A stretch of 64,000 nt of DNA from Spinellus fusiger (taxonomy: Eukaryota > Mucoromycota > Mucoromycetes > Mucorales > Phycomycetaceae), in contig JALLLS010000107.1 of assembly GCA_025094145.1 (NCBI GenBank), positions 39,632-103,631 of the forward strand, read 5' to 3'. Positions 1 to 64,000 of the stretch are shown one piece after another. Each line of letters begins with the position of its first letter. Position 1 is the first letter of the stretch. The position numbers and the translations under genes are program-made. The notes under the pieces are model-generated. The model did not search any database and was not told the origin of the DNA. It worked only from the letters and a program-made list of their open reading frames with translations.

Positions 1-1759
1 TCTGGAGAAGTTGGAGAGGCAATGCAACATCATGTCACAGCGTCACCTTTCTGTTCAGGGTAAGAGCCTTGTGGCCAATTCCTTGCTCCTCATCACTCTC
101 TGGCATGTCCTATATGTGACCCCTGCTCCCATCTCTTTCTTTGCTGCTGTCCGTGGACTTGTTTGTGGATACCTTAACCTCAGTTTTGGTAGTCCTGGGT
201 GGGATCTGTTGTGCCAACCTCGTAGGCATGGTGGCATTGGTTTGTTAGACCCTGCCAGTCAGCAAAAGGCTCTCCAATTATGTTGGATCCTTCCTCTCTT
301 AACCAACTCTTCTTCTTTTTCTTCTTCGTCTACTACTACTACTTCTTTTGTACGTAGCTACTTAGATTTTCTTCTGCCTCTGTACTTCCAAGCACCTTCT
401 GCCTCTGTTGCTCTTCTGTTTCCTTGCCATCTGCGTAACTGTCCGTCTTCTCTGCGCCCAATTCATTGTGGTTGCTCTTCTTTGCCTGTGTCTTCTCTCC
501 CAATGCATGTTAGTATGGATGCTCTTACCCTGCTAACATTGCCTCTGTCCACTGTTTGGGGTTTCCTTCCACCTTTTATTGCACCCAAGCTCAACTTTGC
601 CAAGGTGTTTGTCTTCCACACTTTCGAACTGGATAGCTTTGGTTGTCTATGCCGGAAGCATATTGTGCAATTGGGTTTTGCAAAGTATTGCATCCTTTCT
701 TTCTTCCATGCTCTGGACTCTGGGCAAATTGTGCTCTGGCCATGGTTCTTGTCTGACTTTGTGCTGGCATCTTCCACCTCTCCACCATCCACTGGCTTTT
801 CTTCTCTTTTGGAGATTATACAAATTAACAAGCAAAGTCTGGTCAAGGCCCACACCTCTTCTCTTTGCCACCACTTGCTGCCTCCTTTGTCTTCTCATTC
901 TCCTTCTGCAGTTGTGTGGAAGCGTTTCTGGCATCTTTGGATCCCTCACAACACTTGCACTGTTTGGTGCAAAGCTCTTTGGGGTTGTTTGCCCACTTGC
1001 AGCAGAATGCACCATGTCTTGCCTGTCCAATTTCCTTCTCCCCTTTGCTTGTTCTGTTCTGCTTTGGTAGAAGACCAGGATCATTTTCTGTTTCTCTGTT
1101 CTGGGAAGAGGTGTGTGTGGAGTGTTGTTCTCTCTTGTTGGTGTTGTTACAAATAAGGAAAAATTCTGTCCCTAGAAGCTAGAGAAGGGAAGATTATTGT
1201 CTGTGCATTTTTTATAGAGAATGTTATTGAAAATTAGTCTTGTATCAGACATACCTTAGAAGAAGAAGTGTATAAGTAGTCTTTGGATTTTGAAGAATTA
1301 AGTCTTTGAGAAATATACTTTTACCTACTTAACACACCTCTTGTTTATTTGGGCTTTTGAACAGTGTCCTTCTTGGCATCTCAAGGATGTCTAATCTTTG
1401 CTGTCTTCTTGTTGTCCTCCTTCTCTGCCAGACGCTGACCTTGGTGTTCTGGTTGTGGCCGCTACAGTGCAGGCAATTTGGCGTGCCCACTGGGCTTTTA
1501 TTTTTGACTCTGCTCTTTTTCTCCCTGGTGTTGTGGCAAGTAAGGCTTCTTCTTTGGTGGTGGCTCTGCAGTCCATGGTGTCTTGAAGTGTGCTTTTTCT
1601 TCCTTCCTTCCTTTTTCTTTCTTTCTTCTATCATGTATTATCCATTTTAACTAGTTTCTTTCTTCCTTTCCTTTTGCTCGGTCCACGTGACCTTTATTAT
1701 TATTTAAGTGCCGCACGACATAACGTGTAGGCCTAGTCAATAAAGAATACAAAAAAAAA
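1..1759 (+). pseudogene. 3' part of a LINE (non-LTR retrotransposon): end of reverse transcriptase, zf-RVT region and 3' UTR
   Basis: The open frame from the window edge to 1156 reads like the end of a fungal L1/Tad-type ORF2. Early residues include LSVQGKSLVANSLLL and LWHVLYVTP, the stretch after the RT palm. A Trp/Cys-rich segment near its end (VWKRFWHLWIP, then CLFCSALVEDQDHFLFLC) resembles the zf-RVT zinc-binding region. The frame is cut at 1145 by a 219-bp LTR and resumes after it with QAIWRAHWAFIFD, stopping at 1586. A 3' UTR follows with AATAAAG near 1739 and a 9-A run at 1751-1759, taken as the element's 3' end. The 5' part lies outside the window. The family assignment comes from recognised motifs; the element cannot be active because of the insertion. 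Confidence 0.75.
1145..1363 (+). mobile_element. Solo LTR, 219 bp (family A), inserted in the LINE
   Basis: Starts TGTTACAAATAAGG and ends GCTTTTGAACA, the TG...CA termini of an LTR. It is flanked on both sides by GTGT (1141-1144 and 1364-1367), a 4-bp target duplication. A second copy of the same length lies at 4475-4693 in the other orientation, also with a 4-bp duplication. No internal retrotransposon region is linked to either copy, so both are solo LTRs or complete short elements. It interrupts the LINE coding frame and is therefore younger than the LINE. Confidence 0.8.
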
Positions 1760-2087
1760 CAATCTCCAACTCTCTTTTACTTTAGCTTTCTTTTTTTTTG
1801 GATTGATTTTATGCAAGCTTATTTGTGACTAACCTCCATCAACCACTTCTTTGGCTTCTCCATAAACTCTTCAAGTTTAAATAATTCTCATGGGTCATCA
1901 ACTATGACTGTAATAAGGAAGACTTGGAGTGTTAACAAGTATTATTAGTATCTTCTTGTTACTGCTTGGCAGGAGCATGATGAGTGCATCATTAGCAAAT
2001 TGCTATCTGTCTGTTTCTTTTATATATATATATATAAACATATCCATAAAACAATATCAACAATTGACAATGCTATGATTTTTTTAT
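1760..2087. other. Intergenic, no gene seen
   Basis: Follows the LINE tail. T-rich with a short TA run near 2024-2035. I see no coding frame or structural RNA. Confidence 0.5.
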
Positions 2088-3240
2088 TTACTTTGATCGT
2101 TGTACTGGTGCGTTATGACAATAAAACTTCTCAACTTCATTCTTTTCCAAGAGCTGATATTGAGAAAGAAGCTCCACACTACCACCATGGTCAATTACAA
2201 TTTTACAAATTCTGGTGTATGCTATCAAGTAATTGCTGATATCTTCAGAGGACGTTGATAGACCAGCATAGTCAATTATTACAAGTTGTACTGGTTGTTG
2301 TAAGTAATGCAGTTGACTTGTTAGACCAGTGATGTCTCCATGACATCCTTTTAATGGAGAGAGGATGGTTTGAAATGGTGATGAATCTCGGTCCAAGATT
2401 GCATCATTTGCCATGCAGTATGGGCTTACATACACCTCTTGACATTTCATCCAATAATTCAATTTATCAACCATTAGTTGAAGTAGGCAAGTGTGGGAAA
2501 TATCAGTTATGTTGGATATTGATTTCTGTGCATAACCAATACTGATAATCTCAGAACTTGCTTGTATGTGTTACCAGTAAGAAGATAGAGAGTCACTTGT
2601 CTCAACCAAAAAATCCCGTATCTCTTTGTAGATAATCCAGAGATGTCTTCCATATGTTGTTTTTCCATTTACTTTCATCTTATCAAGAGGTCCCCATATT
2701 CTTGATTGCCCAACCCAGTATTGAAGCTGGGTTTTGTTACAATGCTGATCAATATTTGGGAACACTTCTGCCATCATTTCATACTGCAGCTTTGATATAA
2801 CAAATTCTTTTATAAAGCAGGTTGTATTGGCTGGATCAACACTGCTGGCAATGGTTTTTATTATATGCAACAGCCAATTTTTGCAGTATGGAACAACATG
2901 GCCCTCAGATTTGCACTTTTGCCCATAAGAAGTTTTGTTGCTGTCATCTTGTTGTTGATTGTCATCATCATTGTTATTGATATTGTTCAATAATTTATCC
3001 ATTGGTGAAAGAATAGGCGTTGGCAGATAACTTATATAGATAAATGGATCACGTTCATGGACATCCAAGCCAATTGCTGTTGGTCAAAAAGAGTCTTGAT
3101 CACGAATATAAATAGCAATAAATCCCGAGTCTTGAAGTTTTTGTTTTGCTATTTTTCTATTTTCTTCAGTAGGCTTGTAACCTAGCACCAGACATGAAGC
3201 TTGTCCTAATGTCAACATAGTGAGAATGAGTGAAACAAAA
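2088..3240 (-). pseudogene. Broken ORF of unknown family, probably element-borne
   Basis: Read on the minus strand, two open segments (3068-2571 and 2474-2088) and an upstream stretch (about 3215-3075) form one longer protein-like frame broken by a few stops. Visible pieces are an upstream segment with YKPTEENRKIAKQKL, a segment beginning MDVHERDPFIYISYLPTPI with a low-complexity Asn/Asp/Gln patch, a middle KTTYGRHLWIIYKEIRDF, and a last part LVIIDYAGLSTSSEDISN. I do not recognise the family. It lies between a LINE and LTR-bearing AT-rich DNA, which suggests a transposon passenger or domesticated gene in decay. Codon use is less AT-biased than the neighbouring relic at 3.4-5.4 kb. Function unknown. 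Confidence 0.4.
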
Positions 3241-3350
3241 AAAAATGTTGGCACTTGTCCCCTTTAAATAAAGATATGTCCTGGTGTAACAGGTATGTGT
3301 TTCAGTTTAATAAAAATATGTATGGTTGGGTAAAGAGATAACTCTGGAGA

Positions 3351-3390
3351 CACACAGGACCTTGGGGAAAGGCTGGGTGCTCTTGTACAT
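3351..3390 (+). repeat. Short dispersed repeat, matches 19711-19750
   Basis: A 40-bp segment containing GGGGAAAGGCT and GCTCTTGTA occurs here and, with a few differences, at 19711-19750. The second copy lies just downstream of another dispersed segment that matches 63881-63972, so the pieces may belong to one degenerate LTR-like family. Confidence 0.45.
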
Positions 3391-3419
3391 TAAGTGGGGA
3401 ACTTTACTCTCTACTACTG

Positions 3420-5420
3420 CAAGAAAGTATGAGGGATATCTAAAATTGGTTAATACAATAAAAAGATTCTGGATATAAATATATGTTTTGGATATCTAAA
3501 TTTAAATTGTATTGAATACTAATTATTTAGATAAAAAATATCTATTTAAATCTTCTACACATAATTTGTTTTTATATTATTAAATTATAAACCATATCTT
3601 TTTTCAGGATAATATAGTATTTTTTATATTTTTCTATATAATAGGATATTTATTATTAATATAAATTAAGATATATATATATTATTTGGAATACCAGACC
3701 ATAAAAAGATGGTGCTTATTTAAAAGATGTTATACAAAATTCTAATGATAATAATCCTTTAAAGTTTTTCTGTATAAAATGACTTAAATATACTTAGGTT
3801 TCTACCAAATAATAGACCAAGTAAAAGTATAAAGATTTGAAGAAATATTTTATCTGATAATTTAAGTTAAATTGAATATAAGAATATTATTGATACTATA
3901 AAAAATGTTGAAGTTTCTTCTGTTAATAGATGTACCTATAATATTCCAAATTTTGAATACTTACTTTAGGTAAAAGTTAAAGATAATATCTAAAAGTTGT
4001 TTTATAATCTTTGTATAGGTATTGAATATTATTATCTAATTCTTAAAATGGAAAAATTGAATTTAATATATTAAATAAAATACCTTTCTAATAATATTAT
4101 TGATGGAAGATAATTATAAAAAAGTATATCAAAAACTTTATACTATATTTATTAAATATATCTTTAATAGTGATAATAAAAATAATTATTTAAATGTTGA
4201 ATATATATAAAAAAAAAGAATAATCATTACATTGATCTAAATGTAGTAGTAGAATTGAAGAAAGATATAGCTAAAAAATTGGGTTATATAATACCTCATA
4301 TTATTGTCTAGCTTACTAAAAAAATGAAGAGTTCTATGGTGTTATTGTTATTGATAATAAAATATTAAAGATTATATGGATTTATAATTTAATTAATAGA
4401 ACATCTTGGATAGATTTGAATTTAAATAAAAAAGATACATATAATATCTTTAAAAATAATATAATGTTTCATATTGTTCAAAAGCCCAAAAAACAAGAGG
4501 TGTGTTAAGTTGGCAAAAGGTATATTTCTCAAAGACTTAATTCTTCAAAATCCAAAGACTACTTATACACTTCTTCTTCTAAGGTATGTCTGATACAAGA
4601 CTAATTTTCAATAGCATTCTCTATAAAAAATGCATGGACAATAATCTTCCCTTCTCTAGCTTCTAGGGACAGAATCTTTCCTTATTTGTAACAATATTAA
4701 TGAATAATATAATGATAATAAAACACATTTTAAAAAAAATAATTATTATAAATGATGTAAAAATATAATAAGAAAATCCTACTTTACCCCAGAATTAAGG
4801 ATATTATTAAATACATAAAAAAAGATGATATAAAAATTTTTAAGGTAACTGTTGTAAGACTACTTCCAAAAATGGATGTTTGCCATTTGTGTCCCTGAAC
4901 AACCAAAAAAGGAAGATGACAAAAGGCATTAGTGATGCACAAGCAGCACAAAATACTCTTGCATTACATCATTGACACTCTTGCATCATATCATCAGAAC
5001 GTACATATTATATTATAGCTTATAGCAGTAGAATAGTAATAGAAAATAAGTATAAAAGAAGTGTATATTTAAATGAATAAATAGCAGAGTTTAACCACAC
5101 ATTAACTGGCCAGATTCCTTTGATACTCAAGATCAAAGATGACATAACATTGATTTGTAACCTATATTTGCCAAATGTGGATTATATAGAAAAAATAATT
5201 GACTTTGAAAGTAATAGGCTATTTTATTATTTTATACTATATAATGTTAATGGGTCTATAATCTACAAAGGAAAAAATATGAATTTTATAAGCATTCAAA
5301 AAAAATCATTACTAATAGTAAGATTTTGATTAGTTTAATTAAAAACAATATGAAATATATATATTAGTAGAATTATCATCAGTAATATATAATACAGATA
5401 TTCTGTTAATGAATTTGAAT
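3420..5420. other. Extremely AT-rich region with decayed coding frames
   Basis: About 2 kb of very AT-rich DNA, clearly lower in GC than its neighbours. Plus-strand fragments read as protein-like but are broken by many stops: near 3790-3980 a segment with RFLPNNRPSKSIKI, near 4330-4470 one with EEFYGVIVIDNKILKIIWIY, and a 69-residue open segment at 5120-5329 (LICNLYLPNVDYIEKIIDF). A solo LTR of family A sits in it at 4475-4693. I do not recognise the source. A decayed element or foreign insertion that has lost GC fits; a RIP-like C-to-T process is possible but unproven. Confidence 0.4.
4475..4693 (-). mobile_element. Solo LTR, 219 bp (family A), second copy
   Basis: Reverse-complement copy of the element at 1145-1363, same 219-bp length, reading TGTTCAAAAGCCC to CTTATTTGTAACA on the plus strand. 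ATAT lies on both sides (4471-4474 and 4694-4697), a 4-bp target duplication. Inserted into the AT-rich relic. Confidence 0.8.
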
Positions 5421-5425
5421 ATAAG

Positions 5426-6002
5426 TGTTGTGTTCCGACTTCAATCCAAAGATTCTTCATGAATTGGTCAACATGAGTAGTATGCTGTGACATTCAGAAT
5501 ACTCTATGAAAGCTTGAGTGCACACAAGTACCATAGTACATCTCTGTATCATCTCACTGATTGGTCGTAGCTACAAATCAACCTTCTAAGCTCAATTTAC
5601 TATTGGACACTTAATGAGCTACCTTCATCTATAAATCCTTAGTGGATTAAATAAGACCTATCAAAGGCAATTAAAGTGAATACATAATAGATGACTCTAT
5701 AATGGTGTGCTTATTCAATGAACCAACCATAAGGCTCCAACATGTAGTATACCATTAGGTAGAACAGCTACACCAACCATAAAGCTACACCTATGTAAAC
5801 TACCATAGGATAGATCATCTACACCAACCATACGGTTGCATCTATCAATAAGCTATGCCATGGACTAATCATTAACTACCAAAAGGTAGAATGCCACTGA
5901 AGGATAAGCACCCACAAAAAGTATAAATAATGAACCACTCTTCACTTAATAAAAATTATCTTTGTTCAGTCTTGTTATTTTCTACTTGTCTGAATAATCA
6001 CA
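5426..6002 (+). mobile_element. Solo LTR, 577 bp (family B), joined to a Helitron fragment
   Basis: Begins TGTTGTGTTCCGACTTC and ends CTGAATAATCACA. It matches the two LTRs at the centre of the palindrome (44516-45093 and 45269-45846) along its whole length with scattered substitutions. The motif ACCAACCATA recurs several times inside, and a TATA-like AAGTATAAATAATG lies near the 3' end. The flanks (ATAAG left, GCTGG right) do not match, so there is no target duplication. The right flank is the broken end of a Helitron gene, so this junction comes from recombination or deletion rather than simple insertion. Confidence 0.75.
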
Positions 6003-6748
6003 GCTGGGTAGACTCTGCATATGGTTTTGGAAAGCTTTTTAAGCATTTCATTCTTCTATGTTCATCTTTGACCCTACATGGGGACTTTGGATTAATATAC
6101 TCACCACATGGACCATGGATCATGTTTCTTGTTACCAGATTGTACAATTCTGGATCTATATCTTTTGAGGGTATCTCAGCAGATATAACTTGATCAATTT
6201 TTTCACAATTATTAATGTTTTGGAACCAATCAAGAAAGAGATGAACATGTAGCAAACCTTGCTTTTGGTACTCAATGGCTCTTACTAAACCTTTATAATT
6301 GCCAAAGATATGCTTGTAATTGAGCTCTTTTATAAAAGCTTTTACCTTTAAATTGAAAATCTGTGCAACTAAATCCGGTCTATTAGCAGCTGTTTGACCT
6401 GGAAACAGCTCCCTAGTGATTTCTTCCCACCTTTGATTCACCGTGAAGGTGATGAGTAATGAAGGTTTTTCAAACTGTCAAACTATTGCCATGGCATCTT
6501 GATATTGCTTAGCCATAAATCTGGGTCTTCCCAAAAAAAACTGCTTGGTAATACAATTTGACAACCAATAGATGATGCAACAATGTCTTGATTGATAAGT
6601 GTATTGTGCAATCCTTGATACAAATCAGCTCTAATTGAGGCTTGATGGTAACGAACCCATGATAATTTGTTTTGGTCACATAATGCCCAGATATCCAACA
6701 AGTATTGTTGAAAGAGATGCTTGGTCTTGAAAATAATGGGGTACTATA
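6003..6748 (-). pseudogene. Helitron Rep/helicase fragment, C-terminal side of the Rep region
   Basis: Minus-strand frames, shifted twice, read in order HLFQQYLLDIWALCDQNKLSW, then RADLYQGLHNTL, GCQIVLPSSFF, NQRWEEITRELFPGQTAANRP, and YQKQGLLHVHLFLDW. This is the conserved Helitron_like_N/Rep order; the last block holds the HVH-type two-histidine motif of HUH nucleases. It ends at 6003 against an LTR, so the Rep tyrosines further on and the helicase are missing. Its natural N-terminal continuation is on the plus strand at 8140-9418, separated by an inversion. Known role of the family: rolling-circle transposition; this copy is dead. Confidence 0.8.
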
Positions 6749-6750
6749 TA

Positions 6751-7983
6751 CAGTCACGCACCATTGAATTTAATACTTTTGAAAATAAATTTCAGGACGA
6801 AATATTTAGGATATGTTCAACATTAGATAAAACACTTTACACTTGATATAGAAGCTTCAAACTTTCACACACCAAAGCTTAATATCTTTAATTATAGAAA
6901 ATAAAATAACAATAATATAATTAATATTTCGTATGGCCTCCTTTGGCATCAATTACAGCCTGGCATCTATCTGTCATACTCAGAACTAATCGTTGTGCAA
7001 GTTCAACACCAACCCTCTCCCACTCCTCTGCAAGTAGAGCCTTCAAACTTTCAATATTGGTAATAGATACCCTTCTTTCCTCAATTCGTCTTTCCAAGGC
7101 CCACCAGATATGTTTAATTGGGCTCAAGTCAGGACTTTGTGCGGGCCAGTACTCAAAGCCCCTAATTTGATGCGTCTCTTTCCACCATCTGGCATAGGCC
7201 CCAGTATGACAACTAGCACTCTTTTATTGTAACAGAGCCTCATTGTCCTTTTTCTAATGTAATTCCATGAACCAAAGATCAAACTCACCAGCCATAATTT
7301 TGATATATTCGTCTTGGTTTACAGTGCCATCAACAAAGACTAATGGGCCAAGTCCACCCACCCAAAAACAGCTCCAAAGCATCACCCCACCGCTACTAGA
7401 CTTCGTTGTTGGAACAATATGATTAGAATCATACCTTTCTCCAACTTTTCTGATTAGACGGGCACCTCCATCGTTCCCTTTCACGGTGTACCTGGACTCA
7501 TCAGACCAGATGACACCTTTCCACTGGTCGTTTGTCCAATTGACATGTTCTTTAGCTCAACAAAGCCGTTTCTCTTTGTGTTTTACAGTTAAGGCTGGCT
7601 TGTGAGCTGGAGAAAAAGATCCAAACCCTAACTGCTTACAGTAACGGATAATGGTGTTTCTACATACATCAATCTAAATCTTCAACATTCCCAATTTCAA
7701 CTGATTATATGAGGCAAGTGGGTCCTCTCTAATGACCTTTTCCAGGTATCTGAGGTCCCTCTCACTGGCTTTCTTAGGTTTTCCATGACTCTTTAAACGC
7801 AATGGTGACCCACATTTTTTGATGTTTCCGATACTATTTTGAACTGTGGGCTTTTTCATCTCAAACGTAGTTGAGATGATAGTCAATTCTAATCCGGCCT
7901 TCAACAGGTAATAGATATCTCACAGCTTTTTATTTTTTGCTTTATCATCTCCACAAGTGTGAGTTTCTGAAAATATATCAGAT
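6751..7983 (-). mobile_element. Tc1/mariner element, 5'-truncated copy
   Basis: Mirror image of the complete element at 9419-10758: paired positions add to 17509 throughout. The outer terminus CAGTCACGCACCATTG at 6751 is preceded by TA (6749-6750). The other end is lost near 7983, about 118 bp short of the missing terminal repeat. Reading frames are the same as in the complete copy, including the same stops, so both descend from one inactive element. Its transposase 3' side abuts the C-terminal Helitron fragment. Confidence 0.85.
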
Positions 7984-8139
7984 AGATGCCCAATCACCTC
8001 TTGAGTGAACCATCTTCAAAATAGATATACATATAAACATGTGTGCGGGAGATTAAAAAAGAAAAAGAATAAATAAAAAAAAGAAAAATTATGAAAAATG
8101 AAAGTTTTACTTCTTTCTTTTCTTATTAATAATTGCTAT

Positions 8140-9418
8140 AATGAATCCTATTCCTGCTACTATTACTGTTCTTGAGTCTTCTTTAGACACTCCCCGTCAA
8201 AATTTAACTCCTTCTTTCTATTTAACATTTTAAACTAATGAATATATTATATATATATATTATATTAGCTTATTCGTTCTTTTGTCGCAATTGCACCCTT
8301 TGAAACACCCAAGAAGAATAACAATGCTAATGAAGGAAGAAGAAAACGCCAAATAGCTCGAGCCGTAAGACTTCCTGCTGATTTTATTCCTGAATTAAGC
8401 AGAATGAGACAACTTGAGCTTGGTCAAATGAACCATATGTGTTCAAACTGTGGTGCCAAGCACTGGAAGGATGAAATAAGTCCAAGTAAACTTTGGATGT
8501 CATGTTGTAGAAATGGAAACGTTGAGTTGAGATCTTTAGCTGACCCACCAGCTTATTTGAGAGATTTATATGATGACATGTCAGTTAGAGGTAGACGTTT
8601 TCGTGAGCAACTGAGAAGATATAATGCCACCTTTGCTTTTACTTTGATTGGTTTCAATGCTGTTGAGCAAATTGAAGAAATGATGCCATTCCAAGTTCAT
8701 GGTGAGCTTTACCATACTCAGGGTCTTTTAGTTGTTGGAAGTTCACAACAACCAAAGTATGCTCAGCTGGATATTTATGATCCTTAATATGCTGCAAGTT
8801 TGAGAGCAACCAGCTCACCAGATATTGACTATGAGATTCTCTTAAGCATCACCTCCTTGTTGGATGATTGTAGTCCGTATATCATAATGTACAAAACTGC
8901 CCATGAACTTCTTTCTACTGTTTGTACTAATGATGATAATAATAATACTAGTAGAATTGAAAATCTTATTCCTTTTGTTAGAATAAGTCCTTTTTTGAAC
9001 ATTAATTTAGTTGCTGGCAATGATAGAAGAACTTAAAACATTACTACTGCAAATGAAATCGCTGCAATTGCTCCTAATGATGATAGCCAAACAGAGACTT
9101 TCAAAGACATCAGGGTCTACCATCGTCGTACCACTAATGAAGCAAAATATTCTTTTACTTGAGTAAACAAAAACAGCGGGTTGTATATTCCCTTGCACTA
9201 TGTTTTGATGTTTCCCAATGGAGAATCAGGTTGGGATTGTAGTATGACTTTGAAGGGTTCTGTTACGGGTGAGAATAGAAACCAAAATGAGCTAATAGAA
9301 GAGGGGGATCAGGACACTATGATCAATACTACAGTTGAGAATAACAACAACAACAACAACAGTGGTGGAAGACTGCCTCGACGTGTCTACTACAGATTCC
9401 GTTTGCATCTTAGAGATA
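8140..9418 (+). pseudogene. Helitron gene, N-terminal part
   Basis: An ATG at 8140 and a frame from about 8285 lead into the Helitron N-terminal signature CSNCGAKHW at about 8438, followed by LRDLYDDMSVRGRRFRE. Later blocks are YTQGLLV-type sequence, NKNSGLYIPLHYVLMFPNGE (Y-x-LMFP-GE) and RVYYRFRLHLRD at the 3' end. In-frame stops lie near 8786, 9034 and 9160, so it is dead. The frame runs into a Tc1 element at a TA site (9417-9418). The next expected block (LFQQYLLDIWAL) is on the opposite strand at about 6690, showing that the host Helitron was split by Tc1 and then rearranged. Confidence 0.8.
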
Positions 9419-10758
9419 CAGTCACGCACCATTGAATTTAATACTTGCCTAAATTTTAATAAAAAAAACTTTTTTTTTGCATAAGACTCTTCTTCTTTCC
9501 AAATATTATTAAACCAACACAACATGTCAGATACATTTTCAGAAACTCACACTTGTGGAGATGATAAAGCAAAAAATAAAAAGCTGTGAGATATCTATTA
9601 CCTGTTGAAGGCCGGATTAGAATTGACTATCATCTCAACTACGTTTGAGATGAAAAAGCCCACAGTTCAAAATAGTATCGGAAACATCAAAAAATGTGGG
9701 TCACCATTGCGTTTAAAGAGTCATGGAAAACCTAAGAAAGCCAGTGAGAGGGACCTCAGATACCTGGAAAAGGTCATTAGAGAGGACCCACTTGCCTCAT
9801 ATAATCAGTTGAAATTGGGAATGTTGAAGATTTAGATTGATGTATGTAGAAACACCATTATCCGTTACTGTAAGCAGTTAGGGTTTGGATCTTTTTCTCC
9901 AGCTCACAAGCCAGCCTTAACTGTAAAACACAAAGAGAAACGGCTTTGTTGAGCTAAAGAACATGTCAATTGGACAAACGACCAGTGGAAAGGTGTCATC
10001 TGGTCTGATGAGTCCAGGTACACCGTGAAAGGGAACGATGGAGGTGCCCGTCTAATCAGAAAAGTTGGAGAAAGGTATGATTCTAATCATATTGTTCCAA
10101 CAACGAAGTCTAGTAGCGGTGGGGTGATGCTTTGGAGCTGTTTTTGGGTGGGTGGACTTGGCCCATTAGTCTTTGTTGATGGCACTGTAAACCAAGACGA
10201 ATATATCAAAATTATGGCTGGTGAGTTTGATCTTTGGTTCATGGAATTACATTAGAAAAAGGACAATGAGGCTCTGTTACAATAAAAGAGTGCTAGTTGT
10301 CATACTGGGGCCTATGCCAGATGGTGGAAAGAGACGCATCAAATTAGGGGCTTTGAGTACTGGCCCGCACAAAGTCCTGACTTGAGCCCAATTAAACATA
10401 TCTGGTGGGCCTTGGAAAGACGAATTGAGGAAAGAAGGGTATCTATTACCAATATTGAAAGTTTGAAGGCTCTACTTGCAGAGGAGTGGGAGAGGGTTGG
10501 TGTTGAACTTGCACAACGATTAGTTCTGAGTATGACAGATAGATGCCAGGCTGTAATTGATGCCAAAGGAGGCCATACGAAATATTAATTATATTATTGT
10601 TATTTTATTTTCTATAATTAAAGATATTAAGCTTTGGTGTGTGAAAGTTTGAAGCTTCTATATCAAGTGTAAAGTGTTTTATCTAATGTTGAACATATCC
10701 TAAATATTTCGTCCTGAAATTTATTTTCAAAAGTATTAAATTCAATGGTGCGTGACTG
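9419..10758 (+). mobile_element. Tc1/mariner element, full length, 1340 bp, inactive
   Basis: Both ends carry the inverted terminal sequence CAGTCACGCACCATTG, flanked by TA target duplications (9417-9418 and 10759-10760). Transposase frames read KAGLELTIISTTFEMKK, later GNDGGARLIRKVGERY, GGVMLWSCFWVGGLGPLV, YWPAQSPDLSPIKHIWW and RCQAVIDAKGGHTKY. The first catalytic Asp (WSDES) is present. The second is lost at LQ-stop-KSASCHT, and the third is Lys instead of Glu (SPIKHIW). Further stops follow LKLGMLKI and MELH. The element cannot encode an active enzyme but its ends look intact, so it could be moved by a related transposase. Confidence 0.88.
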
Positions 10759-10871
10759 TATATCAATCGTATGCAGTACATCTTTTGATATTTAACTCTT
10801 TTATTGCATGAGAAACTTTATAATCCTTCTCATAGATTAGGCAAAAAAAAGTTAATTTTATTCTCACTGCT

Positions 10872-11075
10872 ATGGCTTGTTTATTTCTTCTTGAGTTCAC
10901 TTCTTTACTTTTCTGTTCTTTTTTCGGGAGGTTTCAGATCCACATAAGAATCGTAGTCGGTAATGTCTCCAAGAAGAGATTACACATTATTGACATCCAT
11001 CTTAACTGGTTCAAACCCCTCTTCTTCATAAGCTTTGCCTGGTCCATCTTCTCTAATGAATGAAAGACTCGTTTC
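10872..11075 (-). pseudogene. Remnant of the transposase family found at 25-26.5 kb (N-terminal part)
   Basis: On the minus strand EDGPGKAYEEEGFEPVKM ... YDSYVDLKPPEKRTEK lines up with the N-terminus of the transposase at 26509-25574 (EDGQRNLYNDEGIAVTVVKI ... EMYLDLKPPEKPERK). At least one stop interrupts it. It lies beside the Tc1 copy and upstream of the polyQ gene. Confidence 0.6.
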
Positions 11076-11381
11076 TATTTCTGTAAAAGCTAAGAGAAAG
11101 GTGTGCGATTTAGATCTGAATATGAGCAATCTATTTATGGAAATACTGTATGTAGGTTAGAAAGGTAATACTTCATCTGTTTCAAAGAGAGCTATATGAA
11201 TGGTCGTCCCCTTGTAGGTGCTCGTGGGCATGTCTTCTCAGTAGAAATAAGCATAAGGAAAACATTACCAAGTAGTATTGCTTATTTATTCCACTCTTGA
11301 TATACTATCGTCAAAGGTAATTCTATAACAGTATTGTATATCTCTTTTATTGAATTGGCTCTGGATAAAGGCCTTTCCCTA

Positions 11382-11455
11382 TCCATCCAATCAGAGACAG
11401 GAGATCAGAAAAAAGGATGTCTTTTCTTGTTGACTGATTGGCTGATCTCTTTTGC
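11382..11455. promoter_or_regulatory. Inverted pair of CCAAT boxes upstream of the polyQ gene
   Basis: CCATCCAATCAGAG near 11382 and its inverted counterpart CTGATTGGCTGATC near 11440 lie 130-200 bp upstream of the ATG at 11588. CCAAT/ATTGG boxes bind the HAP complex in fungi. The assignment to this gene is by position only. Confidence 0.35.
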
Positions 11456-11587
11456 TGGGTGTAGTACCCATCAATGCATTCTAGGCATGGTAAGCAAAAC
11501 TAGCATTTAAATCACCGACTGCACTTCATTTGCTAAGCTATTCTTATTCACCTTTTGTCTGCTTTTCATTCCTCCTTTCTCTTTTCA

Positions 11588-11864
11588 ATGAATAACAATC
11601 CATTTCGTTCTCCCAGTGGTGCTTATGATTACAACAACACCAATCAAATACCGTATAGTAATAACATAAGTCAGACCCAGTATAATACTGTGTCTGCTTC
11701 ATCTACTGGACCAATGTGGCAAGGTTCTTCTGTCTCTCTGCAACAGCAACTTCTGCAACAGCAACAGCAACAGCAACAACTTCAGCAGCAAGCTCATTTA
11801 CAGCAGACACAACAGCAACTCCAGAGACTTCAACAGCAGCAACAGCAGCAACAGCAACTTCTGC

Positions 11865-11948
<84 letters not shown>

Positions 11949-12484
11949 TACCGCAACAACCCACTGGCTATGGTGGATCCTATACAAACACTCATGAAAA
12001 CTACTCTGGCAATATAACAGCAACCACATACCCTCCTCTCTCTTCTTTCTCCAGTATTACTGCTCATCCTACTGCTAATACAAATGGAAATTTCAACATG
12101 CAGCCCACACTTCAACAGCCGATGTATTCTTCTCAGTACTCACAGGGGGGAAATGGTGCCAATAGTCAGTATTCTCTTTCTTCCTATACACAGTATCCAT
12201 ACTCTACTCAAACCGCCACCCTATACCAACAGCAGCCACAGCAGCCACAGCAGCAGCCTCTCTACTATGGACAGCAGCAGTCTTCCTTCCAAAACACTCC
12301 TCATGCTCTTCTCCCAGCCAATTTTGGGGAGTCCATTCCTCCTCAACCAAAACATCCTCCTATAGATGCTAGTACGCTTCTCTCTGGTACTACTGTACGC
12401 AAGGTGCCCTGTCCCGTCTGTGGCAAGACACTGGAGGGTGATGATAGAGCCATCAATCATCATGTGAATGAACACTACAACTAG
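11588..12484 (+). CDS. Gln-rich low-complexity protein with C-terminal CxxC...H...H zinc finger
   Basis: Single-exon ORF of 298 residues from the first ATG (MNNNPFRSPSGAYDY); an upstream TTG in the same frame is not a normal eukaryotic start. Residues about 52-125 are nearly all Gln, including a pure run of 28 CAA codons. The middle is rich in Ser, Thr, Tyr, Asn and Gln, prion-like in composition. The last 26 residues hold CPVCGKTLEGDDRAINHHVN followed by EH, a CxxC-x12/13-H-x4-H pattern resembling ubiquitin-binding (UBZ-like) or C2H2 fingers. The finger is separated from the tract by a PPQPKHPPIDAS linker. Likely a nuclear or RNP-associated adaptor; the precise role is unknown. The stop is TAG, with an inverted CCAAT pair upstream. 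Confidence 0.75.
11864..11947 (+). repeat. Uninterrupted (CAA)28 trinucleotide tract within the polyQ gene
   Basis: 84 bp of pure CAA codons, in frame, followed by TTA. Flanking Gln codons mix CAG and CAA, so the pure run looks like a recent expansion and is probably length-variable between strains. Confidence 0.95.
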
Positions 12485-12671
12485 AGTGTGTAGGCAGCAT
12501 GGATACCTCTTTCTACCACTTGAACCACTGGATAGAATGCCCCTTTGTTCTTATAGTCTGACATTGTCTGAGGGTGGTAATACCAGCAACAATAATAATA
12601 CCCAAACCATCAGACAGAGAGAGAAAAAGAAAAAGAAAAACAGCTCCTTCCTTTGTCAATAAACTCATATT

Positions 12672-13276
12672 TTAATGGCATTGAATAGAACGATCAGAAG
12701 TAAGCCAAGGTGTGCCAAATAAGAAATGGCCCACTCCTGCTCCAATAACAATTGTCAGCATAAGATACCCATTGAAGGTCATAAACACCAGCATAAGCCA
12801 GAAACTAATGGCAGTTAAACATGCATACAAAAGAGAGCGCATCACAGCATTGGATCTACACCCAAGAAATACATATCAACAGAGATTTATAGTTATTTTC
12901 TATAGACTAAAAGATAGATTCTAGGCTATAGTTACCTTGGAAATGGCCTGTCTCTTCCCAATAGTGAATTGTACTCTCTTGTCTGTTCTTCATGATCATT
13001 CTCCAGTGCTTTTTTATAGCACTTATCAAGGACAACAGATTGCGCACGTAAATACTCATAGGCAACAGCAATGATGGTAATGGCAATGCAGGACAGTATC
13101 ATCTGCATGACAGAATGGATATGCCACCACTCAAATACAACGCATACATCTTGTATTTGCCAATTAAAGATCATCTAAACAGTCCGATAGTATCCATCGC
13201 AGGTAAGATAAAGAAGTTTTGGGTTCCTACTTGCATTCATTTGGCATGTAGAGGGCATTTCGTGGTGATGGTCCAT
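12672..13276 (-). CDS. Ctr-family copper transporter
   Basis: Three exons on the minus strand: 13276-13235, 13174-12936, 12855-12672, giving 154 residues. The N-terminus has the His/Met copper-catching motif MDHHHEMP and leads into CQMNMIFNWQIQDVCVVF, the Ctr signature at the first membrane segment. Exon 2 has WWHIHSVMQMILSCIAI (TM1) and YEYLRAQ. Exon 3 has the TM2 Mets in MLVFM and a Gly-rich TM3 (IGAGVGHFLFG), matching the M-x3-M and G-x3-G motifs of Ctr trimers. Known role of the family: high-affinity Cu(I) import at plasma membrane or vacuole. Intron 1 begins GC (GCAAGT); only this donor keeps the frame and the CxMNM motif. Intron 2 is a GT-AG intron of 80 bp. Confidence 0.9.
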
Positions 13277-13640
13277 GGTAGTATGGAGTGTATTTTGTGT
13301 ATTTTGCATGGATGAAGGAACAAAAAGAGAATAATCATGGGAAAAAAGAGGGTGGGTAAGTGTGTCTTTATAGGGAAAGAATGAGTTATTTTTGCTTTCT
13401 TTACAGCAAGTCCTTTTTGAATAGTTAATGTTGGTAGAGGGGGGTGGGGGTAGTGTCTATGGTTGACAGGTCACACGACACTAGAACATAACATAACACA
13501 ACAGACACCATGTCAAAGTACAACTAGTCTTAAAGTAAAGAGTCTATTCAATGAAAAGATGAAGATAAAAAGATGTCTACTGATAATAGGGTGACCATAA
13601 AGGCTATTGACTCATCCACCGGGGCTTTTCTTTATCTCTT
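13277..13640. other. Intergenic, upstream region of the copper transporter
   Basis: Contains a G-rich run near 13438-13452 (AGAGGGGGGTGGGGGTAG) on the plus strand. No coding frame is seen. It probably includes the transporter promoter, but I cannot identify a copper-response element. Confidence 0.4.
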
Positions 13641-13647
13641 CACCTAT

Positions 13648-13752
13648 TCTACAAGCAGTGTCTACAAGCAGTGTCTACAAGCAATACACCACTAGGAATA
13701 CACCCCTAGGAATATACCCCTAGGAATACACCCCTAGGAATACACCTCTAGG
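13648..13752 (+). repeat. Two adjoining minisatellites
   Basis: Three copies of the 13-bp unit TCTACAAGCAGTG, the last degenerate, run directly into five copies of a 14-bp unit close to ACACCCCTAGGAAT, each with an internal CCTAGG-type palindrome in most copies. Confidence 0.85.
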
Positions 13753-13830
13753 ACTGGATGTCCATGTCTACCAGGAAACAGAATGAGCCCATTCATAGCC
13801 TATGAACAATGGTAATGATGATTTAAAAAA

Positions 13831-13865
13831 TAAAATAAAATAAAATAAAATAAAATAAAATAAAA
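13831..13865 (+). repeat. (TAAAA)n microsatellite
   Basis: Seven pentanucleotide units of TAAAA, about 35 bp beyond the stop codon of the ceramidase gene. Confidence 0.9.
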
Positions 13866-13899
13866 TGATAATAATTATAATTATAATACAAGTCATAAT

Positions 13900-16887
13900 T
13901 TACACAATGATAAATTCACTGGAATATCCACGATGAGGCAAAATGTCCCTACAGTGTATTTGTAGTCTTAGCTTAGATACCACAGCAGAACTTACTTTTC
14001 AAAAGGAACTCGGTGATGGCCAAAATATCCTATACGATAAGTACCCACTAATAAGAATAGAGTCAGTTCTATTGGTCTGTTTTCTAATACTATTTTCATA
14101 GTAAACTACCTGGTGTTGTCTCATCAATGTCCCACCTTATCACAGCCTCAGAATGTCCAAGGATAGGCATTGTAGAGTGCCAAAGAAATCTATCCATGCA
14201 AGTCAATCTCCATTTGATAAATCAGAGAAATAGAAGACCTTACCTTGTGTCGTAGTCATTGTCTGTTCTTATGACCTTCCAATCACCTGACTTCTGTTTT
14301 TCTTCTACTGTCAAGTAAGTTCCTTCTAGCATACCGTCATTCCGGGGATTGCCTGCTACAAAAGTAGCCTCTACTATGAGTCCAGATTGACGCTCATAAG
14401 TAGAATTCACATCCCGCCGTATGTCTCCAAAATGGTGGAACAAGGCAGGTCGGTCAGGGCCATACCCTGCAGACAAGTCAGGTGATTGTCGGACATAATT
14501 CGGAAGTATTTCGGTGTTTGAAATAGGATTTCCAGTTGCCATAGCAGTAACAAGTTCATCGAATACTTTAATATAAGCTGATAAAGTGTGTGGACCATAA
14601 GGAGTCTATAGGATATGAGCCAAGTTAGAGAAAAAACAAAATCCATAGTATCCCATCTCATCCTGTATTATTTACAGAGGCTCCTTCATAGCGTTGCATT
14701 TGATACTCTTCAAAAGTAGCACAGTAGGACTAAAATATGTAAATATAAATAAAGGCATCAATAGGCATAAAAAGAGCAAGAAAGTAATACTTACAGCATA
14801 GCCATTGGATGGACCTGTATGAAGAATAATCGTATCTTCATCACCCATGCCTAGCTGGATAATCTTTTGTTTGACCGCCTTTTGTAGTCGTCGTCCACTC
14901 ATTGTAGTGAACTCGGAAGGTACACCCACAATATAGACATTGCCTACACGCAGCAACTGAACATCAAGGATCTTGGGCTGCCAATCAAAAGGATATTTGA
15001 TTTCTCCGGTATTCAGTAAAATGGCCTTGGGTGCTTGGCATTCTCTTTGTCTCTTTGTGGGTCTTTTTACTACGTTCCTCATTATATCCCAGAAGAAAGT
15101 GCCTTGTGTAGTGTTCTTCACTGTGAGTGCTCTTTCTTTTTAGTGTTCATGTGACTCACTTGATAAAATCCATCCATGGCAGGTCCATCGGTTGTTCCTG
15201 CCGCTAATAGAGACAGTATAAAGAATGAAGTTGTGTCATTGTACAGTGCACTACATTATAACATACTCTACACTAATATACTATACTTTACACTACACTA
15301 CACTACACTCTACTACACTAGGAAAAAGAGAGACTCCCTTTTTTCCCCTAGTAACCACTATACTATAAAACAACAAATAGAGCTTTGTCTTACCAAATCC
15401 GTAGCCCTACAATGGTAAATTAATAAATAATCATAATAAAATCATCAGAATGAGTTCATGTCCAGCCCTTAATGTCATTTCTAGCCCCCTTCCTCGTCTG
15501 CTATTTCTAACTTCTTAGTTTATGCACCCATAGAAATAAAATGCATTACCATGGCTGGGTCACATAAGTTCATTTCGACGCCATCATGCAAAATGACCTC
15601 TCTCGTGATATCCCAGTACTTTTGTCGATAATCGATGGCGCCTCTAATGGGAAGACCCTTGCTAGCGAGCAATGTCAGTGCTTTGTCTGCTTGATTCTGT
15701 CCAATGATTCGATTGGATTCAAAATGACTTTTCTGCCAACCAGGGCCTCTGTACCAAGAATAGTAGTATGAATGACAATGAAAATCATGGCAATTGTAAT
15801 AATGAAAATAGACTACCATCCCTCTATTACTATTTACTATTGTTACTACTGCATCCTCTCTTACCTGCCCACACATTTGGATCCTTGTGAACATTTTGAA
15901 CTACGAGACCCATCACATGGAATATCTGTATCTGAACAAAAAGCACCCATTGTATTGGGACTCACATCTCCTGCATTGACTTGAGGAAACGCAGCAACAA
16001 AGGGTCCTTTGCCCGTCACTTTATCTGGATTCATTTTCTTTTCTATAGCATAAGAGGCAAACCCCTTATTGTCTCCATTAATAAGTCGATTGGTACCATT
16101 GATAGACACTCCATGAACAGGAAACCTAGTAAATCAGTGATGATATATGAATATCTTGGGTGACTTACCAGCTGATGAGTCCAAGGGGTTCCTTCTTTCC
16201 TTGAAATCCAATCATCCTCATTTCCTTGTCTACATCATACTGGTACTCTTCTCTTTCTTTTTCTGGGTTAAGCAGATAGGCCTTTTGGGATCGATTGATG
16301 TTTGTATCCAGTAATTGTCCGAGGTAATAAGTGAGGCTACCTTTTTGGAGATTGTTGTGGGCTTGTTCGATGGCATGCACAATACCAGTGACCATGGGAC
16401 CTACTGTTTCTTCAATCCAACCATACACCGAGATTTCATAAAGAGCTATATAAAAAATAAATAACATGAGTATTTAGTTTTTATTGTTTATAGACTCACT
16501 GTACTGAAGATAGCCACCCATTCCACTGTGAGAATGTGTACTAGCAAGCATGACATTATGCTCAGTGTACATTGTTTTTCCGTGGATCTCTTGAAGAGAT
16601 TCTACTACTCTCTGCTTAACAATGTCACCCATGGATTGGGTGTCGGTATTTACAAAGACAACTCGACTGCCAGAATCTGGGTCTATGACAATATAGGCGC
16701 GTGCATAGAGACGTTGGAGTAATCCTTCTCCCGTCTGGCCTTTTTTTGCATAGCCCATCATCATAATTTGAACAATGGGTCCTGTAATATCCCCCATGCC
16801 TGTGCCTATCCAATAGTCATCTTGTGAAGATTCTGCTGCTATTGAATAAAAGAATAAGAAAATAAAACAAAATGAAATGATCTTCAT
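13900..16887 (-). CDS. Neutral ceramidase (secreted/lumenal), 12 exons
   Basis: Exons on the minus strand: 16887-16500, 16445-16169, 16125-15865, 15748-15550, 15406-15394, 15203-15160, 15115-14795, 14729-14676, 14605-14244, 14189-14110, 14047-13996, 13948-13900. They join in frame to 699 residues, a usual length for neutral ceramidases. Start: the ATG at 16887 opens a signal peptide (MKIISFCFIFLFFYSIAA); an in-frame ATG at 16923 is possible. Signatures: GTGMGDITGP near the N-terminus, the metal-site region ASTHSHSGMGGY, the catalytic-serine block NAGDVSPNTMGAFC, GYGFAAGTTDGPAM, VPSEFTTMSGRR and YEGASTPYGPHTL, then an Ig-like C-terminal part with LGHSEAVIRWDI. Known reaction: hydrolysis of ceramide to sphingosine and fatty acid. 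All introns are GT-AG. One exon is 13 nt (15406-15394), needed to restore the GYGFAAGTTDG motif. Confidence 0.93.
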
Positions 16888-16929
16888 CAGTGAATAAGAA
16901 ATTATAAAATGAAATGTAGGCATATTTAT

Positions 16930-18600
16930 ATCAGTGCTCCTAGATATAGATACACAGACAAGAGACTCACATGTCCATAAATACATATATAGATAAGCAC
17001 CTATACCTATGTTTACGATTCATAGATTTGCATAGTTGCTAAATCGTACAGCTACTCCAGTGCATAGATACATAGGTAATCGAATATTATACTATTAATA
17101 TAGATTGATATAATACAATACAAGTGTCTGTTTGAGTTTTATTTTTATTTCATTTTCTTTTTGCCTCTTTCTGATGCTATTACAATATGCATTGACTAAT
17201 ATAGATCATACAGTCCACATCAAAAACACCAAGACAACAAAGAGATAGATCTGCTATCAAAGTTACTTTCACTACCCTCTTCTCTTATCTTTCTCTCCAA
17301 GAAACTCAAGAAGATTGCATAGAGCATTGCTTTAAGATAGATAGAAAGAATGAAGTGAATAGAGTGAAAAGTCTAAAAGATAGTGTATGAAGCCATTGGA
17401 AACAATGTATGTTAGACAATGTGGAAAGACTTTCTATAAATAAAATAAAATAAAAACATCAACTATATACTTTTATTGCCTAAACTGAGCTCTATGAAAA
17501 AATGTATGCCTTATAAACTAATGTATGCGTGTGTTCTCAAGTGGCATATTTAAAAAATTCAACAGAGAGAAAGAAAAGAGTTTTATTATCAGAAATGACA
17601 TATACTATGTAAACCCACCACAAGTGTGGTGTGTATAATCTTTCTATTGTCAACAGAGACGAGATCAAGTCCAAACATCGTGCCAAGTAGTTGAGACGAT
17701 AGCTATACTAAATAATATTCTCTGATTTACAGCAAAGTGTTGGACGTTTAACATGGTTCGTGGATTTCTTTCTCTGTAGACACTAGCTAAGATTATAGCC
17801 CAAGTGGGTGAGTTTCCATAATTGTGGGCAATAGTTATCTTTCAAGACATTAATGTAAGGTTTAAATTTTAAATTATTTTCCCTATTTCATTATCTTTCG
17901 GATATTATTATATATTATTTACTTGTTGGGCCTTATAACGGCATGAATGTAAAGAGAAGGAAATAAACCTTTTACTCATTTTGAATCCCAAGCTTCTATT
18001 GTGCCTAAAGAAACAGTAGATAATAATATTTATTTTCATTATACCATTGTTATGTTTATAAAATATATTATTATTATTTTACTTTATCTAACAATATAAG
18101 TCTAAAGAATTTCCCCCCTAAAAGACATAGAGAAGTACCATCCCCAAAACTCACTTTGATTTTATGCATGAGTTAATATAAGATATTACCAACATGGCCA
18201 AGATATCTCACACATTTAAAGTGTACTACCCCTCTGTGAACAGGCTATTAAATCATCAGTAAGCAAAAGACTATGTTGAATGTCCTGATATAGCTGTTTT
18301 TAAATAATTAAGTAAAATTTGAGGGTAGGAACTCTGAAGAAATGACAAAGATATAAGGTAATATCTATTGGCTTGTGATAGAGCTTATTAAAACTACAGC
18401 AGTCTATGTTTTCATAATCTTAATGAATGATATTATTACACACCTAAAAAAATTGGGATATAAAAGTAAATACACGGACAATAAAATATCACTCTTTTTA
18501 TGATTGGCTAATGTGTTTTAAAAAGGTATTTTCATAAAGTATTAGTACATTTTTGGGGAGATAAAATATAGTGTAGAAATATATTATGGTTTAAAAAGAC
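16930..18600. other. Intergenic, upstream of ceramidase, no gene seen
   Basis: AT-rich with A/T homopolymers and a small hairpin at about 17614 (CACCACAAGTGTGGTG). The first few hundred bases before 16887 presumably hold the ceramidase promoter. No convincing coding frame or transposon motif on either strand. Confidence 0.45.
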
Positions 18601-19030
18601 TTACGTGTATCTTAGTTTAGTGCAACAATAACTACACCGGATTATTTTTTGATTTTTTAGTGGGTCAGATACTATTAGCCATATGTTTGTTTGATTGTTG
18701 TTGATAAGACTCGAAGGCTTCATTTTATGAAATAGAAGTAAATTGTTGTTATTTTGGTTTTTCACAGCAGGAATACCTTCATTTGAATAATAGTTATTCA
18801 ATAATGGGGTGACTCTGTCTCTCTCCTCGATGTATCTTGCGATTTATGGAACCAGGGAAGATAGTATTTGGCAGGTATATTGACATAATTGTCTTGATCA
18901 ATTGATTCCTTCAAGAGTACAAGAGGTCCTACACCCCTGCGCCAAAAACAACCCCAAATCATGACTAAACCTTTGCCGTACTTGTATGTTTGTTGTGTAT
19001 GAAGCTTCTCATTTATTGCATAGGACTGTA
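18601..19030 (-). pseudogene. Tc1/mariner transposase remnant
   Basis: Minus strand reads KYGKGLVMIWGCFWRRGVGP, then LVLLKESIDQDNYVNILAKYY, the conserved GG-V-W-GCF ... G-L...YI-IL block between the first two catalytic Asp residues of Tc1 transposases. The frame breaks soon after, and a 66-codon open segment downstream (18801-18601) has no recognisable motif. No terminal repeats found. Confidence 0.6.
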
Positions 19031-19560
19031 TACCTCACCAAAATGAGAATATTTTTTATTCTTTGGTCTTGTTATTATTTTGTTATTTCTCACAGAAACT
19101 ATTCACTTGATACTTAAGTACTCGTCAAGATGAACATAACTGAGCAAGATAATATGCTATTATTGACAAAGAGGAACAATAGAAGAATGTTGTAGACACT
19201 ACCAAAGGCTATTTTTGAGATAAAAAAGATAAGCAGTGTCTTCATCTGGGCTTGAGCTCATTACAATCCACAAGACATAGTACTGACTCTTCTTCTAATA
19301 GATGATATATGACTTATTATTCTCAAGACAAGTATTAAGTACAAGGTAAGCATACTATCTCTCTTGATTGAACCATTACTAATACACTCTTTTGTTATTA
19401 GATAACTTAATATTCTTCTCAAGTCAGTCCCAGGTGGTTTTCTTTTTATACTGTCTAAGGTGTCTAAGGTGTATTTCTAAGGATAAGAATTTTAGGATGT
19501 ATATTCTATTTCAATAAGAAATACGCCTAGAATAGCAGCAACTATAGTAATTGTACATTA
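19031..19560. other. Intergenic, no gene seen
   Basis: AT-rich. TGTCTAAGG is repeated in tandem near 19455. No coding frame recognised. Confidence 0.4.
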
Positions 19561-19564
19561 TTAG

Positions 19565-19750
19565 CTATATTATTATAACAATCAATATTATTCATAAACA
19601 ATATATCTGATTGATAATACAATTTAATATTGAGGTAATCTATAAAAGGAAATAAACATTTGGATATCCATAAACCTTTTGTATGTTTGAGCAACGGAGT
19701 TCGTTCTTAAGACATGCAGGACCTCGGGGAAAGGCTAGCTGCTCTTGTAT
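19565..19750 (+). repeat. Degenerate dispersed repeat, LTR-like
   Basis: 19565-19659 matches 63881-63972 (shared blocks CATAAACAATATAT, GATAATACAATTT and a TATAAAA-containing segment). 19711-19750 matches 3351-3390. The TATAAAAGG at about 19640 and the order of blocks would suit an LTR, but no boundaries or duplications could be fixed. Confidence 0.45.
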
Positions 19751-19759
19751 CTACGGGAG

Positions 19760-20839
19760 TTGGGTTAGCTCTTGTGTGGTGTGTTGGGGGAACTCGGCTC
19801 TTATGGCTGTGGGAACTATGATTGTAGTAATCTGGAGGGGACACTGGAAATAGGTTTGTAGAGACACGAGAGAACAGATAACAGTAATCTTCCTACCGAC
19901 GGACCAACGAAAGGGACAAACAAAGAGAGCAAAACAGGAACAGAGCAAGAACCAACAACTATACTTGACCTTGGGTCTAAACTACCCTACTTTAGGAATC
20001 CAGGTATAAGCTTTGACTTCTCTCTTTTCTATTGAAATGTGAAATTGGCTATTATATATACTACTTTTCTGAAACATTCCATTATTGTAACTACTTTTAG
20101 CAACTTCCTCCTCTCCTACTTCTTCCACAGCCATCCATGCGAATAGGTGGAGAGACGTCACCTATTCTATACTTTGATTTTAAACATTTTTCCATAAAAG
20201 GTCAAAATATGGGATTGACATAAAAAGAAAAATGTGTCACTGATTTGGAGCCAGAAAATCTTTGGGTGTGTAGTAAAAGACAATATAGACTCCGCGAAGG
20301 GCACCCACGGCTTGATAATGTATTGCCCTGAGTTATGCACTCCCTTATGTTGAACCTGGAGCTAATTATCATCTAAAAGATAATAGTTCTAGTAGTTTTA
20401 AACTTTATATAATATAAAAGGAGTATTCTATAGAATGAAGATACTATTAACTTAGTTATCTTGAACTTTGAATTTGTATTCAATTGAGCAGGTTCATGTC
20501 TATTTTTTAAGTATTGGGTAATGTTCATAAGTGATAGCTATCTGAAAACAGTCCTTATGTTGAGATAGGGAATTGCTTTCAAATACTTCACCAAAATCCT
20601 CATTTATAGTAGGGCAAAGAGATGTAGACTGTGATAGATGCCAAGAGTGAACATGGTGACTATTAAACAGCTTGTTAATAAACTACTCTATGACTTTATA
20701 AACACTATTTCATTAATGTATTGAATGTTTTATGTTTAAATATAAGAAAATTATGGAATGATAAAGAATTCAAGTAAAAATATGAAGATAAAAGTAAAAA
20801 TGAAAATATATGCTTGAAAGGTGTCAAGTATTTCATTCA
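19760..20839. other. Intergenic, no gene seen
   Basis: Mixed sequence with several short open frames but none with family motifs, signal sequence or consistent splice sites. Confidence 0.4.
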
Positions 20840-21311
20840 TTTACTTTTTGCTTTCTTGGGGTCGTTTTTCCCTTTGCTATGTACATACACTTATCCCTTT
20901 CACTATTAAAATTATCCTATAACATTTTTCTTAATGCCATCAGACTTCTTAAAGATCAATTGCTTTGAGAAAAATCGACATCCAATTTAATTAGCAGGCA
21001 ACCACTGTCCTAACTCCTCATGAGCTCATATTGCAATTCATTAGACTAGATTACAAAGTACCATTGATTATCAACCTATTATGGTTATGATACTGTGTGT
21101 GTGTGTGTGTCAGATACTACAGATGTCTTTTCTGTCTTACGAATGTATCTATATTTCCCTCTTTTTTCTTTTTTTCTTTTTTCTTTTGTAAAATTGGTTA
21201 TTGTCCCGATATAGAGTCTGGTAGCTGTTTTCTGATGAATTATGTGTAATCTCTTCAATGAACTATTTTCTGCCAAGAACATAATCTTATTAACTCGTCA
21301 ACCTCATACCA
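20840..21311 (+). repeat. 0.47-kb repeat, copy 1 (inverted partner at 30872-31342)
   Basis: Matches the reverse complement of 30872-31342 over nearly its full length with scattered substitutions and a few indels. It includes a TG dinucleotide run (CA on the other copy) near 21095 and long stretches such as GGTCGTTTTTCCCTTTGC. No coding frame and no clear TIR or LTR termini. The two copies bracket about 9.5 kb containing one Kre9-like gene and three mobile-element relics. Confidence 0.85.
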
Positions 21312-21577
21312 AGTATTGGTGCAAAGACTTGTGATACGAGGACAAATAATAGTTACTTCTTTAGGTGTGATCAAATTTATCAACTAATAATATACTATTA
21401 TCATTGATACTGCTATTTCTGCTATTTCTATTATTATTATTTAGAAAGACAAGGTAAATGAGTCAATGTCAATAAAATCAAGGGTATTCAAAACAGGAAA
21501 ATTTCTTCCAGCAGGGATGGACCCTGAAATAAGGATTTTTGATAAAGCTAGAGTAGTTTAAGCGACTGAAATACAAC

Positions 21578-21616
21578 CCTCAAACCATACATACAAAAAT
21601 CAATATAAAAAGTAAT
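21578..21616 (+). promoter_or_regulatory. Promoter of Kre9-like gene A: CCTCAAACCA box and TATA box
   Basis: CCTCAAACCA (21578) followed 26 bp on by TATAAAAAGTA (21604), 82 bp before the ATG. The same pair with almost the same spacing precedes paralogue B (32509 and 32535), so both elements were conserved through the duplication. Confidence 0.6.
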
Positions 21617-21685
21617 TGCTAAGATAGATTTATGTATATGTTAATCGTGTTATTCATCTTTCAATTTTCAACCTTATAAAGTATT

Positions 21686-22320
21686 ATGGTAAAATCAGTT
21701 TTGATCTCTATTTTTGCCTTAATCTCCTTTGCTTCTGCTTCTGCTTCTGCTGCTACTGATACTGATACTTTGGCCATTAAGATGTAAGGCATTCTTTTTA
21801 CTTATTCATCACTCTATCTTATTAAATAATGCAAAAAAAAATAGTACTAGCCCTACAAGTCAAACTGTATGGGAATTTGGAAAGAGCCATACTGTTGAAT
21901 GGTAATTTTTAAACATATACTTGTTGTATATCTAACTTTCATTTTACTGAACATTTAGGCAAATACCAAAGGGTGTAATCATTGATGAAAATGCTTCGTA
22001 AGTCACTGAATATTCATGCTCTGCTTTTATTTATATTTGTATTTAGTACTTATCTAAATATATTACATGTCTATCCTGAAGATCTTGAAAATACAGATGG
22101 TAAAAGAAAAGAAAAGAAAAATCGCTAACTTTGCTTTAATATATCAGTATGGAGCCTTGACAGTGATTTTGACATTAATAAGGGCTTTTTGAAAGTCTTT
22201 ATTCCATTATTTTCTCCTGGAGAATCCAACTACACCATCTCACTCTTGGTAGATGACTACAATAGTGGCACAACAGTTATTGAATCTGAGCAGTTCACAA
22301 TTAAGAACTTACAGGATTAA
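21686..22320 (+). CDS. Small secreted Kre9/Knh1-like protein A (5 exons)
   Basis: Exons 21686-21783, 21845-21901, 21959-21997, 22047-22099, 22148-22320 join in frame to 139 residues. The N-terminus is a signal peptide (MVKSVLISIFALISFASASA). Exon 2 has the hallmark P-x-G/S-x-TVWEFGKSHTVEW, the N-terminal motif of the Ser/Thr-rich GPI-anchored Kre9/Knh1 family. The rest has the short beta-sandwich expected of one such domain and stops at TAA; there is no GPI-anchor tail. All introns are GT-AG and 48-61 bp. Paralogue B at 32612-33224 has the same five-exon structure. Known family role: cell-wall beta-glucan-related secreted proteins. This single-domain form probably acts at the wall or outside the cell; the exact function is not known. 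Confidence 0.8.
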
Positions 22321-22421
22321 AGTCTCTGATAATGAATTGTTGATATATGTTTGTATACATGGGTAGTTGAGCGTATACACGATCGAAGACTCATAGGAGT
22401 CCTTAGTATTTAAATAAATAT

Positions 22422-22453
22422 ACTTATACCTATACCTATACCTATACCTATAC
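22422..22453 (+). repeat. (CTATAC)n microsatellite
   Basis: Five tandem CTATAC-type hexamers about 100 bp downstream of Kre9-like gene A. Confidence 0.9.
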
Positions 22454-22459
22454 ATTTGA

Positions 22460-23140
22460 TAACTAACCTCTACCTTTATTGTATTATAGCACTTTTTTCT
22501 CTCGCATTGAACAAATTTAGAAAATTAAAGGACACTATATAGGCGTATTTGCTGTTTATTTTATGATATTTGGTAGAGCTTATCACTCTAAATATACTTG
22601 GCAATAATTCGATATGGTTTGTGGTATAGTAAATAAAAGAGTTTTTTTAAAACTAAATTTAAACTAGGCTGTAATCTTACCATTTCTAATCTAAATAGTT
22701 ACATATTCCATTAGTCTTTACTCCACTCTTTTTAGACTATATATTTTTCTTCATGTCATAAACATAAATACACATAGCCCACATAGATTCTATAGCATAA
22801 ACTTTAAACTTGAGTAAAATATACGACATTATAATGTTTTTTTTGTATGACAGAATCCAATAAGATACACTTCATTATCACTTTTTAGGTAGTTTACCTG
22901 TATCATGGGTTTCCGTCAGTTAGTCAACCGAGGCTCCAGCGATAACTGGGGAGGAGAAGGATGAGAATGAACTAAAAGGCCTGAACCTTTTATTGGTTCT
23001 AGCTGTATCATTTATATCTTGCTTTCTTTTGTTCTATCTACAAAAGCGCTCTGGACAGGTGCCATTTTCCCTTGGTGACAACAGACTATGTCTTAATTAC
23101 AATATAGCAACGAGATCATGATTCCAAAGTTTTAATGTCT
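22460..23140. other. Intergenic, no gene seen
   Basis: AT-rich to about 22900, then a short less AT-rich stretch (22900-23060) with small open frames and no recognisable motif. Confidence 0.4.
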
Positions 23141-23146
23141 CATCTT

Positions 23147-24026
23147 TCATACAACTTTGGTTTGAACACTTATTTGAAAGGATAAAAGTGAGTTTTTGTC
23201 TTTTGTTTCTGCTAATGCAGCTTGAGATAGATTTTTAATAAACTCAATGTAATCCTCATCAATAGGTGCCTTACGACTACCATCCGAGAAACGTCTCGGC
23301 ATAAGGTTTTGCTTGACTACCAACACTACCATACCATCAGTTTCTATTGTACTTTGACATCTCATTGACTTATCTATACCTTGATTTTTGAACACCTTTT
23401 ATGTGTGTGCACATATCCAACATATTTTATCTGATAATATTTGCAATAGCCTCCTCAGAATAGTTTTTGGCTTTCATGGCATGGGTCAATGTGGTGATTC
23501 TTTTATTTTGTGGTAAGATGATATTGAAGAACATTCTGAGACGATTCCCAAACTGAGACACACTATTATTGATGTAGGATGTGTGTATCTTGGTGCTTTC
23601 ATAAATAGATATTTGTTGAGCACTAGTTATTTTGATTGGAGTATAGGACTCATATTGGCAGTAGTCATCTTTCAATAGGTTGATCTTCTCTCTTATTTGA
23701 CGCACATTGGGTGTAAGTCTTGTTTTACCAGAAGCACTACCCTCTCTGATTTGCTTATTAACGAGCGACAAAAGTACCTCACGGAAGAAATCCTTGCTCA
23801 TGTAATCATTCAAAATAGGTTCATTTTCACTTTCGAGTGAATGGATCAAGATATACTTGAAGGATACATAAGTATGAGAGACAATGGCATTGGTGTTATA
23901 GACCAAATCTTGAAAACCAGGTAGATGATCTGATCTCCAACCAGTATCACATAAATATGTCTTGATTGTCATTAATCTGACAGGATTGGCACCTGAAGAA
24001 CTTGTTACTGGCTCCTCATCAGTCAT
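23147..24026 (-). pseudogene. Relic of a Fanzor/TnpB-like protein (N-terminal half and a middle piece)
   Basis: Minus strand. The first open segment (24026-23427, 199 residues, start MTDEEPVTSSSGANP) has a block KTYLCDTGWRSDHLPGFQDL, NAIVSHTYVSFKYILIHSLE, FREVLLSLVNKQIR and ESTKIHTSYINNSVSQFGNR. The second (23395-23147) has MRCQSTIETDGMVVLVVKQN and DEDYIEFIKNLSQAALAE. From memory these match, in order, the region before the first RuvC motif (DPGRRD type) of a large Mucorales family resembling eukaryotic TnpB/Fanzor proteins. The stretch between the pieces is deleted and the RuvC and zinc-ribbon parts are absent, so it has no nuclease. The family call rests on recalled similarity, not a search. 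Confidence 0.5.
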
Positions 24027-24099
24027 CTATAGAAAATCAAATACATGTAAGAATATTAGATTGATTCTATAAGCATATTGTATCTTCTTTACTTCATTT

Positions 24100-24479
24100 G
24101 TATCGTGCTGACTATAAAATTTTTAATTCAGAGGAAATAAATAGTCAACTACTATTTATCATCCACTGATGTGATAGTGTCGTCAACAGCTTTTTAAATT
24201 CAAAGATATCTGTTTAGTTAATGTACGACTAACTTTACTATTTTTTATTCAACCTCTTTGTTATTCTTTTATACTTCTACTCCACTCTAATGATTAATAA
24301 AATTAGAGGAACTTGGGGGGAAATCACCACCAAAAGGTACGAATTCCAATGCAGGCTGTTCTATTTTCATAGATACTGTGAAAGATATATCAACTGCATT
24401 CAAATACACTACGGCTTATCATAGATGCTTCATCCCAGACCATTTATTTTATAGCTGTTTTTAACGATTTGCTAACTGC
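24100..24479. other. Intergenic, no gene seen
   Basis: AT-rich. GCTAACT is tandemly repeated near 24470-24490. No supported feature. Confidence 0.4.
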
Positions 24480-24499
24480 TAACTGCTAACTTCTCGTTT

Positions 24500-24960
24500 T
24501 TAGTATATAAGACCCAAGGTAACAACATTTTGTACACTGCTTAGTATATCTCTTCTCATTGTGTCTTGGTTGTGCTGTATGGAATCCAGGCGACCTTGCT
24601 CAATGTTAGCATACATGTCTACTCTATACTGATAAAAAAGTTTTCTAAATAGTTGCAAGTGATTCGAATCGTTTCTGTACATCAATATGAAGCAGTAGCA
24701 ATTCACTGTGCTTATCTTGACATTTTGGTCATTGACTAAGCATGTATTTATGTTCCAACCTAACTATCCTATAGGGAAAAGAAGTATATAACTCATAGGA
24801 TTATATGACGGATTCGTCTTAATAACTCCTTGCAATAAGCCGCCATCCCTTAGTCTTATCACAATGTCTCCACTTTCTGTTTGGTATCTATCATTACTTG
24901 GACAGCTAAGATGACTTTTGTGGATATCATCATTTGCACAACGGCCTGTATAGATTGTTA
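24500..24960 (-). pseudogene. Helitron Rep N-terminal fragment (second Helitron)
   Basis: One minus-strand frame with a single stop reads RCANDDIHKSHLSCPSNDRY, then SYNPMSYILLFPIG-stop-LGWNIN, then CFILMYRNDSNHLQLFRKLF, YQYRVDMYANIEQGRLDSIQ and HNQDTMRRDILSSVQNVV. These are the Helitron blocks Y-P-xLFP-G, YYAYRL..., LFQQ-VDMY-xIE-xRL and RAD-YQG equivalents in order. It differs clearly from the Helitron at 6-9.4 kb. Truncated at both ends. Confidence 0.7.
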
Positions 24961-25122
24961 ATCTTTGTTAGTTTCCTTTTGTGTATTTACACCAAAGTCC
25001 CACATCTAATACACCTTTTTAGGAAAGTATTCGTACACTTGAGGAAAAAATTTCGTGCACTTGAGGAAAAAAATTGTTGCATGTTTGGAAAAAAACTTAG
25101 CGCACAAATGGAAAAAAAAAAT

Positions 25123-26616
25123 TTGTCGCATTAATAAATTAAAAGATGGCGTATAAGTTGGATGCGACAAATGCGACATAAATGCTTTATTGTTAAAGAG
25201 GCTTCTCTTGTAAGCAATCATCAAATCTATCGACAGAGTATTTATAAAATCCTTTGAGATCACCGAGAAGAACTTGGTTAGATGCATTGGTGATTCTAGA
25301 TGACAGTGTTTCTTCTAAGAGTCTTTCTCTTTTCAACTTGCTTTTGCAAACAGACCAGAATTGCTCGATGGGATTCAACTCTGGTGAGTAAGGAGGAAGA
25401 TAGACACATCTATACCCACGGCTTTCAATGAAGCTTCTAATGTCTTCATTCATGTGGATAGGAGTGTTGTTCATAATCAAGTCATTGTCCTTGAAAACAT
25501 CTTGAAATTTGTCCATGATATCCATTGTATCGGTCAAGAAATTAAGATAGTGGCCAGTAACAGTGCCTTTGCTTTATTTCTGGGAAGGCCCACTAGATCC
25601 AGTAGTTCTTCTCTTCTTTGAAGCAGGCAACATTCGAGGCCGTCTTACTTTTATATTGACAATTCCCTGAGCAGATGTTGCTCCCAGGATGGTTGTTGTT
25701 TTAGCCCTCGTTCTTGGTACTTTTACTACTGCACGAGTACCTACTTTTGACCAAGCAAAAGTACGCTTCATGTTGATGTGGGATGCTGCCTCATCTATGA
25801 AGACACAGTTGCTCATGTAGTCCATATCTGTCTCCATCCATTTCTGTACCCACCCCTTTCGATCCTTGATCTTTTCAGGACTATTACGGTCAACTGAATG
25901 AAAATGGGCTCTTTTTAGACTGATCATACAATTTTTGGTGACAAAATTGTAGAGAGCTGTTTTCGATATCTCTAAATTAATAAAAGACTTTGTCAAGCTC
26001 TTCATCATTAGATCCAGGACTAAAGAGGGCTGATCGTCTAATAAATCGACCAAAAATCTTTTGTGGCTATCGTCAAGTAGTGCTGGCCTACCAACTGGCC
26101 TTCCACCACCTTCTTTTCTGGCAATAAATGTCTGAGGATTCTGCTGATCGTTTGAGTACCATCGCTGAGCAGTGCGTGGGTTGATTTGAAGCTTCAGTGC
26201 AGCAGCTCTGACGCTAATACCCCTTTCATAAATCAATACAAATAACTGCTCTTTCTCAGAATCTTTGTAGTGCCTGTGGATGCCAGGACCTCTGTTGTCC
26301 TCGTCTGTATTGACATCTCTGTCCGCAGATTGTCGTGTAGTTTTTCTTTCTGGCTTCTCAGGTGGTTTGAGGTCAAGGTACATCTCGAAATTCGTAACCG
26401 TCTCAATGGGGTACGTCTCCTCGTCTACCTCTATCTTCACTACTGTAACGGCTATGCCTTCATCATTATAAAGATTTCTCTGGCCGTCTTCATACACAAT
26501 GTTATTCATTTTATTATTATTATTAAGAAAAGTAAAATGTAAGAAAACCTCAAGTACTTGGAATGCGCCAGTTTTAAATCTTTTACTATGCCAAGTTTTA
26601 ATTTATTAATGCGACA
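25123..26616 (-). mobile_element. IS630/Tc1-superfamily DNA transposon with 21-bp inner inverted repeats
   Basis: The transposase pseudogene (25193-26509) is flanked by a 21-bp perfect inverted repeat: 25123-25143 and 26596-26616, each containing TTAATGCGACA. Both ends carry extra copies of the motif TGCGACA (25163, 25172, 26610, 26632), and outside the left repeat are two GCACTTGAGGAAAAAA-type units. Repeated subterminal motifs are typical transposase-binding sites. Exact outer termini and a TA duplication could not be fixed. Related end sequences recur at 29882-29969. Confidence 0.75.
25193..26509 (-). pseudogene. Transposase of the IS630/Tc1/mariner superfamily (DDE_3 type), one in-frame stop
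   Basis: About 438 codons from ATG at 26509 to stop at 25193, open except for one TAA at 25576-25574. The N-terminal third is charged. Residues about 80-125 form a helix-turn-helix (KEQLFVLIYERGISVRAAAL ... NPRTAQRWY). The catalytic region has NCVFIDEAASHINMKRTFAW (first Asp), IMNNTPIHMNEDIR where the second Asp is expected (here Asn), and LPPYSPELNPIEQFWSVCK (Glu). Reading resumes in the same frame after the stop (SKGTVTGHYLNFLTDT), so only a point change separates it from a complete gene. The Asn at the second catalytic position would independently kill activity. A decayed N-terminal fragment of the family is at 10872-11075. Confidence 0.85.
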
Positions 26617-26649
26617 TATTTTTCTCCAAAAGTGCGACAATAATAAGTG

Positions 26650-27500
26650 AAAATAGTGTACATTACACTTTCAAGAGTGCTATTATGGCACTATTTACTA
26701 TTTGGATACAACAATAGCGACATAATACTGTGTAGTAGTATATATCAATACAAAGGAGGACCAGTAAGAGTATACAAAGATACCGCCAAAACCGTGAGCA
26801 TACACATTATCCTTCATGCACTTCTTTTTTGACTTGGTTTACTATAAAAAGAAAGAGCACTGATGAGGATTCAATCATTGACAAAGAAAAGGGTTATATC
26901 TATAAGAATATGTACCTTGACAGCTTGAAATAACAATTAAAAAAAGAGCACAATGACTTGCTGGGATTCGACAAACAGGAAAAAGAAAAATCCTACGCGA
27001 AGAAATTTAAAAAAAAGCTTCAGCTTCTTACCTTTAAACCTTGGTAGCTGCCATTTATCTTGCATAATGATCACTTGCAACAGCACGCGGTTGAACCCCC
27101 GACCATCATCCTGGTGCAGAATGTGGTGCTGTGCCTGAATGCCCATATTGATACTCTCCATGCTTATATAGTCAACCTCATTACCATAAGCAAGTCGTGA
27201 TAATGAGTGAGGATCAATAGATGACAGCGACAGAGGAAAAATGATGGGGCTAACATGCAGTTGGTTTGACGAAAGGAGCAAAGAAAGATAAATATTGCAG
27301 AAGAAAAAGAATTGGAAAATTTATATTGCTGACGTAGTATTTTTTTGGGGATCTCCTGGTGTGTACTAATACAGCCCCAACTTAAGGACTGTGGCTTATA
27401 AGCCACAGAAAATTGATAAACTGACAATTTTAGGTATTTCTTAGAAATCTATTGGCTATTGAGGCGATTGAGTGTTATGTGATTTAATTATTATAAAATA
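26650..27500. other. Intergenic with an unassigned open frame
   Basis: Two overlapping minus-strand open frames (27281-26937 and 27427-27164) have no recognised motif. The first begins with TTG rather than ATG. A segment SMESINMGIQAQHHILHQDD near 27160-27105 has a protein-like look, so a broken gene is possible. Confidence 0.25.
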
Positions 27501-29020
27501 TATTTACACTACTAACATCAGGTGTCTAAAATAGACAAGAGAAAAACTAAGAGAAATAAGACAGGGTACTATACTCAACTAAAGAAAAGTCTTAGATTTC
27601 TTCTTCACTCACAAACACAAGCATCTCTTGTACAGTTTAAAGTAGACCTGGGTTCGGGGTTCGAGTCTACTTATGTCAGGGACACTTTCAGTGAGAGAAA
27701 ATGGTATACTTTTTCTGATAAAAAAACATACTTTTCTAATAAAATTTAACCAATTTCCAAAGTAAGAATTCTTTTTCTCTCTTTTTATCAATGATGGGAT
27801 TTATCAGAATGCAATTTAATAAACAGAATAGGTTACTATTGAACTATAGTCTTCATCAATATATTTTTCTGAAAGTGCACCATAAATTATTAGATTTAGT
27901 GTATACGTTGGCTTCTTATGGCCCTTAACAATCTATATGTGTAGATAAATATCAAATCCTCGACTTGTCTACAAAAAAAAATCTTATAGTGCAAAGGCTT
28001 TAAAGAGATCGTTAATAAATGTGAAAATATATTATAAAGTCAAGAACAGAAATAGTATACATTTAAATATTATAAAAACATAAATATATTATATTTTCTT
28101 ATATGTCCATTCATATCTTTAGTGTTACCTTTGATATATTCTAGTATGGAAACAGGTGTATCGTGAATTGGTGCTACTTTCTAAGAAGAAAAGAAGAATA
28201 TGTACCTCTAGTCGTGTATTACCAGCTTTAGCTCAGCTGGTAGAGTGGAGAATTAATGAAATTGTAAAGCTTTTAGTCGTATTATGAAGACTGTGAGCGC
28301 CTAGCATTCACCCAATAAATGTACTCATTACACATCTATTATTATAATAAAGACTGAGATAGATATAATTGAATATACTAAGGCCATTAACACTATAAGT
28401 GTAAAAATCAGCAGTGCTTGACTAACATGTATTATCATCACAGTAATCTATGGTGTTCTTGGATTGAATATCTAGTTTTATATTCACGCACTAATATCAC
28501 TTCTGACATTATTGTTAGTGAGTAATCCATTCTCAAGACATTATAATGACTATAGTATATGAAATTAATATATGAAGACATCTACTGTGATATAACCAAA
28601 AGAAAATTCCAAATAATATGGCCTCGTTCGAAATCCTTAAGCAAGAAGTGTACTGTTTGGAATTATAAGATATAATTCTCAAGGATGCAAAGGGTGCATC
28701 TGTTCCCACTATTTATGCTATTCTACATTAAACACATATGGTATTACTATAATAGGTTCTCTTGAAATAGGTGGCTAAGTCTCCCTATTTCCAACAGCCT
28801 TATTTTGTTTGATTAGACAAATATTTTTATATGGAATGTCATGTCTTGGTCTGCCTTCTCTGTGAGTAAATATATAGATCTTCTTATGATTACTTTTCAT
28901 TGTGACTATTATCTTCAATAGCTGTTACATGTAATAATACAAAAGCACTTTCAAGGTCACCTCTACAAATAAAAAGAGATGCCCCTTGTGGCAACCGTGA
29001 CTGTTACCATCATGGGTAGA
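27500..29020. other. Intergenic, no gene; tRNA-like A-box at 28230
   Basis: AT-rich. At 28225-28250 GCTTTAGCTCAGCTGGTAGA matches the D-arm/A-box of a tRNA, but no matching anticodon stem or T-arm follows, so it is a tRNA-derived remnant at most. Nothing else supported. Confidence 0.4.
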
Positions 29021-29063
29021 GATGTCAGACTGTAATTGATGCCAAAGGAGAACATAAAAAATG
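29021..29063 (+). pseudogene. Tc1 transposase C-terminal remnant
   Basis: Reads RCQTVIDAKGEHKK then stop, the same end as the Tc1 copies at 6.8-10.8 kb (RCQAVIDAKGGHTKY). Only this tail survives. Confidence 0.55.
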
Positions 29064-29069
29064 ACTTTC

Positions 29070-29880
29070 TTGTAATCAAAATCATTCTATTGTTACAAAA
29101 CATATTCTTTTCTATTGATTGAAATTTTGAATACTATTATAATTAATTTTATCTTGCCTATTTCTTATATTCCCATACACCTAAATTCTGTGTATTAATC
29201 TTTATAATAGGTCTAATGTTATTTCAAAACTACAATATTAGCTATTAAACGGTGATTGCTTCTTATAAAATACAATTACTAAGAAAAATAAAATTGAATC
29301 CTTAGAGTTGTTTATTTTGCCTCTTATATATTTTTAGCCTGATTCTAGTTAATGAATAGATGGATCTTCTTCAAAATTAAACCTTCTCATCATTCAAAAG
29401 CCATCATTAACTCACATAAGGTACAAGCTAGTTGATATGAAAAGTGATACTCCAGTGGATTAAGTTTCTCTGGCCATTTTCTAAAATGAAAATAAGGATA
29501 TTCTGTCAGGTATAGTGCACACGGGAAATAATAATACTATGAGTAGTAGTAGAATTTACCAGTCTTCTATTTCACAGTCTATGACTCTTTAAACAACAGT
29601 GTGAGGTTTAAATACATGATAAGCCCCATTTAATCCAGAGCACGGTTGTTCATTGTATTCTATAGGATGCTTTTGTCTATTCAATAATAGTGTCTACTGT
29701 TATTATAATAATGTATCAACAGTGGCTATAATAATGGTGGCTGTTAATCATTTTTAATATATAATTTTATCGATGAATGATTATTTTTGTATAATGTATA
29801 TTTGATCTTGGGCTAATCTATAAAAGGACACAATTTACACATTCCCACTTAGTATAATGCTAATATACCATTTCCGAAAA
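29070..29880. other. Intergenic, no gene seen
   Basis: AT-rich. A TATAAAAGGACAC segment near 29820 resembles those in the dispersed repeats but without further similarity that I can trace. Confidence 0.35.
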
Positions 29881-29881
29881 G

Positions 29882-29969
29882 TAATGTCGCATTCACTTGT
29901 CACATCTGCGTATATATTGTATTATAAATATTTATGAAACGCGACATTAATTTTTGGAAGTAGTGTACA
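29882..29969. repeat. End-derived remnant of the 25-kb transposon family
   Basis: About 90 bp with the inverted motifs TAATGTCGCA (29883) and GCGACATTA (29941), followed by TTTTTGGAAGTAGTGTACA. This matches the arrangement of TGCGACA motifs and GTGTACA at the ends of the element at 25.1-26.6 kb. No coding DNA is left, so it is a deletion derivative or MITE. Confidence 0.5.
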
Positions 29970-30871
29970 ACTTAAAGATCAGAGAAATATTTGGGTGTGT
30001 ACAATTTATCTGGTTAAAATATGTTAAAACTCTATTTACTCAGTGCCAGAATTACCTCTTTCATCCACAACCATTTACCTTGACTATACCAAATTGTTTG
30101 TTTGGATGTGTGGATATGGATGTGGATGTTGGTATTCAATCATACGGATACAAATTTCTTAACTTTAGCAAGTCTGACAATCTTTGGTTGGTAATGAAGG
30201 CTGAAATTCTTTCCATAGATCGCCTTTAATAGGATACTACACAAACTTTGCTATACTAAAAAAAATTGTGAGCTTAAATGTAACAAATAATAATAAAAGA
30301 AAAATAGTAATAATATATAGTATCGAACTGTTTTTGACTATATCTATGTTTCTCATATTCAATTTCTTAACTATCAATAATGAAGGTATAGTAATAGCTA
30401 AAATAAACATAAAGAGTTTGAAATAGTTTATATAAAAGGCAAAAATACACTCTATCCAATATTTAAAAAAAAAAAAAGTCGAGTAAACTACCTGTAAGAT
30501 ATTTTATATAGACCCTATCGTACATTAGATGAAACATGTTGGATTCAACTAAGAGATTAAAAGTAAAATACATGCTAGGTAATATAGAAAGCATATTTAC
30601 CAAACATACATTCTATATTTTTAATACCTGGTTATACTATATTAAGGTACATAAAATAATGTAAATTATCAAACTCAAGCCAATACCTTAATGAGTAAGT
30701 ACATGCACATAATTTTTACTGTTTTTTGTCTTAAGATTTACTTTATACCTTCTTTATCTGTATATGTACATATTTTCAAAAGACAACTTAGATTATATTG
30801 CATAAGTCTATTACCAATATTGAATTAATGTTTAGTGTAACTTCTTTTAGTGTGATCAGAACACTGATGTT
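29970..30871. other. Intergenic, no recognised gene
   Basis: Contains a plus-strand open frame ending at 30229 that has no ATG at its start; its tail CVDMDVDVGIQSYGYKFLN has no family I know. The rest is AT-rich. Confidence 0.3.
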
Positions 30872-31342
30872 CGGTATGAGGTTAACGAGTTGATAAGATT
30901 CTGTTCTTGGCAGAAAATAGTTCATTGAAGATATTACACATAATTCAAAGTAGAACTATCACCAATTCATCATAAAACAGCTATCAGACTCTATATCGGG
31001 ACAATAACCAATTTTACAAAAGAAAAAAGAGGGAAATATAGATACATTCGTAAGACAGAAAAGACATTTGTAGTATCTGACACACACACACACACAGTAT
31101 CATAACCATAATAGTTTGATGATCAATGGTACTTTGTAATCTAGCCTAATGAATTGCAATATGAGCTCATGAGGAGTTAGGACAATGGTTGCCTGCTAAT
31201 TAAATTGGATGTCGATTTTTCTCAAAGCAATTGATCTTTAAGAAGTCTGATGGCATTAAGAAAAATGTTATAGGATAATTTTAATAGTGAAAGGGATAAG
31301 TGTATGTACATAGCAAAGGGAAAAACGACCCCCAAAAAGTAC
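30872..31342 (-). repeat. 0.47-kb repeat, copy 2 (inverted partner of 20840-21311)
   Basis: Reverse-complement match of 20840-21311, with the CA run at 31080-31096 facing the TG run of copy 1. It carries about 30 extra bases near 30950-30980 and lacks one pyrimidine run of the other copy. It lies outside and upstream of Kre9-like gene B. Confidence 0.85.
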
Positions 31343-32500
31343 ATTAATGTCTTGAAGAGAACCTATCACCTTAAGTTTTGAGAATTCTCTCATATTTGGA
31401 CTCTGAGATTAGTTTGTGTCTACAGAAGAACGACTCCACAGGCCATACTACCAATCTGGAACTGAGTTAAGAATAAGAGAACAGTGCAGTACAGCACTAG
31501 TTTCAATCTATTCGAAACATGTCTGGACTCGATTGAAGAAGGAAGTTTACAATAGAAAGGGTGTACATACCACTAAGAGAGAGAGAGTTTGATGCCACCA
31601 ATATACTGATATAATATAGAATACTTTTAGTGATTCTATAGTATTAGTCACTTTAATAATCGAACTCTTTATTGTTTTATAAAACTCTTTTCTTTATATG
31701 TTGAAAGTTTGAGATATGTCCGTTGATAGAAACGTGCATATTTTAGGTTGGAAATCATGCATTCTTCCACGGTCTATAGTCTACTTTTTTTTGCAAGATA
31801 AGTCAATTCAATTTGTAATGCTAATCTGTCCCGATGCACGGACAGCATTCTTTCCAAAATTAATATATGTCAGGGATGGAATATTTCCCAATTTCGCAAT
31901 AATAATATCAAATATCAGTGCGACATACAGTAGTACTATTGTCAATTTTCTAATAATTGGATCATTAGTATTATCATAACACAATTAGTCTATGGTTAAA
32001 TCTTTATATGTAAATACCATTAGGCAATACAATGAAAGTGTAGTTATTATAAGATACTATAATATGTGCTATTTAGTTGAAAAGTTAAATAAGGTTTATT
32101 GTACAAATAAAGTAATACGGAAAAGTCTGTAGTGTATGGAGCTGCAATAGAAGGCACGTGACAACAGGTTTGTATACCCTTTTAACTTTGATCGGAATCC
32201 ATCTGCTACTTTTATGTAGATTTGGAATGAAATTTTTAAGCAGATTAGCCAGAAATAATAGCTTTATAACAATAGAAAAATAATTCATAATAAGAATGAA
32301 AAAGAATGAAAAGAAATTTATATAGATGGCACATGAACAGAATTATTAGTTTACTGTTGTTATTTCAAGAGAAGTAAAAAAATTGAAATGAAAAGAAATG
32401 CTTATAGAAACAAGAGGGTTCAAAAAGGAAACTATTCAACAATAGGGATAGGTACTGAAACAGGAATTTCTCATGAAGATAGGATAGTGTAATTGATTTA
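31343..32500. other. Intergenic, no gene seen
   Basis: AT-rich. A GA run at about 31580, otherwise nothing recognised up to the promoter of Kre9-like gene B. Confidence 0.4.
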
Positions 32501-32508
32501 ACCATAAG

Positions 32509-32546
32509 CCTCAAACCAAACATGTAGAAAATAGTATAAAAAGGTA
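32509..32546 (+). promoter_or_regulatory. Promoter of Kre9-like gene B: CCTCAAACCA box and TATA box
   Basis: CCTCAAACCA (32509) followed 26 bp on by TATAAAAAGG (32535), 77 bp before the ATG, mirroring the arrangement before paralogue A. Confidence 0.6.
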
Positions 32547-32611
32547 GTTTACAAGCTTGTTTTTCTTTCGATATTACAACTGTTCTCTAGCTTCCAATCT
32601 TCTAAACTACA

Positions 32612-33224
32612 ATGGTCAAATCAGTCTTAGTCTCTATCCTTGCCTTAGTCTCCCTTGCCTCTGCTGCTTCTTCTTCCAAGTGGAATAGTCCAATGTAATA
32701 CATTTATTTGCTTGTTTGTCTACCTGTCTTCTAACTGATTATATTTACAACATCAGTACATATCCTACAATTGGTACTGTTTGGTCATTTGGAAAGACAT
32801 ACACTGTTAAGTGGTAAGCCTCAACCTACACTTGGTTCGTATATAACTGACATTTTATTGCCTGCTTAGGAGACTCTACTCTGATGGAGTTAAGATTCCC
32901 GATGATGCCACGTAAGTGATGAGAATATTATTATCAGCTTTTATTTATATTTTTATATCCAGTGGTTCTCTTCATCTTCATTCTGCCAAAGATAACCGCC
33001 TATGTAAGTAAATGAAATAAAATAAGAAAATAAGAAAATGCACTGACACCTATTATTTCTCAGCATATCCCCTTCGCTTTGGTTTTTCTCTCAGCAAAGG
33101 ATATACATCAGTCCAGATCCCTTCTGACCTCTTTCTTGATGGCTCTTTCTTCCTTAGTCTCAAGGGTGTGGACTCAAATGGAAACTCCACAAGAACCCAC
33201 TCGGACTCTTTCTGGATGTTTTAA
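32612..33224 (+). CDS. Small secreted Kre9/Knh1-like protein B (5 exons)
   Basis: Exons 32612-32694, 32757-32813, 32870-32911, 32963-33003, 33064-33224 join in frame to 127 residues. Signal peptide MVKSVLVSILALVSLASAA, then the domain start YPTIGTVWSFGKTYTVKW, the P-x-x-G-x-VW-x-G-x-x-x-VxW hallmark of Kre9/Knh1-type domains. The end reads FFLSLKGVDSNGNSTRTHSD, typical of the last strand pair, then TAA. No GPI-anchor tail. All introns are GT-AG. The same exon phases as paralogue A show descent from one gene. Probably an extracellular or wall-associated protein. Confidence 0.82.
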
Positions 33225-33410
33225 GCATTCTAGATGTGATAAAACAGGCGTTGATTTCGGAGGGGTTTTTATTGCAAAGCTCATTAGTGTAGCATAGAAA
33301 AGATTCAGACTGAGGATTCATAATTATTTTGATATTTCAAATCACGCACATTCTTATTACTTAATAAATGTGCAACCATCATTGTTATTGCTTATAATAA
33401 CTTTCTCTTA

Positions 33411-34400
33411 TGTCTTTATCAACCAACACAACTAATGCATTTAAAATGTATTCATCTGATAATATTAATCAACTTGAATTAAATGCTCTTGCTGCTATTG
33501 TATACTAATATGTTACCAGTAACAAGTTTGTTACTAAAATAACTCGTATACTCAACATGGTATCCCAGACTGTAGGAAACCTAATAAAGTATTACCAGAA
33601 TACCGGACTCATTGAAGCTTCACTAAGAGGTAGAAGAAAGAAAGAAATAGACAAGGGAGATTTGATAAATCCTTTTCAGATATGTGCTGATCATTATGAG
33701 AAGATAATAGAGGAAGTATATGTTTTCACCATGAGAAGACTCCTTAAGAGAGGGGATACCAGTGATATATGCTACATAAATAATCCTGATTAAAAGGAAA
33801 AAAAAGTATGTTTTCTGCAGACTTGATGTGCTTTTGATTGCTTCTATTAAATAAATGAACAATAAGTGATATTATGTTTGGTCTGGCAGAATAAGTATGA
33901 GACTATATACCATTCGTAAAAATAGTAGTGGTGTATCACAAGAGATGACACTGTTGATCTTCCTGAACACTTGGTAGATATGAATCAACACAGTGGTAGA
34001 GGTGTGAATACATGTATTTGATTTGGTCTTGAAAGGTGATGTGAAACCCTAGAGCTACACCTTTAGATTGAACAAGATGCATATGTCCTGAGCTCCCACA
34101 GTTATACTACCTGGATGACAAAGACCTGAAGAGTAGCAAATGTGTAAACATTGTCTTTCTGGTCACCTTATAACTCGGATCTTAATCCAATTGAGAATTC
34201 TTAGTCTCAATTAAAGAATAACAAGTGAAAAGAGAAATTAATACAGTTCCAAAAAGGATTAAAAGGCTTCTCTGATGTCAAACTGGGTAAATATACCTAA
34301 GGAGTACAACAACACTCTTTATTGACAGTATGGGGCGGAGATATCAGGCAATAATAGATGTCAAGAGGGGTATGCTAGATACTAAACTACTATAAAAATA
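33411..34400 (+). pseudogene. Degenerate Tc1/mariner transposase
   Basis: From ATG 33411 the frame has one early stop and then a helix-turn-helix (KITRILNMVSQTVGNLIKYY) followed by a basic GRRKKEIDKGD. Much further, near 34165-34215, SDLNPIENS marks the catalytic Glu region. At 34340-34375 RYQAIIDVKRGML is the family's C-terminus. Stops and frameshifts are frequent. Next to the outer border of the palindrome but not part of it. Confidence 0.6.
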
Positions 34401-34859
34401 TGAGATAGAAACACTAGCTGTACCCTATTATTTATTTAAGGTTTATAGTTTGTATATAAAGATTTGGTGAAATATTAATCCTAATAAGCCATTATACATT
34501 GATAAAGAAGCCACCTTGAATGTGAAATAACCAAGCAACTATAAATCTTTAGTTTATAAATTAATGAGACGTTGTATATAAGTTTATCAACAAAATTACA
34601 CCATTTCATATTCTGTTAAGGATTTTATTTATTTATTTCTATAATATTTTTTACTATAACTATTATTTTATTAATTTTGTAAATACAGATCACAAACCTC
34701 CTATTTTTAATAATAAAAATGGTATTACATATAAAGTGACCAACAGAAAGAATTGGGATTTTCATATTCCGGGCTATCTTTTCTTTCTTCATAACACTTC
34801 TTTTTCCCTAATATTTGACTCATCCAACACTGTAAATATTTTTTTGTCAAAACACCCGA

Positions 34860-35700
34860 GGTTCATAAGAAGTACAGCAGAACTGAGACTTACTCAATTA
34901 TCATTCATCAGGTGCTAAACATGAACAAGGGCCTCTGGTGGTTGAGAAGAACAGTAATGAGCAACTCTCACCGGACCAAAGTAACCATTATGGCAGATAT
35001 AGCCATCAAGGTATCAAGACAAACTTTGAACAAACACCCCAATGAAATAGGCTTCTATTCATTTAATCTATTGATAAATAAAAAAATAATCCTGATTCAA
35101 GTGGGCCAAAGAATATGTCAACTGGACTCATGAACAATGACAGGAAATAGTCTGGTTGGATGAGTCTATAGTAGGGCTGGTGAACCTTGACATGGGTGTC
35201 AAAGTCACCAGGAGGTACCACATGGCCTTTGATCCTGAGCATATTTTAGAAACAAAGAAGTTTATAAGTAGTGGAGTGTATGATAAACTCTATATATATA
35301 AAAAGGGTGCATTGCTTTTTTGGAAGAAGCCTACTTCCTCGAACTCAAATGTCTCACTTAAACCCTGGAGTCAGTTACTGCTTACAAGAGGACAATGTTA
35401 GATCTCATACAAGACAACACAGGAGTAAAACTAATAATAGAAAGTGATACGGTAATGGCTCTGCTAATCTGTGCAATGTTCCAATCTCAATCTAATAAAG
35501 CATCTGTGGGCTTATCTCATGAAGATTCTTAAGAAGAACAGTAGAATGCATTACACCAAACAAAATTTATAGTCTGTTGTAGTGCTGGAAATGAGTAAAG
35601 TATTGAAGGAAGAGGGAAGGTAACCTCATTGCCAATATGAGACGGAGATAATAGGCAGTGTTAGAAGCCAAGACTAGCTATAGTAGTTACTGAGTGATCT
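34860..35700 (+). pseudogene. Degenerate Tc1/mariner transposase at the outer edge of the left arm
   Basis: Reads WLRRTVMSNSHRTKVTIMAD, then IKVSRQTLNKHPNEIGFYS, a Tc1 second-HTH/linker region, and later YKRTMLDLIQDNTGV (second-Asp block in a shifted frame). The C-terminal MRRR-like end is near 35640. Many stops. Its mirror copy is at 54660-55500. Confidence 0.55.
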
Positions 35701-35739
35701 ATAAATAAATAGAAACTACTTCTGTAGTATAAATAATAT

Positions 35740-37847
35740 TTTATTTATATATTGAAAGATTCACGTCTCTATCTAATGCATTTGCAAGATTATAATAACA
35801 TCAAGATAAAGTATGAAACTAAGAAAATGAAGTATGTGTTTTTTTAAAAGAAAAGAATTCCCGCCTTATCATCTTACATAGATCATTCATGTATATTTGA
35901 AATACAAGAATAAGTCTTGACACTTATGCTATGTCCCGCAAGTCTCCATCTTTTTATTTTTATTTATATATTATATATAAAATTGGTATGTGTGCCGAAA
36001 TCAGCTATATGTAATAAAACACTATTTACATCTTACATGGATAACATTCCCAATAATGGTTTATATATCAGAATACATTAGGGCTTCTGTACATATGAAA
36101 AGCATACCATACAACGTTGACTCAGTGAAAAATGAATGACAAGTGTAATCAATGTTAGTTACCTTTTCCTTTCCCTTTTTATTCTGGTTTTCTTCATGTT
36201 TTTTTCTTTCTCTAACTTTCATGCTCAAAATCAAAGTAGCCCAGTGGCTCTATTTACTGAATGTCTCTTGAGTAAGGTCCGATACCTAGCATCATTCTAT
36301 AAGCTGGGATACAAGTCAATATCTCTTCTTTTGGCCTCAGTGAGATTTTCTCTACTTGACTGCTTCATTATTATGACCATATCTCTATGAACTCTTTAGA
36401 GATGGATATAATAGTGTTTCTTTTTATCAGAAAGTAATATTTTACATGCATAGTTCATGTTGTTGTTTCATGCTTATCTGTATGCATGTTTGTTGGCTAA
36501 AAAAAAAGAGTCAAATTTGGAAGAGAGTAGTATGTATTGCCATATTCTTTATTACTGACTGATTTAGGCTTGATAAGAGACCATGAGACATTTATAGACA
36601 GACAGAAACATCAATGCACAGCAAGTATCCATAGTAAACCTGTTGACTCTTTTCTTTATACAAGACTGATAGAGTCTTGTCGCATGTGAGTTTCAAGCAA
36701 CACAGTGACTGCATAACAGAACAGTTGTCTGGGTTGAATAGCTGAATCGATATTCTACATCATTGGTAATATTAACTACAGTCCTAGCACTGGCAATGAG
36801 TATGGCATTTATTTGATTCACCCTTCTAATGAGTTCTAAATGACTTTGTATGTGAAGTATCTCAGTGGGTTTAATATTAAGGCAATGCGATTAATAGAAC
36901 AAGTAACAAAATACAGTGATTTAATGAGTCTCATAACCTCAGTAGTCTATTGTTTCTTGTTTGAACTTCCCTATCATATACTCTCTTTGGTATGAGTTTT
37001 ATAAATCAATTATTTAATATAAATCAATAATATACCAGTGAATTTAGATGATATTATATGTCAATGATAAAAAGAAGAAAAAAGAAAGAGTGGCCGTAAT
37101 AAGACAGTGATATCTAGAAAGAATAGAATCATCGGATGCCGAAATAGAAAGACTTATTTGATTGAATCACAATATCTGATGTACGATGCTCAGTTTGTTC
37201 CGTCAATGTACTCCTTCTCTCTCAATACTCTGGCGGTGCTGAGATGGCTGAGAAATAAATTTAAGGGAGGAGATACACTTAAGAAGAGTCTGCAGAACAG
37301 ACACATATTTCTAGTGGCATAAGCGTCATGTTCTTCTATCAAAAGGCGAATTTAACACTGTGGGAACATAATAATACACATTGATTTATAGTCACAGTAG
37401 CAGGCCCAATCATAACACATGAGCAGATGAAAATATTTTCCACTTGACTCTATCTCTATAGCAGCCACCCACAGCCGTCCTTTTTATTTTCAACAGCCGA
37501 ATCCTGTGATTCACTCAGCAGTCATTATTAAGTCACAGATTTACATCTCCTACCCTAGTCAAAAAGGTATAAACATCCGCTTTATTTCCACACCTTTTCT
37601 TTTCTCTCTTTACCATCGGAAGCATTAATTGAAGAGACAGTGAGAGTTGACTTTATCATGAAACATCTCTAATCTGAAATTATGCTTGGTGTAATGGGAG
37701 TTATTTGCTCTTATGACCTATCAATTCCATAGAGTAGTCTCTTTTTAAGAGAATACTTTGTGCTTGGTAGTTTATAGTGTGTACTCACCTTTGCCTCTTT
37801 CTGCATTCTTGATGTGGTCGCTAGACATGGTTATGCGTTTATATTAT
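35740..37847. other. Left-arm DNA without a supported gene
   Basis: Contains an 84-codon open frame from ATG 36136 with a strongly hydrophobic start but no homology I recognise, and a 71-codon frame beginning with GTG at 37107. Both recur in the right arm. No gene is claimed. Confidence 0.4.
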
Positions 37848-38345
37848 TAAGCATCCTGTCTGCTCCCCTCCATCTTTAGGTTTGTAGGAAGTGTGCTGGG
37901 TGGCCTATGCATTGTGACTATGGATTGTGTGGAAACAGGAGTGATGGATACAAGTGGGTCGCTCCTGCTTGTAGGCTCAGGATTTTTCAAGGCTCGCCCT
38001 TTTTTGCCTGGACCCATTGTCGTGCTACCTGCGGCAATGTCGTAAACAATTAAGAAAATGATAATAAGCAGTCTATTCCACTGTGGCTTTGTTATATCTA
38101 TATCTATAATGAGGATAGAGTATTTATAATAATAAACAGTGAAGAATTGTGTGTATGGTTTACTTGCTAGGTGTAGCCATCACACTGCTCGACTCTGTAA
38201 AGGACTTCTTGGTAAATAGACAATGAGTGCCGCTTTAACTCTCGACCCCACAACAGAACAGAGCCCAGCTTACTTTACTTATTCTGCGTACTTCCAACGA
38301 CCACCGCAGATTAAAAGTGCTGTGTCTGTTGAGTATGATGTGTAG
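37848..38345. other. GC-richer island with two short facing-away ORFs
   Basis: Less AT-rich than the rest of the arm. Plus strand 38223-38345 encodes 40 residues (MSAALTLDPTTEQSPAYFTY...) with a good ATG context. Minus strand 38018-37848 encodes 56 residues (MGPGKKGRALKNPEPTSRSD...) and is open for about 55 further codons upstream. Neither is a family I know; they could be exons of genes I cannot assemble. Mirror positions: 52018-52140 and 52346-52516. Confidence 0.3.
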
Positions 38346-40614
38346 CCACCGCACAACCACAGCCCTTTCCCGCGAATAGCCAGGCACTGTCTGCTAGACA
38401 CCCTTAACAAACAAACAGCACCAGCCCCCGCACCAGAGCCTGTACTGCCTTTAGTCAACACAGCACACTGGAGTGCAACAACAGCATCATCTCTCATTCA
38501 CTCACCAGACTCCAAGACCCTTTATGTTTGTAAAAGGAGAAGTTCTTCAAGAAAAGTCATCAACGTCATGAGTCATCCAGAAACACATCCTCAGTTGTTT
38601 GAGTCTATCGCTGCTTATTGCTCGTTGCAATGGGATATACACTATGCTATTCTTCTTTATCAATGACTGTACTTTTGGTTGTGATTCTGTGGATACAATT
38701 GCTATTGGTGATTCACAAAAGAGAGTGCATTTAGGCCGCAAACAGCACATCTCATTGTGTATTATTCTTTTCTGTGTCGACTGAACTCATTCTACTCCCA
38801 TAGTCAAACAATATTCAACACAATCAGAGTGAATGTGTTGATCATGCTCTAGCCTCCATTAACTTGTCTTTGAGTACCTCTCTCTACAGTCATAGCTTAA
38901 AAGGGGTCAATCCAATTCTTCTATCACTACTTATAGATACTAAGCACTATAGAACTGACTGTGGTGGATCAGGTTCAGCCAGTCATCCAAGAAGAGTGTT
39001 GCGCTTTTGCTACTGGATAACAGTTACAGTGGGTGCCAATGACAGATAATGTATAATAGGTAGTGCACTTTAACAAATAAAGAATAAATAAAAAAACAAA
39101 GAATAAAAAGATGCTTATTAGGAAGAAGACAGACACTAGACTGGCTGTTTACTTAATACATCATAAATCCATCTATACTATTCAAATGAGTATGCAATCC
39201 ATGCCTATTTAACAAGGATAAATGGGCAATAAGACTCTAATACATTCTCATTCTGTCCCAACAGATGTACCAAGATACTGGCTGTATAGATTTATTCTAG
39301 TGATGGTTTTATTGAAATAAGTGCAACCACACACATGCAGCAGCCAACGCTTTCTTTTTGTTTGTGATTGAGCTACCATTGTCAGCTCCTCAGCATGTCA
39401 TTATCATGTCATTATTGAAGCAATGGGACTTGAGAACAACAAATAAATACACCCGATGGAAGGTATGTATGACTTACAAATTCAACAGGACATACTCCAG
39501 GCTCAGGGACTAGAAGTTATCCAAGTGGAGACTGTGCCATTCAACAAGAACACAAAGATATTTGGATCGAATTATGACTATTATTCAATACTTTTTAAGC
39601 ATGTGTACTCTTTGCTGTAAGAATAAGATATAAAAGCCTATACATTTCATAACATATTGAGATACAAAAAGACTCTTTAAAATATGCCATTAATTTCATA
39701 TGAGAAAGAGACACATAAGTTATATATTGGAGTCTCCCCACATTCTCATACATAGAGTTTATTTTAAACAATTGCTTAAAGTCATTAAGTTATTATTTTA
39801 TATACATGTAATTGATTCTTTATGGAGACGCTGTGTCCTTAAATCATGTTTTTTTTAATAGCATCTTGGTTGTTCAGATATATAATTTGTTCTTTTATAT
39901 AAATTGGCAATACTTTCTTTGTTGAGGCACTATTAATTTAATTTGGCTACTACTTTTAAACATCTTTATCTGAAAACTCAATAAATTTAAAGACTTTCCC
40001 TCAACTGTTTCTATTAAATTAAGTCCTTCCATATGTATGATTCATCATCTATTATCTTGACCTCAGTTGTTTGATTGTTCAAAGAAAACAGGGCCTTGAC
40101 ACCAGCTTGAATCAATCACAGTCTATTTCATCAAACATAATAGAAAAGATATTTATTTTACTACTCCTATTTTCAGATGTTGAGATGTAGTCACTATTTC
40201 TCAGGCATCAATAGTATCTTACAGTATTGAATGTGATATAATATTAATTATTTCAAAACAATAGTAAGTAGAAACCAACAAAGAATACACATAGAATGAG
40301 AGATAGAAAATAGAAAGAAAATGATATGACACATAAAAAACAAGAAACAGAAACAAAAGTGTGTACAACAAAGATCAGAGAATAATTTTTATAGATATTC
40401 TTGGCTATTAAATATTTATGTTGATAATGAACTTCTTTCAGGTAGAAGAATGTAAAGTGACCCTCAATAAGTAACTGCTTTTCTTCAAATACATATTTTC
40501 TTTTTTAATTTTATACTTTTCTTGATATTGTTATAATTTCATGAATTCATTAGATAAAGACGTAAAAGGTTTAATAGATATATAGAATAGTGTTTATAAT
40601 ACAAAATGGTGGGT
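38346..40614. other. Left-arm DNA without a supported gene
   Basis: GC-richer to about 38530, then ordinary AT-rich sequence. Short open frames exist on both strands and recur in the other arm, but none has a recognised motif. Confidence 0.4.
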
Positions 40615-40623
40615 TTATTACAA

Positions 40624-42010
40624 GGTCACTTGGTAGCAATTGCTAGTCTTTGACATCTACTACAGTCTGGCATCTCCCTCTTATGCTGGCAATAAGGTTG
40701 TCTGTCACTTTCTTCTATAGTTTGCCCTATTATAGCATTAGAGCCGCTGTTAAATTTAAAGAACTATCATACCCAAAGGCAAGATGATTTTATTAAAACA
40801 ATTTTGACAAGTCTATTTATACTAAATAGACAGGTGGCTGTGTACTAAGTATGATCTATTGCTGCTTTAGGATGCTTGATAATATTGGCCTGTTCAGTAG
40901 ACTTTAATATACAGTGTCTTAACTATGAATTACGTTGTAGAAAGGAGACAACCTAATAATCAGTCTATAACTGTCACTGTTGTTGTTGTGATTACAACAG
41001 CTGCTTTCAGATTCTGTTTGGTAGAATATACAATCCTGAACTTCCTAATAACCTTCTTGAGGTAGGCTCACAGATGCTCAATTGGATTGAGATCTGGATT
41101 ATGTAAGGGCCAGTAAAGAGACACTACTACACCATTTACTGCCTTCCATTCTTTAGTTACCTTGCTCATATGAGGTCTAGCATTGCTATCCTGTAAGTGG
41201 TAGCTGACTCAAGGGTTTAGGAGAGAAAGAAGAACGTTTAAAAGTATTATGTTTCCAATTATTTATAAAATATCTTAGGCTTAATTTTAAATAAATAGAA
41301 AGTATATAATTACATAATTGTTTTATAAATTAAATTGAGGTAATAAAAATATCATTTGAATTATGAAAATATAGTAAGCTTATAATTATTAATTACATTT
41401 AAAGCTAATTTGTATATTTAAAGATAAAATATATATTTAAAGTTGTTAGATGTTTAGCATATTTATAAAAATAAAGATTACATCAGTATAATTACTTTTA
41501 AAACGTTATTCAAAGAAATAGTTGAGTTTGTATTAATAGGCCTCTCTTAAGCCATTGATGGATTTGTCATAGTATTCTGCCCTCTACTATAATCAATCTT
41601 TCAACAACCTCCCCACTGAGACAGCTCCATATCATCACTCCACTACCTCCAAACTTTCTTGACTCTAAGAAATATTTGGGCTCAAAGCCTGCACCAGACT
41701 GCCTGATGACTTTGATGCCCCTGTAATAACTTATTAGCTCTACTTTGGACTCATATAACCATACTACCTGGTGAAGAAAGGCTCTATCCCCAGTCTTTAC
41801 AAATGGAATTGCATCCCATTAAAGTACTTTTTCAAGGTTGGTCCTGATACCTTGATGACTATGTCTGCCATAATGGCCTTCTTGGTCTGATGGAGTTTCT
41901 CATTACTGTTCTCAGTAATCAGAGGGCCCTGTTGTCAATTTTTCTTTTTCTGCCACTCTTGGGTGAGATTACCAATAAGTCTGTCTCATTGAAGTGGATC
42001 ATTATTTTTC
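40624..42010 (-). pseudogene. Degenerate Tc1/mariner transposase, left arm, split by a MITE-like insertion
   Basis: Minus strand, in order: an N-terminal HTH remnant near 42000, HQVVWLYESKVELISYYRG, KFGGSGVMIWSCLSGEVVER (first-Asp to glycine block), then after the insertion QDSNARPHMSKVTKEWKAVN (second Asp), SLYWPLHNPDLNPIEHL (third, Glu) and near 40660 RCQTVVDVKD. The catalytic residues remain visible but the frame is broken by stops. Related to, but distinct from, the Tc1 copies at 6.8-10.8 kb. Confidence 0.7.
41234..41506. mobile_element. MITE-like insertion with inverted ends
   Basis: About 273 bp, strongly AT-rich, starting AACGTTTAAAAGTATTATG and ending ATAATTACTTTTAAAACGTT, imperfect inverted repeats of about 19 bp. 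It lies between the first-Asp and second-Asp blocks of the Tc1 relic, interrupting an otherwise ordered transposase. No coding capacity. Mirror copy at 48856-49128. Confidence 0.55.
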
Positions 42011-42019
42011 TCAGTGTGT

Positions 42020-44032
42020 TGTATCCAGGTTCAATGCAGAAACATGTCTAACATAAGTAGCACCACTCAATTGCATTAACACTGATAAGTAATTAGGGTC
42101 ATGTGTGTAGACTCAACTATAGGAGACACATAAGTGTAACTATAGCAATTGAATAGTATATAAAGAGCTGTATATTCCACTAAATAAAAGCAATTTATTC
42201 TTGGATAAATTCCTGTCATTTCTACAGTCTCTTTATTCTTCAGTTCAGATAAAACACAGTGTTAGGAAGCACATTGAACATGCAAAATGCCTTGGTCATA
42301 GTAGTGTTTATGCTCAGCACACTATATAGAATGGCTGAACTAATTTCAAAGCTAGTGTACCTTCCAAACATTTTGGGATTTTTGATGAAAATGCTGATAT
42401 TGTTGAATGAGTCAGATATTACATGATGAAAGAAAAAATAAAACAGTATACACTATTTATTTATTACTAAAATAAAGGTTTTCTTTATTCTTACCATGTA
42501 ATGCTATTAAATAAACTCACCAATACTACATAATCCATGATATAAAACAGAATATAATATAATATAATATAATTTTATGTTGCTAATCTGAGTGCTGCTT
42601 ACCTTTTGCTGTTGCTTTATTGTTAAATTTTTGATTGTTATCAGTGGCTATTATAAGAGCTTCTTGTTTTGACATTTATCCCAACACTTGTAAGAATGTG
42701 AAATAAAACCTTTCAAGTGACTTTTCTTATACTTTTGTATATCTCTATATTATTTTTGATTAGGTTTTCTATTGTATGAAGTCACACTTACCCTGAGTAG
42801 ACTGAAGACAGGGCATATTCAGTCAATTAAAGCATATGTAAATTAGTATAAATAAGCAAGTAGTTTGAATGAATAAAAGTATCTTCTATCCTTTCTTTAC
42901 TATTCTTTATTGATATACATGGGCTTCAGTCCAGACCTTGTTGTCCTCAGTTTCTTCTTATTTCTGTCTCTACTTTTGGGCTTAGTATTATCCTGAGTAA
43001 ATTGGTAAACAACATATTTTGACACGTGTGGTACTTATGGGTGTGTGTGTGATGGACAGAAAGGTAAAGTAACAAGGAAAGAAAAGGGTTCAGAATAGAA
43101 ATTGGAGGTAAGGTTTGTGAACAAATAGAAAGAATAGAGAAATAGTCTGTTCAAGTGAATAGACTATGAAAACAAATAGAAATGATACTTTGCAACACAA
43201 CAGTGAAGCAAAAGAAAATAGATAAAAGGGGAACAACAGTACATGCAGGTACAAAAATAAGAGAATGCAATCAATACTTTGCTAAGAATTGATTCATAGA
43301 TAACAATGACACTTCACAAGAAAACACAGTAGCACTGCCCACAACTTGTATCAGAAGATATCAAAAGAAAATAATGGAAGAATAAAAGATAATAGAAGAT
43401 CTTGGAGTAGTATTTGACAATTTATTTCAGTTCTTGGTTAATGGGAATATTTATACTAAAGAACTAAATGTTAAAATAGAGAATGATTTCATAAGAAATC
43501 AATCTTAGAGAAAATGAATTAAGACAATTGCATTGTTACTACATCATGGATGAATAACAACTACAAATTTAATAAGCTAAACTAGCATTGTTATAAGAAT
43601 ATATCATAACAATGATTCTTCAGGAGAAAACAAAAAGGAAAGAGAAACTAAAATAGTGCCATTGAGGTGAAATCATAGTAATGAAGTTATCCACTACAAA
43701 AGCAACTAAAATAGCATAAAGAAATACATCATAGAAAAGAGAAAACAAGTTTAGGTAGAAAACAGAATAGTATGAGAAAAAGAGTAAAGAAAGGAAAAAG
43801 GATTGTGGGACAAGAGCATTGATCTCTTTACCACATACAGAAAATGTCAGAAACATATTGGTTTCCAAAAGAGGAAGAAAAGAGAAGATCAACACAAAAG
43901 GAAAGAAAGAGGAACAGAACCAAAAAGGAAATAGTCAAGGAACAGAGAAATTTGTAAAGTCAATTCCCTGCACTACACCTGGCAGTCACTGAGGCCATCA
44001 AGGTCACAACACCACGTGTCAAATTTATATAT
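42020..44032. other. Left-arm DNA without a supported gene
   Basis: Contains an ATAAT-type short repeat at about 42550-42572 and a 91-codon hydrophobic open frame (43895-43620, minus) without ATG context or homology that I recognise. No gene is claimed. Confidence 0.4.
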
Positions 44033-44115
44033 GGTAACTTGGCCGAGTTGGTCTAAGGCGCCGCACTCAAGTTGCGGTCTCGCAAGAGGCGTGAGTTCGA
44101 ATCTCACAGTTACCA
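44033..44115 (+). tRNA. tRNA-Leu (anticodon CAA), left arm
   Basis: 83 nt including the discriminator A. Acceptor GGTAACT pairs with AGTTACC. D-arm GGCCGAGTTGGTCTAAGG. Anticodon stem CCGCA/TGCGG with loop CTCAAGT, anticodon CAA at 44068-44070 (reads UUG). A long variable arm (TCTCGCAAGAGGC) is typical of class II tRNA-Leu. T-arm GTGAG-TTCGAAT-CTCAC. No intron. A TTTTTT run at 44118 is a normal Pol III terminator. A perfect mirror copy is at 46247-46329. Confidence 0.96.
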
Positions 44116-44515
44116 TCTTTTTTGCTGTCATCTACACTTGATAATTGTTTTGTTTGCTTTTTATCAAACACATCTGTAATTGTTCTATATATCATTTTAT
44201 AAAATGAGTTTCTCAACTTCACAATTTGGCCAAACACCCATAAAAAGTTAGAAAAATAATATTAACAACTCTGCCAGTCTTGGATCAGTACATTGGTGAA
44301 TACTATTCATAAGACTAATCAAATATAGGATACCATGCAGTTGAATAATTACAACTATTACAGCATATAAAACAGAAAGCAGTAACAGTTTTTTTTGTAA
44401 AGGAGACTGAGCTCAAATGTATTGTGAAAATATAAATTGTGAAACTAAAATAGAATGTAGTGTAATGATGCTTGGGATGAGATCTTAGAGACTTGTAGGG
44501 TCCTTGGGGAGGATG

Positions 44516-45093
44516 TGTTGTGTTCTGACTTCAATCCAAAGATTCTTCATGAATTGGTCAACATGAGTAGTATGCTGTGACATTCAGAATACTCTATGAA
44601 AGCTTGAGTGCACACAAGTACCATAGTACATCTCTGTATCATCTCACTGATTGGTCATAACTACAAATCAACCTTCTAAGCTCAAATTATTATCAGACAC
44701 TTAATGAGCTGCCTTCATCTATAAATCTTTAGTGGATTAAATAAGACCTATCACAGACAATTAAAAGTGAAGACATAATAGATGGCTCTATAATGGTGTG
44801 CTTATTCAATAAACCAACCACAAGGCTCCAACATGTAGTCTACCATTAGGTAGAACAGCTACACCAACCATAAAGCTACACCTATGTAAACTACCATAGG
44901 ATAAATCATCTACACCAACCATATGGTTGCATCTATCAATAAGCTATGCCATGGAATAATCATTAACTACCAAAAGGTAGAATGCCACTGAAGGATAAGC
45001 ACCCACAAAAAGTATAAATAATGAACCACTCTTCACTTAATAAAAATCATCTTTGTTCAGTCTTGTTACTTTCTACTTGTCTGAATAATTACA
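44516..45093 (+). mobile_element. Solo LTR (family B) at the inner end of the left arm
   Basis: 578 bp from TGTTGTGTTCTGAC to CTGAATAATTACA. Flanked by GGATG on both sides (44511-44515 and 45094-45098), a 5-bp target duplication, so this is a clean solo insertion 0.4 kb downstream of the tRNA gene. Tandem ACCAACCATA motifs and AAGTATAAATAATG are shared with the copy at 5426-6002. Confidence 0.85.
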
Positions 45094-45272
45094 GGATGGC
45101 TACAGACACAGATAGAAGAGAGCAGGAAAGAAGATTGGGGATGTCCTTGTGGTTGTGATAGATTGATAACAGACAGATGTCTGGTATAGGGGTGTAATTG
45201 AGAGTCAGCCACAAGAGGGACAATGGATCCAATGGTAATGCCAGTGAGAGCCAATGGGGAAAGACAATTGTT
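45090..45272. other. Unique spacer at the palindrome centre
   Basis: About 183 bp not repeated between arms. It begins with the last bases and target duplication of the left LTR (TACAGGATGG) and ends GACAATTGTTA, where ACAATTGT (45264-45271) is itself an 8-bp palindrome at the junction with the right LTR. No ORF with a known family; not an adapter-like sequence. Confidence 0.8.
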
Positions 45273-45846
45273 ATTATTCAGACAAGTAGAAAGTAACAAG
45301 ACTGAACAAAGATGATTTTTATTAAGTGAAGAGTGGTTCATTATTTATACTTTTTGTGGGTGCTTATCCTTCAGTGGCATTCTACCTTTTGGTAGTTAAT
45401 GATTATTCCATGGCATAGCTTATTGATAGATGCAACCATATGGTTGGTGTAGATGATTTATCCTATGGTAGTTTACATAGGTGTAGCTTTATGGTTGGTG
45501 TAGCTGTTCTACCTAATGGTAGACTACATGTTGGAGCCTTGTGGTTGGTTTATTGAATAAGCACACCATTATAGAGCCATCTATTATGTCTTCACTTTTA
45601 ATTGTCTGTGATAGGTCTTATTTAATCCACTAAAGATTTATAGATGAAGGCAGCTCATTAAGTGTCTGATAATAATTTGAGCTTAGAAGGTTGATTTGTA
45701 GTTATGACCAATCAGTGAGATGATACAGAGATGTACTATGGTACTTGTGTGCACTCAAGCTTTCATAGAGTATTCTGAATGTCACAGCATACTACTCATG
45801 TTGACCAATTCATGAAGAATCTTTGGATTGAAGTCAGAACACAACA
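45269..45846 (-). mobile_element. Solo LTR (family B) at the inner end of the right arm
   Basis: Mirror image of 44516-45093. The outer flank carries the same GGATG (CATCC at 45847-45851), but the inner flank is ATTGT and the last bases read AATAATAACA instead of AATAATTACA. The target duplication is therefore present on the outer side only, as expected if the LTR was copied with the arm up to a break near its end. Confidence 0.85.
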
Positions 45847-46246
45847 CATCCTCCCCAAGGACCCTACAAGTCTCTAAGATCTCATCCCAAGCATCATTAC
45901 ACTACATTCTATTTTAGTTTCACAATTTATATTTTCACAATACATTTGAGCTCAGTCTCCTTTACAAAAAAAACTGTTACTGCTTTCTGTTTTATATGCT
46001 GTAATAGTTGTAATTATTCAACTGCATGGTATCCTATATTTGATTAGTCTTATGAATAGTATTCACCAATGTACTGATCCAAGACTGGCAGAGTTGTTAA
46101 TATTATTTTTCTAACTTTTTATGGGTGTTTGGCCAAATTGTGAAGTTGAGAAACTCATTTTATAAAATGATATATAGAACAATTACAGATGTGTTTGATA
46201 AAAAGCAAACAAAACAATTATCAAGTGTAGATGACAGCAAAAAAGA

Positions 46247-46329
46247 TGGTAACTGTGAGATTCGAACTCACGCCTCTTGCGAGACCGCAACTTGAGTGCG
46301 GCGCCTTAGACCAACTCGGCCAAGTTACC
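46247..46329 (-). tRNA. tRNA-Leu (anticodon CAA), right arm
   Basis: Exact reverse complement of the tRNA at 44033-44115, with all arms intact and the A/T-run terminator downstream on the minus strand. Both genes should be expressible, doubling the dose of this tRNA if the palindrome is real. Confidence 0.96.
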
Positions 46330-48351
46330 ATATATAAATTTGACACGTGGTGTTGTGACCTTGATGGCCTCAGTGACTGCCAGGTGTAGTGCAGGGAATT
46401 GACTTTACAAATTTCTCTGTTCCTTGACTATTTCCTTTTTGGTTCTGTTCCTCTTTCTTTCCTTTTGTGTTGATCTTCTCTTTTCTTCCTCTTTTGGAAA
46501 CCAATATGTTTCTGACATTTTCTGTATGTGGTAAAGAGATCAATGCTCTTGTCCCACAATCCTTTTTCCTTTCTTTACTCTTTTTCTCATACTATTCTGT
46601 TTTCTACCTAAACTTGTTTTCTCTTTTCTATGATGTATTTCTTTATGCTATTTTAGTTGCTTTTGTAGTGGATAACTTCATTACTATGATTTCACCTCAA
46701 TGGCACTATTTTAGTTTCTCTTTCCTTTTTGTTTTCTCCTGAAGAATCATTGTTATGATATATTCTTATAACAATGCTAGTTTAGCTTATTAAATTTGTA
46801 GTTGTTATTCATCCATGATGTAGTAACAATGCAATTGTCTTAATTCATTTTCTCTAAGATTGATTTCTTATGAAATCATTCTCTATTTTAACATTTAGTT
46901 CTTTAGTATAAATATTCCCATTAACCAAGAACTGAAATAAATTGTCAAATACTACTCCAAGATCTTCTATTATCTTTTATTCTTCCATTATTTTCTTTTG
47001 ATATCTTCTGATACAAGTTGTGGGCAGTGCTACTGTGTTTTCTTGTGAAGTGTCATTGTTATCTATGAATCAATTCTTAGCAAAGTATTGATTGCATTCT
47101 CTTATTTTTGTACCTGCATGTACTGTTGTTCCCCTTTTATCTATTTTCTTTTGCTTCACTGTTGTGTTGCAAAGTATCATTTCTATTTGTTTTCATAGTC
47201 TATTCACTTGAACAGACTATTTCTCTATTCTTTCTATTTGTTCACAAACCTTACCTCCAATTTCTATTCTGAACCCTTTTCTTTCCTTGTTACTTTACCT
47301 TTCTGTCCATCACACACACACCCATAAGTACCACACGTGTCAAAATATGTTGTTTACCAATTTACTCAGGATAATACTAAGCCCAAAAGTAGAGACAGAA
47401 ATAAGAAGAAACTGAGGACAACAAGGTCTGGACTGAAGCCCATGTATATCAATAAAGAATAGTAAAGAAAGGATAGAAGATACTTTTATTCATTCAAACT
47501 ACTTGCTTATTTATACTAATTTACATATGCTTTAATTGACTGAATATGCCCTGTCTTCAGTCTACTCAGGGTAAGTGTGACTTCATACAATAGAAAACCT
47601 AATCAAAAATAATATAGAGATATACAAAAGTATAAGAAAAGTCACTTGAAAGGTTTTATTTCACATTCTTACAAGTGTTGGGATAAATGTCAAAACAAGA
47701 AGCTCTTATAATAGCCACTGATAACAATCAAAAATTTAACAATAAAGCAACAGCAAAAGGTAAGCAGCACTCAGATTAGCAACATAAAATTATATTATAT
47801 TATATTATATTCTGTTTTATATCATGGATTATGTAGTATTGGTGAGTTTATTTAATAGCATTACATGGTAAGAATAAAGAAAACCTTTATTTTAGTAATA
47901 AATAAATAGTGTATACTGTTTTATTTTTTCTTTCATCATGTAATATCTGACTCATTCAACAATATCAGCATTTTCATCAAAAATCCCAAAATGTTTGGAA
48001 GGTACACTAGCTTTGAAATTAGTTCAGCCATTCTATATAGTGTGCTGAGCATAAACACTACTATGACCAAGGCATTTTGCATGTTCAATGTGCTTCCTAA
48101 CACTGTGTTTTATCTGAACTGAAGAATAAAGAGACTGTAGAAATGACAGGAATTTATCCAAGAATAAATTGCTTTTATTTAGTGGAATATACAGCTCTTT
48201 ATATACTATTCAATTGCTATAGTTACACTTATGTGTCTCCTATAGTTGAGTCTACACACATGACCCTAATTACTTATCAGTGTTAATGCAATTGAGTGGT
48301 GCTACTTATGTTAGACATGTTTCTGCATTGAACCTGGATACAACACACTGA
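46330..48351. other. Right-arm DNA without a supported gene
   Basis: Mirror of 42020-44032. Confidence 0.4.
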
Positions 48352-49738
48352 GAAAAATAATGATCCACTTCAATGAGACAGACTTATTGGTAATCTCACC
48401 CAAGAGTGGCAGAAAAAGAAAAATTGACAACAGGGCCCTCTGATTACTGAGAACAGTAATGAGAAACTCCATCAGACCAAGAAGGCCATTATGGCAGACA
48501 TAGTCATCAAGGTATCAGGACCAACCTTGAAAAAGTACTTTAATGGGATGCAATTCCATTTGTAAAGACTGGGGATAGAGCCTTTCTTCACCAGGTAGTA
48601 TGGTTATATGAGTCCAAAGTAGAGCTAATAAGTTATTACAGGGGCATCAAAGTCATCAGGCAGTCTGGTGCAGGCTTTGAGCCCAAATATTTCTTAGAGT
48701 CAAGAAAGTTTGGAGGTAGTGGAGTGATGATATGGAGCTGTCTCAGTGGGGAGGTTGTTGAAAGATTGATTATAGTAGAGGGCAGAATACTATGACAAAT
48801 CCATCAATGGCTTAAGAGAGGCCTATTAATACAAACTCAACTATTTCTTTGAATAACGTTTTAAAAGTAATTATACTGATGTAATCTTTATTTTTATAAA
48901 TATGCTAAACATCTAACAACTTTAAATATATATTTTATCTTTAAATATACAAATTAGCTTTAAATGTAATTAATAATTATAAGCTTACTATATTTTCATA
49001 ATTCAAATGATATTTTTATTACCTCAATTTAATTTATAAAACAATTATGTAATTATATACTTTCTATTTATTTAAAATTAAGCCTAAGATATTTTATAAA
49101 TAATTGGAAACATAATACTTTTAAACGTTCTTCTTTCTCTCCTAAACCCTTGAGTCAGCTACCACTTACAGGATAGCAATGCTAGACCTCATATGAGCAA
49201 GGTAACTAAAGAATGGAAGGCAGTAAATGGTGTAGTAGTGTCTCTTTACTGGCCCTTACATAATCCAGATCTCAATCCAATTGAGCATCTGTGAGCCTAC
49301 CTCAAGAAGGTTATTAGGAAGTTCAGGATTGTATATTCTACCAAACAGAATCTGAAAGCAGCTGTTGTAATCACAACAACAACAGTGACAGTTATAGACT
49401 GATTATTAGGTTGTCTCCTTTCTACAACGTAATTCATAGTTAAGACACTGTATATTAAAGTCTACTGAACAGGCCAATATTATCAAGCATCCTAAAGCAG
49501 CAATAGATCATACTTAGTACACAGCCACCTGTCTATTTAGTATAAATAGACTTGTCAAAATTGTTTTAATAAAATCATCTTGCCTTTGGGTATGATAGTT
49601 CTTTAAATTTAACAGCGGCTCTAATGCTATAATAGGGCAAACTATAGAAGAAAGTGACAGACAACCTTATTGCCAGCATAAGAGGGAGATGCCAGACTGT
49701 AGTAGATGTCAAAGACTAGCAATTGCTACCAAGTGACC
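48352..49738 (+). pseudogene. Degenerate Tc1/mariner transposase, right arm (mirror copy)
   Basis: Mirror of 40624-42010 with the same blocks and breaks, now on the plus strand. Confidence 0.7.
48856..49128. mobile_element. MITE-like insertion, right arm (mirror copy)
   Basis: Mirror of 41234-41506, same inverted ends. Confidence 0.55.
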
Positions 49739-49739
49739 T

Positions 49740-52017
49740 TGTAATAAACCCACCATTTTGTATTATAAACACTATTCTATATATCTATTAAACCTTTTAC
49801 GTCTTTATCTAATGAATTCATGAAATTATAACAATATCAAGAAAAGTATAAAATTAAAAAAGAAAATATGTATTTGAAGAAAAGCAGTTACTTATTGAGG
49901 GTCACTTTACATTCTTCTACCTGAAAGAAGTTCATTATCAACATAAATATTTAATAGCCAAGAATATCTATAAAAATTATTCTCTGATCTTTGTTGTACA
50001 CACTTTTGTTTCTGTTTCTTGTTTTTTATGTGTCATATCATTTTCTTTCTATTTTCTATCTCTCATTCTATGTGTATTCTTTGTTGGTTTCTACTTACTA
50101 TTGTTTTGAAATAATTAATATTATATCACATTCAATACTGTAAGATACTATTGATGCCTGAGAAATAGTGACTACATCTCAACATCTGAAAATAGGAGTA
50201 GTAAAATAAATATCTTTTCTATTATGTTTGATGAAATAGACTGTGATTGATTCAAGCTGGTGTCAAGGCCCTGTTTTCTTTGAACAATCAAACAACTGAG
50301 GTCAAGATAATAGATGATGAATCATACATATGGAAGGACTTAATTTAATAGAAACAGTTGAGGGAAAGTCTTTAAATTTATTGAGTTTTCAGATAAAGAT
50401 GTTTAAAAGTAGTAGCCAAATTAAATTAATAGTGCCTCAACAAAGAAAGTATTGCCAATTTATATAAAAGAACAAATTATATATCTGAACAACCAAGATG
50501 CTATTAAAAAAAACATGATTTAAGGACACAGCGTCTCCATAAAGAATCAATTACATGTATATAAAATAATAACTTAATGACTTTAAGCAATTGTTTAAAA
50601 TAAACTCTATGTATGAGAATGTGGGGAGACTCCAATATATAACTTATGTGTCTCTTTCTCATATGAAATTAATGGCATATTTTAAAGAGTCTTTTTGTAT
50701 CTCAATATGTTATGAAATGTATAGGCTTTTATATCTTATTCTTACAGCAAAGAGTACACATGCTTAAAAAGTATTGAATAATAGTCATAATTCGATCCAA
50801 ATATCTTTGTGTTCTTGTTGAATGGCACAGTCTCCACTTGGATAACTTCTAGTCCCTGAGCCTGGAGTATGTCCTGTTGAATTTGTAAGTCATACATACC
50901 TTCCATCGGGTGTATTTATTTGTTGTTCTCAAGTCCCATTGCTTCAATAATGACATGATAATGACATGCTGAGGAGCTGACAATGGTAGCTCAATCACAA
51001 ACAAAAAGAAAGCGTTGGCTGCTGCATGTGTGTGGTTGCACTTATTTCAATAAAACCATCACTAGAATAAATCTATACAGCCAGTATCTTGGTACATCTG
51101 TTGGGACAGAATGAGAATGTATTAGAGTCTTTATTGCCCATTTATCCTTGTTAAATAGGCATGGATTGCATACTCATTTGAATAGTATAGATGGATTTAT
51201 GATGTATTAAGTAAACAGCCAGTCTAGTGTCTGTCTTCTTCCTAATAAGCATCTTTTTATTCTTTGTTTTTTTATTTATTCTTTATTTGTTAAAGTGCAC
51301 TACCTATTATACATTATCTGTCATTGGCACCCACTGTAACTGTTATCCAGTAGCAAAAGCGCAACACTCTTCTTGGATGACTGGCTGAACCTGATCCACC
51401 ACAGTCAGTTCTATAGTGCTTAGTATCTATAAGTAGTGATAGAAGAATTGGATTGACCCCTTTTAAGCTATGACTGTAGAGAGAGGTACTCAAAGACAAG
51501 TTAATGGAGGCTAGAGCATGATCAACACATTCACTCTGATTGTGTTGAATATTGTTTGACTATGGGAGTAGAATGAGTTCAGTCGACACAGAAAAGAATA
51601 ATACACAATGAGATGTGCTGTTTGCGGCCTAAATGCACTCTCTTTTGTGAATCACCAATAGCAATTGTATCCACAGAATCACAACCAAAAGTACAGTCAT
51701 TGATAAAGAAGAATAGCATAGTGTATATCCCATTGCAACGAGCAATAAGCAGCGATAGACTCAAACAACTGAGGATGTGTTTCTGGATGACTCATGACGT
51801 TGATGACTTTTCTTGAAGAACTTCTCCTTTTACAAACATAAAGGGTCTTGGAGTCTGGTGAGTGAATGAGAGATGATGCTGTTGTTGCACTCCAGTGTGC
51901 TGTGTTGACTAAAGGCAGTACAGGCTCTGGTGCGGGGGCTGGTGCTGTTTGTTTGTTAAGGGTGTCTAGCAGACAGTGCCTGGCTATTCGCGGGAAAGGG
52001 CTGTGGTTGTGCGGTGG
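49740..52017. other. Right-arm DNA without a supported gene
   Basis: Mirror of 38346-40614. Confidence 0.4.
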
Positions 52018-52516
52018 CTACACATCATACTCAACAGACACAGCACTTTTAATCTGCGGTGGTCGTTGGAAGTACGCAGAATAAGTAAAGTAAGCTGGGC
52101 TCTGTTCTGTTGTGGGGTCGAGAGTTAAAGCGGCACTCATTGTCTATTTACCAAGAAGTCCTTTACAGAGTCGAGCAGTGTGATGGCTACACCTAGCAAG
52201 TAAACCATACACACAATTCTTCACTGTTTATTATTATAAATACTCTATCCTCATTATAGATATAGATATAACAAAGCCACAGTGGAATAGACTGCTTATT
52301 ATCATTTTCTTAATTGTTTACGACATTGCCGCAGGTAGCACGACAATGGGTCCAGGCAAAAAAGGGCGAGCCTTGAAAAATCCTGAGCCTACAAGCAGGA
52401 GCGACCCACTTGTATCCATCACTCCTGTTTCCACACAATCCATAGTCACAATGCATAGGCCACCCAGCACACTTCCTACAAACCTAAAGATGGAGGGGAG
52501 CAGACAGGATGCTTAA
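52018..52516. other. GC-richer island with two short ORFs (mirror copy)
   Basis: Mirror of 37848-38345: 40-residue ORF on minus (52140-52018) and 56-residue ORF on plus (52346-52516). Immediately downstream ATGTCTAGCGACCACATC at about 52534 opens a further 18-codon frame that ends in a GGTGAGT donor-like site, hinting at exons of an unassembled gene. Confidence 0.3.
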
Positions 52517-52519
52517 TAA

Positions 52520-54650
52520 TATAAACGCATAACCATGTCTAGCGACCACATCAAGAATGCAGAAAGAGGCAAAGGTGAGTACACACTATAAACTACCAAG
52601 CACAAAGTATTCTCTTAAAAAGAGACTACTCTATGGAATTGATAGGTCATAAGAGCAAATAACTCCCATTACACCAAGCATAATTTCAGATTAGAGATGT
52701 TTCATGATAAAGTCAACTCTCACTGTCTCTTCAATTAATGCTTCCGATGGTAAAGAGAGAAAAGAAAAGGTGTGGAAATAAAGCGGATGTTTATACCTTT
52801 TTGACTAGGGTAGGAGATGTAAATCTGTGACTTAATAATGACTGCTGAGTGAATCACAGGATTCGGCTGTTGAAAATAAAAAGGACGGCTGTGGGTGGCT
52901 GCTATAGAGATAGAGTCAAGTGGAAAAATATTTTCATCTGCTCATGTGTTATGATTGGGCCTGCTACTGTGACTATAAATCAATGTGTATTATTATGTTC
53001 CCACAGTGTTAAATTCGCCTTTTGATAGAAGAACATGACGCTTATGCCACTAGAAATATGTGTCTGTTCTGCAGACTCTTCTTAAGTGTATCTCCTCCCT
53101 TAAATTTATTTCTCAGCCATCTCAGCACCGCCAGAGTATTGAGAGAGAAGGAGTACATTGACGGAACAAACTGAGCATCGTACATCAGATATTGTGATTC
53201 AATCAAATAAGTCTTTCTATTTCGGCATCCGATGATTCTATTCTTTCTAGATATCACTGTCTTATTACGGCCACTCTTTCTTTTTTCTTCTTTTTATCAT
53301 TGACATATAATATCATCTAAATTCACTGGTATATTATTGATTTATATTAAATAATTGATTTATAAAACTCATACCAAAGAGAGTATATGATAGGGAAGTT
53401 CAAACAAGAAACAATAGACTACTGAGGTTATGAGACTCATTAAATCACTGTATTTTGTTACTTGTTCTATTAATCGCATTGCCTTAATATTAAACCCACT
53501 GAGATACTTCACATACAAAGTCATTTAGAACTCATTAGAAGGGTGAATCAAATAAATGCCATACTCATTGCCAGTGCTAGGACTGTAGTTAATATTACCA
53601 ATGATGTAGAATATCGATTCAGCTATTCAACCCAGACAACTGTTCTGTTATGCAGTCACTGTGTTGCTTGAAACTCACATGCGACAAGACTCTATCAGTC
53701 TTGTATAAAGAAAAGAGTCAACAGGTTTACTATGGATACTTGCTGTGCATTGATGTTTCTGTCTGTCTATAAATGTCTCATGGTCTCTTATCAAGCCTAA
53801 ATCAGTCAGTAATAAAGAATATGGCAATACATACTACTCTCTTCCAAATTTGACTCTTTTTTTTTAGCCAACAAACATGCATACAGATAAGCATGAAACA
53901 ACAACATGAACTATGCATGTAAAATATTACTTTCTGATAAAAAGAAACACTATTATATCCATCTCTAAAGAGTTCATAGAGATATGGTCATAATAATGAA
54001 GCAGTCAAGTAGAGAAAATCTCACTGAGGCCAAAAGAAGAGATATTGACTTGTATCCCAGCTTATAGAATGATGCTAGGTATCGGACCTTACTCAAGAGA
54101 CATTCAGTAAATAGAGCCACTGGGCTACTTTGATTTTGAGCATGAAAGTTAGAGAAAGAAAAAAACATGAAGAAAACCAGAATAAAAAGGGAAAGGAAAA
54201 GGTAACTAACATTGATTACACTTGTCATTCATTTTTCACTGAGTCAACGTTGTATGGTATGCTTTTCATATGTACAGAAGCCCTAATGTATTCTGATATA
54301 TAAACCATTATTGGGAATGTTATCCATGTAAGATGTAAATAGTGTTTTATTACATATAGCTGATTTCGGCACACATACCAATTTTATATATAATATATAA
54401 ATAAAAATAAAAAGATGGAGACTTGCGGGACATAGCATAAGTGTCAAGACTTATTCTTGTATTTCAAATATACATGAATGATCTATGTAAGATGATAAGG
54501 CGGGAATTCTTTTCTTTTAAAAAAACACATACTTCATTTTCTTAGTTTCATACTTTATCTTGATGTTATTATAATCTTGCAAATGCATTAGATAGAGACG
54601 TGAATCTTTCAATATATAAATAAAATATTATTTATACTACAGAAGTAGTT
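52520..54650. other. Right-arm DNA without a supported gene
   Basis: Mirror of 35740-37847. Confidence 0.4.
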
Positions 54651-54659
54651 TCTATTTAT

Positions 54660-55500
54660 TTATAGATCACTCAGTAACTACTATAGCTAGTCTTGGCTTC
54701 TAACACTGCCTATTATCTCCGTCTCATATTGGCAATGAGGTTACCTTCCCTCTTCCTTCAATACTTTACTCATTTCCAGCACTACAACAGACTATAAATT
54801 TTGTTTGGTGTAATGCATTCTACTGTTCTTCTTAAGAATCTTCATGAGATAAGCCCACAGATGCTTTATTAGATTGAGATTGGAACATTGCACAGATTAG
54901 CAGAGCCATTACCGTATCACTTTCTATTATTAGTTTTACTCCTGTGTTGTCTTGTATGAGATCTAACATTGTCCTCTTGTAGGCAGTAACTGACTCCAGG
55001 GTTTAAGTGAGACATTTGAGTTCGAGGAAGTAGGCTTCTTCCAAAAAAGCAATGCACCCTTTTTATATATATAGAGTTTATCATACACTCCACTACTTAT
55101 AAACTTCTTTGTTTCTAAAATATGCTCAGGATCAAAGGCCATGTGGTACCTCCTGGTGACTTTGACACCCATGTCAAGGTTCACCAGCCCTACTATAGAC
55201 TCATCCAACCAGACTATTTCCTGTCATTGTTCATGAGTCCAGTTGACATATTCTTTGGCCCACTTGAATCAGGATTATTTTTTTATTTATCAATAGATTA
55301 AATGAATAGAAGCCTATTTCATTGGGGTGTTTGTTCAAAGTTTGTCTTGATACCTTGATGGCTATATCTGCCATAATGGTTACTTTGGTCCGGTGAGAGT
55401 TGCTCATTACTGTTCTTCTCAACCACCAGAGGCCCTTGTTCATGTTTAGCACCTGATGGATGATAATTGAGTAAGTCTCAGTTCTGCTGTACTTCTTATG
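54660..55500 (-). pseudogene. Degenerate Tc1/mariner transposase, outer edge of right arm (mirror copy)
   Basis: Mirror of 34860-35700 with one substitution that changes a residue (LLLTRGQC in the left arm, LLPTRGQC here). Confidence 0.55.
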
Positions 55501-55572
55501 AACCTCGGGTGTTTTGACAAAAATATTTACAGTGTCGGATGAGTCAAGTATTAGGGAAAAAGAAGTGTTATA

Positions 55573-56500
55573 AAAAAGAAATAGTGTTTGTTATTCTTTT
55601 GTATAAAAATAGCCCGAAATTTGAGAAAAGAATAGGTTAATTATTAAGTGTCACTCTATTATCAACACTACTATCTTTATGCATTAAAAGTTTTATGTTT
55701 CTATCTAATGAATGCATAAAGTTATAATAATATCAAAAAAGTATGATTATATATGAATATATAAAAGAAATATGTATTTAAAATAGCCCAAGACATTCTT
55801 TTCATCACTTTATTAACATATTTTCATTATTCATTGAAAGTGTCATACCCATCTCTAAGAAATTCATGAGATTACAGTCCTATCAAAGTATTTTTTTAAA
55901 TAAATAAATAAATAAACATCTATCCTTTTATATCCATCACTCTAACAACTAAAATCACTTCATACTATACCATGAACATTATTCAGCTTAAAGTCTGATT
56001 ACTTGGAGAAACGTCTCAGATTCAATTTTATTAACATTCATTTTCCATCTTTAACTCATTAGAATAAAACATTGAAGTTTTTCTTTGTGTTTCTCTTCTT
56101 GAGTATAGGTTTGTCTATGATTTCTAAATAATAATCTTTTTTCTTATATACACTATTTCAGGAAAATAATGAGACAAAGTAATATCTCAAAAATAAAATA
56201 AAAACACTTTGAACTTTATACAGATTCGACTCGATACCTGTGAAACCAAAAAAGAGGAATTCACATCTCATATTCAATATCAAGACTCTATAAAGTGAAT
56301 GAGTTTGAACACAGACACCCAGCTTCTCATAGCGCGATGTGCCAATGATAAGCCAAATGTCTTAGTCAGCATAGAAACTTGTCCAAATCTCCATCCCCAT
56401 CATGATTACTTTAATTCAGCACTGTCAGAGTGTTATTTTATATGAAGAATGAGGGAATGCAAGAAAGAAAAGAAAGTGAAAGAAAGAAAGAAATGTAAGA
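55573..56500. other. Intergenic, 3' flank of the bZIP gene
   Basis: AT-rich, with (AAAT)n at about 55890-55912 and a GAAA-rich run at 56462-56490 next to the bZIP stop codon. No gene seen. Confidence 0.45.
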
Positions 56501-56502
56501 CA

Positions 56503-57691
56503 TCAAGACACTTTCTTCTCTACTATTTCTAATACTCGTTGAATTTCTTCTTCTTCAAACATGGGTCCAGTTTCAGAACACATAGCAAACTGCTTTAGCT
56601 TATCAAACACCTCGTCCAAGTCAAACTCTTCAAAACTAGGATGGTTTGACAATCTCTTCCAGACCTGTGAACAAGGAATTAACCTGGCCCGTAGTGATGA
56701 TTCTTGACGAGGTGTATTTTCTAATCGCTCGGTAATTGTCTGTGCAAACTTATCGAATAGTTTCTTTGCACTCTTGACTATATCATCCGTCTCATTGTCC
56801 ACTGTCATGCGTCCAGTGACAATGGGAACACGGTGTTGAGTCACTGTATCATTCAGCAGCCCCGTAGCATCAAACAGTGGTTCTGACAAGAGTTGGTTGT
56901 AGGCAGAGTTGCATACTTCCTTCTTGAGTCTCTCACAGAAAGAGATTCCATCTTTATCACGTATACAGGCAATAGCAGAAGAAGAGGCTCGTTGTAATTG
57001 TACCTCTTTATGTACTGAGGAAAGGGTAGGAGGTGTCTCATGTCCCGAACCCAATACCAATCCCAAGGGTTCTGTGTTACTTTCTGTTGCCTGGAGACGA
57101 AGCTGCATTTCTCTCATAGCAGATCTTAATTCGCCATTCTCTCTTTCCAGGCGGTCTATATGAAACGCATGGGCTGTTTCAATAGCCTTAATCTTCTCCT
57201 CGAGTTCTTTTACGTAGACTTCTTTTCGTGCTCTGAACGCACGTTGTGCTGTCCGGTTCTGTTCTCTGCGCCGCTTTCTCTGGTCTACTGCGAATGACTA
57301 AGCCATGGTAGGTTATAGGGTATGTTACTAAGCACATGGACACACAGACACACACAGACACATGGCAACTGCTTACCTGGGAGTGAACACTGCTGTCGGA
57401 TACACTGCCCTCTATTTCATACTTAGATAAACAAAGAAAAAGAGAGGATAGGGGAGGGTATGTTTTCTAATAGGATAGTCTATAGTCACCTTGATGAAAG
57501 GCCTCATTGCAGTCGTTGGCTTGATATGGCCGTGTGGGCTTTGGTGTGTTCTCTATGGCAGGTAACTCCCATGCATGCTTTTCATTTGTATTTATTCTTA
57601 GTGCCTGTGGAAGAATGGGGTTGGGTGCAATAGGTCGGAAGGGAGATGTCCAGACGGGTGGTGAGTTTTGGAGGGTCCCAGGCTGAGGCAT
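56503..57691 (-). CDS. Yap1/Pap1-type (AP-1-like) bZIP transcription factor
   Basis: Exon 3 (57297-56503, 264 residues) carries the basic region RRREQNRTAQRAFRARK, with the NxxAQxxFRxRK signature of fungal Yap/Pap1 factors, then a leucine-zipper stretch (KELEEKIKAIE ... LERENGELRSAMREMQ). Its C-terminus has IPCSQVWKRLSNHPSFEEFD and FAMCSETGP, the layout of the C-terminal Cys-rich redox domain. Exon 2 (57421-57377) adds YEIEGSVSDSSVHSQ. A likely exon 1 (57691-57490) starts MPQPGTLQNSPPVW and is Pro-rich. Exons 2 and 3 join in phase, but exon 1 to exon 2 is off by one base with the visible GT donor, so the 5' end is uncertain. Known role of the family: oxidative-stress and drug-response transcription, with redox-controlled nuclear export. 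Confidence 0.85.
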
Positions 57692-57879
57692 GGACAGGAT
57701 TAAGAACTATAAAAATAAAAAGAAGCAGTCCAAGTCATTTCCATTTCTATCCATCAGTTCATTGGATGGATTTTTACAGCGGGAGGCAAGACAGGCAGTA
57801 TAGGGAATGTTTATGCAAAAATATCTATAGACACAAACATAGATATCTATATCTATATCTATATCTATAGATATATGTA

Positions 57880-57916
<37 letters not shown>

Positions 57917-58574
57917 GTGTGTATTTTGTGTGTTTTGTGTTCAATACTTTATTGACTTTTATAGGGCCCTCCCACCAACAGTCTATGTTTTGTGCCTGTA
58001 GAGAGACCTGAACTGGCTCTTTCTCTCTTTTTCTTCCTATGGCATGGGGAGCAGAAGTGTATTTCATTACAAGTGTATTTCATTACAAGTGTATTTCATT
58101 TTCAATGTATGTACATAGTGCTGGCCAGTGTTATATTGCACAGGGACAACTGCAGGGCCTACAGGGAAAATAGCAGTAACTGTCGGAGTGGACTCAATGA
58201 AAAAGAAAAGTGTACAACCAGCTCATGCATCTGATGTAACAAGAGACTCTTCTGACAGAACTTTCTTTTCTTCTGTCATCTTTCTTACAGTGTCTCTATG
58301 GAAAAGGCCCTCTTTAAGAGAGAGAGAGAGACTTCAATGACGTGAGATGCACGAGCAAAAGTATCTGCTCTGTCTGTTAATGTCCGAGTCCGTAGGAATA
58401 CATCGTGAGATATAGGCCATAGTCTTTTTCTTTTCTCAGCTCGAAAAATAAAAAGGTATCTTATAAGGCTAGTCTAAAGGCATAAGATGTGGGGCTATGC
58501 AGGTCAAATAGCACAGGCACCTTTCCTTACAGTGATGTCTTCTAGTGATGAAATATTGAAATAGTAAAAGGTGT
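57692..58574. other. Intergenic upstream of the bZIP gene, with microsatellites
   Basis: Holds (ATCTAT)n at 57840-57872 joined to (GTGTAT)n at 57873-57920, and three tandem copies of the 16-bp unit AAGTGTATTTCATTAC at 58054-58100. Several short open frames here are products of the repeats. Confidence 0.7.
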
Positions 58575-58847
58575 TCAAGTAGAATACAACGCAATGTGGG
58601 TTGAGTGTGTAGGTGCGTCTGTGGACTGCTGAAATGGGATCAAAGAGTATATCTTTGGGGCTTGTGTTGAATCATCTACAAGGAATACTACAATATCTTT
58701 CTTTACTGAAAAGAGTAAAAGTGCTATTACCAGTAACCAGACACATAGAAAGAGAATATAATAAAGATGGAAAGTTATAACCACACCTTCCACACTACAT
58801 ATTGTTGAGAATGTTGAGGAATTTGACCCGCATATTCCAAGAGACAT
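58575..58847 (-). CDS. Possible small single-pass membrane protein, or two-exon peptide
   Basis: ATG at 58847, 90 codons: MSLGICGSNSSTFSTICSVE, then a hydrophobic segment (LYYILFLCVWLLVIALLLF) and a polar tail VKKDIVVFLVDDSTQAPKI. The hydrophobic part is exactly bounded by GTGTGG and TTTTCAG and its length is a multiple of three, so it may be a spliceable intron and the product a 64-residue soluble peptide. No homologue recognised. Confidence 0.3.
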   Translation of the reverse strand: MSLGICGSNSSTFSTICSVEGVVITFHLYYILFLCVWLLVIALLLFSVKKDIVVFLVDDSTQAPKIYSLIPFQQSTDAPTHSTHIALYST

Positions 58848-58849
58848 TG

Positions 58850-59944
58850 CTATTGTATAAATTAAATTAATCTAACATAGTCTGAAAATTATATAAGTAG
58901 TTGTAATATGAACATTTAAAAGGTATTGGATAAGTACTACAGGATCATATTCTATTTCTATTGTAATAACTGTTCTGACATAAGTGCTTGAAACTATTGT
59001 TACTTGCTCAATTCACAATGTCTATTGACTTTTTGATCTTATAACTGCAGACCTTTATTGAGTGATTGTAGATACACAGGACAAGTCTCCACTCCCTATA
59101 ACTCCACTCCAGATAGTAATTCTCATAAATGACAACCAATATGTGGCTATGGGCTGTGTTGTATAAGTCAAAAGTAGTGTCAGCAAATAGGAAGATGTCG
59201 TGGGGTAGATTTAATGGATATAAATCAAGAGGATATGATCTCTTTTGTGTAGGTGATCTGTGTTTATGCGAGGGCCCTGTTGTGGAGTGTAGGAAGGATG
59301 TTGATAAGTGTGGACAAGATTATATCTCATCTATTTGTTGAGACATGCAAAGAGCAGCTTGTTTGAGTTGATCACATTTGAATGTTAGTGAGAGAGGTGT
59401 GTTGGGTGTCATTTGAGAAGTAATGGATTCTTTCTCTTTGAGAAAGTCATCCTGTTCGCTCACTACTAAAACGACACTACTTCCTTATGGAATAAGATGA
59501 GTAATAGCAGTGGTTGCAAGCTTGGAGTTCTGATAATCCAATGCCATGTCTATGATAAAATGGCCCGTTTATCACAATAAGTACTAGAAAGGTAAAAGAT
59601 CAACCAATTACCCATCCATCAGATCCACACCCAAAAAAAAGAATTGTATTGGTATGAGCACTGAGTTAGTGTCTATGAACAGTTATTCTATATTCAGTAC
59701 ATAACAGCCTTGTTGTATCAATGATTCTATAGGGACATTAGTGAATCTGAGATCCAGTTAGATGTCTTCAAGCGACCATGTGAAATGAATGTACACCATC
59801 TCTGGAAACAGAGGTATATAATTAGTCTTTGGATTCATTGAATTAATCAATCACATAGGTCCTGGAATCTATAGTACTCAATTATCAGCCTCAAAGTAAT
59901 ACTTTGATAAAACTGTTATTGATTAATGAGTTGAAAATGCGAGT
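58850..59944. other. Intergenic, no recognised gene
   Basis: Plus-strand open frame 59129-59341 has a Cys-rich tail (VGDLCLCEGPVVECRKDVDK) but no known family, signal peptide or supporting context. Confidence 0.3.
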
Positions 59945-60335
59945 TTATATATCTATGAAGAGGGCTGTGCCAGTAACCTGACCAGCCTCTATAGACTTCT
60001 CTTGTACTCCTGTTTGCTTATCTCCATCTATACAAACAGAGGCGTCTTGTCTTTCTCTTTTACGTATCCAAAAATAAATAAAACAATAGATGAAATGAGT
60101 CAAATTCAAAGCTATTGTAGACAGGATTTGTGACAAAGAAGAGTATACAAGAGACAACAGTAACAGCATAACACGTTTTATTCAACTGATCTACGAGAAA
60201 GAGTATTAAATCCTCAGGCAACAGAAGAGTTAAAATCACTTGGCTTACTGTCTGAGATGGATCAAGAAGACAGCCACAGAGAATCAATCGGATATAGATT
60301 CTTTTCAGTAAAAAGAGAGGAAGAAGTCTGGCCAT
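59945..60335 (-). CDS. Possible small membrane protein, frame uncertain
   Basis: Two overlapping minus-strand frames: one from ATG 60335 (MARLLPLFLLKRIYIRLILC...) and one from ATG 60169 whose TM-like segment ILSTIALNLTHFIYCFIYFW is followed by a basic stop-transfer RKRERQ and a polar tail ending at 59945. They may be two exons or one frameshifted gene, but no splice pair joins them cleanly. Family unknown. Confidence 0.25.
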
Positions 60336-60339
60336 TGTA

Positions 60340-61150
60340 AGACTTTAGATGAAGAGCATTAAAAGTTCCTCATAAAAAATTATGACAAGGCATTATCAAT
60401 ACTAATGTGGGATTACTGTAAGATGGAATCTCCAAGAAAGAGAGGGATTCGGGAAAGTCAAGGGTAAAGAAGACAGTAGGAACATCTCTTGGTCATTTAC
60501 TTCTTTATTTTCTGCTACTCTAGTTGTGTTGGACCGTCATGAGAAGTTCAAAGGACGCTGTCTTATCATCGTCAGTGCTCCTATCCACAGCTCAAATCAG
60601 ATGGCAAAGCTAACCACAAGTCATGGTTGCGTCCATCTTCCACTCGGCTCTCTGTAGTTTTATCCAATTGACTAGTCTTGGTCTGTAGACAAAGTTGCTA
60701 TGAAAAGAGAAGGATTATTAAAAAGGTTCTGGTATGTGACCTCATTTCTTCTATCCTTCTGTCGCTTAGGGTCTGTTTTCTTAGTCAAAGATGTCGCAGT
60801 ACTTGACCAAGACTAAGGAACCCTCTGCTACTATTGGACTCGTTGAGAAACAACTTGGACCTTAAACTCTTTCCAATCGTATGCTATTAAACTCTATTCA
60901 CAGTGTAGTATGAATGCAGGGGGATCAGTGACTGTTCTATGAGAAGATCAAAGTGTTAAATACTGAATAAGACTCAAAGGGTGAACAGGAAAGAGTGAAA
61001 AATAAAACACAACACAACAAGGCCACTTCCGAGTCCCGTAAGAAAACACTTTTCCAGAAAACACCTTTCCAGAAAACAGAAATACAAGGAAAATACGTTA
61101 TTTTGTCTTTATTGGTTTCAATATTATTATCCATGGTAACTTGTGCAACC
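60340..61150. other. Intergenic, 3' of the Derlin gene
   Basis: A minus-strand segment at 60805-60680 reads TSLTKKTDPKRQKDRRNEVT and could be a stray exon. A plus-strand 24-codon ORF starts at 60799 (MSQYLTKTKEPSATIGLVEK). TTTCCAGAAAACA is tandemly repeated near 61050-61080. Nothing can be assembled into a gene. Confidence 0.3.
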
Positions 61151-61157
61151 TATCTGT

Positions 61158-62301
61158 TCACGCATTGTGTACGGGATGTTCTTCTATAGGTTCGTGATGG
61201 TCTGGATCTACAGCTTCTCTAGCCTGTTCTCGAGGAATATCGGGTTGAAGGGGATCTGTGTTTGGTAGTTCTGCACTATTAGTGGGTTCTTGTCGTGCGA
61301 TCAGCCACTGACTATTTCCCCCATCAGCAAAAGACATCAGCAAACAAACAAATATCATTCCCAATCCTCGGATAACTACTACTTACATCAGTCTGGGAGT
61401 CTCTAACCATCGCTTTCCTCCACTCGCACGATCCTGGGGCCATACATCCTCAAAGAAATAGTAGATATGACCAGCCAGAATCCCTAGTAAGTCTCCACTG
61501 GTAATTGGCTCGCAAACAAAAGAGAAAACACAAAGAACCCAGGGAAGATGGGGAGCACGAAATGCCATCACACCAAGAAAGTTGAGTCGGATATTAGGAT
61601 TGCGTCTTGCCCAAATGTACACCATAGTGAAAGCAAGTGGTGACCCTAAGAAGGGTATATAAGCATGAGGAAAAACCAGCTAGAGAGCAAATATAAGTGG
61701 GTTGACGTAATAAGAGGGTGTACCGAAAATAATATCAGCATTGTGGCAGAGAATACAAGTAGCCAAACATAGTCTGCTGGCTTGTTTCTAAAGAAGCCTT
61801 CTTCCATCATTCGACTGTAACGCGCTCTGTGGCAAGTTTGTTGGTTAGTGGTGCATTAGGTGGTAGTGAGTCTAGGGTATACTTGCAGGAAGAACATGTG
61901 AAAGAAGTAGTCAATAGAGATAGGGCCAAAATACAGGAAGTTGGTGATGAGTCTCCACCACTATAGGAGTCTAGCTATGAGTTTTTATGTGTGTTTTTAT
62001 GTGGGTGTTTGTGTTTGTGTGTGTATGCTGTGGATAACTGTCTCTCTACAGACAAGGACCATGAATTGATAGAGATATCCCACATATCTTCTTCTTTAAA
62101 TAACTACCTGATAATTTAAATAGATGATTCTAGTTCACCAGAGATGAAGAGGATGAATAAACCCAAGTTGCTATTGTGATGAGAAACACAAAACACAAAA
62201 CACTTCCTTACCACTGCTAAACTGGTAAAGCATGCAGCCGTGATATAGATACGAGTGATAGGTGGAATATCAGTGTACCATGTCTCAATAGGTGTGGGCA
62301 T
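61158..62301 (-). CDS. Derlin (Der1-like ERAD membrane protein), 6 exons, with one in-frame TGA
   Basis: Exons on the minus strand: 62301-62212, 62170-62108, 61960-61887, 61826-61724, 61679-61387, 61311-61158, joining in frame to 259 codons, a normal Derlin length. Diagnostic parts: MPTPIETWYTDIPPITRIYI, WWRLITNFLYFGPISIDYFF (the WR motif), ARYSRMMEEGFFRNKPADYV, PFLGSPLAFTMVYIWARRNP and LLGILAGHIYYFFEDVWP (the G-HxYYF-ED block), with a polar cytosolic tail. Known role: rhomboid-like pseudoprotease in the ER membrane that retrotranslocates misfolded proteins. Codon 42 in exon 2 (62137-62135) is TGA in a context LHLW-stop-TRIIYLNYQ that otherwise fits the family. Intron 3 has a GC donor (GCAAGT); other introns are GT-AG. 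Confidence 0.8.
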
Positions 62302-62739
62302 AGTGCTTAGCCTAAAGGGAGTGCAAATAGAAGAAGAAGAAGGGTCTGTTCTTTGTAGTGTGTAGAACTGTCTAATACACCATTGATTAAAGGAGTATTT
62401 AACTCAACCCAATGTGACCGTGACTGTGGAAAATCCTTAGCTTTATTCGTGCAGTGACTCTACTTTAATTTCAGATAAGTCATTTTCAGACAAGAGTTGA
62501 TGTTCAAAATGTAAGGCTTGACTGAGATATATACACTAGAGTTCACTATTAGATATCACAAGAAAGGATGTATAATTCACTTGCAAATCAGAACTGTTTT
62601 CTTTGTGTTGATTTCTCTCATAAATAGAGTGTTCAGCAAAATACTTATTCTTTGTAATAAAATCACACATTAAACACACACAGTAGAGATTTGAAAATTG
62701 GATGAAGTATGAAAAAGGTCAACAGGGTAATAAATACAA
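62302..62739. other. Intergenic, upstream of the Derlin gene
   Basis: An AGAAGAAGAAG run at 62331 lies just before the Derlin ATG on its own strand side. AT-rich beyond; no other feature. Confidence 0.45.
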
Positions 62740-63720
62740 GTTTATTGGGTGGAAACAACAAATATTGGAGGGTGCTTGCTGGGGTCATCTTCTTGCGGAC
62801 TACTCTGTCCAGCTCTCCCACAAATGCTCAATTGGGTTCGGGTCAGGGCTCTGAGAGGGCCACCCCTCCATCATGGTAATCCTCCTCTCATCCTTCCATT
62901 TCCTAGTCTCCTTACTAGTATGGCAACTGGCATTGTCCTCTTGAAGAACACAGCCTACCACTGGATTCAGTGCCGAAAAGACAAGCCAGTTCGGAGTAAT
63001 AGGTCTTCTCTAAAATACTAGTGTATTTGGCACTATTGATGGATATCTCCACCACAGCAAGTCTACCAACACCTTCACCAGAAAAGAAACCCCACACCAC
63101 TACCAAACCTCTTTTCTTTTCTTTTTTCTTTTCTTTCTTTTTTGGATAAATTTTCTTGGGAAAAAGACTCTCCTTCTTCCTATACATCACTCTGGTACGG
63201 TGACTGTTACTCATCAACTGTTACTTTGACTTATCAGACCAGATAACTGCCTTGCAGTCTTCCTCAGTTCAGTGGAGGTAGGCCTTGGCCTAAACAAGCC
63301 TCATTTTCTTGTTTTATTGCTAAGATCAGGCTTGTTGATAACAGTGTTAGAAGACAGGCCAATCTTCTTTATCATTTTCTGAAATGTTCTCATTGAGACT
63401 TGGGTGGCCATTCCCTTATGAAGCACTTTCATACTTTGGAAGGAGTCCCTTACTACTTCTCGAGAAATTTCCCTCTCGTCCCTCTCCGTCAGAATAGGCT
63501 TACGCCCAGAGCTCCTTCCTGCTTTGAAACAGCCAGTTTCCTTGTACTTCTTCACGATGAGGCTGACAGTGGAAACACTAACACCAAACATGGCTGCAAT
63601 ATCTGTTTGTTTAGTGTTATTTACGGTGGCCTCATGGACAATGAGTCTACGAGTAAAGTCGTCGACATTCTTCTTTCTGTTTCCAATAGGCTTGGTGGGT
63701 TGTTCTGTGGTGTTAGACAT
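62740..63720 (-). pseudogene. Tc1/mariner transposase with frameshifts
   Basis: ATG 63720 opens 139 clean codons with a helix-turn-helix (KQTDIAAMFGVSVSTVSLIV followed by KKYKETG) and a second one (MKVLHKGMATQVSMRTFQKM). After a stop at 63301 the other catalytic parts lie in shifted frames: VIWSDKSK (first Asp), VVVWGFFSGEGVGRLAVVE, CVLQEDNASCHTSKETRKWK (second Asp) and QSPDPNPIEHLWESW (Glu). A pyrimidine run of about 30 bp (63110-63142) encodes a Lys/Glu-rich insertion and is the likely site of one indel. The triad residues survive, so decay is recent. Terminal repeats were not found. Confidence 0.75.
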
Positions 63721-63880
63721 AATAGATGTTATAGCGGAAGAAGAAATGAGGAATAAGTAAAGAAGAATTTTTGAGCAAAATAAAGATCGGAGAACGAAAA
63801 AAGATCATAGCATTTTTACCAGACACTATATTGTTATGAGGGAGTGTACTTAGGCGGTAGCTATAGTCATGATAAATAAC

Positions 63881-63972
63881 TATATTATTATAATAATAAC
63901 CTTAATCATAAACAATATATTTTACTGATAATACAATTTGATAGTGAGGTGTTATATAAAAAGAAATAAATA
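63881..63972 (+). repeat. Dispersed repeat, matches 19565-19659
   Basis: Shares CATAAACAATATAT, GATAATACAATTT and a TATAAAA-containing block in the same order as 19565-19659. It runs to near the window edge, so its full extent is not visible. Confidence 0.5.
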
Positions 63973-64000
63973 TTCTGATTTTAGACACAGTTCCATAAAA

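What the first reader, a model, noticed from the sequence alone, without database searches (positions are those of the whole stretch)
34792..55572. A 20.8-kb near-perfect palindrome with 10.3-kb arms
The arms mirror each other with coordinate sums of 90362-90364 over their whole length, implying only two net 1-bp shifts plus a few substitutions. Each arm carries a tRNA gene, an LTR, two Tc1 relics and a MITE. The transposon relics are old and decayed, yet their decay is shared base for base by both arms, so the duplication is much younger than the insertions, or the arms are homogenised by gene conversion. Large natural palindromes are unstable in fungi. The alternative is an assembly or read artefact (fold-back long reads), although the unique central spacer argues against a simple missed-adapter read.
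Basis: seen in the sequence. Interest (0 to 1): 0.85.

Follow-up and report, generated by a model that had tools for sequence, protein, structure and literature searches.

The report
Fold-back palindrome at inverted LTR pair
A fungal contig carries a 20.8-kb DNA palindrome that looks like a chromosome end folded back at two facing transposon remnants and then joined to DNA from another contig; the pattern is known from yeast chromosome breakage, but an assembly artefact is not excluded.

Summary
The palindrome is in the sequence: arms 34791-45093 and 45269-55571 (10,303 bp each; 5 substitutions, 4 gap columns), spacer 175 bp. The host is the fungus Spinellus fusiger. The inner edges are tips of two facing solo LTRs inside an older LTR-like repeat. 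The left LTR has a clean target duplication; the right one has the left one's outer flank but another inner flank, so it is a hybrid and the right arm is a copy. The outer edge lies in a dispersed repeat, X, where the right arm switches from left-arm type (75 of 76 substitution sites) to contig-C125 type (3 of 3). The right flank is not unique: it equals the interior of C125 with no substitution up to 61.4 kb, and the contig ends with an error-like tail. This is the anatomy of yeast fold-back inversions: hairpin at an inverted repeat, inverted duplication, repeat-mediated capture of another arm. Sequence alone cannot separate this from folded molecules plus a contig-end misjoin. The fold-back centre is probably molecular; the C125 join is more doubtful. 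Other inverted pairs in the assembly show flipped or folded forms.

The parts
34791..45093 (+). [not shown]
   Evidence: single-copy left flank
45269..55571 (-). right arm (copy of the left arm); outer end is of C125 type from somewhere between 55161 and 55459 outwards
   Evidence: R=L at 75 of 76 substitution sites inward, R=C125 at 3 of 3 outward
45094..45268 (.). spacer, 175 bp: interior of older LTR-like repeat Y; full-length match only here, 73-76% over most of its length in 8 other places
44461..45268 (+). [not shown]
   Evidence: alignment with 5 other copies; start
44516..45093 (+). [not shown]
45269..45846 (-). [not shown]
34791..40454 (+). repeat X in the left arm (copies in C125, C71, C158, C168, C57 and others)
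49908..55571 (-). repeat X in the right arm; site of the switch to C125 sequence
55572..64000 (+). right flank, duplicate of C125:289522-297966 with bZIP gene BDF14DRAFT_1809925; error-like from about 61.4 kb
44032..44117 (+). tRNA-Leu(CAA), left arm
46245..46330 (-). tRNA-Leu(CAA), right arm

Best explanation
It is a fold-back inverted duplication. Two solo LTRs of family Z sat 175 bp apart, facing each other, in an old repeat Y. A break or stalled fork beyond the second LTR let the end fold back, the second LTR annealed to the first, and synthesis copied the left side outward to give a hairpin and then a palindrome (inferred). The DNA beyond the second LTR was lost (consistent with the data, not shown). 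The copied arm ends inside dispersed repeat X, where the sequence changes to that of contig C125 (shown); in the cell this would be capture of another chromosome arm by break-induced replication at a shared repeat (inferred). I put about 0.5 on a fold-back formed in the fungus; within that, the C125 join is real in less than half of the cases and otherwise a contig-end overlap through X.
Against: The right flank duplicates C125 with no substitution over 6.3 kb, and C10 ends there with about 1% error-like differences, as expected of a contig-end overlap. No reads, depth or other isolates were available. In the 6 kb of contig C94 that I read, it is a fold-back of a locus whose linear form is in C189, so folded molecules that are not the main form do occur in these data. 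Site 35382/54982, where R=C125 between sites where R=L, and the indel at 39230, where R also agrees with C125 against L, break the simple order unless they are changes private to the left arm.
Confidence: 0.5

Rival explanations
1. Artefact: a few folded molecules (amplification chimeras, or a rare isomer) were assembled at the end of contig C10, and the contig was then extended through repeat X with a read that belongs to C125. The main genomic form is linear and was not assembled.
For: C10 ends 8.4 kb after the palindrome inside a copy of C125, with 11 substitutions and 15 one-base losses between 61476 and 63894. The switch point lies in a 5-kb repeat. C94, a 14.5-kb contig read over 6 kb, is folded C189 DNA. 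MDA is reported to give such inverted chimeras (PMC13265396, passages).
Against: The linear continuation was not found, though an assembly gap would look the same. The arms differ by a few private changes (left 35382 and 39230, right 37435), not by a read-like error load, though polishing could remove one. The C168 palindrome has a tail (1-2000) present once. I found no statement on how this DNA was prepared.
Confidence: 0.4
2. An old palindrome, as on mammalian Y chromosomes, kept alike by gene conversion between its arms.
For: Differences cluster in the outer 600 bp. The nearby pair at 6746-10763 is also far more alike than its family, and contig C84 shows its spacer inverted, so such arms can recombine.
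Against: Most of the outer cluster is explained by the switch to C125 sequence, and an old palindrome does not explain the hybrid LTR or the loss of half of Y.
Confidence: 0.06
3. A functional inverted-repeat structure such as a centromere with tRNA-bearing arms.
For: Arms carry tRNA genes, and repeat X is multicopy and without long reading frames in the copies read; a similar palindrome with X is in C168.
Against: The spacer is a 175-bp piece of an old repeat, with no central core; among the contigs with X hits only C168 shows closely mirrored ones.
Confidence: 0.02

Closest known systems
Fold-back inversions / inverted-duplication rearrangements of Saccharomyces cerevisiae (PMC3974649, abstract and passages; PMC10622511, abstract and passages)
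   Same: Centre at a pre-existing inverted repeat with spacer, mismatches between the repeats gone, duplication running outward, end at a dispersed repeat, join to another chromosome arm.
   Different: There they were recovered in assays, mainly in repair mutants, the spontaneous ones with repeats of 3-15 bp; here the repeats are 578-bp LTRs in an unselected fungus known from one assembly, and the join is not verified by reads.
Fold-back between widely spaced or divergent inverted repeats in long single-stranded DNA (PMC10164571, abstract and outline)
   Same: Transposon copies facing each other as the folding site; spacing and some divergence tolerated.
   Different: Experimental Alu pairs in a yeast cdc13 mutant.
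Palindromic (inverted chimeric) reads from whole-genome amplification (PMC13265396, passages)
   Same: Inverted duplication around a turning point.
   Different: Those are pervasive and often multi-inversion; here the centre is a defined LTR pair and the contig has differing flanks.
Gene-converting Y-chromosome palindromes (recalled; mentioned in PMC5490193, passages)
   Same: Large arms, near-identity.
   Different: No sign of age; made by copying from one side.

Membership tests
Fold-back inversion (inverted duplication) | centre is a pre-existing inverted repeat with a spacer | tested here: met
   facing LTRs, Y sequence intact between them
Fold-back inversion (inverted duplication) | one arm is a copy of the other, mismatches in the repeat removed | tested here: met
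   hybrid LTR flanks; 1 mismatch in the LTR against 4% or more in other copies
Fold-back inversion (inverted duplication) | DNA beyond the inverted repeat lost | tested here: inconclusive
   missing half of Y not found among 38 matches; an assembly gap would look the same
Fold-back inversion (inverted duplication) | secondary join at a dispersed repeat to another chromosome, whose distal part is then doubled | tested here: inconclusive
   join inside X to C125 sequence; the 3 kb of C125 beyond the end of C10 has only one full copy in the assembly, and depth could not be measured
Fold-back inversion (inverted duplication) | whole structure on single molecules | not testable with these tools
   no reads
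Fold-back read artefact | mirror point without natural repeat or spacer | tested here: not met
   175-bp spacer between LTR tips
Fold-back read artefact | linear form of the locus present elsewhere in the assembly | tested here: not met
   spacer full-length once, linear continuation not found; for C94 it is met
Fold-back read artefact | lies at a contig end with poor sequence beyond it | tested here: met
Gene-converting palindrome | older than its arm divergence, shared with relatives | not testable with these tools
   the genome tool holds no relatives of G000

The most novel reading that the evidence does not exclude
In this multinucleate fungus facing transposon pairs keep rearranging: they flip their spacer, fold back into palindromes and capture other arms at shared repeats, so one mycelium holds nuclei with different structural forms, some of which (C84, C94) were caught as separate contigs.
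Probability: 0.22. Interest if true: 0.75.

Novelty: new member of a known kind. Interest (0 to 1): 0.42.

Why it matters
If it is in the genome, it is a natural, unselected fold-back inversion with both junctions readable at base level, outside the yeast assays where the pathway was worked out, in a fungus whose many nuclei (recalled) could shelter such damage. If it is not, it warns that inverted transposon pairs near contig ends of this assembly, and the copy of gene BDF14DRAFT_1809925 on C10, should not be trusted.

Full report
Observation. The window holds two arms, 34791-45093 and 45269-55571, that are reverse complements with 5 substitutions and 4 gap columns in 10,303 bp, around a 175-bp spacer. 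Each has a tRNA-Leu(CAA) gene. The inner arm (40500-42750) has two full copies in the 38-Mb assembly, both in this contig.

Setting. The window is C10:39632-103631 of a 197-contig assembly, and C10 ends where the window ends. The 264-aa frame at 56503-57297 (bZIP, PAP1) matches BDF14DRAFT_1809925 of Spinellus fusiger (Mucorales, Phycomycetaceae) at 100%; that protein is listed on two contigs, the longer of 349,710 bp, which is the length of C125.

The outer edge. The outer 5.66 kb of each arm is a dispersed repeat, X. In C125 the same repeat is followed by the DNA that follows the right arm here. At substitution sites (gap columns left out) where left arm (L), right arm (R) and C125 differ, R=L at 75 of 76 sites inward of 35000 (the exception is 35382, where L alone has T) and R=C125 at 3 of 3 sites outward. 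Among indels, L alone lacks a base at 39230 and R alone has one more at 37435. The switch lies between 55161 and 55459. From there to 61.4 kb the window equals C125 without a substitution and with one indel; between 61476 and 63894 there are 11 substitutions and 15 single-base losses in C10 (another alignment), like poorly corrected read ends. C125 is not flawless either: its X has 10 single-base gaps where L, R and C71 agree, so which contig holds the true neighbour of this flank is not certain. The flank 55572-63990 has two full copies, C10 and C125; the next 3 kb has one, in C125. Left of its X (273001-283613), C125 has no match to the window. C71 carries an X 99.6% identical to that of C125, with other flanks.

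Other inverted pairs in the assembly. (a) Window 6746-7982/9527-10763: copies of a 1.35-kb repeat, 99.84% identical to each other, while other loci of the family reach 94% at best. Contig C84 (16,721 bp; 1-8000 and 13500-16721 read) repeats window 6019-22799 with the 1.5-kb spacer inverted; its spacer (24 differing columns) and left flank carry read-like errors and its two arms 3, which suggests few supporting molecules. Its left flank outside the arm is only about 0.7 kb. (b) C94 (14,516 bp; 4539-10539 read) is folded: its 4539-8498 is the reverse complement of C189:22269-18315 (99.7%) and its 8283-10539 equals C189:20013-22269; the fold sits at a facing pair of repeats, and the linear form is in C189. 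(c) C168 has arms of at least 4.78 kb, 100% identical, around a 440-bp spacer; its tail 1-2000 occurs once. (d) C163 has 205-bp arms, 100% identical, 135 bp apart, well inside a 193-kb contig. These came from hits of my own queries, not from a whole-genome survey, so no rate can be given.

Mechanism. Yeast work describes this anatomy: a break near inverted repeats, hairpin formation, copying back, a dicentric chromosome, and stabilisation by non-reciprocal translocation through repeat sequences (PMC10622511, abstract and passages; PMC3974649, abstract and passages). Fold-back between spaced or divergent transposon pairs in single-stranded DNA is reported in PMC10164571 (abstract). Shown here: facing LTRs, hybrid LTR, copied arm, switch inside X, second copy of the C125 flank. 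Inferred: the break, the hairpin, the loss of the distal DNA, the capture.

Artefact or not. The centre is hard to make by assembly alone, since 578-bp repeats are short for long-read overlaps (own knowledge; the sequencing method itself is not known from any call), so folded molecules probably exist. They may be the main form in the fungus, a minor form, or made in the tube; amplification is reported to make inverted chimeras (PMC13265396, passages). The outer join is different: a 5-kb repeat of about 98% identity, a contig end and an error-rich tail fit a misjoin, and also fit a recent capture that merges with C125. I give 0.5 to a fold-back made in the fungus and 0.4 to an artefact.

Verdict. 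The sequence observation is right, the right flank is not unique, and the structure is best read as a fold-back at an inverted LTR pair, of a known kind, not a long-lived palindrome. Reads would settle it.

Noticed in passing
window 43027-44023 and loci L019-L030: The ~1-kb repeat that ends 8 bp before the tRNA-Leu gene lies near tRNA genes of several kinds elsewhere: 9 of 12 loci of this repeat hold a tRNA gene (the query itself held the tRNA-Leu gene, so the Leu hits are partly expected), against 0 of 26 loci of other repeats or inverted-pair centres. It, or LTR Z beside it, probably belongs to elements that insert at tRNA genes.
   Followed up: partly
window 6746-10763; L064, L065 (C84): Inverted pair of a transposon-like repeat, nearly identical, with the spacer in the opposite orientation in contig C84: a flip isomer of the same locus.
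   Followed up: partly
L054 (C94), L056 (C189): Small contig C94, where read, is a folded version of C189 DNA with the fold at a facing repeat pair.
   Followed up: partly
L006, L007, L057 (C168:7524-17527): Another palindrome, arms at least 4.78 kb and 100% identical, spacer 440 bp, also containing repeat X; its outer ends were not reached.
   Followed up: partly
L047 (C183): The tip of an LTR Z copy abuts repeat Y at another position, with a reverse Z copy nearby: Z and Y are juxtaposed more than once.
   Followed up: no
window 37116-38659: A 1.5-kb part of repeat X with no long reading frame in the copies read is matched in 17 other places at 83-98%; what X is remains unknown.
   Followed up: no
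window 34725-34770: Just outside the left arm lies a 34-42 bp motif that is 93-100% identical at six other loci, perhaps the tip of a small transposon.
   Followed up: no
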